Source: a bacterium (lineage in GTDB: Bacteria; CSSED10-310; JAJRTK01). Taken from it: 34,126 bases of DNA. How positions within the stretch are numbered: the first letter of the stretch is position 1; each line of letters opens with the position of its first letter. The stretch spans positions 1 through 34,126 of the forward strand of contig JAJRTK010000082.1 in NCBI GenBank assembly GCA_024278345.1, given 5' to 3'. Positions 1-34,126 of the stretch are shown here, one piece after another. The translations under genes and the position numbers were made by a program. The notes below the pieces were generated by a model. The model was not told where the DNA came from. It ran no database searches and saw nothing but the letters and a program-made list of their open reading frames with translations.

Positions 1-168
1 ACTCCCCGGAATCAGCTCCTTGCTCCACACCCTCAAGCTCGCCCTCTTCTTCCCAGTACTCCCCGGAATCAGCTCCTTGCTCCACACCCTCAAGCTCGCC
101 CTCTTCTTCCCAGTACTCCCCGGAATCAGCTCCTTGCTCCACACCCTCAAGCTCGCCCTCTTCTTCCC
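1..168 (-). repeat. 57-bp tandem repeat inside the acidic protein gene
   Basis: Near-identical 57-bp units begin at 9, 66 and 123, and the array continues off the left edge. The third copy diverges after about 165. The period is a multiple of three, so each unit adds 19 residues rich in Glu and Gly. Near-identity at the DNA level points to recent slippage or unequal recombination. It is coding repeat, not a CRISPR array, because there are no spacers. Confidence 0.93.
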
Positions 169-1712
169 AAGATTCCTCGGCCTCAATCTCCTCACTCTCT
201 TCGGGCAGCTTTCCAACTTCCCCGAAATCTCCCTCCTCTTCTTGCCTCAGGAATCCCGATTCAAGGGCCTCCGGGTCCTTTTGGTACTCCGATCCTTCAG
301 AACCGCCGACAGGGTCAAACTGGTCACTTTCCTCCCCCCCAATAAGCTCCCCGGACTGGTCCTCGTCTTCGAGACCCTTTCCTCCCTCAGTGCCTGGGTC
401 ACCCATGCCGCTGTCAGCGGAAAAACCGAGAGCCGCAAGATCGATAGAGCCCTCATCGACACTCAAAGAGGGCGGTGGTATCACCGCTCCATCTTCGAAT
501 TCCTCGTCGTCCAGATCTCCAAAAACTTGCCCAAAAAGATCATCAAAGACACCCGTATCCGTCACGTCGGGCATTTCGAAGAAGGATTCCCGGCTCTGCT
601 CGGCAATCCACTCCGCCGCGGACTCTTCCCGCTCCTCTTCTTCTTTTTCTTCCACCGCCGCCGGAGGCTCTGGATCCGCCCCCTCTTCGCGAGTCACAGT
701 GAGCTTGATCCCCTTGTATGCCCGGAAAAGATCCTGATCTCCCCCTTCGTCCTGGTGGACTTCGATGAGATGCTCCCCCGACAAACCGCTTTCCGCCCGT
801 TCCAAGCGCTCCGCGAGCTCGATCAGCTTCTCGGGAATCTCATCCGACACCCTCTGCGGAACCTCCATTGCGGCCTCAATGGCATCAAGGGATCCGGACA
901 TCGCAACGGATCTTGCACTGTTGAGCCGTAACTGGATGCCACGCAACTCTTCCATCAAGGGATCGAGCTCATCGATATTGGGTGCCACGCAAAGGTAGCT
1001 AAGTACCTTTTGCAGATCGACCATGGCCTCGGGGTTCTCCGAAAGATCATCCTCCGAATAGACCGTTACGAGGGCACCTAGAAAACGGCGGCCCATTTTT
1101 TGAGGTGATTCCCTGGACAACTCCTGGAGCAGCTCGTCGCTCAACATCGAAAGTTCTTGTACCCCGCCGACGACAAATGCTCCATCCCAAATCTCGAACT
1201 CCCCTGCCCCGCTCCAGGCCCTCGCGGAACGAGTGACCTGGGTATCGAGATCAGTTATTTCCGAGACCATTTCTTCGGTGGCCGGTGAAGATTCCTGCAT
1301 GGAAAAACGAAGATGGCGAAGGTTTCGCACCCAGGTTCGCCACGCAAGTTCCTGGGGATTCTGCCCCGAACAAAGCGCATCGAGAAGCCACAAGAGCTCT
1401 GCTTCTTCCAGGCCTGGCAGAATCTCGATCCGTCGAAAACCCGCTCTACGCAGGAAACGAACCCATGGAGCGTCCTCGCCATTGATGATCAACGATCCAT
1501 CGTATTCCATTCCCCTCTCGGAAAGATCGAGTCGAAGGGGGGAGTGGTAAACAGCAAGATGAAGTAGCTCAAAATAGACTTGAGTACAAAAGCGTCTCGC
1601 ATCGGTATTGTCGGATCCCAAGGCCCGAACTTTGATGGCCTGGGCGAATTTTCCAATGGTGGCTCTCAGCCTCGAACTCAGAGCCGGGTTCTTCTCGACA
1701 AGAGAGGTCATG
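1..1712 (-). CDS. Partial large acidic protein with C-terminal tandem repeats, function unknown
   Basis: The frame stays open from an ATG at 1712 to the left edge, about 570 codons, so the C-terminus lies outside the window. An in-frame TGA lies five codons upstream, and a GGGGTG precedes the ATG at suitable distance. The first ~300 residues look globular and mostly helical (Leu, Arg and Glu rich) and match no family I recognise. From about residue 330 the protein becomes very acidic and low in complexity, and it ends within the window in copies of a 19-residue unit containing EYWEEEGELEGVEQGADSG. No signal peptide or membrane segment is visible, so it is probably cytoplasmic. It has its own candidate promoter (1750-1779), separate from the citryl-CoA genes upstream. 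Short open frames on the other strand here, including one near 20-931, are shadows of this composition. The reading frame is secure; the function is unknown. Confidence 0.85.
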
Positions 1713-1749
1713 CGGCACCCCAATCAGGGTTCATGGGAGATCCCCGATA

Positions 1750-1779
1750 ATGATAACCGATCCTTCCCCTGCCACTCAA
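1750..1779 (-). promoter_or_regulatory. Candidate sigma70 promoter for the acidic protein gene
   Basis: Read on the minus strand, TTGAGT (1779-1774) is followed after 18 bp by TATCAT (1755-1750), which is 4/6 and 5/6 of the consensus. Transcription would start near 1743, leaving a leader of about 30 nt before the ATG at 1712. The site lies just past a possible terminator of the preceding gene. Motif match only. Confidence 0.45.
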
Positions 1780-1807
1780 GGAATGGGTCGGTTTGGTACG
1801 AGAAGAG

Positions 1808-1840
1808 TGGCGGGATTCCAGACCCGTTGTCCTCCCGCCA
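1808..1840 (-). terminator. Possible terminator after the citryl-CoA lyase gene
   Basis: An 8-bp perfect inverted repeat, TGGCGGGA at 1808-1815 and TCCCGCCA at 1833-1840, has a 17-nt loop and begins four bases past the lyase stop codon. Only a pyrimidine-rich stretch follows on the minus strand, with no clean T-run, so efficiency is uncertain. Confidence 0.4.
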
Positions 1841-1843
1841 AGC

Positions 1844-2626
1844 TCAATGTTCCTCGAAACCACGCGGCGGCGGACCATCGTAAGAATGGGATGTCGGAGA
1901 AACTCGGCGCATCGGTTTTTGCCGTTTTTTCTCTTCTAGCACGTGAGCAACCAGTCCCGGCATTCTTGCCATGAGAAAAAAACCATTGCCCACGGCGGGC
2001 TCAAAGCCAAGGTCCACAAGCAAGGCGGCAATAGCCCCATCGACGTTGAGAGGCATTTGGCGACGTAGCGCCAAACTAAGCTTCTCCGCAATCTCTGAAG
2101 CCAGTTTCACTCCGACTCCCGCAACTTCATTGGTGGTCGCCACTTGCAGCAAGCGGATTGCTCTGGGATCGCTGGTGTGGAGGCGATGCCCAAATCCTGG
2201 AATCCGCTCTTTTCGGCTTCTGGCCACAGCCACCAGGTCCGACGCAACAGAGGAAGGAAGGGCGCCTCCCTCCACGGAGCGGCACCCTTCCGACAGCAGC
2301 TCCATGCAGGCTTCTATTGCACCGCCATGATGTCGATTGATCGAAAGGACTCCCGCTGCAACCGAAGCCGAAAGTGACGCACCGGTGGACGCCACCGTAC
2401 GGGCAGCCAAGGTCGATGGCGGCGAAGCCCCATGGTCGATGGAGGAAACAAGAATCGCCTCCATCACCGCAGCTTCCCGAGGGCTGGGCAGTTCTCCGCG
2501 CAGTAAAAGGTAGACCATGGTCCCAAAATTGACTTGGCCCACCGCTTGATCCAGCGGGAACCCGCGGACACTCACCAAATTGGGTGCAATACGAGTCAGC
2601 GCGGTTTTCCAAACATTCTCCGCCAT
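1844..2626 (-). CDS. Citryl-CoA lyase (citrate synthase-fold, like the C-terminal part of ATP-citrate lyase)
   Basis: The predicted reaction is cleavage of citryl-CoA to acetyl-CoA and oxaloacetate in the cytoplasm. The 260-residue protein keeps the citrate synthase/ATP-citrate lyase landmarks in order: SSIDHGASPPST (the DHG segment), HHGGAIEA, GFGHRLHTSDPRA, and LNVDGAIAALLVDLG, which carries the catalytic Asp. It then has an NGFFLMARMPGLVAHVLEEK segment that follows the tail of ATP-citrate lyase closely. The length fits stand-alone citryl-CoA lyases and is short for citrate synthase. I chose ATG 2626 because GGGGA lies about 8 nt upstream. An ATG at 2641 is 6 nt past the preceding stop but has no visible ribosome site. 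The gene directly follows the alpha subunit of a CoA ligase, which implies a paired pathway. A related 3-methyl or homo-citryl substrate cannot be excluded. Confidence 0.82.
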   Translation of the reverse strand: MAENVWKTALTRIAPNLVSVRGFPLDQAVGQVNFGTMVYLLLRGELPSPREAAVMEAILVSSIDHGASPPSTLAARTVASTGASLSASVAAGVLSINRHHGGAIEACMELLSEGCRSVEGGALPSSVASDLVAVARSRKERIPGFGHRLHTSDPRAIRLLQVATTNEVAGVGVKLASEIAEKLSLALRRQMPLNVDGAIAALLVDLGFEPAVGNGFFLMARMPGLVAHVLEEKKRQKPMRRVSPTSHSYDGPPPRGFEEH

Positions 2627-2647
2627 GCGAACAGTCCCCATGAAAAT

Positions 2648-3547
2648 TTAGAGCGCATCAACGACGGCCTGGACGGCAGTCGGCAAATCATCAAATTTGG
2701 AGACAACACAAGCTCCAGCCTCAGAAAGCGCTTGGACCTTACTTTCGTGACTCCCTCTGTCGCCCTCCACAATGGCACCGGCATGGGAAAAGCGGGTTCC
2801 CTTCTGAGCACTTGCACCTCCGATGAAAGCGACAACGGGTTTGGTAACGGTCCCATTTGCCATGAGCTTAGCGGCCCGCTCTTCCTGACTTGTCCCGATC
2901 TCCCCAAACATCACGATAACGTCCGTGTCGGGATCAGCTTCGAACGCTTGCAACGCCGAGGGATGCGAAAAACCAACGACTGCATCCCCACCAACGTGAA
3001 CCATCGTCGATAACCCAATGCCTTTCTTACTCAAGTAATATCCAATCGCCGAAGTGATCCCTCCACTTCTGGAACAAACGCCGACTCTTCCAGGCAAGAA
3101 CCAACGTCGGGCCGCATCCGCCCTGCCACCCATCATGCCAAGAACAGCCTTTCCCGGCGACAAGACTCCCAAGGTGTTGGGGCCAATGAACTCGGCACCC
3201 ACCTGACGAGCTTCCTCCGCAATTTCCAAGACGTCGTGGATTGGCACGCGATCCGGAACGAGCACGAGCAAGCGTACCCCTGCCGCAATCGCCTCCAGCG
3301 CGGCTTCCTTGACAAGCGGCGCGGGGACATAGATCACCGATGCATCGAATGCCCCGTGGAACTCCACTGCCTCCTCCACAGTGTCGTACACAGGCAGGCC
3401 ATGGACTTCGCCGCCGCCTTTCCCGGGGGTTGTTCCACACAGAACGTGCGTCCCGTAGTCCAGCATCAGGCGAGTCCTTACACGGCCCTCTCGACCCGTG
3501 ATTCCCTGCACCAGCACCCGTGTTTTCTCATCGACGAGTATCGACAT
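2648..3547 (-). CDS. Citryl-CoA synthetase-type acyl-CoA ligase, alpha subunit (SucD family)
   Basis: This is the CoA-binding and phosphohistidine subunit of an ATP-dependent acid-CoA ligase. The 299 residues align end to end with E. coli SucD: MSILVDEKTRVLVQGITG with the CoA-binding Rossmann start, TPGKGG, ASVIYVPAP, GEIG, and SHAGAI with the phosphohistidine at about His255. The segment SRSGGITSA is closer to ATP-citrate lyase (SRSGGM) than to SucD (SRSGTL). That and the adjoining citryl-CoA lyase make citrate the likely substrate. The start is ATG 3547, matching the family N-terminus; the frame is open to 3592, but that extension has no similarity. The beta partner lies 105 bp upstream, and the lyase starts 21 bp after the stop codon. 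Succinate or malate as substrate remains possible. Confidence 0.82.
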   Translation of the reverse strand: MSILVDEKTRVLVQGITGREGRVRTRLMLDYGTHVLCGTTPGKGGGEVHGLPVYDTVEEAVEFHGAFDASVIYVPAPLVKEAALEAIAAGVRLLVLVPDRVPIHDVLEIAEEARQVGAEFIGPNTLGVLSPGKAVLGMMGGRADAARRWFLPGRVGVCSRSGGITSAIGYYLSKKGIGLSTMVHVGGDAVVGFSHPSALQAFEADPDTDVIVMFGEIGTSQEERAAKLMANGTVTKPVVAFIGGASAQKGTRFSHAGAIVEGDRGSHESKVQALSEAGACVVSKFDDLPTAVQAVVDAL

Positions 3548-3652
3548 TGTTACTTCTTGGCTCCAACGTTGGGCTCGGCCGTCACCGAGCAAAAGGACGG
3601 AAACCAGATCTTCTCAACGGCTCGATGGATCACCGACGGGGACACCGAACTC

Positions 3653-5182
3653 TCAGGTGTCCAAGCCCGGAATTGGCAGAGTGATACAAACAGCATTCTC
3701 GCCGCGAAAGAAGCACTCTTGTTCGCAGGCCAAACACTCGGTGCATTTTCCCCGAGCTGCTTCTCGTGGCGTAATCTTGAGTCTGGGAACGCCATCGACA
3801 AGGGTCAGAATCCCTGGTCGGCACGCGGTGATGCAAACAGCTTCAGGACATCGGAAACAACGATCGTGGTCAAAGTCAACCCTGCCCCCGGTGACCGTGT
3901 CGAACCCATAATTGACAACGAGTTCCGCCTCATTTTCTCGGGGCTTTGGACCCGGCAATGGCCACCGGTCCGGATGGTCCACGAGCTCTCGCAACCGCTG
4001 AGCACACTCAGCGGCTGAATCATCCGACTTGTAGCCTTCGACGGGTACTGGCAAGTGGCTAGTGTAAACCTCCAAGAGCTCCACAGCTTCGTCTTCGCAA
4101 TTCCCTCCAAGGCGAACGACCGCCGGAACGGTCAAGGGCGTCTCCAAGAACGCCTTCACCAGGCCACGGGCAGAATTGTATTGTTCTTGGCTAGCAACTC
4201 CCGATCCCGAGCCGAAATACCCGACGATATTCGACTGGGCTAGCATGATTCGGGCGGCTCGGTACACTTTGGAGGCGGGTGGGTTTCCCGAAGTATCGGT
4301 AAAGTTTGCCAGACAAAACCCCTCGTTCTTGGCGGCATCCATGCTCATCATGGACCCACCGCCACCAGCCCCGTGGAATGCTATACGCGGGCGATCATCG
4401 TCATCGTCGAACTCGATGAAGTAGAAGGTACCCCGGTAGTCGTTCTTTTCCACGTCGTAGGCAATCCGGTCCAATCTGGAAGGTGGTCTGGAAAGCTCGC
4501 GGGCGATCTCGATTCCAAGCTCAGGATGGCGAAACACCGCATAATCGTCCACGGCGATCCGACAATCGAGAGCCAACACCCTGCCATCGCGGGTTTCCAC
4601 AAGAGGGTTGATCTCCAACGATCGGGCCTCACACGAGCGAAAAAGCTTCACGGCTTTGACCAACACACTGGACACGGCCAAGAGACGTTTCCCGCGAAAC
4701 CCCGCCTGTCGAACGATACTGCGAGCCTCGTGACCACGGAAACTCTTCAACATGGAGAGCTCCCTCCTGACAACTTTGTCCGGGGAGCTGCCAAGAATCT
4801 CCTCGATACCGGAACCGCCGATTGGTGCAAAAAGAAGCACCGGGCGACTCACGCTATCGTCCACATAAATCGAAAGAAACATCTCCCGGGCAATCTCTAC
4901 CTTTTGCTCGACGAGGAGTCTATCCACGGGAAACCCCCCAAGTTTTAGCCCCAGGAGTTCCCGTGCGATGGGTGCAACATCCTCTGGCCCATCAGCAAAG
5001 CGAATGCCGCCCTGGGCCGCCCGGCTGGTGGTCCAAACTTGGGCCTTTAGCACAACGGATTCTCCGAGATCAGAAACGGTGGAAACCGCATCTTCCGCCG
5101 ACTTCACGACCTTCCCCGCCGGAACTCCGACACCCGCCTGGCGCAATAGGTTTTTACCCTGGTACTCATGCAGTCGAGCCAT
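3653..5182 (-). CDS. Citryl-CoA synthetase-type ligase, beta (ATP-grasp) subunit fused to a 2[4Fe-4S] ferredoxin domain
   Basis: Residues 1 to about 420 are a SucC-like ATP-grasp subunit: MARLHEYQGKNLLRQAG, VVLKAQVWTTSRAAQGGI, LEINPLV, FHGAGGGGSMMSMDAAKNEG and DTSGNPPASKVYRAARIML. The usual GGRGKAGG nucleotide loop is altered to TTSRAAQGG. Residues ~435-509 are an added ferredoxin-like domain. It has Cys at about 442, 445, 450 and 454 (CxxCx4CxxxC) and 480, 483, 486 and 490 (CxxCxxCxxxC), enough for two [4Fe-4S] clusters. SucC is normally near 390 residues, so the ~85-residue tail is extra. ATG 5182 gives the typical family start. An 89-bp gap separates it from the GTPase gene upstream and contains a 6-bp-stem hairpin at 5238-5254. 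The enzyme class is well supported; the substrate and the role of the clusters are inferred. Confidence 0.85.
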   Translation of the reverse strand: MARLHEYQGKNLLRQAGVGVPAGKVVKSAEDAVSTVSDLGESVVLKAQVWTTSRAAQGGIRFADGPEDVAPIARELLGLKLGGFPVDRLLVEQKVEIAREMFLSIYVDDSVSRPVLLFAPIGGSGIEEILGSSPDKVVRRELSMLKSFRGHEARSIVRQAGFRGKRLLAVSSVLVKAVKLFRSCEARSLEINPLVETRDGRVLALDCRIAVDDYAVFRHPELGIEIARELSRPPSRLDRIAYDVEKNDYRGTFYFIEFDDDDDRPRIAFHGAGGGGSMMSMDAAKNEGFCLANFTDTSGNPPASKVYRAARIMLAQSNIVGYFGSGSGVASQEQYNSARGLVKAFLETPLTVPAVVRLGGNCEDEAVELLEVYTSHLPVPVEGYKSDDSAAECAQRLRELVDHPDRWPLPGPKPRENEAELVVNYGFDTVTGGRVDFDHDRCFRCPEAVCITACRPGILTLVDGVPRLKITPREAARGKCTECLACEQECFFRGENAVCITLPIPGLDT

Positions 5183-5271
5183 CGCTGTATCTCTTCCCTA
5201 CCCAATCACCACAAGATTAAGTCTCCCGAACCATCTAGACGAGCGCTTCTCGTCGGGGGACTATGAGGATC

Positions 5272-6246
5272 TCAGCCGTCCAATCTGTTTCTCAGATTCT
5301 CGATGCGCCGCATGAGGTCAGCCTGCGCTTCCAATATCTGGATCGCTCGGCTCGATAGCTCCGCAAGCTCCCGTTTCAAGACAGAGGCTTCGGCGCCCCC
5401 TTCCCATTGATCGAGGGAAGTTGTGGTCTCCCCCTGGTCGGCGCGAACTCGCCATTCGGCTTCTTCCATGCGGCGGGCGCCCACTTGCCCCAACCGGCCC
5501 GTATCCGTTGGGACCATATTGGGGAGGCGAGTGGTCTCGTCCGCCATGATGGGCATGCGAATCGAGCGCGTCTCTTCATCCGGGTCCGCTGCTTCGCCGC
5601 TCCCCAATGCTTCCTGCGCCTTTTGGATTTGCTCGCGCTTTCTCCGCAAGAGATCTTCCCGGTATCGGCGCCCAATCTCCACGAGAAGCATTCGACCGAT
5701 ACTCTGGAATGACTCCAAGATGCCCTCGCCATCAAGGGACGAAGTAGCAAACCACGGAACCCGGCGCATGTTCAAGTCACTGTTGAGCTGCTCGATGGAG
5801 CGCGCCGTTTCCAAGTCTCTTTTGTTGTAAAGGAACATCAGGGGAACAGAATCAGGATCGGGTCCTCGAGCCGACAATTCTTTGACAAGCGCCTCGTAGG
5901 ACCCGCGATTCATTTCAGCGGCCCCGGGGCCAGAATCGGCTACGAAGACGACGGCATCGACCCCTTGCAAGACCTTGTCCCAGGTTTCTTCGGCGGAGAT
6001 ACTGCCAGACGCGGTCATCAACTGAAAACGAATTCGCATTCCGGTGACCTCTCCGACATTGACCGGATGGAAGTCGAAGTACATGAGACTGCCTTCACCG
6101 GAAGCAACTGTAACGAGTTTCCCGCGGGCCTCGGCATCGACCCGATCAAAGATGTACCGAAGCGTTGTGCTCTTTCCGGCCTTGCGCGGACCGCAATAGA
6201 CAATCTTCCCGGTGATTTCTCGCTCTTTGTAATTGTAAAATACCAT
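5272..6246 (-). CDS. MglA-like small GTPase with long coiled-coil C-terminal extension
   Basis: Residues 1-190 follow Myxococcus MglA, a cell-polarity GTPase, almost without gaps: MVFYNYKEREITGKIVYCGP, P-loop GPRKAGKST (19-27), FDF, QGVDAVVFVADSG, NKRD (141-144) and SSLDGEG. Two catalytic positions differ. The equivalent of Arg53 is Ser, and the equivalent of Gln82 in the PGQ motif is Ser (TASGS). Residues 195-212 and 286-322 are Glu/Arg/Leu-rich and probably coiled coil, with a disordered acidic linker between; MglA itself ends near 195. I chose ATG 6246 because it matches the MglA start; a TTG at 6288 would add 14 unrelated residues. No roadblock gene is adjacent, but two roadblock-like genes lie at 21371-22628. 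The protein is cytoplasmic, and a role in polarity or localisation is inferred. Confidence 0.85.
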   Translation of the reverse strand: MVFYNYKEREITGKIVYCGPRKAGKSTTLRYIFDRVDAEARGKLVTVASGEGSLMYFDFHPVNVGEVTGMRIRFQLMTASGSISAEETWDKVLQGVDAVVFVADSGPGAAEMNRGSYEALVKELSARGPDPDSVPLMFLYNKRDLETARSIEQLNSDLNMRRVPWFATSSLDGEGILESFQSIGRMLLVEIGRRYREDLLRRKREQIQKAQEALGSGEAADPDEETRSIRMPIMADETTRLPNMVPTDTGRLGQVGARRMEEAEWRVRADQGETTTSLDQWEGGAEASVLKRELAELSSRAIQILEAQADLMRRIENLRNRLDG

Positions 6247-6582
6247 GGAGTTTCCGCGCCAGTTTTCTGAATAAGCCTCGATGGTCAAATGCCCCGGCTA
6301 CCACGATCCAATCGACCGGATCAGGCGCGGGCATCGCGAAGCGGAACCAATGCGCCCGACTGCCTCGCTACGATCCCGATTGAGATTTCCGGGCTTACGC
6401 CATTTGCGTCCCACAAAGCTGGAGCCTACTCTTCCATACTCTCTAATCCCCCCTGTGGTCAACCCAAAAAACATCCTTTCAAGGTATCGGGTACGGCCTC
6501 TCACTGAAATCAGCAGTCAAGGAAAAAGGCGATTCGCCCCCTTGTCTAAGGTTTCATCTTCAGACACCCTACGGAGCCAACG
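6247..6582. promoter_or_regulatory. Divergent intergenic region between the GTPase and the NicO-like gene
   Basis: There is no credible gene in these 336 bp. On the minus strand TTGACC (6462-6457) and TATGGA (6438-6433) are 18 bp apart and could form a promoter for the GTPase, with a leader of about 180 nt. The -10 match is weak. On the plus strand I see no good promoter. The NicO-like ATG at 6583 is preceded by ACGGAG at ribosome-site distance. Confidence 0.3.
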
Positions 6583-7299
6583 ATGGACCCTAATCCCACA
6601 CTATCGATTCTTATGGGCACAGCCGCAAGCGTCGGATTCGTGCATACCCTTATCGGAGTGGATCACTCGCTCCCCTTCATTGCCATTGGCCGCGCCAAAA
6701 AGTGGTCCATGAGTAAGGTGCTCCTCTTGACCTTTGGATGCGGCCTCGCTCATGTCCTTTCGTCGGTAGTCCTCGGCTTTGTTGGGCTTGGTTTCGGCGT
6801 CGCCGTTGATCGCCTGAACTGGATCGAAAGCAATCGCGGCGAGATCACTGTGTGGCTTCTCATTGGATTTGGCCTCGCCTATGCGAGTTGGGCCATGGTC
6901 CGGCGCCACCGGGGGAAACGCCACACCCACCTCCACGCTCACGCCGAGGGCGTCGTCCACACGCACGAACACGACCACCACCAAGGACACATCCATCCTC
7001 ACGCCGACTCCAAGAACGTCTTAACGGTCTGGAGTTTGTTCATCATCTTCGTGTTGGGTCCCTGCGAACCGCTTATCCCCCTTATGATGGTCCCAGCCCT
7101 TGAAATCGGAGTGGGTTCGACGGTGCTTGTGGTGGCGGTTTTTTCTCTGGTTACAATCGGAACCATGCTCGCTATCGTGGCAATCGGTTACATTGGCCTT
7201 GGCCTTCCGACATTCCGCAAGCTAGAAAGCCACGCCGACGTCCTGGCAGGGTTGGCCATCGCCGCTGCAGGAGTCGCAATTCACCTGTTCGGCATTTGA
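6583..7299 (+). CDS. NicO/UreH-like membrane transporter with His-rich loop (probable Ni/Co)
   Basis: This is a 238-residue inner-membrane protein with about six hydrophobic segments. Helix 1 carries HTLIGVDH (His21, Asp27, His28), the kind of His/Asp signature found in NicO/RcnA and UreH-like permeases. It continues LPFIAIGRAKKWSM and FGCGLAHVLSSVVLG, as in UreH-domain proteins. Residues ~107-140 form a soluble loop with 13 histidines (for example HTHEHDHHQGHIHPH), typical of metal-binding loops. Helices with LGPCEPLIPLMM and GYIGLGLP follow. The ATG at 6583 has ACGGAG upstream. It stands alone, with ~390 bp before the next gene. Transport of nickel or cobalt is inferred from the family and the loop; related proteins are also annotated as sulfite exporters, so the substrate is uncertain. 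Confidence 0.75.
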   Translation: MDPNPTLSILMGTAASVGFVHTLIGVDHSLPFIAIGRAKKWSMSKVLLLTFGCGLAHVLSSVVLGFVGLGFGVAVDRLNWIESNRGEITVWLLIGFGLAYASWAMVRRHRGKRHTHLHAHAEGVVHTHEHDHHQGHIHPHADSKNVLTVWSLFIIFVLGPCEPLIPLMMVPALEIGVGSTVLVVAVFSLVTIGTMLAIVAIGYIGLGLPTFRKLESHADVLAGLAIAAAGVAIHLFGI

Positions 7300-7686
7300 A
7301 ATGAAAAATGGACGGAGTCGATTGGGTCCTCTTTGGTGAGGAAGTTCGCCGGTGGCAAAATGGGCGGCCAGCGTGCAGCGGTGGCGAGCGATGGGAGCGG
7401 AAGCCAACTCAAGGTAGAATAGTCGGTTCATCCTGTTTGGGCCTCGATGCTGGAGCCAATCCAAGGGCGAACGCTGTTTGGGCCATCAACTACAGTCTGC
7501 TAGTTTACTTGGGAAATCAATGCTTCAGTTGAAAAGTGGATTTCCACTGGGTTGGTGGCGCAGCGGGAATCCATCTGGGTTTTCATCGTGGAGCAACCAC
7601 TTTTCGTCAGAAAAATCAGGAAAAAGCGCCAGAATGATCCAGACCAACGGGAAGGTGGCTGGCAGCGATTCCACAGAGATAACGAC
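7300..7686 (+). other. 387-bp non-coding leader before the giant kinase gene
   Basis: No gene is recognisable. The kinase frame is open upstream to a TTG at 7552, but the added residues have no domain character. A short inverted repeat, AGTGGA-TT-TCCACT, lies at about 7535-7548, and a second copy of CCACTTTTC near 7599 can pair with its left arm. No convincing promoter was found. Confidence 0.3.
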
Positions 7687-10600
7687 ATGCTGGACAAGAA
7701 CAAGCCGACATCACCGGGAGACGAAGGATCCGCTGAAGAGAGCTCTGCGATGCTGTCGGACTTTATGAAGCACATCAACGAGCTGGCTGAGATCGATCTT
7801 TCCGAGGCGCATCCGATTCCGGAAGATCTGGGTTTTGCGGATTCCGGCGACGAAAAAGAAAAGATCTCGTCACAGGAAATGCTGGACTCTTTTTCAGAGC
7901 CGACAATCCGTATGGCCCCGGCCAGCGTCAAAGCTGTAGCCAAAGTGGATGGAAGCGAGCAAGCCCCGTTATCCCAGGGTGGTTTTTGCGCCAATAGCTT
8001 CGGTGCTGGGTCGCAGCTTTCGGAGGTGTCCCATGGGGCCGAGGTCCCTGTTCTCCTCGCTGGCCGTTACCGGTTTGACGACGAGATTGGCCGCGGTGGC
8101 ATGGGGGTCGTCTATCGGGCTTTCGATATTCGCCTCGAGAGGATCGTGGCGCTCAAGACGGTTCGTTTTGCCGACAAGAGCCCTGAACAGATGGATCGTT
8201 TGGTGCAGCGGTTCATCCGTGAGTGCAAGGTTGTAGCCAGCCTCAACCACCCGAATCTCGTGACGGTTTTCGACGCTGGCGAGTCGGAAGGAATCCTCTA
8301 TCTGGTCATGGAGTTCGTGAAGGGCAAGACTCTGCAGCAGATTATCCGTGAAAAGAAGAGCATGCCTCTTGACGAAGCTGCAAGCTGTATCGCCCAGGTC
8401 TGCGATGGCTTGGAGTTCGCCCACCGTGCGGGGATCGTCCACCGGGATATCAAGCCGGCCAATATCATGATTTTGGACAACGGCCTTGCGAAAGTAATGG
8501 ATTTTGGGCTGGCGCACGTGGACGACACGCCGCACGACTTAACTGGCGGCTTCATCGTAGGAACGCCGGATTACATGCCGCCGGAGCAAGTCAAGAACGA
8601 GGGGATCGACAACCGTTCGGACGTTTTCAGTCTTGGGAGCGTTTTTTATCTTTTATTGACGGGCGAAAAGCCATTTTCGGGCAAGAAGCTCGAAGAGGTT
8701 TTGGCCGCTGTTCTTTTCTCTGAACCCCCGCCAGTTTCATCGAAGAACAAAGATCTTGATCCGGTGGTTGATCAAGTCCTTGCCAAGTTTCTTGCCAAGA
8801 AGAAAGAAGCAAGATTTCCGTCGGCCGCGGAAGCGGGAGAGGCGGTTCGCAACCTCTTGGCTCTGACAACCTTCGATCAGACTGAGACCCTGGAAGGAAT
8901 GAGCTTCCGGCGGGGTCTGGTCGAGCGGTTGCCCCTTCCGTTGTCCCGCCTCTACTCCAGGGCGTTTAATACGAAGGATCCGCGGGACCGTCTTCACAAC
9001 ACAATGCTGCTGGCTGACGCCTACATCACGTTGATCGCCGCCTTGTGTGTGACGTTCTACCTGGAAAAGATGCCCAGGAACAAGAAGATCGATGCCCGGC
9101 TCAAGACCTTGATTCTTCCCTCTCTTGGGGATTGGTTGCATTGGATGCTCCTTATCGGCAAGTACGCCGGGCTCTTGTCCGAGACCGACACGCAGTATCC
9201 CGCACGCCTCAACCAGGCAATGTTGGAGGTGAGGGCCGACCGGGAAGGCTTGGCGCGGGGCTGCCAGACCCTCTCCAAGTTGTTGGGGCTCGCCCAGGAG
9301 GAAGCAACGGTTCTGACGCTTCTCAAGCTGGTCGTAGAACTGAAGAGCAAGATGCGAATGCTCGAGGATCTCCCCATGGATCAGATCGATCCGCTGGGCG
9401 TTTGCATCTTCAATGCCCTGTCGGATGTGCTGCTCGTGGTCGATCCACTCATGCGCACCGGGGAAATACTCTTTCTTGGTGAGGCCGTGCAAATGTCCAT
9501 GACGGAGGTTGAGATCCCGCGTCTCAACCTGCGCGGCTCCACTCCGCTTCGGATTTCTCCACTTCGCTGTCCTCCCAGCGAGGCGCGGTATGCTTCTGAC
9601 CGGCTCTACTATTTTCCGGCTGGAGAACAGGAGCCCTGGTCTCTAGGGCCTCTTGTGACCTACTTGGAGCACGACCTGGGTGGAGATTTTTACTTCCTGA
9701 GTGGCAATTGGAGAAACGCCGACATCCACTTTTTGTCCTACAACACGGGTCACCGTTACCTCTCCGTGGCGCTGGCGGAAGAACAATTGGCTTTGGCAAC
9801 CCGAGTCTACGACCGGGAGGTGACAGCCGACGAGCTCCGGGAATTACGGCAAGAAATGTGGGAGACCCATGCGGAGCGTTTGCCAGAGGGCGAAGAGCCC
9901 CAGGGCCGAGTCACGGGGGATTTCGAGATCCTGGAGAAAATCGGTATCGGTGGGATGGGGACGGTTTACAAAGCCCGGCAGTTATCGCTCAATCGCATCG
10001 TGGCCCTAAAGATGCTTGATCACCGTCGAGTCTCCGACGAGATCACGGTGGCCCGATTCAAGCGCGAAGTTGCGACCCTGGCATCCTGCGACCACCCCAA
10101 CATCGTCAAAATCGTTGATAGTGGTTTTGAAAAGGGCGAGTACTACTATGCGATGGAGTACATCGATGGCATCACGTTGGGGGAGCTATACTCCCATGTA
10201 GGAGAAGCATCCCAGCTCAAGCCACTGACCCAGCAGAACTGGGACAAGATACGTGAGGCATTTGTCTTCAAGGGGAGAAAGACAAGAAGCGATTCCGTCT
10301 ACGCAGGTCGCAGTTATTATGAGACCGTGGCTCTGATCGCCCGGGACGTTGCTGACGCTCTGCAATACACCCACGAGATGGGCATCCTTCACAGAGACGT
10401 GAAGCCGTCAAACATCATGCTCACGCCAACGGGGCATGTGGTTCTCATGGATTTCGGTCTTGCCAAAGGGATGGGTGACAACACGATGACCGTGGCGGAC
10501 CACGCTCTGGGGACGCTGCGCTACGCATCGCCCCAGCAGCTTCAATCTCGGAAGATGGCCATCGATCATCGAACCGACATCTATAGCCTGGGAGCGACTC

Positions 10601-13600
10601 TGTACGAGTTGACAACCCTCAGTCCCGTTTTCGATGCGGACTCGGAAGCGGAGGTCATCACGAAGGTCATCTACGACGATCCTGAGCCGCTTAGGCAGCT
10701 CAATCCGCGGATTCCGGCAGATCTGGAAGTCATCGTAAACAAGGCGATGGCTAAGCGACCTGAAGATCGGTATGCGGATGCCTCAGACTTCGCCGACGAT
10801 CTGGAGAACTTTGTCGCTGGGAAAAATATCAAGGCGCGGCCGCCATCGCTAGTGGCGGTTCTTCGCGGAACGGTCCGACGCCACAAAGAGGCTTCCATCA
10901 CCGCCTTCGCCGCACTTCTCCTTCTTATAGCCGGAACCGTTCTGGGTGTTCTGAACATCAATGCTGAAAAGATCGTGGCTCAAAATGCCCTGGCCTTGGC
11001 CCAAGACAACTTGACCCTAGCCTATGCCAACGAAGGAACCTCCTACTTGGAGAGGAAACGCCCTTTAGAGGCGGCTTTTTCCTTCTATGAAGCCCTTCGC
11101 CTGAGCGATGGTTGGGAAATCCGAGCCGGACTTCTTGAAGCGATTACTCAAACGCCGAGGCTAGCCTCCGTCCTCTCAGGTCCACAATCGGAAGTCAGGA
11201 TTCTGGCACTGAGCGCTGACTCACGGATCTTGGCTTCCGGTGGCGGACAGGGGCAGGTCGTACTTTGGGATCTCAAACGCAAAAAGAAGCGGGCACGGAT
11301 CAAGACGGAAGGCAAGAAGATTGCGGCGATCTCCGTCAGCTCTGACAACCAGTATTTGGTCGTTGCCGGTGGAACGGGCACCATCGAGGTTATTGATCTG
11401 AAGAGCTTGGAGCAGCTTTTCACCCTTGAGGGTGATGGTCGGATCGCGTCGATGGCTCTCAGCCCCGACTCGAAACTGCTTGTAGCGGGGCAAAGAGATG
11501 GCACAATCTTCGTATGGACCCTTCAAGATGGGAAACTGCTGAAAAACTTGACAGGTCATGGAGGCGCCGTGAACGCTATCGTCTTCAGTCATGACGGAAA
11601 ACTCATTGCGTCCGGGAGCAGCGACACGTCGATAAAACTGTGGGACCGGGAGCGTTTTCAAGAAGTGGCGAATTTTGAGGAAGGTGCATCCAAGGTTCAG
11701 TCGCTTGCCTTTTTGCCATCGAATGAAACGCTTATAGCGGCTGGGAGTCGAGAGCTCAGGTTTTGGGACGTGCGAAGCCACCGCTCCACAGGAAATGTTG
11801 TTTTGGATGCACCAGCGTTCTCCATGGCACTCTCGCCGGACGGTCTTTCCATCGCCGTGACTTCGGGCCGCGAGATCAGGCTCTACGATAGCCTCCAACG
11901 AAACCTCAAGGCAATCCTCAACGCCCACTCCCTTCCCGTACGTTCAGTGCTTTTTGCATCGGTTGGTGATTGGCTTTTCTCCGGTAGTGATGATGGCACC
12001 ATCAAGGGTTGGGATTTGGCCGAACGGCCAGAGCAGGTGACATTGCGAGGCCACAGTGGAATCATCCACAGCATCGCTGTCAGTCCCGACGACAGCCTGA
12101 TTGCCTCCGGCAGCAGTGATCGGACCATCCGGCTTTGGGACCTTGAGACCAAACAGCAGACAGCAGTGCTATCCGGTCACGAAGACGAAGTGTTCGGCGT
12201 GACCATCAGCCACGACAGCAACCTACTTGCATCGGGAAGCGGAGATGGCACCATCAAGATATGGGATTTGCGGACGCTCCAGGAAGTCCAAACTCTGAGG
12301 GGACACCAGGATCTGGTCTGGTCGGTTTCCTTCGGGCCTGATGACAAGATCTTGGCATCGGGAAGTGAAGATGGAACCATCAAGCTCTGGGATCTTCACA
12401 AGAGATCTGAGATTGCTACGCTGACGGGGCACAACTATGCGAGCGTGAATTCCGTTCGATTCATGCCCGGCGGCACCCGGCTGGTTTCCGGAAGTGATGA
12501 CTTGACGATCGGCATCTGGAACGTCAAGAACCGCCTGGAAGAAGGTGTGCTCTCGGGGCATACAGGCTATGTCTATGCAGTGGATGTTACACCGGACAGG
12601 CAGACGCTGGTTTCCGCGGGCCGCGATCTTGTGGGTAAGGTGTGGTCGTTGCCGGAGAAACGGGAGCTTGCAACTCTTGTGGGGCACACGGATCTCGTCT
12701 GGACCGTTGCGGTGAGTCCTGACGGAAAACTCCTGGCTACGGGAAGCGATGACAGAACCGTCAAGCTGTGGGATCTGTCGGAAAAGCGATTGTTGGCGAC
12801 ACTCCGGGGCCACCGGGCAGCAGTCAGTTCCGTGAGCTTCACGTCGTCGGGGCGGTATCTGGTATCCGGAAGTAAGGATCTCACGGTGAAGATCTGGGAT
12901 CTGAGCTTCTTCACGGAGCCCCTGGATGAACTCTTGAGCAAGTTGAAAACCGGCTACCTCATGCCTTATCAGGGCTCTAGGTTCCAGCCTCTCTTCTTTG
13001 CCTTCATTGCCACCGCCGTCAACGATCTTCTGGACAATGAAAAGGGGGTCTGTTCCCGGCCGGCAGTTGAAAGGATCGCGCGGAAACTAAGGGATACGGG
13101 AGTCACCCCAGGCGATTTAGCCTACCTGGTCCGCCGGCTTCACGGCAAGCTCACCATCGATACAGCAACCGTCGCTCGCAGTCTCTATGGCCCCGAGGCT
13201 TGGAAAGCTCCGCCCACTCGTGAATTTCTCTTGGCCGCCGCAGAGTATTTCCTTAATAAGATGGACCTTAAACTGGCCAACCGCAGCTACAATGATTATT
13301 TCAAGACCTACTCGACACAAGCGACAATAGCGGCTGACAAGATCAAGGTGGCCCTTGCCTACCTGCAGAGAAATGCAAGCCCTGGTTACGCGGAGAAACT
13401 CGCCAGAGCGGCCACTCAGAGTCAACCGAAAGATTCATGGTACAAGCTTGTCTACGCTCTGGCGATGATCCGCCGGAACGAATTTCGGCACCCCATCAGC
13501 CTCCTGGAAGGGATAGCTGAAGATTTCGATCTTGATGAAAGCCGTTTCGCTGCTTACACTTATTGCCTTGGAATCAGCTATTATCGCGTGGGGAGAGTGG

Positions 13601-13710
13601 ACGAGGGGATCGATTTGATGAAACGCTCCGCTGAAATGACAGAGAGTGAATGGGGACGACGTGCCGCGGAGTTTTTGAAAAAGCAGAGCATCGACTTTCT
13701 CCAGGATTGA
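7687..13710 (+). CDS. Giant dual Ser/Thr protein kinase with membrane helix and 14 WD40 repeats
   Basis: This is a 2007-residue signalling protein. Residues ~128-395 are a complete Hanks-type kinase: GRGGMG, Lys157, Glu179, HRDIKPAN with Asp254, and DFG at 272. Residues ~400-745 are a helical region I cannot assign. Residues ~755-1055 are a second complete kinase: GIGGMG, Lys775, HRDVKPSN with Asp904, and DFG at 922. It carries an insert of ~45 residues before helix E. A single membrane helix lies at ~1070-1090. Residues ~1165-1741 hold 14 WD40 repeats, enough for two seven-bladed propellers, and the last 265 residues look TPR-like. If the helix spans once, both kinases are cytoplasmic and the propellers are outside. 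I chose ATG 7687 over TTG 7552 because the earlier residues are not domain-like. It is followed after 8 bp by the TPR/transglutaminase gene. Confidence 0.93.
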   Translation: MLDKNKPTSPGDEGSAEESSAMLSDFMKHINELAEIDLSEAHPIPEDLGFADSGDEKEKISSQEMLDSFSEPTIRMAPASVKAVAKVDGSEQAPLSQGGFCANSFGAGSQLSEVSHGAEVPVLLAGRYRFDDEIGRGGMGVVYRAFDIRLERIVALKTVRFADKSPEQMDRLVQRFIRECKVVASLNHPNLVTVFDAGESEGILYLVMEFVKGKTLQQIIREKKSMPLDEAASCIAQVCDGLEFAHRAGIVHRDIKPANIMILDNGLAKVMDFGLAHVDDTPHDLTGGFIVGTPDYMPPEQVKNEGIDNRSDVFSLGSVFYLLLTGEKPFSGKKLEEVLAAVLFSEPPPVSSKNKDLDPVVDQVLAKFLAKKKEARFPSAAEAGEAVRNLLALTTFDQTETLEGMSFRRGLVERLPLPLSRLYSRAFNTKDPRDRLHNTMLLADAYITLIAALCVTFYLEKMPRNKKIDARLKTLILPSLGDWLHWMLLIGKYAGLLSETDTQYPARLNQAMLEVRADREGLARGCQTLSKLLGLAQEEATVLTLLKLVVELKSKMRMLEDLPMDQIDPLGVCIFNALSDVLLVVDPLMRTGEILFLGEAVQMSMTEVEIPRLNLRGSTPLRISPLRCPPSEARYASDRLYYFPAGEQEPWSLGPLVTYLEHDLGGDFYFLSGNWRNADIHFLSYNTGHRYLSVALAEEQLALATRVYDREVTADELRELRQEMWETHAERLPEGEEPQGRVTGDFEILEKIGIGGMGTVYKARQLSLNRIVALKMLDHRRVSDEITVARFKREVATLASCDHPNIVKIVDSGFEKGEYYYAMEYIDGITLGELYSHVGEASQLKPLTQQNWDKIREAFVFKGRKTRSDSVYAGRSYYETVALIARDVADALQYTHEMGILHRDVKPSNIMLTPTGHVVLMDFGLAKGMGDNTMTVADHALGTLRYASPQQLQSRKMAIDHRTDIYSLGATLYELTTLSPVFDADSEAEVITKVIYDDPEPLRQLNPRIPADLEVIVNKAMAKRPEDRYADASDFADDLENFVAGKNIKARPPSLVAVLRGTVRRHKEASITAFAALLLLIAGTVLGVLNINAEKIVAQNALALAQDNLTLAYANEGTSYLERKRPLEAAFSFYEALRLSDGWEIRAGLLEAITQTPRLASVLSGPQSEVRILALSADSRILASGGGQGQVVLWDLKRKKKRARIKTEGKKIAAISVSSDNQYLVVAGGTGTIEVIDLKSLEQLFTLEGDGRIASMALSPDSKLLVAGQRDGTIFVWTLQDGKLLKNLTGHGGAVNAIVFSHDGKLIASGSSDTSIKLWDRERFQEVANFEEGASKVQSLAFLPSNETLIAAGSRELRFWDVRSHRSTGNVVLDAPAFSMALSPDGLSIAVTSGREIRLYDSLQRNLKAILNAHSLPVRSVLFASVGDWLFSGSDDGTIKGWDLAERPEQVTLRGHSGIIHSIAVSPDDSLIASGSSDRTIRLWDLETKQQTAVLSGHEDEVFGVTISHDSNLLASGSGDGTIKIWDLRTLQEVQTLRGHQDLVWSVSFGPDDKILASGSEDGTIKLWDLHKRSEIATLTGHNYASVNSVRFMPGGTRLVSGSDDLTIGIWNVKNRLEEGVLSGHTGYVYAVDVTPDRQTLVSAGRDLVGKVWSLPEKRELATLVGHTDLVWTVAVSPDGKLLATGSDDRTVKLWDLSEKRLLATLRGHRAAVSSVSFTSSGRYLVSGSKDLTVKIWDLSFFTEPLDELLSKLKTGYLMPYQGSRFQPLFFAFIATAVNDLLDNEKGVCSRPAVERIARKLRDTGVTPGDLAYLVRRLHGKLTIDTATVARSLYGPEAWKAPPTREFLLAAAEYFLNKMDLKLANRSYNDYFKTYSTQATIAADKIKVALAYLQRNASPGYAEKLARAATQSQPKDSWYKLVYALAMIRRNEFRHPISLLEGIAEDFDLDESRFAAYTYCLGISYYRVGRVDEGIDLMKRSAEMTESEWGRRAAEFLKKQSIDFLQD

Positions 13711-13718
13711 CTCGGTTC

Positions 13719-16700
13719 ATGACCAAACCCAAGGTGTTGTGGCTCATTATATCTCTCCTATTCGTCGCTGCCGGATCGGGCTGTGCCGGCCATTCATCGT
13801 CACGTCACCCGGTGGCCGAAGGTCAAGACCGATTTCATTCCGAGCATTCACTGGAAATCAGAAGACTGGAGAGGATCGGGTGGCAAGCGCTTGTGGAGCT
13901 CTCGGATACTCCTACAGCCCAGAAGAGTTTCGATGGGCTTCTTATGTTGGATGCCACACTTTCAAGTGCTCATTTTGGCCGTTTTCTTCTGGCGGAGGCC
14001 CACGGCGACTTCTTGGGAGCCTTGCAAGCGGCTCGAGCCGTGTTGAGGCACGAACCTCTTTTTCCTCTCCGCCACTTTCTTCTCCTGCGGGTTCTCGACC
14101 TCGATCTCTTGGGCTTACCCTCGGCGGAGATCGAGGCATTTCTCGAAGAGCAATCACTCCTTGCCCCACGGGACCTGGGCCTACGATTCCTCTCTTCCTA
14201 TGCCCTGGCAAGGCTTCGGTTGCGGAGAGGCGATTTTGCTGAAGCCAGTCACATTCTGGAAGCCATGGGTTTTATTGACGGCTTCGAGTGTCATGGATGC
14301 CGTGTGGAATCGAAGTACGGCGCAAATCGACTTCGGGGAACACCGGAGAGCCTGCCGGTCACTCTGACTCGGAACGTGATACTTCCCGACTCGCCAAAGC
14401 TGTGGGTACGGATGGGTGGCGATTCCGGGGCACAATTAGAGTTATGTGGCCAACTCGTGCTTGAGCATGGGGAACCAGATGCACTCTTTCCCGATCAGTT
14501 CGGGGTTGTCATTCGAGCCCACCGAGGTCGCTGCCAGCTTCGAATATCCTTGTCCCAAAGGGGGCGCAAGCCATCAGGCTTTTACATCCGTATTCACGAC
14601 ATCGACGGTCTTGAGGTTGATCTTGCATCCTCCGATGGAGCAACTCAAGAGGGCCGGATTGAAGTGCTGACGACTGCTTCTCCGCCAGGACTCAACCAGG
14701 ACGACGAAGAGGCTGACGCCCATGCCTTGCCGTTTTTCACGACACTTTGGGCTCGCTATCAACGAGCCAGCCTCGAGCGTTTCTACCGTATATCAAAAGC
14801 TCGGCATCGGCCGTGGCTCAGTGAGCTCCGGGAACTGAGGCAACTGTTTCCCCGATTCTCTGATCTTGCCACTGGCCTGTCAGAGTCGGAAGCCGATTTC
14901 AACGCGTCGTGGAAAGCCGCCAACCAAGCCATGCGACTGGATCCAGAGGCCGTTTCCCCTATCCTCCGCACGGCGGAGCAACTCGCCTCCAAAGGTCTGA
15001 TGGAGCGTGCCCAAGTCAGGCTTGAAAAAGCCCGGCGGCTTCTCCCCGCCTCTCCGCTGGTTCTGGTGGCGGAGGCTAGATTGGATCTAAGACGCGGTCG
15101 CACCACCGCGGCCTTGCGACTTGCCCGCAGCGCCCTTGAAGGTACGCCAACGTACGCTCCGGCCCTTCGCCTCTTGCTCAAAAATGGACTCGCCTCCTAC
15201 CAGTCGGCATCGGAGAGAGAAGCTCTGGCTCAACGCGCCCTGGTGAGTGATGCGACGAACCCAAGCTACTGGGAGGAATTCGTGAGCTCCGTGCTGTGGC
15301 AAGGGCGCTCCAAGGCGGCCTTGGACAGACTTCGCAATCGACGGAGGATTTTGCCTTGGGATTCCACGCAAGATCGGGAATTTCTTGAATCCTTGGCGCG
15401 GATCATGCCTCTCGAAGCTCGACAGATCCTGGAGCGCCGGCTTCGTGAAAAGAGAGCCACTACCTCGGATCTCCTACTGCTTCGAAAGTTGGTCCTTGTG
15501 GAGAACGACTTCTCCGCAGCCAACCGTTTACTGGCAAGGTTGGCCTCCGAAAACCCTGAAAACTCGGATATCAGCGGTTCCTATAGGTTTCGAAATGCCG
15601 CTACCTTGGAAAGCTGGCAACGACTTGTGTCTTCGCTTCTCCAAAGGAGAGATGGCCTGGACGCAACCGGGTTCGACTATATCCAACTTTTGAACTCAAA
15701 GAACCTGATTCTAACCAGTAACGGCCACATCCAAACCAGGCGCCACATCATTCTTCAAGCGCTCGGTCGATCCAAACTGACTTCTCACTGGAATCTGGAG
15801 TATTCCGCCGACGAACAGCGCTTCGAGCTGCTTCGGGCCGAACGCCGGTCGGCAAGGGGGGAGAATCTGGGATTCGGCCAATTCGAGGACCGTCCCAGCT
15901 CCCTTCTGGACGAAAGTGCAGCCCGGATTTACAACCGAAATCGACAAGTGCGCATCCTCTTCGAAGAAGTTCGGCCAGGCGATCTGCTGGACATTGAGTA
16001 TCGTCTTGAAGGCACGGGGCTCTCATCCGGCCGATTCCTTGGTGATCTGTTTCCTCTGGCCACCGGTCTCCCCACGGTGCTGGGCCGCTACACCCTCCAG
16101 GTGCCGCGGGCTTTTCCGATTAGAATAGAGGCTCTTGGCTCGCCAACAGCCCAAGGGAAAATCCAGGAGACCGCCGGTTCGACGACCCACGTTTTCACGG
16201 TGAAAAACATTGAGGGAATCCGACCTGAGCCTGGGATGCCACCCATCCAGGAAAGACTACCGATGGTCGTCGTATCGACGATGTCGAGCTTTGCCGAGAT
16301 GGCCCAGTGGTATCTTGAGCTTGCGAAGCTCGATCATTCAGCAGCCAAGCCCAACAACGCGATCTCGAAGACCGCGGCGGATCTGTGCGCCACTCCCCGA
16401 ACCGACCGGGGCCAAGACGAAAAACACCTGCCTTCGGCTCGGGAGATCGCTTCAAAGATACAGGATTTCCTTAGAGATCGAGTTCGCTACCTTGGTTTTG
16501 AATTTGGAGAATACGACTTCGAGCCTCATACGCCGTTGGAAGTTTTGAGCTCCCGTTATGGAGATTGTAAGGACCAGAGTCGACTTTATATCGAGCTTGC
16601 CCGCCAGTGCGGGATTCGAGCGGAAATGGTTTTGCTTCGTACGCGAGCGGCGGGGAAACTCCAACTCAAGGTACCCTACCTGGGGATCTTCAACCATGCT

Positions 16701-17486
16701 CTCGTCTACTTCCCCGACCTTGGCGAGTATGCCGATCCCACGGCGGCCCATCACCGCTTTGGGGAGCTACCCGGCGATCTCCAGGGCGCTCTGGCTCTTC
16801 GGGTCGCCCCCGGCAGCAATCTGTACGATGCACCGGTCTCAACCGCGGCTTCCAATCGATTCGAGATCACCATGAAGCTGCAATTGTCTGGCACCGGGGA
16901 GGAGATTTACGCCGATGGCCGACGTCAGGCCCGTTATACAGGTCTCTTCTGTCCACCGATCCGGGCCTCCGTGGCCACGCAAGGGAATCCTGGAATTGAA
17001 CCGCTCCGGATTCCCTCAGCGACTTTGGAAGCGGGTGACATCCGATACGATGATCAGCCCGGAGAAATCCATCACTCCTACCGTCTGCGGTTTCCGTTAC
17101 AGGAGGGCCGGTTGGGTGTCAATCTGGCTCCCTTGGGGCTGGTCCAGCGCTTCGCGGCATCCAGTACACGCCGGCAAAAGTTGCGCCTTCCGCACCCTTT
17201 CGCCTATCGGACACAAATCGAAATCGATCTTGCTTCCGTAACGGCTCCTCCTAAGCTTCCAGCGCCTGTGGATCTCAACTTCGGAATAGGAACCTATCGG
17301 TTCCAAGCAAGAGCCGTGGGAAGCAAGAAGATATTCATTGAGGAAGATCTTGTCTTTCACGAGACCGAGATTCAGGCTTCCGGGTACGAGGAGTTCCGAA
17401 AGAACTGTGCTCTCATCGATAAGCTCCAGGGCCGTGTCATGTTTTTTTCCGCCCTTCCTGCAAAACGAGGGGGGCTGGCCCCATGA
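13719..17486 (+). CDS. Probable lipoprotein with TPR region, DUF3857-like and transglutaminase domains
   Basis: The 1255-residue protein starts with Lys-rich MTKPK, a hydrophobic stretch and AAGSGC, a slightly atypical lipobox, so a lipoprotein or exported form is likely. Residues ~50-640 are TPR-like helical pairs, interrupted near 210-340 by a beta-rich insert with a small CHGC motif. A beta-rich DUF3857-like part precedes the transglutaminase core. That core has RYGDCKDQSRL with Cys950, NHALVYF with His993 and YADPTA with Asp1006, a full Cys-His-Asp triad. The C-terminal part is again beta-rich and ends with a helical YEEF..ID motif. ATG 13719 was chosen because it precedes the signal sequence, although the frame is open to 13650 inside the kinase gene. 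It lies 8 bp after the kinase stop and overlaps pdxH by 4 bp. The substrate is unknown; a peptide cross-link or protease-like activity is possible. Confidence 0.85.
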   Translation: MTKPKVLWLIISLLFVAAGSGCAGHSSSRHPVAEGQDRFHSEHSLEIRRLERIGWQALVELSDTPTAQKSFDGLLMLDATLSSAHFGRFLLAEAHGDFLGALQAARAVLRHEPLFPLRHFLLLRVLDLDLLGLPSAEIEAFLEEQSLLAPRDLGLRFLSSYALARLRLRRGDFAEASHILEAMGFIDGFECHGCRVESKYGANRLRGTPESLPVTLTRNVILPDSPKLWVRMGGDSGAQLELCGQLVLEHGEPDALFPDQFGVVIRAHRGRCQLRISLSQRGRKPSGFYIRIHDIDGLEVDLASSDGATQEGRIEVLTTASPPGLNQDDEEADAHALPFFTTLWARYQRASLERFYRISKARHRPWLSELRELRQLFPRFSDLATGLSESEADFNASWKAANQAMRLDPEAVSPILRTAEQLASKGLMERAQVRLEKARRLLPASPLVLVAEARLDLRRGRTTAALRLARSALEGTPTYAPALRLLLKNGLASYQSASEREALAQRALVSDATNPSYWEEFVSSVLWQGRSKAALDRLRNRRRILPWDSTQDREFLESLARIMPLEARQILERRLREKRATTSDLLLLRKLVLVENDFSAANRLLARLASENPENSDISGSYRFRNAATLESWQRLVSSLLQRRDGLDATGFDYIQLLNSKNLILTSNGHIQTRRHIILQALGRSKLTSHWNLEYSADEQRFELLRAERRSARGENLGFGQFEDRPSSLLDESAARIYNRNRQVRILFEEVRPGDLLDIEYRLEGTGLSSGRFLGDLFPLATGLPTVLGRYTLQVPRAFPIRIEALGSPTAQGKIQETAGSTTHVFTVKNIEGIRPEPGMPPIQERLPMVVVSTMSSFAEMAQWYLELAKLDHSAAKPNNAISKTAADLCATPRTDRGQDEKHLPSAREIASKIQDFLRDRVRYLGFEFGEYDFEPHTPLEVLSSRYGDCKDQSRLYIELARQCGIRAEMVLLRTRAAGKLQLKVPYLGIFNHALVYFPDLGEYADPTAAHHRFGELPGDLQGALALRVAPGSNLYDAPVSTAASNRFEITMKLQLSGTGEEIYADGRRQARYTGLFCPPIRASVATQGNPGIEPLRIPSATLEAGDIRYDDQPGEIHHSYRLRFPLQEGRLGVNLAPLGLVQRFAASSTRRQKLRLPHPFAYRTQIEIDLASVTAPPKLPAPVDLNFGIGTYRFQARAVGSKKIFIEEDLVFHETEIQASGYEEFRKNCALIDKLQGRVMFFSALPAKRGGLAP

Positions 17487-18100
17487 CAGAGAGATCCAGG
17501 TTGAAAGGATTGAACCGATCTTCAGTCCGATCCACCCCTATCATGCAGTTCATGGAATGGATGGAAGATGTCGCTCACCTGGAGGAACCGGAACGAGTCC
17601 CCATGACCTTGGCCACGGTGTCAAAGAGCGGTGAACCATCTGCCCGAATCGTACTTCTCAAACAGGTCGATGACCGGGGTTTCGTCTTCTACACGAACTA
17701 CCATAGCCCCAAGGCAGAGGACTTGAAACAGAATCCCAGGGGCGCCCTCGTTTTTCATTGGCCACGCCAAGGCCGCCAGGTTCGGGTCTCTGGGGAGGTC
17801 CACAAGACGAGTCGAAGAGAATCGGAAATCTATTTTCACAGCCGCCCGCTGGGCAGCAGGCTCTCCGCCTGGGCCTCCCGCCAGAGCGAATCTCTTGGCA
17901 ATCGAGGCGATCTGCATGCAACCATGAAGAAAATGGTAGAAAAGTATGGGGATTGCCCACCTTGCCCACCGTTCTGGGGAGGCTACCGGCTGGTTCCCGA
18001 GGTGGTGGAGTTCTGGCAGTGCCGGGAGAACCGGCTTCACGACCGTATCCGATACATACAAGAAGAAAAAGGTTGGCGGATCGAAAGGCTGAACCCGTAA
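17483..18100 (+). CDS. pdxH: Pyridoxine/pyridoxamine 5'-phosphate oxidase
   Basis: PdxH oxidises pyridoxamine or pyridoxine phosphate to pyridoxal phosphate using FMN and O2, in the cytoplasm. The 205-residue protein has the full family pattern: ARIVLLK, GFVFYTNYHSPKA, FHWPRQGRQVRVSG, YFHSRPLGSRLSAWAS, FWGGYRLVPEVVEFWQ and NRLHDR, the last carrying substrate and FMN contacts. The length fits (E. coli PdxH is 218). The ATG lies in an ATGA overlap with the stop of the transglutaminase gene, which suggests translational coupling. Placing a vitamin B6 gene behind a kinase and a transglutaminase is odd; it may be simple operon packing. Dependence on O2 suggests an aerobic or oxygen-tolerant life style. 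Confidence 0.95.
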   Translation: MTERSRLKGLNRSSVRSTPIMQFMEWMEDVAHLEEPERVPMTLATVSKSGEPSARIVLLKQVDDRGFVFYTNYHSPKAEDLKQNPRGALVFHWPRQGRQVRVSGEVHKTSRRESEIYFHSRPLGSRLSAWASRQSESLGNRGDLHATMKKMVEKYGDCPPCPPFWGGYRLVPEVVEFWQCRENRLHDRIRYIQEEKGWRIERLNP

Positions 18101-18426
18101 GAAGATGGCCTTGGTCATGAACCCGGCGGACGGCGGTGGCCGGACGGACGCCGACGGGAGCGGACCACAACCGTAAGGAATAAAAAGCGGTTCTTGGGAG
18201 TGATGTTCTGAAGGCGTTTTACGACCAGAAAGTGGGCCTCGATCCTTCTTTCGGCCAGGATCAACAGAGCAAGCCAAAGGCCGAGAGTGAATGGGGCGAT
18301 CTGTGTGCCACCTTGACACTGGCGTTTTGGTTATTATGTATATGGTGACTGTTGGATTTTTCTTCCATGAAAAGCCAAATCGCCTCGTCGATGTTTTGGT
18401 GACAAGCTCCAGAGAAAGTTGCAGAG
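18101..18426 (+). promoter_or_regulatory. Intergenic region with promoter for the signalling island
   Basis: In 326 bp without a gene, a perfect TTGACA lies at 18313-18318, followed by an AT-rich run (TATTATGTATAT, 18332-18343) that can supply a -10, for example TATGTA after 16 bp. The leader to ATG 18427 would be about 80 nt. Short inverted repeats (GCCA...TGGC) flank the -35 and could be an operator, but they are too small to be sure. Confidence 0.5.
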
Positions 18427-19155
18427 ATGGATATCAACAAGGGCGATTGGAATTTTGGCATCCCAAGCTCCGAAGAGCCAAACCTTGCCAAGCAAACCTC
18501 AGCCCGGGAATCCCGAGATCAAGACTCCCCTTCGGCCCCCAATAAACTGTGTTTTTCCGACGTTCTTGCGGCCATAGAGAACGAGCAACTTTCGGTGATA
18601 ATCGATGTTTTTCTTGGGGCAATTGAGGTGGGTCGCATGGAGTTACTTTGCGGTGTCATCACCCATGCCGAGGTTCCTGGTGAAATCGGAAATGGAGCTC
18701 TCAAGCTCCTTGCCGAAATGCCGCGAGCGGAGCTTTGCATTCTCCCGGCGAGTCCCGATTCCCTGAAGCGCCAGACAGTGACCTCAAGTCTTTGGGAGCA
18801 TTTTGAAGCTTCGATCTTGAGCCCAGCTGATATGGCTCCCCGGCTTGCGTCCTGGATGATTACCCGGGCTCGTGTGGCGGTAGGCGGAAAGCGGAAGACC
18901 GAAGAATTGCCTTTCATGGCGTCTGAGGAGCCTGATCTCGGTTTTTCTGATCCTTCCACGGTGGAGCAAAGCCCGATATCCGACAAGGATCGACGACAAG
19001 AAAAGTTTGACCCACTGTTTCAGCAGGCGATGGGCGCGTACATGAAACGCGACTATGGCGAGGCCCTGAAGCTGTTCGAGGCCTGCGCGGAACTTCGCCC
19101 TGACTCGTCCCGGGTTCGGCAGAACATTGCCAAGATCAAAAACCGGGGAATTTAA
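18427..19155 (+). CDS. DUF4388-like plus single-TPR protein, copy 1
   Basis: The 242-residue soluble protein has three parts. Residues 1-39 are polar and probably disordered. Residues ~40-115 resemble DUF4388 (SDVLAAIENEQLSVIIDVFLGAIEVGRMELLCGVITHAEV), a small alpha/beta domain found in bacterial signalling proteins. A polar linker then leads to one TPR-like motif at ~194-240 (FDPLFQQAMGAYMKRDYGEA, then LKLFEACAELRPDS). The same C-terminal motif closes the next two proteins, so the three are probably paralogues. It is the first gene behind the promoter at 18313. No catalytic residues are visible, and an adaptor or scaffold role is inferred. The DUF4388 call is by pattern and less clear here than in copy 3. 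Confidence 0.75.
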   Translation: MDINKGDWNFGIPSSEEPNLAKQTSARESRDQDSPSAPNKLCFSDVLAAIENEQLSVIIDVFLGAIEVGRMELLCGVITHAEVPGEIGNGALKLLAEMPRAELCILPASPDSLKRQTVTSSLWEHFEASILSPADMAPRLASWMITRARVAVGGKRKTEELPFMASEEPDLGFSDPSTVEQSPISDKDRRQEKFDPLFQQAMGAYMKRDYGEALKLFEACAELRPDSSRVRQNIAKIKNRGI

Positions 19156-19318
19156 CGGAACGAGAGCCACACTCATCCTGACAAAGAGAGAATGGGCAGG
19201 GGCAGGCTTCGGACCGCCCCATTTCCAGAAAACTCATCAAGTTGGTCAGCTTCAAGCGAAGCAGGATCGGCCACGGGCATTCCATTCCACCGCGGTTTCG
19301 CCGCAGAGCTGGAAAATC

Positions 19319-19816
19319 ATGTCTCCGTCTCCAACATTGGCAAAGCAGGAACCCTCTCGAGATCACGCAGCCCCCGGGAGGGCATATCCAGGAATTACGA
19401 GCAAGCTCGAAGCTGGCTCAGCGGCATTGCACTTGGAAACAGAAGTGTATGGAGCCCCTCCTCTCATCGTGACGACGATCTTCTGCAGGGGCAGACTCAT
19501 CCGGTCCACACGGATTCAGCTCTCCGATGCCATGAAGCGGTTTGCCACGCAAGTTGCAGGAGAAGCCATCGAGTTCACCCACAAGGAGGCCCAGGAACGT
19601 ATCCGCCTTCTCGTGGCTCAGAAGAATGATGAATGGCAGCGAAAACAAGGGGAATCAGCTCCTCTGGCGCTCCTTTTCATGAAAGCGGTGGATGCCTATG
19701 CCTCTGGCGATGCCAAGAGCAGTTTGGAAGTCTTCGAGATGCTGGCTTGTCTGTGGCCAGATGAGCCGCGGGTTCAACGCAGTCTCCAGAGCCTCAGATT
19801 GGAAGAAGGGAACTGA
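19319..19816 (+). CDS. TPR-ended paralogue, copy 2, function unknown
   Basis: This 165-residue protein is counted from ATG 19319, which has GGAAAA just upstream. The frame is open back to a TTG at 19127, but the extra residues look non-coding. The middle (ALHLETEVYGAPPLIVTTIF, then CRGRLIRSTRI) is a small beta-rich domain that differs from copies 1 and 3. The end (LLFMKAVDAYASGDAKSSLE, then VFEMLACLWPDEPRVQRSL) is the same single TPR-like motif, including a fixed spacing and the WPDEPRV/RPDSSRV turn. It lies 163 bp after copy 1. I do not recognise the N-terminal domain with confidence. The shared tail suggests that copies 1-3 bind a common partner. Confidence 0.65.
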   Translation: MSPSPTLAKQEPSRDHAAPGRAYPGITSKLEAGSAALHLETEVYGAPPLIVTTIFCRGRLIRSTRIQLSDAMKRFATQVAGEAIEFTHKEAQERIRLLVAQKNDEWQRKQGESAPLALLFMKAVDAYASGDAKSSLEVFEMLACLWPDEPRVQRSLQSLRLEEGN

Positions 19817-20041
19817 AAAAGGCAAAGGCATGAAAAAGCTAACTTTTTTGGCGTAGAGGAGTGTGCTGGTCCGGCCGGGCTGCTCGTCTTGATTCGGCGG
19901 CTCGATGAAAGCCGGCCCCATTCCCACGACCCCCTTCACAACTTTCACAACTTGTGTGATCTCCTTCAACCAGATAGACAGACAATGCCTCTCAACCCCG
20001 CCGCGGATCTTTCCTATCCCGAGGCTTCGTCGAAAGACTGA

Positions 20042-20593
20042 CCATCAATCTCCCTCGCCGGCGATCTGAGGGCGGGATCGCTGATCTACCTTCTGCGCTT
20101 TCTTCTCAGCGGGCAGTACAATGTTTGCATTGAAGTGGGAGATCCAGAAGGAACGGTGGGATGCATCTGGTTGTCCAGCGGCCGGCTATTGGATGCTTTT
20201 AGCAGGGATTCTCATAGCGAAAAGGCCGTAACATCGATGCTTAACGTCACTTCTGGCCATGTGCGGGTTTTCTGCACCGAACCGGAGCACGTCCAGCCAC
20301 GAACCATCAGCGACACATTTCAAACACGGTTGGAGAGCGAAGTGGCCTTGGAAGCTCCATCTCTTAAAAGGTCCACGAGCCCCCACAATTTGTTGCGAGA
20401 TCGGGACGAGGCGAGTGTTTTGGAAGTGGAGATCGAGTTCGACTGGCAGTTCCAACAGGCGGTCATGGCCTACATCCAGAACCGTGAGCAAAAAGCGCTG
20501 GAGCTGTTCGAAAAGTGTCTCGCGATGCGGCCCGGAGACCCAAAAACCATCCATAACATTGAAAAAATCAGAAAGAAGAAAGAACTGCCATGA
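20042..20593 (+). CDS. DUF4388 plus single-TPR protein, copy 3 (start unclear, in-frame TGA just upstream)
   Basis: Similarity begins directly after a TGA at 20039-20041 with SISLAGDLRAGSLIYLLRF, the classic DUF4388 opening. It continues through the GCIWLSSGRLLDAF hairpin and HVRVF, a polar linker, and the shared TPR-like tail (FDWQFQQAVMAYIQNREQKA). No ATG, GTG or TTG lies between the TGA and GTG 20135, and that GTG would cut off half of the domain. An ATG at 19985 is in the same frame and would give an 18-residue leader ending at the TGA. The gene therefore has a rare start codon, a nonsense mutation, a readthrough codon or a sequence error. Its stop overlaps the ParA start as ATGA, which suggests the two are translated together. 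Confidence 0.7.
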   Translation, partial: PSISLAGDLRAGSLIYLLRFLLSGQYNVCIEVGDPEGTVGCIWLSSGRLLDAFSRDSHSEKAVTSMLNVTSGHVRVFCTEPEHVQPRTISDTFQTRLESEVALEAPSLKRSTSPHNLLRDRDEASVLEVEIEFDWQFQQAVMAYIQNREQKALELFEKCLAMRPGDPKTIHNIEKIRKKKELP

Positions 20594-21396
20594 CGGTGTT
20601 AGCAGTCGTGAGCCCAAAAGGTGGTGTGGGTAAGACCACCGTTGCCCTCAACCTTTCCCTCTCCTTCGCTCGGCGCGGATGGTCAGTGCTCCTTGTGGAT
20701 ACCGATCCCCAGGGAGCCATCGGACTGTCCCTCATGGGCCGGGCAAAAGAGAGTCCCGGTCTTGTGGAGTGCGTTTCGAATCAGATTCCCTTGGAGAAGG
20801 CAATCCTCACAACCCGGCTTGGGGGTCTCAGCATTCTCCCCATCGGGCGGATTCCATTCCGTCAGCTTGCTCAGTGGGCCGTTTCAGTGTCGGATGGAAG
20901 GCGTTTGAGACCGCTTTTCCAGAAGGCGGAAAAACTATACGACCTCGTCATCGCAGACACGGGCTCGGGTTTGTCGGGAGTCACCTATGGAGTCATGAGC
21001 GGCTCTACTCATCTCCTGTCGCCACTCCAATCCGAACCTCTCTCTCTTCGGGCAATGCCACAGCTTCTGGAGATTGTCACGGGTTTGCAAGAGCGGGGCC
21101 TCGACCTGCAGATCGCCGGACTTCTGCTGACGATGGTCCAAAGGCAGAATGAGGTTTCCCTGTCAGTGCTCAGGGAAACGTGGAAGCTCGTTCCCAAGGA
21201 GCTTCTCCTGGACACCTTCATCCCCCGGGAACCCGCTTTCCTTGATGCCAGCGCAAAAGGAGCTCCACTGGGTCTTGTGAGTCGCCGGCCTCCCAGGGTT
21301 GCCATCGTCTTCGATCAGCTCGCGGCAGAGCTGGAACATCGAATCGGACTCACCTGCGAGGAAAGCGAAGATGAACCGCTCTCTCTCCTGGATTGA
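20590..21396 (+). CDS. ParA/MinD-family ATPase
   Basis: The 268-residue cytoplasmic ATPase has the deviant Walker A PKGGVGKTT with the signature Lys10 (residues 9-17), Walker A' LLVDTDPQG at ~35-43 and a Walker B-like YDLVIADTGSG. A C-terminal FIPREPAFLDASAKGAPLGL is typical of the Soj/ParA group. It is small, with no N-terminal DNA-binding domain, like the ParA proteins that position protein cargo or the MinD type. No amphipathic C-terminal membrane helix is obvious. ATG 20590 lies in an ATGA overlap with copy 3 of the TPR family, and the gene overlaps the next by 26 bp. No ParB gene is visible. The context suggests positioning of a protein complex rather than plasmid partition. Confidence 0.9.
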   Translation: MTVLAVVSPKGGVGKTTVALNLSLSFARRGWSVLLVDTDPQGAIGLSLMGRAKESPGLVECVSNQIPLEKAILTTRLGGLSILPIGRIPFRQLAQWAVSVSDGRRLRPLFQKAEKLYDLVIADTGSGLSGVTYGVMSGSTHLLSPLQSEPLSLRAMPQLLEIVTGLQERGLDLQIAGLLLTMVQRQNEVSLSVLRETWKLVPKELLLDTFIPREPAFLDASAKGAPLGLVSRRPPRVAIVFDQLAAELEHRIGLTCEESEDEPLSLLD

Positions 21397-22048
21397 CGGA
21401 ACACGTTGGCGGAAGCTCGTCAAGTCCGTCCGGCGAAGTGAGCCGCCTGTCTCGGACTACGGGCAGGAAGGTTTCCTCAGCCTGGACTCCCTCAAGAGCT
21501 TCGGAACGCTGGAAACGAATAAGAGCGATGGAAGCTCCCGGCCCTCCGTCGAGCCATCAAAGGTGGCGGACAAAGTTCGCTCCGTACCGCCGAGGTCTGA
21601 TGAAGCTGGTGTCACGGAGAAGCCCCCCGGATCTGGCCACGAAGCTGAAGTCGTCCGCGTGGTTGCGGACCTCGATCTGTCCGGTCCTCTTGAAACGCGC
21701 ATCGCCGCATTTCTGGATTGGGTGGATCAAACGACCGTCTGCTCCGCTGTCTATCTGGCTGACGAGGATGGTCTGGCACTTGCGCAGCACAAATGCAGGC
21801 CCGCGCATATTTCTCTTTCAGCACTCATCCTTCGTTTCCAAGCTGACCTACGCCGGTGGTTCGGAGTGTCGAGGCGGGGAATCGCCTCCATCAACCTCGA
21901 CGACGAATTCACGCTTTACTGCATCGAATGTACAACCCGCTGGGGGCAAATGGCCCTTGGCATCGTGCTCCGAGAAAGCCTCCCTCAACAGACCTTGCGA
22001 AAGATCCAGCACGAGCTCGAACAGGTCTTTACAGAGAAAGGAGTCTGA
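21371..22048 (+). CDS. Roadblock/LC7-like protein with disordered N-terminal region
   Basis: The 225-residue protein begins at ATG 21371, preceded by a GAGGAAAG ribosome site inside the end of the ParA gene. Residues 1-100 are polar, rich in Ser, Pro and Glu, and probably unfolded. Residues ~105-225 fit a roadblock/LC7 fold: a helix (LETRIAAFLDWVDQTT), then AVYLADEDGLALAQ as the central strand-turn, a long helix, and paired strands ending in a C-terminal helix. Such domains act as regulators of MglA/Ras-like GTPases, for instance MglB. The call rests on pattern, not on close identity. It is tightly coupled to the ParA gene (26-bp overlap) and lies 1 bp before the next gene. Confidence 0.65.
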   Translation: MNRSLSWIDGTRWRKLVKSVRRSEPPVSDYGQEGFLSLDSLKSFGTLETNKSDGSSRPSVEPSKVADKVRSVPPRSDEAGVTEKPPGSGHEAEVVRVVADLDLSGPLETRIAAFLDWVDQTTVCSAVYLADEDGLALAQHKCRPAHISLSALILRFQADLRRWFGVSRRGIASINLDDEFTLYCIECTTRWGQMALGIVLRESLPQQTLRKIQHELEQVFTEKGV

Positions 22049-22049
22049 G

Positions 22050-22628
22050 ATGCCTCAGAACTTCGTCGCCCAAGCAGTGGAAGACGTGCCAGGTATGAGA
22101 GCCATCTTCATTACGGCAATGCCTGACGCTCTCCTGTATGATTACTGGATCCGGGAAAACGACAACTGGTCTGCGGAAGATGTCGCCTCCTATTTCGGGG
22201 ATCTCATCCGAGCAAACCGCGAGGGCCTCAAAGCCCTGGGATCCTGGTCTTCGGAAATGCAAGTCACCATCGAATCGGCCGATACACTGGTGGTTCTCCG
22301 CGAGCTCACCAACGACTTCGTTTGCGGTGGAGTCTTCGACCGCAAGACACCGTTGGGCATGGTCCGTCTCCACCTCAAGAGGGTAACGGAGCGCCTTATC
22401 GATCATCTTCCTTCCTTCGAGGTGGAAGAGCGCCCCCGAGGGGTCCGCGTCATGGAGTTCCTTCAACGGTATGCTCCGGATCCTCACATGGTCATGCTTC
22501 GCGTCGCCATGCAGACAGGCATCGATCTGGAAATGCTCCGAACACCAGAAAAACTCGATAAAGCGCAGGTGCATCAAGTGGAAGAAGCGACTCAACGGAT
22601 CCTCGGTTTGGACAGCCTCAATATCTGA
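22050..22628 (+). CDS. Second roadblock/LC7-like protein
   Basis: The 192-residue cytoplasmic protein starts at ATG 22050, one base after the stop of the previous gene, with AGGAG upstream. Residues ~1-120 look like a roadblock/LC7 domain: FVAQAVEDVPGMRAIFITAM, a polar loop, SAEDVASYFGDLIRANREGL as the long helix, and TIESADTLVVLRELTNDF with a final pair of strands. The last 70 residues are helical and may be a separate small domain. Its arrangement beside another roadblock-like gene suggests a heterodimer. A direct link with the distant MglA-like GTPase is inferred only. Confidence 0.62.
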   Translation: MPQNFVAQAVEDVPGMRAIFITAMPDALLYDYWIRENDNWSAEDVASYFGDLIRANREGLKALGSWSSEMQVTIESADTLVVLRELTNDFVCGGVFDRKTPLGMVRLHLKRVTERLIDHLPSFEVEERPRGVRVMEFLQRYAPDPHMVMLRVAMQTGIDLEMLRTPEKLDKAQVHQVEEATQRILGLDSLNI

Positions 22629-22825
22629 GGTCCCGGGGGATGTCGATACTGCTTCCCCGCCGTGCTCCCAAATCCTCAGAAACCAAGAGGGGAACATGAA
22701 CGGCTCGGCACCAGGTTGCGCCGGTCACCTCGGACGGTAAGAGAGATGAAACACCAACGCGACACTTTGTTTCAGGCCGGGTTTTCATTCGCCTGCACCA
22801 GCCGCGCCACCAAGGAGTGAACGTC
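22629..22825 (+). other. Gap between the roadblock pair and the V4R gene
   Basis: This 197-bp gap breaks the tight packing of the island. It contains a 14-codon open frame (ATG 22696 to TAA 22740) behind a strong AGAGGGG, which may be a leader peptide or chance. No clear promoter or terminator is seen. Confidence 0.3.
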
Positions 22826-24085
22826 ATGCAGGAGCTCAACTCTCTGAAGACACTGCTACCTCAACACGATCTGACTTTTTTAGCTGGAGTTCCTTACGTC
22901 TACCATTGCCACCACTTCAACCTCTTCCACGACCAGACAATCTCCGACGTGTTGGGAGAGGAACGGGGTCTAGAGTTTCGCTCCCGAGCCGCGCACCGGG
23001 CCTTTTCCCAGCTTTTGGATCGCATCTTCCAGGCTCTGGGGACCGACACGCCGCCCGAGCGATTTGAGATCGCAGCCCGCCTCTTCGCCTGGATGGGGCA
23101 GGGCAAGATGGAGTTTTCTTTATCTCCGGAGGGTGGGACTACCAGGGGAATGCCCCTGCACTACAGCTTTGCCTGGAAGCAGAAATACGGTTCAAAAATC
23201 CGCTGTCGCTTCCCTGTCGATGCCGTAGGCGCCGGTTTTTCAGCGGCAATAGGCGAAGCCGGTTTCAACCTTGAGCCGGGGTCATTTCAGGCCACTGAAA
23301 CAACTTGTATCGCCCAAAAACATACACACTGCGGGTTCACAATCAGCGCGGGCGGATCCGAGTCAGCCAAGCCTCTTCCGGTTCAACAAGATCTGGAACA
23401 ACTTGTGGGGCCAAGCTTCCCTGGAGAGCACGAGGGAGAAATCGTCCGGATTCTGGCACCCCTTCGGGAATTCCTAGCGGGAGTCGCAGGGGACGAGCGT
23501 GGGCTCATCCAGGCATTCAATATCTTTGCCGCTGCGCACCTTACAGCCTACTACAACCGTACGGCCTTCGGCCTCATCCACCACCTGGAATCCGGCAACC
23601 CCAAAATGCTCCCCATCGCCGTGCAACTTCTTCGAGAGGCGGGCCGGGTCTGCGTGTTCAACACCTTTGGAAACCTGATGCTTTCCCCGGAATGGGAGGG
23701 GCTCGCTTCGGCTCCCAGCGGCGCCATCGAGGAGACGGTCCTCTCCTGTATGACCATTGCCCGCGGGCTGGGATTCGGACACTGGACCATCAAGGAAATT
23801 GAACCCAGCAAACGGTTTGTTCTCCAAACTCCCAGCAACTACGAGTCGCCCTTCTACATCCACCAGTACGGGACTTCGGAAAAAGCCCGATGCTACTTCC
23901 TTCAAGGAGCCGCCCACGCGATCATGCTCCTGGCCCACGAAGTGGACTGGAAAGCGCGACCGGAGCTCACGGAAGAACTCTATTTTCGCCTCTTCCACGG
24001 CTCCAAAACCAATTGGGTCGTGGAAGAAACCCGGTGCAGGAGTCAAGGGAATCCCCTGTGCGAAGTGGTGGTCACCCATCGCTGA
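22826..24085 (+). CDS. Protein with two V4R-like (4-vinyl reductase) domains
   Basis: The 419-residue soluble protein has two related halves. The N-terminal half (~1-170) shows YVYHCHHFNLFHDQTI, a long helix, then CIAQKHTHCGFTI. The C-terminal half (~220-419) shows IFAAAHLTAYYNRTAFGLI, HWTIKEIEPSKRF, an ARCYFLQGAAHAIM helix, and ends with VVEETRCRSQGNPLCEVVV. That ending is the C...G...C pattern of V4R domains, which bind small hydrophobic ligands or metal and serve as sensors. ATG 22826 is used because AGGAG lies 8 nt upstream; GTG 22817 would add three residues. It is the last gene of the island, before a strong inverted repeat. The ligand is unknown; a sensory input role is inferred. Confidence 0.75.
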   Translation: MQELNSLKTLLPQHDLTFLAGVPYVYHCHHFNLFHDQTISDVLGEERGLEFRSRAAHRAFSQLLDRIFQALGTDTPPERFEIAARLFAWMGQGKMEFSLSPEGGTTRGMPLHYSFAWKQKYGSKIRCRFPVDAVGAGFSAAIGEAGFNLEPGSFQATETTCIAQKHTHCGFTISAGGSESAKPLPVQQDLEQLVGPSFPGEHEGEIVRILAPLREFLAGVAGDERGLIQAFNIFAAAHLTAYYNRTAFGLIHHLESGNPKMLPIAVQLLREAGRVCVFNTFGNLMLSPEWEGLASAPSGAIEETVLSCMTIARGLGFGHWTIKEIEPSKRFVLQTPSNYESPFYIHQYGTSEKARCYFLQGAAHAIMLLAHEVDWKARPELTEELYFRLFHGSKTNWVVEETRCRSQGNPLCEVVVTHR

Positions 24086-24105
24086 AGAGGCTCATCCGAC
24101 AACGA

Positions 24106-24136
24106 ATGCTGGCCGGTGGGCACCACCGGTCAGCAT
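24106..24136. terminator. Strong inverted repeat between convergent genes (bidirectional terminator)
   Basis: Arms 24106-24118 (ATGCTGGCCGGTG) and 24124-24136 (CACCGGTCAGCAT) pair over 13 bp with one G-T mismatch and a 5-nt loop. It sits 20 bp after the V4R stop and 14 bp before the serC stop. No T-run follows on either strand, so it may act as a weak terminator, as an RNA 3' end, or both. Confidence 0.6.
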
Positions 24137-24149
24137 GAAAACATCGGCG

Positions 24150-24915
24150 TCAGCTCCAGCGACCGCGAAACTCCTCCATGTACTCCACCAAGAGGCGGAC
24201 TGAGCTCACCGAGCGGGCATTGTATGTGGAGGCGCGGATCCCTCCCACGGACCGGTGTCCGCGAAGTCCGAAGAGTCCTTCCTTCTCTGCGCCGTCGGCG
24301 AACCGTTCTTCGAGCTCGGTGGAGGGCAATCGGAAGCAAACGTTCATCCAGGATCGGCTCTCGGGCTGGGCATGGCCTTTGTAAAAGCCTTGGGAGCCAT
24401 CGATAGATCCATAGAGGAGACTGGCCTTCTCTCGATTTCGCCGTTCGATCTCCCCCAGGCCACCTTGGGAAAGAAGATCATCCAACACGAGCCCCACGAG
24501 GTAGATGGCAAAAACGGGAGTAATTCGTTTCCTCGCTGGACCAGATCCCCTTGGCCCGCCCGATCTTGTTCGCCTCGGAAAGCGCGCCCGATGCCCATCG
24601 GCCGGTGACGATGTATTCGGCCTCCGACCCCTCCGATAGCAGATTCATGGGAACCAGGCCGAACTGTGTTCTAGCGCCGCCGCCCATGAAGATGACAGAG
24701 TAGTCGTCCGAGATCTCCAAAAGCTTCTTGAGATCGGCAATCGCCTGATTGTGAACCCGATCGTAAACCGCGCTACGATGGCTCATCTCAAGAATCGACA
24801 TGCCGGCACCCTGGAAATCGAGAAGCTCGGCCCTAGCTCTCTCCAATACCCCTAGCGGCAAGGCTGCCGGGCCCGCCCCAAAATTATGTACTCGCGAAAG
24901 CTTGGCTTGACTCAT
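24150..24915 (-). pseudogene. serC: Phosphoserine aminotransferase with large internal deletion and frame change
   Basis: SerC makes phosphoserine from 3-phosphohydroxypyruvate with PLP. From ATG 24915 (ribosome site GGGAGAG) codons 1-134 match its N-terminus (FNFGAGPAALP-type start HNFGAGPAALP, MSHRSAVYD, MGGGARTQFGLVPMNLL, SSEETNYSR). The next matching stretch, FAIYLVGLVLDDLLSQGGLG, is in another frame. It runs to the true C-terminus (RSWMNVCFRLPS, LRGHRSVGGIRASTYNA, MEEF) and stops at 24150. Against E. coli SerC, roughly 110 residues are missing at ~24510-24514, including the PLP-binding Lys segment (GAQKNIGPAG). The first frame stops at 24478. Both ends are otherwise well kept, so the loss is recent or an assembly fault. 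It cannot be active as shown. Confidence 0.88.
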
Positions 24916-25239
24916 GGGTCTCTCCCAAATTTGGTTGACCCGGAAGAACCGGGCCGATGGATCTTCGACTTGCGAGGGGTAGAGTCTACGATACTCCCGA
25001 TCCAGGGGCAAGCTCCCGAAACAGTGCCGAGAAGAGTCATCTCTTACCCACGGGGGCACGATCTTGAAGATGTTTTTTTCTTGGGGTTGCGGCCGCTCTC
25101 GTCGTGCGGCAGCCGCCGCGCGCCAATCGCCTTTTTTCCTGCCCTGAAACAGAATTCCGATCCCGTGAACCCATCGAGCCTGAACTTTCCGGGGAATCTG
25201 CTTATAGTGGAAAGGCAATGTCTTTCGGAAGCAATCCAA
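24916..25239. other. Divergent gap between serC remnant and the second TPR/transglutaminase gene
   Basis: These 324 bp hold no gene that I can support, although one plus-strand frame stays open through it. The serC side has a ribosome site and a CCCGG-TTCTT-CCGGG hairpin near 24945-24959. The plus-strand side has the promoter listed at 25180-25208. Confidence 0.4.
25180..25208 (+). promoter_or_regulatory. Candidate sigma70 promoter for the second TPR/transglutaminase gene
   Basis: CTGAAC (25180-25185, 3/6) and TATAGT (25203-25208, 5/6) are spaced by 17 bp. Transcription would begin near 25215, giving a short leader with a GGAAG ribosome site eight bases before ATG 25240. This supports 25240 over the much earlier starts that the open frame allows. 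Confidence 0.5.
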
Positions 25240-28200
25240 ATGCCCAGGCCCGCCCATCAAGCAAAGAATGGAACCCGGCGCCGGCCGATCTCGTGCCGAT
25301 CAGGCGGGAGCCGCCGGAAACCGCGGAGATTGTCTCCGTGTACAACAGCCTCCTGGATTGAGCTGATCCTGCTTTTCTCTCTGCTCTGTGTGCCGGCGTT
25401 CGCAGGAAAGGGCCCAACCGCCCGGGCGAATCCCGGCGGGCCAGGGGGACTTTTGGCGCCTCGGCCCGAGGGTCGAGCCACCGAACCACTGGAGGCCAAA
25501 GCGGGGATTTTCCCGAAGTCCCGGCCAGGCCCGATGGAGGAAGCTAAAGACCGGGACCTAAGGGAGGAAGCTGAAGACCGGGACCTAAGAGAGCAGGCTT
25601 TGAAAGCCCTGCTCCAAGCGGATTTCCACGGCGCAGCCAACCTCTGGATCCAAGGGTTGGACCGCGAGCCGAAGCTCGCGGCTAGCCTGGCCCAGGTGGC
25701 TCTACAGTTCGAGTGGCTCACCGAGAGGCGCGGGATTCTTGAGAAACTCGACCAGATGAGCTCCCGCCAGCTTCCCGTGGCTACGCGAAGACTGCTGAAT
25801 CAGCTGCGTCTCGACCTGGCCCTGCAGCTTGGAGCCGGGAAAAGAATCAGGCGGATCTCACGACAACAGGGGACATTTCGTGAATTTGTCCGGATCTCCT
25901 TTCCGCTTCCAGGCCACGATCCCTTTGCCACCGGGCACCTTCCCGGACCCAAAGAAAGAAAGGACTACCGCGTAGGGACGAAGCCCCCGCTCTTTTTCGA
26001 GCCCGACCTCTGGAGCTCGGGGAAAAAAAGCGCCATTTTGTGGGGTGGTTTCCAGATCGGCCAAAAAGAGGCCGCCCGTTTTGTTCTGGAAACCAATGGC
26101 CCGGCTCTCCTGGCGGTGGATGGCAAGATCGTCGTGGTGGCCGATCCGGAACTGGGTCGGCCCGCGGGACGCCTTGAGATCCTGGCTAACCTGGATTCGG
26201 GATCCCATACTCTGCTGCTTCTAACCCGGAGACCGGATCACGGGCTTCCCTGGCGCACGCGGCTCTTGGTCCAGGACGATACCGGAACCAGCCTGGGAGT
26301 TTTTCCGCTGCCGGCTATGGCGGAAGTTGAGAAAAACCGGTTTTTCTCCGGCTTTCCAAGGGCTTTTCCGGCAGCTCCCCCTCTACCCGCCGTGGGGGAC
26401 AACCTTCTAGATGAGCTGGATCGGGCGGCGGTGGAGATGGAACGGGGAAATCTGACCACCGCGGAAGCTCGATTGGAGATCCTTGCGGAGAAGTTCCCGA
26501 AAAACGAAGCTGTCACCTTTTATCAGGTCCTCTGCCAGAAGAAACTGGCTCGTTGGAGCAGAAGCGCCAGGCGGCACAAAACCGAGTTGAACCGCTATTT
26601 GGGGAAGATCGCCGCCGACAAAAGGGGCTCGCTTCTTCTCCGCCTCCTGGCCGCGCGGCATTTGGCGGCAGCGGGAGAAAGCCGCCGCTCTTTGGCGCTG
26701 CTCCAGACCGCTCCCGGTACGACTCTCCTTTACAAGCTCGTCGCCGCGGAGTGGCTTCATCGCTACGGCCTGGAACAAGATAAGCTCGATCTCCTGCGCC
26801 AGGGAAACAGAATCGCGCCGGGTTTCCTTCCAGTGGCTTTCGAGCTCGCCCGGGCTCTCGAGTCGGACCACCGGCCTTTGGAGGCTCTGAGGATTGCTCG
26901 CCGAGCCTTCTCTCAAAACCGGCGGCACACAAAGCTGCGGGCCTGGGCGGTACGCCGTCTTGCGATGATTGGCCAGACAGCGGAAGCTCTGGAGCTCTGC
27001 GCCAATCCTGGGCTGGCGGCACCTTCCCAGGCGAAGGATCTTTGCGAGGCCCCTGCCTGGATCCAAGGCGGGCAACCTGAAAAAGCCCAAGAGATCCTCC
27101 GGCCCGTGGCGCGCGATCTTCCCGCCCTGGCTCCAGTCCGAAAAATCCTTATCTCCGCCCTGGATCTCATGGGGTTTGGGAAAGAAGCGGACAAGGAACG
27201 CCAGGAGTTGGCTCAAATCGAGGGAACGGGGCCAGGGGCCCTCCGTGGGCTGGTCCGGGATCTTGACACGAATCTTGAGCAGCTCCTGGAATCCGCCTCA
27301 AGGCCGCTGCCGATTTCCCCATTCCAACGGCCGAATTCCGCACCCAACCGGCTCGCAAGGCCTCTGCCCTCAATGGGGCAAGAGGTTTTCCCAGAGATCG
27401 CCAAGGGTGCCGACGCGGTTCAGCTTCTGGATATCTCCATCGTGGATATTGACCGGACCGGTCGCTTCCGGGAATTCTACCACGGCTCGATTCAGCCGCT
27501 GACTGCCCGGGGCCGGGAGGAAGCGGGAGAACTCCGCCTTCCCGCCGACGGGACCCTTCTTCGTGCTTTCGTGCGCCTTTCTACTGGCGAAACCCTGCTT
27601 CCGGAGCAGATCCAGAAGAGCGAGGAAACTCAGGTCATTTCCTTCTACGGCTTGGCTGAAGAGGCGGTGACGGATTTTTCTTGGCGCCGGCCAGCGCGGC
27701 CCATCGAGGAGCTGGACATCCAGTTTGTCTTCGGCGCTCAAAACGACCCTCTCTTTCTGAGCCGCTTCTGCCTTGCGACGCCGCCAGGCTCGGATCCCGT
27801 AGAGATCAAGATCCAGCGGTCCCAGAATCTCCAGGAACGACGGGGATATCTGGCTGGCCGGCAACTCAGGTGCTGGGAGCGGACTCTGATTGCGCCCCTG
27901 GGGGAGGAGCCATTCATGCCGGATATCACGGATCTTGCGCCCGGTGTGCGGCTCCTTCCGCGCCGTGATTCCAGTCAGTTCAGACGATTTCTCCTCCGCT
28001 CCCTTGCCGGACTTGCCTCTTACGACGAACGGTTCATTCTGGAAGCCTACAAGATCTTTCAAGGCGCCGATCTGGACGCTGCCTGGATCTATCGTTTCGT
28101 TCGGGACAAGATTGCCGATGGCGGCGCTGCATCCAGCGCGACCGACGTACTGATCCTCAAGGGGGGCAATCCCGCTCTTCGGGTAGCCCTTGCCAAACTC

Positions 28201-29139
28201 TTGTGCCAGCGCGCGGGAATCCCGGCCCACCTTGGCTGGAGCCTTGACAGCCCCACGCTGGGCCAGAATCCCACGACGGGATCTGGCGCCGGTGAGGCGG
28301 TGCTCGTGGTTCCGCGGCCCGGCGGGGCAAGACCATGGCTCTGGACGTTCCGATCAGCCTACGTGGGTCCAGAGATCACCGACCCCATCATCCGGGGCGA
28401 GGCGCTTCTGGTGGATCGCCAGGGCCAAATCCTGGTCCTTCCACCTCCGGGAGATGATTCGGCACCGGATCGCCTGGACCTCCAGGTGGAGCTTTGGATC
28501 GACTTGTCTGGCAATGCACGAGTCCATGCCCGCCTGGCCATCCACGATGCCTTGGCGGGGAACTTCCGGCAGCTTCTTGTGAGCAGTCCCGACAGGGCCT
28601 CTTTCGCCGCGGGCATGGCAGCCTCTTTCCTGCCCGAGATGGAGATCGAAAGTGTAACGCTGGACGGATCCAGCGCCGACGCCCCGGCCTTAACCCTGGA
28701 GATCCGGGGTCGGATAGCCCATCTCCTGTCGTCCTTCCCGTCCGTGGAACTTCAACCAGTGCTTCTGAAGGGATCGCTCTCCAACCTCACGAGCCTGCTT
28801 CAGCGGCGGCACCCTTTGGAGATCGAGGGTTTCCCGTCCAGCGAACAGCTTCTGGTCACGGTCCATCTCGCGCCGGGCCTGGAATTGGGGTCCGCTCCGG
28901 AGCCACTTCTCGTGACGAGCCAATTTGGGCTCTATTCCCTGGATTTTCAGAAGGACGGCCAGACTCTCTCCCTGGCCCGGACGGCACTCTTTCCTCCTCA
29001 GACCATCCCGCCAAGCCGTTACGAAGAGATGGCGAAGATCTTCCGGCGGATCGACCGTGCGGAAAACCAAGGAATCGAGATCAGGAAGAGCTCGGAGCCG
29101 TCTAGAACGGCTTGGGAACAAGGTGAATCAAGTCCGTGA
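25240..29139 (+). CDS. Exported TPR protein with degenerate transglutaminase-like domain
   Basis: The 1299-residue protein appears paralogous in layout to the protein at 13719-17486: signal sequence, long TPR-like helical region (~95-680), beta-rich DUF3857-like part, transglutaminase-like core, and beta-rich C-terminus ending with YEEMAKIFRRIDRAENQ. The core keeps the surrounding shape (WIYRFVRDKIADGG, then LAKLLCQRAGIPAHLGW), but the catalytic GDCKD is replaced by GGNPA (Asn977) and no catalytic His is found. The signal helix (WIELILLFSLLCVPAFAG, ~38-55) is preceded by an unusually long, Arg-rich stretch of ~37 residues. The start is fixed by a GGAAG site and a promoter. Probably periplasmic or surface-exposed; likely a binding scaffold rather than an enzyme. 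Confidence 0.83.
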   Translation: MPRPAHQAKNGTRRRPISCRSGGSRRKPRRLSPCTTASWIELILLFSLLCVPAFAGKGPTARANPGGPGGLLAPRPEGRATEPLEAKAGIFPKSRPGPMEEAKDRDLREEAEDRDLREQALKALLQADFHGAANLWIQGLDREPKLAASLAQVALQFEWLTERRGILEKLDQMSSRQLPVATRRLLNQLRLDLALQLGAGKRIRRISRQQGTFREFVRISFPLPGHDPFATGHLPGPKERKDYRVGTKPPLFFEPDLWSSGKKSAILWGGFQIGQKEAARFVLETNGPALLAVDGKIVVVADPELGRPAGRLEILANLDSGSHTLLLLTRRPDHGLPWRTRLLVQDDTGTSLGVFPLPAMAEVEKNRFFSGFPRAFPAAPPLPAVGDNLLDELDRAAVEMERGNLTTAEARLEILAEKFPKNEAVTFYQVLCQKKLARWSRSARRHKTELNRYLGKIAADKRGSLLLRLLAARHLAAAGESRRSLALLQTAPGTTLLYKLVAAEWLHRYGLEQDKLDLLRQGNRIAPGFLPVAFELARALESDHRPLEALRIARRAFSQNRRHTKLRAWAVRRLAMIGQTAEALELCANPGLAAPSQAKDLCEAPAWIQGGQPEKAQEILRPVARDLPALAPVRKILISALDLMGFGKEADKERQELAQIEGTGPGALRGLVRDLDTNLEQLLESASRPLPISPFQRPNSAPNRLARPLPSMGQEVFPEIAKGADAVQLLDISIVDIDRTGRFREFYHGSIQPLTARGREEAGELRLPADGTLLRAFVRLSTGETLLPEQIQKSEETQVISFYGLAEEAVTDFSWRRPARPIEELDIQFVFGAQNDPLFLSRFCLATPPGSDPVEIKIQRSQNLQERRGYLAGRQLRCWERTLIAPLGEEPFMPDITDLAPGVRLLPRRDSSQFRRFLLRSLAGLASYDERFILEAYKIFQGADLDAAWIYRFVRDKIADGGAASSATDVLILKGGNPALRVALAKLLCQRAGIPAHLGWSLDSPTLGQNPTTGSGAGEAVLVVPRPGGARPWLWTFRSAYVGPEITDPIIRGEALLVDRQGQILVLPPPGDDSAPDRLDLQVELWIDLSGNARVHARLAIHDALAGNFRQLLVSSPDRASFAAGMAASFLPEMEIESVTLDGSSADAPALTLEIRGRIAHLLSSFPSVELQPVLLKGSLSNLTSLLQRRHPLEIEGFPSSEQLLVTVHLAPGLELGSAPEPLLVTSQFGLYSLDFQKDGQTLSLARTALFPPQTIPPSRYEEMAKIFRRIDRAENQGIEIRKSSEPSRTAWEQGESSP
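25540..25593 (+). repeat. Two tandem 27-bp copies inside the second TPR/transglutaminase gene
   Basis: Copies at 25540-25566 and 25567-25593 differ at two bases and encode EAKDRDLRE and EAEDRDLRE, just after the signal sequence. This is a recent in-frame duplication. Confidence 0.9.
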
Positions 29140-29183
29140 CTCCTTCCCTTCCGCTGTCCCATGCTTGCGCCACTCAATAAAGT

Positions 29184-29212
29184 TTGACAAATGTTGCTTT
29201 GTGTGGACTCGC
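29184..29212 (+). promoter_or_regulatory. Perfect -35 box upstream of the radical SAM gene
   Basis: TTGACA lies at 29184-29189, 178 bp before ATG 29362, in an AT-rich patch. No good -10 is found at 16-18 bp, so this may be an activator-dependent promoter or chance. Confidence 0.25.
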
Positions 29213-29361
29213 CGACCCCACAGCGTAAGTCCCGCAACTCTCATGGCGGATTCCAGGAAGGCTGGGGGGTGCGTTTCCGCAAAGGACGAGGAGATCTGGA
29301 CACCGGATGTGCCGAGCTGATTCTTGTCCTCTCACCAAGACTTCAATGGAGAACCGATGCG

Positions 29362-31047
29362 ATGCAGCTTCAACGCGACATCCAGAAGGTCCTGCTCCTG
29401 TTCCCTCCCATGCGGAACGCCAAGGAAAACCACCGGGCCTGCCTGCCGCCCATGGGGCTCATGTATCTGGCATCCGTGATCCGCGATGATTACGATGTTC
29501 AGATTTTGGACGCGACAGTGGAGGATTTTTACAACGTCGTTCCGCTGGCTGGCGGGTTTCAGCAGTTTGGGCTATCGTACCCGGAGATCCGGCGGCGAAT
29601 CGAGGCGTTCAAGCCGGACCTGGTGGGGATGACTTGCCTTTTTTCCCAGGTGATTCCGGTGATTCGGGATTTGTGTCGCATGGTGAAGGAGATCGACGCC
29701 GAGGTTCCCACGGTGATTGGCGGCGCCTATCCCACCTACCTGGCGGGCGAGTGCCTGGAGGATCCGAACCTGGATTTCGTGGCGCTGGGTGAAGGGGAGT
29801 ACACCTTCCGGGACCTTTTGGGCCGGATTCGTCAGGGGAGTGATCTTTCGGACATCGACGGCCTGGCGTACCGAAACCGGGATGGGACGCTCCATGTCAG
29901 CCCTCGGACGGCATATATCCCAAACCTGGACGATCTACCTTTCCCGGCGCGTGACCTGGTGCCCATGGAAAAGTATTTTTCTATCAGCCGGCCCCAGGCC
30001 TTGGCCTGCAAGAGCCGGCGAAACACGACATTTATGTCGTCTAGGGGGTGTACGGCCCGCTGTACCTTCTGCTCCTCGACGAAGTTCTGGGGCGGCACGC
30101 TCCGCGTGCGTTCTCCGGGAAACGTCTTGGCGGAGATGCGGGAGATCAAGGAGAAATACAGGGTGGAGGAGCTCCAGTTCGTGGACGACAACCTGACCTC
30201 CAACCGAAAGGCGGCTCGGCAGATCTTCGAAGCGATGGTGTCGGAAAAGATGGACCTCCACTGGAGCACTCCCAACGGCATCGCCCTCTGGACGTTGACC
30301 CCGGAGATGCTGGACTTGATGAAGGAGGCGGGCTGCTACGAGCTGACTCTGGCGTTCGAGTCGGGTGTTCAGGAGGTCTTGACCGAAATCATCAAGAAGC
30401 CTCTCCGCCTGGCGCAGGCTGAGGAGATCACTAGGTATATCAAGGAGATAGGAATCCGGACCAACGCCTACTTCATCGTAGGCTTCCCCGGGGAAACTGT
30501 CGAGCAGATGCGCCAGACCTTCCGGTTCGCTCGCCGGGTTAAGGTGGATTCCGCGGCCTTTTTCATCGCCACTCCTCTTCCGGGGACAGAGCTCTTGGAA
30601 AGTGCGGAAAGACATGGCTATCTGCCTCCAGACTTCAAGTTCGAGGACGCCCTCTACACTCGGGCCGTGCTCACGACTCCGGAGTTCAACCCGCGACAGA
30701 TCGAGCGGTTGGTCTTTGTGGAGTTCTGCTGGTTCGCTCTTTACACCTTGGCGACGGATCCCAGGCGTTTCTTTCGCAAGCACGCCTCGATTTTCAAGAA
30801 TCCAAGGCTGGCGGCATCTCTTGTGCTGGGGCTGCTCCGAAAACTGGGTTCCGTAGCGGGAAACATGGTCTGGCGGAAGCCGCCCAAAGAATTGCCTCGA
30901 GAGGTTTTGGGAGAGGCTCCCTCGAAACAGGTTTCCAGGGTCCGGGAAAAAGTGGAGCCCATCGTCTCGCTCCGATCCCAAGCCATCGCCCGGCAACGAG
31001 ACAAAAGACGAAAAAAAGAGGCAGCGGCGGAGACCCTGGGGAGCTGA
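29362..31047 (+). CDS. B12-binding-domain radical SAM protein
   Basis: This is a 561-residue class B-type radical SAM enzyme. Residues ~1-190 are a cobalamin-binding-like domain (LLLFPPMRN, PPMGLMYLASVIR, VQILDAT, DLVGMTCLFSQ, VIGGAYPTYL, DFVALGEGEYTF). The classical DxHxxG is absent, as is common in this group. Residues ~220-440 are the radical SAM barrel with CTARCTFC (Cys230, 234, 237) binding a [4Fe-4S] cluster, then QFVDDNL, ELTLAFESG and FIVGFPGE. The last 100 residues are basic. ATG 29362 is chosen because the domain starts there and GGAG lies ~10 nt upstream; an open frame to 29191 adds unrelated residues. Methylation or rearrangement of a lipid or natural product is typical for such enzymes, but the substrate here is unknown. 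It seems to be a single-gene unit. Confidence 0.88.
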   Translation: MQLQRDIQKVLLLFPPMRNAKENHRACLPPMGLMYLASVIRDDYDVQILDATVEDFYNVVPLAGGFQQFGLSYPEIRRRIEAFKPDLVGMTCLFSQVIPVIRDLCRMVKEIDAEVPTVIGGAYPTYLAGECLEDPNLDFVALGEGEYTFRDLLGRIRQGSDLSDIDGLAYRNRDGTLHVSPRTAYIPNLDDLPFPARDLVPMEKYFSISRPQALACKSRRNTTFMSSRGCTARCTFCSSTKFWGGTLRVRSPGNVLAEMREIKEKYRVEELQFVDDNLTSNRKAARQIFEAMVSEKMDLHWSTPNGIALWTLTPEMLDLMKEAGCYELTLAFESGVQEVLTEIIKKPLRLAQAEEITRYIKEIGIRTNAYFIVGFPGETVEQMRQTFRFARRVKVDSAAFFIATPLPGTELLESAERHGYLPPDFKFEDALYTRAVLTTPEFNPRQIERLVFVEFCWFALYTLATDPRRFFRKHASIFKNPRLAASLVLGLLRKLGSVAGNMVWRKPPKELPREVLGEAPSKQVSRVREKVEPIVSLRSQAIARQRDKRRKKEAAAETLGS

Positions 31048-31378
31048 CCTTGCCAAACTTCCGCGGCCTGGGGTACGTTCTTAGTGGAAAATGACCTATA
31101 ACTGGACAGGGCACGACTCAAGATTGGGGGCAGTCATCGGTGGGCCCTTTGGCGGGTCTTGCCGCGCTGACACGAATCATGCCCCAAGGGCTCATGGAAA
31201 GGCGAGTGGCGGCGGACGGATTGCCGCCGACGCGAGCGGACTCAACCCGCAAAAAATGCATTTTATTGATTCATGCCCTGGGGGAGAAGAGCAGCCAATT
31301 CACAGGGCAACCCCTCGATGGACTTGGGTGCATCAGGTTCGGGAGCCACCTGAATCCGTCCCGAAGGAGCCGTGCAGC
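31048..31378 (+). other. 331-bp gap before the DHH phosphoesterase gene
   Basis: No gene is evident, though the phosphoesterase frame is open back to 31091. It holds an inverted repeat GGCGGC...GCCGCC around 31210-31230, which may end the radical SAM transcript. An AAAATGCATTTT palindrome near 31253-31264 could be an operator. A TATAAC at 31097-31102 lacks a matching -35. Confidence 0.3.
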
Positions 31379-32434
31379 GTGACGCAGAAGGCAGAAGAGT
31401 TTACGGAAGAGCTGGCCAAACAGGCGGGGACAAAGATGCTCATCGTGCTCCAGGACGCCCCTGATCCGGACGCCCTGGGGAGCGCTCTGGCACATTCTCT
31501 TCTTGCGGCGAGAGAGGGGATCGAAACCACGCTTCTCCACGCTGGGGAGGTCAGCCACCAAGAGAATCGCGCTTTGACGAAGCTGCTTGGGATCGAGAGC
31601 TCTACCTATGGGGAAGGCTTCGATTTTTCCGCTTATGACACCTATTGCCTTGTAGACAGCCAAGGGGCGACGGTCTCGTTTTTCCAGAAGATCCCTGAAT
31701 CTCTCTGCCTCTTTTCAGTGGTGGATCACCACGCCGGCCCAAACGATCTTCATGCGGAGTTCGTTGACATTCGGCCAGATGTGGGAGCCACGGCCTCCAT
31801 TTACGTGGAGTATCTCATGGATTCTGATCGGCATTTGGAAAGGGACAAGGATGAGTTTCAGCGGGCTGCTACAGCCCTTTTGGTGGGGATTCGGGCGGAC
31901 ACGGGCAAGATGCTCACGGCCACGGCATTCGACTACCAGCAAGCCTCGAGGATATGTGGCCATGCAGATGCCGCCATGGTCCGGCGGGTGGAGAGCCAGA
32001 CTCGTTCGCGACAGACCTTGGATCTCATTCGGAAGGCTCTGGACAATATGGAGGTCCACGGGACCTTCGCGTTGGCCGGTGTGGGCAACCTTCGTGGAGC
32101 TCACAAGGATGCGATTCCCCAGGCTGCCGATTTCTTTCTGACGGTGGAGGGGATCGAGTCCGCCATCGTGTATGGGAACGTGGACGGCACGGTGCAGGGT
32201 TCCCTGCGAACGAAGAGCGATCAGATCGATCCCGATTCATTCCTCAAAGAGATCTTCGGAAAGGATGAGGACGGAAACTACTACGGCGGCGGCCGAAATC
32301 ACATGGGAGGTTTTCAGATCCCGCTGGGTTATCTCTCGCACCACACTGTTGCGGGGGAGCTTTGGCGGCTCGTCAAAGAGCGGGTCGAAGGGGATATTCT
32401 GAGGGTTCTGGGTCCGGAATCCATGAATCGTTAG
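31379..32434 (+). CDS. DHH/DHHA1-family phosphoesterase (NrnA-like)
   Basis: The 351-residue protein has the DHH layout: an N-terminal DAPDPDALGSALA (metal-binding Asp pair), a CLVDSQ strand, VVDHHAG (Asp116, His117, His118), IRADTGK, and a C-terminal DHHA1 domain with GGGRNHMGGFQIP. Relatives hydrolyse nanoRNA, pAp or cyclic dinucleotide products with Mn2+. GTG 31379 is the chosen start: AAGGAG lies upstream at normal spacing, and the similarity begins right after it. The last 70 residues include a GNVDGTVQGSLRTKSDQID strand pair. It is followed after 29 bp by the secreted protein gene. The family is sure; the exact substrate is not. Confidence 0.88.
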   Translation: MTQKAEEFTEELAKQAGTKMLIVLQDAPDPDALGSALAHSLLAAREGIETTLLHAGEVSHQENRALTKLLGIESSTYGEGFDFSAYDTYCLVDSQGATVSFFQKIPESLCLFSVVDHHAGPNDLHAEFVDIRPDVGATASIYVEYLMDSDRHLERDKDEFQRAATALLVGIRADTGKMLTATAFDYQQASRICGHADAAMVRRVESQTRSRQTLDLIRKALDNMEVHGTFALAGVGNLRGAHKDAIPQAADFFLTVEGIESAIVYGNVDGTVQGSLRTKSDQIDPDSFLKEIFGKDEDGNYYGGGRNHMGGFQIPLGYLSHHTVAGELWRLVKERVEGDILRVLGPESMNR

Positions 32435-32463
32435 AAAGGTACTGGGAAAAAGGAGCGCACCTT

Positions 32464-33402
32464 ATGAGAAAAGCTCTAATGCTCGTCTCTTGTCTTATTC
32501 TTGGTCTCTCCATGCAAGCTTTGGCCGGTGGGTTGGAGCGCCTGGATGCCGAAACCGGTTTTCGGGACGCTCACTTTGGCATGACTCCAAGAGAAATGGG
32601 ACGCCTCAAGCTTCATCACCGGGAGGGCGTGATGGAGATTTACACGCGTACCAATGATACCCTGGAGTTTGCTGGAACCCGCCTTTCGGAAATCCGCTAC
32701 GGCTTCCGGGATGGGCGTCTGAACGTCATCTGGTTATTCACGGACAACTTTGACAGCTCCTCGTCCCTCTATCGAGCCCTGAGCCAAGCCTATGGCAAGG
32801 CGAGGAAAAATCCGCTCCAGTCTGACTTGCGCTCCTGGAACGGCAAGAAGAACTTCATCACCTTCGCCGTAAAATCGGATGACGGCGCCGCCGAAGTCCG
32901 CTGGATCGGGCAGATTCCACTGGCCCGCGACGGCATCGAGGGGCGCAAAAAACGCTCCATCAAGGTGTCAGGACGGGGCGACCCAGAGACCCTTGATTCG
33001 GTTTTTGACTCTGAAAACGGCCTCACCATCGATGAACAAGCGGACACCCCCCCTGAAACCGCGCCTGAGGAGATCCCTCCATCGGTGGACAAGGCTCCCA
33101 AGCCAAAGGTCACACCCGATGAGGACTCTCCGGCAGGGGATGAGGTCGCCGATCCGGACGTCCCGCGGGAGGCGGCTGATGAGGCGACCGATGAGGCGAC
33201 CGATGAGGCGGCTGATGAGGCGACCGATGAGGCGGCTGATGAGGCGGCTGATGAGGCGGTCGATGAGGCGGCCGATGAGGCCACGGAAGGGGATGAAATC
33301 GATCTCTCTACGGACGACGACTTCAAAGGCACCAAGCCGGCGGAAATTCTGGATGCCGGGGATGTTCCTGAAGTCGGCGACACCGGCGACTCCCGCAACT
33401 GA
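32464..33402 (+). CDS. Secreted protein with DEAx-repeat acidic tail, function unknown
   Basis: The 312-residue protein begins with a clear signal peptide (MRKALMLVSCLILGLSMQALAG), with ATG 32464 behind AAGGAG; the frame is open further up but without sense. Residues ~25-165 form a compact alpha/beta domain (FRDAHFGMTPREMGRLKL, RLSEIRYGFRDGRLNVIWLF, a helical YRALSQAYGKA, and FAVKSDDGAAEVRWIGQI), a type seen in small periplasmic proteins. The rest is Pro and acidic rich, with nine 12-bp units giving DEA(T/A/V) at ~239-274. It is predicted periplasmic or outer-surface. Function is unknown; the tail may bind cations or serve as a flexible spacer. The next gene follows after 16 bp. Confidence 0.82.
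   Translation: MRKALMLVSCLILGLSMQALAGGLERLDAETGFRDAHFGMTPREMGRLKLHHREGVMEIYTRTNDTLEFAGTRLSEIRYGFRDGRLNVIWLFTDNFDSSSSLYRALSQAYGKARKNPLQSDLRSWNGKKNFITFAVKSDDGAAEVRWIGQIPLARDGIEGRKKRSIKVSGRGDPETLDSVFDSENGLTIDEQADTPPETAPEEIPPSVDKAPKPKVTPDEDSPAGDEVADPDVPREAADEATDEATDEAADEATDEAADEAADEAVDEAADEATEGDEIDLSTDDDFKGTKPAEILDAGDVPEVGDTGDSRN
33178..33285 (+). repeat. Nine 12-bp coding repeats (GATGAGGCGrnn)
   Basis: Nine consecutive 12-bp units beginning GATGAGGC encode Asp-Glu-Ala plus Thr, Ala or Val. The last unit is diverged. The reading frame is kept, so length change by slippage would leave the protein intact. Not a CRISPR array. Confidence 0.93.
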
Positions 33403-33418
33403 GGAACCTGCTGAAACA

Positions 33419-34000
33419 ATGCATCTTTCGCCTGACATGGATGGCGTGGAACTCTTGATCTTCACCCACCGGGAAGGTCTTCTGTCCAGCGTTGCCCACG
33501 ATCTCAAGATCCGCGCCACACGCTTCGCCGTCGAATTCGAGGATGGCGATCCTTCTTGCATCGAAGCGACTTTTGATGCCGCCTCCCTGGAGGTCATCTG
33601 CGCAATGAACGAAGGGCATGAAGACCCCACCGCCCTTTCGGAGAAAAACAAGGCGGAGATCCAGGAGATTATCGTCAAACGCATTCTCGAAGCCGAGCGC
33701 TACCCTCAAATTCGATTCCGAACCCTCTCCATCACTCCCCAAGATGAAGGACACCACCAGCTCACCGGGATCCTTTGGCTCCACGGCCACGAGCGGCGGC
33801 TTGAGTTCCAAACCCGCGTGGAAGACAATCGCCACGTCAGCCGAATTCGCCTCCACCAACCAGACTACGGAATTCGCCCGTACTCCGCCCTCTTGGGAGC
33901 GATCCGGGTCCAACCGGACATCACGGTGAAGATCACTATCCCGTGCGATCTCATCAAGAAGATGCCAGTTGTCCCTAAGAAAGAGGAGTGTCTGCCCTAG
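33419..34000 (+). CDS. YceI-like domain protein, no signal peptide
   Basis: The 193-residue protein follows the YceI lipocalin-like pattern: an early LIFTHREGLLSSVAHDLKIRA segment (the H...S...H core), FAVEFEDGDPSCIEATFDAA, a long helix (KNKAEIQEIIVKRILEA) leading to ERYPQIRFR, GILWLHGHERRLEF, and a final YGIRPYSALLGAIRVQPDI strand pair. YceI proteins bind isoprenoid-type lipids, and most are periplasmic. This one lacks a signal, so it is probably cytoplasmic. ATG 33419 is the only suitable start; the ribosome site (GAGGAA) is distant, and reinitiation after the preceding gene 16 bp upstream is likely. A nearby out-of-frame open reading frame through the repeat region is not real. Confidence 0.82.
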   Translation: MHLSPDMDGVELLIFTHREGLLSSVAHDLKIRATRFAVEFEDGDPSCIEATFDAASLEVICAMNEGHEDPTALSEKNKAEIQEIIVKRILEAERYPQIRFRTLSITPQDEGHHQLTGILWLHGHERRLEFQTRVEDNRHVSRIRLHQPDYGIRPYSALLGAIRVQPDITVKITIPCDLIKKMPVVPKKEECLP

Positions 34001-34036
34001 CCCGGAATGTAGGTGGTGCTCTACCCCTAGGGCATT

Positions 34037-34064
34037 GACAATTGCTTTTTTCTCAGTAGGATCG
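34037..34064 (+). promoter_or_regulatory. Sigma70-type promoter for the gene at the right edge
   Basis: TTGACA (34037-34042) and TAGGAT (34059-34064) are separated by 16 bp in an AT-rich patch, 30 bp before the last ATG. A CCCTA-ACGAA-TAGGG hairpin then overlaps the ribosome site and could limit translation. Coordinates may be off by one or two bases near the edge. Confidence 0.55.
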
Positions 34065-34093
34065 GTGAAACCCCTAACGAATAGGGAGAAGAG

Positions 34094-34126
34094 ATGCCTT
34101 CATCGAAATGCGAGCCCCGGGAGGGC
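34094..34126 (+). CDS. First 11 codons of a further gene, product unknown
   Basis: An ATG 33 bases from the right edge follows an AGGGAGAAGAG ribosome site and the promoter at 34037-34064. The visible residues are MPSSKCEPREG. Too short for any call beyond a likely gene start. Confidence 0.5.
   Translation, partial: MPSSKCEPREG

Follow-up and report, generated by a model that had tools for sequence, protein, structure and literature searches.

The stretch of DNA analyzed here (hereafter the window, 34,126 nucleotides in length) carries between positions 18427 and 24085 seven genes, A to G, all of which lie on the forward strand. As described in an earlier note on this DNA, several of these genes are tightly joined: gene C meets gene D, which codes for a ParA-type ATPase, in an ATGA junction (20590-20593), gene D overlaps the following gene E, hereafter RB1, by 26 bp (21371-21396), and 1 bp lies between the RB1 stop (22048) and the start of gene F, hereafter RB2 (22050). 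The conserved part of the cluster comprises the last four genes (20590-24085), in the order ParA, RB1, RB2 and double V4R protein. The search for this gene order in other genomes, which the earlier note had recommended, found it retained at 15 loci in 9 lineages, mostly Myxococcota, the lineages being separated by ParA identity below 70% and the ParA identities being 37-55% (8 of the 15 loci were found via RB2 and excluded from RB1 profile building). ParA and RB1 constitute the common core, with RB1 directly 3' of ParA in 31 of 33 loci, and the four-gene unit is situated inside chromosomes, for example that of Sorangium. The gene cluster is real and common to distantly related bacteria. One could argue instead that the genes are neighbors by chance and that their folds have been over-read, a reading favored by the lack of Pfam matches for the roadblock proteins of the window; it is hardly credible, however, because the recurrence of the gene order at such ParA divergence refutes it, and the confident models of both roadblock proteins also speak against it. 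Within the window's own phylum, which comprises 8 genomes, no ParA match was found in the other seven at the cut-off used; one of these relatives (G003) possesses a stand-alone V4R paralogue. Loci L076-L080 have a further gene 3' of the V4R gene, the eighth, labeled H (about 100 aa, with the motif CxxxLxWRxDLP), which was not found when looked for in the window.

Gene D (20590-21396, forward strand, 268 aa) codes for a member of the ParA/MinD family of P-loop ATPases, as earlier claimed, on the basis of both its family profile (AAA_31, E=1.5e-23; PDB ParA family, E=1e-19) and its deviant Walker A motif, KGGVGKTT in the window and KGGxGKT in all 33 aligned homologous loci. Its tail is short and acidic, ending in (D/E)xPIxLxD or similar, and inspection revealed no C-terminal amphipathic membrane helix of the MinD type. 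The best NCBIfam match of the protein is ParA_partition (E=2e-19); there are also weak matches to BcsQ, far under its curated cut-off, and to CpaE homologues. The ParA_partition match might suggest a DNA partition system belonging to a plasmid or integrated element, but its score is 70 versus a cut-off of 180, and the cluster proteins of the window show no match to ParB families in Pfam or NCBIfam. Moreover, the conserved genes include no DNA-binding partner, a roadblock protein standing in the partner's place, and the unit resides in chromosomes. We have consequently rejected DNA partition, which we consider very improbable.

The product of RB1 (21371-22048, forward strand, 225 aa) combines a conserved N-terminal peptide, MNRSLSWID...L (21371-21445), with a variable, Pro/Ala-rich linker and a C-terminal roadblock/LC7 domain (21668-22045). 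The family pattern of the peptide, RSxSWxD...L, reaches a column information of up to 3.7 bits, versus about 0.6-1.3 in the linker. Up to position 21396 the peptide coincides with the ParA tail, and since RSxSWxD is precisely the overlapping part, its conservation may partly reflect that of ParA; the conserved Leu (column 18) lies beyond the overlap, which alone is therefore insufficient to explain it. The AlphaFold2 model of the RB1 domain (pLDDT 93.1) shows the order a-bb-a-bbb-a and has MglB as its best PDB match (Foldseek E=6e-6). RB2 (22050-22628, forward strand) is predicted with similar quality (pLDDT 91.3) to contain a roadblock domain (residues 1-117) followed by a C-terminal helical domain (130-185); its model matches Asgard roadblock and MglB structures with E=5e-7 to 1e-6, and its sequence is 43-63% identical to those of close family members. 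Neither RB1 nor RB2 of the window matches Pfam Robl_LC7, NCBIfam gave no usable matches, and among relatives the Pfam profile detects one of 23 RB1 members (E=0.005) and none of 18 RB2 members. Hence the two roadblock proteins that the earlier note had announced hold as predicted folds, in their secondary structure order and in their structural matches to known members, whereas by sequence they are not members of the Robl_LC7 family. For this reason we label them roadblock-fold proteins.

Gene G (22826-24085, forward strand) more likely starts at ATG 22826, which stands behind AAGGAG, than at GTG 22817, the start of the open reading frame. Its identification as a double V4R protein is upheld by the family: V4R (Pfam PF02830) is matched by 12 of the 19 members (best 4e-15), while the C-terminal half of the window protein matches it with E=3.6e-7 and 30.6 bits, 0.4 under the cut-off. 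The two halves of the protein, both V4R-like, align to each other with a probability of 95%, and the N-terminal half aligns with PoxR, MopR and MJ1460. V4R domains are the ligand sensors of DmpR-type regulators, in which three Cys and one Glu ligate zinc (PMC7264223). Most of this zinc site appears to be retained in the first V4R domain of protein G, within the motif ExxC-x7-C (E161, C164, C172; 23297-23332), in which both Cys are present in 19 of 19 sequences, the Glu is nearly invariant and the Cys pair aligns with that of PoxR and MopR. The first Cys of the site is replaced by Asp in most cluster members, yet it is found in the stand-alone paralogues L043, L047 and L048. An additional motif, HCHH (residues 30-33; 22904-22915), has H32 and H33 invariant in the 19 sequences and all four residues kept in the 10 sequences of alignment A3.

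At six loci the cluster appears in a sister form, in which RB2 and the V4R protein are replaced by a protein of the ODP family of di-iron oxygen sensors together with a canonical roadblock protein. One of these sister clusters, C249, belongs to the same genome as the window, whose own cluster contains no ODP gene. The conserved unit is ParA-RB1 plus a sensor cassette, and given these alternative cassettes the sensor looks interchangeable.

The upstream genes differ between loci. Gene A (18427-19155, forward strand, 242 aa) has a PATAN/DUF4388-like region and a C-terminal TPR tail (TPR_2, E=5e-4), and is placed in the PATAN-TPR family of relatives by an iterated profile alone. Gene C (19985-20593, forward strand) combines a DUF4388/PATAN domain (E=3e-4) with a TPR tail (TPR_2, E=0.002); an in-frame TGA (20039-20041) separates its plausible ATG (19985) from the domain, leaving an intact frame at 20042-20593. 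Between them, gene B (19319-19816, forward strand) codes for 165 aa from its probable start at ATG 19319, the frame being open from 19070, and likewise ends in a TPR tail. The same tail is indeed common to all three proteins (A-C, E=9e-10; A-B, 1e-5; B-C, 7e-5), with 42% identity between those of A and C. The description of the three genes as a DUF4388-TPR triplet is accurate for the TPR part, but only C matches DUF4388 (PF14332) by itself, with 21.1 bits versus a cut-off of 25; A and B do not match this profile, while the relative at L076 passes with 47 bits. The N-terminal domain of B appears to be better accounted for by RomY_N than by DUF4388, judging from sequence comparison: it scores 18-20 bits (18.2 bits at E=0.0024) against NCBIfam RomY_Nterm (NF053858), whose cut-off is 50, and profile-profile alignment with nine RomY domains gives a probability of 94% (E=1e-7) over 41 columns, covering the first half only. 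Protein B thus resembles RomY, the co-activator of MglB. With different upstream genes at different loci and a RomY-like protein among them, a DUF4388 triplet as the defining part of the system is not supported.

The resemblance to RomY brings in the GTPase MglA. Roadblock proteins are regulators of GTPases, MglB being the GAP of MglA, and the window does contain a genuine MglA-type gene (5272-6246, reverse strand; E=4e-40 to M. xanthus MglA), which had been adduced in support of the cluster. This gene lies outside the conserved unit, about 14 kb from ParA and on the opposite strand, with no MglB seen adjoining it in the flanking translations; the canonical roadblock genes of the genome are located on other contigs. 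Among the other loci examined, an MglA-like gene is close to the cluster in L057 only, and for this reason the MglA nearby lends no support to the unit. RB1 and RB2 might nevertheless be accessory GAP or GEF platforms for the MglA-type GTPase, whose gene lies elsewhere in the genome, with protein B acting like RomY, the V4R protein providing ligand control and ParA only placing the complex at a pole. This possibility, which we regard as rather unlikely, accords with MglB heading the structural matches of RB1 and ranking among the best for RB2, with the RomY-like gene B, with the MglA gene of the window and the MglA-like gene near L057, and with the presence of RomY above cut-off in all 12 of the 12 genomes that bear the cluster, versus 210 of the 356 genomes sampled for the phylum (raw counts, ignoring kinship). 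Conversely, the conserved neighborhood lacks MglA, RB1 and RB2 are too divergent for Pfam, and the invariant neighbor of RB1 is ParA rather than a GTPase.

The best mechanism in our view, to which we give an even chance, is a ligand-controlled ParA positioning system in which the roadblock proteins form the partner platform and the sensor cassette tunes activity. ParA-ATP dimers would bind the nucleoid, while the N-terminal peptide of RB1 would reach ParA and stimulate ATP hydrolysis, its linker and roadblock domain holding the cargo side. RB1 and RB2 may pair via their roadblock domains, with the extra helical domain of RB2 docking the double V4R protein, so that ligand at V4R, or oxygen at the di-iron site of ODP in the sister form, would change the platform and thereby the position, number or release of cargo. 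The upstream PATAN-TPR and RomY-like TPR proteins could connect the unit with an effector, for which the MglA/type IV pilus polarity machinery is the likeliest candidate. ParA ATPases can be activated by short peptides at the N-terminus of a partner, and by analogy the layout of RB1, with its conserved peptide, variable linker and roadblock domain, would be that of such activating partners. The RomY counts given above, uncorrected for relatedness, speak for this mechanism as well. Counted against it are the absence of a conserved cargo gene and the RB1 protein of C249, which has neither the overlap with ParA nor the motif. A positioning machine with ligand input, as originally proposed, fits the gene order, the folds and the V4R domains and remains the best reading, albeit one that we infer. 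More tentatively, the roadblock proteins may be ATPase-activating partners of ParA, and the whole may represent a family of positioning machines into which different chemical sensors can be plugged. Cargo placement would then answer directly to a metabolite or gas (small organic ligands for double V4R, oxygen for ODP), and a working ParA-roadblock unit with swappable V4R or oxygen sensors would link chemistry directly to spatial organization; the unit is present in a culturable organism, Sorangium. Ligand sensing could also operate without positioning, if the V4R and roadblock proteins controlled a ParA-like ATPase that in turn regulated a pilus, secretion or exopolysaccharide machine stoichiometrically. 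The sensor role of V4R in DmpR-type regulators and the machine-regulating ParA relatives BcsQ and CpaE, weakly matched here, are in line with such a switch; given that the loci examined show no conserved machine gene next to the unit, and that the BcsQ match is so low, we deem it improbable.

Our literature search found no published description of DUF4388/PATAN, ParA, roadblock and V4R proteins together, in agreement with the claim that no described system has this set, although its coverage of subscription journals and preprints was thin and the absence is weak evidence. The MglA-MglB-MglC-RomRX-RomY module of M. xanthus, whose phylum is that of most cluster loci, shares with the cluster two paralogous roadblock regulators (MglB and MglC) and a RomY-like protein; it differs in that the cluster has a ParA ATPase gene as invariant partner where the module has a Ras-like GTPase, includes V4R or ODP sensors in addition, and shows no recognized RomR/RomX gene at the locus. 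ParA systems place chromosomes, plasmids, chemosensory arrays, division sites and carboxysomes, and those of ParABS, PomXYZ, McdAB and chemosensory ParC/PpfA similarly have ParA beside a partner with a short, conserved N-terminal peptide, a linker and a dimerizing domain. Here, however, the partner domain is a roadblock and the operon includes a dedicated ligand sensor, neither of which is known to us in any described ParA system. Actinobacterial conservons (CvnABCD), too, are operons that have a sensor-coupled roadblock protein at their center, but they include CvnC together with a histidine-kinase-like sensor and a Ras-like GTPase (PMC13343842); no Ras-like GTPase, CvnA or CvnC domains are found in the cluster proteins of the window. 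Protein G is comparable to the sensors DmpR, PoxR and MopR in its V4R fold signals and Cys-x7-Cys zinc-site pair, yet has tandem V4R units without AAA+ or DNA-binding domain, Asp for one zinc Cys and the added HCHH motif. The ODP gene of the sister clusters is related to that of Treponema chemotaxis, but adjoins ParA and roadblock genes instead of chemoreceptors. Finally, roadblock dimers form GTPase platforms, and eukaryotic TRAPP and Ragulator resemble the cluster by fold only, through Bet3-like V4R and roadblock domains that are found here alongside a ParA ATPase. Bet3 of TRAPP is a homologue of V4R (PMC2253512). That V4R is paired with roadblock proteins in bacteria is relevant to how these eukaryotic parts originated.

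Gene D, which encodes ParA (20590-21396), begins within an ATGA shared with the preceding gene. The gene for the first roadblock-fold protein, hereafter RB1 (gene E), overlaps the ParA gene by 26 bp, its start codon being ATG 21371. The gene for the second, RB2 (gene F), starts one base past the end of RB1, and the V4R gene (gene G) lies 197 bp past RB2, its start being most likely ATG 22826 behind AAGGAG. All seven same-strand genes previously described, from 18427 to 24085, are present with their ATGA, 26-bp and 1-bp junctions. The stretch 21371-21396 is dual-coding on the same strand: in many lineages the end of ParA and the beginning of RB1 are both conserved. The window constitutes an entire contig, C549, with 34126 bases. 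The assembly to which it belongs totals 6.06 Mb at 88% completeness, and its phylum was represented by only 8 genomes in the set searched. The window also encodes a very large serine/threonine kinase of 2052 aa fused to many WD40 repeats (7552-13710) and, on the minus strand (24150-25260), a SerC-like aminotransferase whose middle part is apparently missing; its N-terminal part (the part compared with profiles) is in one frame and a likely C-terminal part in another, which points to a disrupted gene or an assembly error.

ParA searches matched loci in Myxococcota, Acidobacteriota and one contig labelled Akkermansia, with an RB1 gene directly downstream of ParA in 31 of the 33 ParA loci examined. 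The complete order ParA-RB1-RB2-V4R is found at 15 loci (the window, L011, L012, L014, L045, L046, L049, L076, L078, L079 and L081-L085), which represent 9 lineages when ParA genes sharing more than 70% identity are counted as one; ParA identity between these lineages is 37 to 55%. Conservation in relatives, proposed as a check in the earlier note, is observed for these four genes. Loci L077 and L080 are interrupted by contig ends. A search with RB2, independent of ParA, found this protein in 15 of 377 Myxococcota genomes, and its strong matches with intact flanks show the whole four-gene order. Three additional V4R proteins stand alone (L043, L047, L048). The ParA-RB1 pair of the contig labelled Akkermansia muciniphila (L016) has a very long branch, and this contig is possibly mis-binned. 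After the V4R gene, five loci encode a short protein (about 100 aa) with the motif CxxxLxWRxDLP (L076:9647-9958, L077:4458-4775, L078:1516-1812, L079:5910-6233, L080:5116-5475), which was not found in the window.

Neither RB1 nor RB2 of the window had a Pfam match, and their family members had few, but the predicted folds of both match MglB and roadblock structures, in line with their initial designation as roadblock proteins. AlphaFold2 models built with family alignments have the roadblock order of elements (pLDDT 93.1 for the RB1 domain, 91.3 for RB2); in Foldseek searches the top-ranked structure was MglB for RB1 (E=6e-6), and for RB2 an Asgard roadblock protein and MglB led the ranking (E=5e-7 to 1e-6). 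RB2 has an extra C-terminal helical domain, its best conserved part among distant members. The double V4R assignment was borne out across the family: the profile matches 12 of 19 family members and the two halves of the protein align mutually (probability 95%). The first half aligned to the V4R domains of MJ1460, PoxR and MopR with weak E-values (0.17-0.96) and the zinc-site Cys-x7-Cys pair in register. Zinc in DmpR is held by three Cys and one Glu (PMC7264223). In the family of the window's sensor the Cys pair is invariant and one Glu is conserved, whereas the first Cys is changed to Asp in most cluster members and kept in stand-alone paralogues. Most members also conserve an HCHH motif close to their N terminus, and metal binding by this protein appears plausible.

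The upstream genes had been considered a DUF4388-TPR triplet, which holds in part. Genes A, B and C have a common C-terminal TPR tail, C contains a weak DUF4388 (PATAN) domain and A joins the same PATAN-TPR family by iterated profile; the front half of B, however, resembles the N-terminal domain of RomY (profile-profile probability 94% over 41 columns), with a family profile score well under the cut-off. In M. xanthus, RomY boosts the activity of MglB, a roadblock protein, as a GAP (PMC9481161). Since the upstream genes differ from locus to locus, they lie outside the core. Gene C has an in-frame TGA (20039-20041) between a plausible start (19985) and its DUF4388 domain, which may reflect an error, a pseudogene or a downstream start. 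Just downstream of the V4R gene, L011:11725-12834 and L012:11788-12888 encode a protein with DUF4388 at residues 128-224 (E=6e-15 and 2e-15).

At six other loci (L009, from contig C249 of the window's own genome, L019, L021, L054, L055 and L058) ParA-RB1 lacks the RB2-V4R pair and is preceded by genes for a canonical roadblock protein (Robl_LC7, with E=1e-14 and 2e-18 for the two proteins tested) and for the di-iron oxygen-sensor family ODP (two tested, with E=5e-67 and 2e-71). Most of these sister clusters include a PATAN-TPR gene. The C249 cluster (L009:4325-8398) has two ODP genes and is followed by a gene for a histidine kinase with PAS and receiver domains. In a third set of loci the core stands without either cassette, and several of these have PATAN-TPR genes. 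In the ParA tree the V4R-type loci do not all fall together (two changes at minimum are forced), yet the labels are strongly grouped. The ParA-RB1 pair thus seems to be a common core that is combined with varying sensor cassettes, a second roadblock protein being part of each.

The MglA-type GTPase in the window, noted earlier, is genuine, and the unit could alternatively be centred on MglA. RomY is over the cut-off in all 12 cluster-bearing genomes versus 210 of 356 in the phylum sample, counts that are uncorrected for relatedness and fit a link between the unit and the polarity machinery; MglA, however, is linked to the unit at no other locus examined except L057. Given this linkage and such counts, we retain an MglA-centred unit as a less likely alternative. 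At L057 (6843-7451 and 1635-2909) an MglA-like GTPase and two roadblock-like genes lie near the ParA-RB1 pair, the only direct linkage observed outside the window.

ParA partners trigger ATP hydrolysis through a short N-terminal peptide. RB1 resembles them in layout, with a short conserved peptide (RSxSWxD...L) at its start, then a variable Pro/Ala-rich linker and the roadblock domain. Most of this peptide is encoded within the overlap with the ParA tail, only the later Leu position being clearly outside, so its conservation could be due to either reading frame. From this anatomy of genes and proteins we infer a chain in which ParA would sit on the nucleoid, the RB1 peptide would form the next link, RB1 and RB2 a platform receiving input from the V4R protein, and the TPR proteins the connection to an effector. 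That the roadblock proteins are ATPase-activating ParA partners, in positioning machines with plug-in chemical sensors, is a tentative proposal that we regard as somewhat doubtful.

Our literature search found no paper describing the combination of these parts; the sole PATAN lead found for myxobacteria is a mention of two PATAN proteins that co-occur with SgmX, a pilus regulator (PMC11580455). The separate parts are of known kinds, but their combination, with roadblock proteins in the position of ParA partners and interchangeable sensors, appears to be new.
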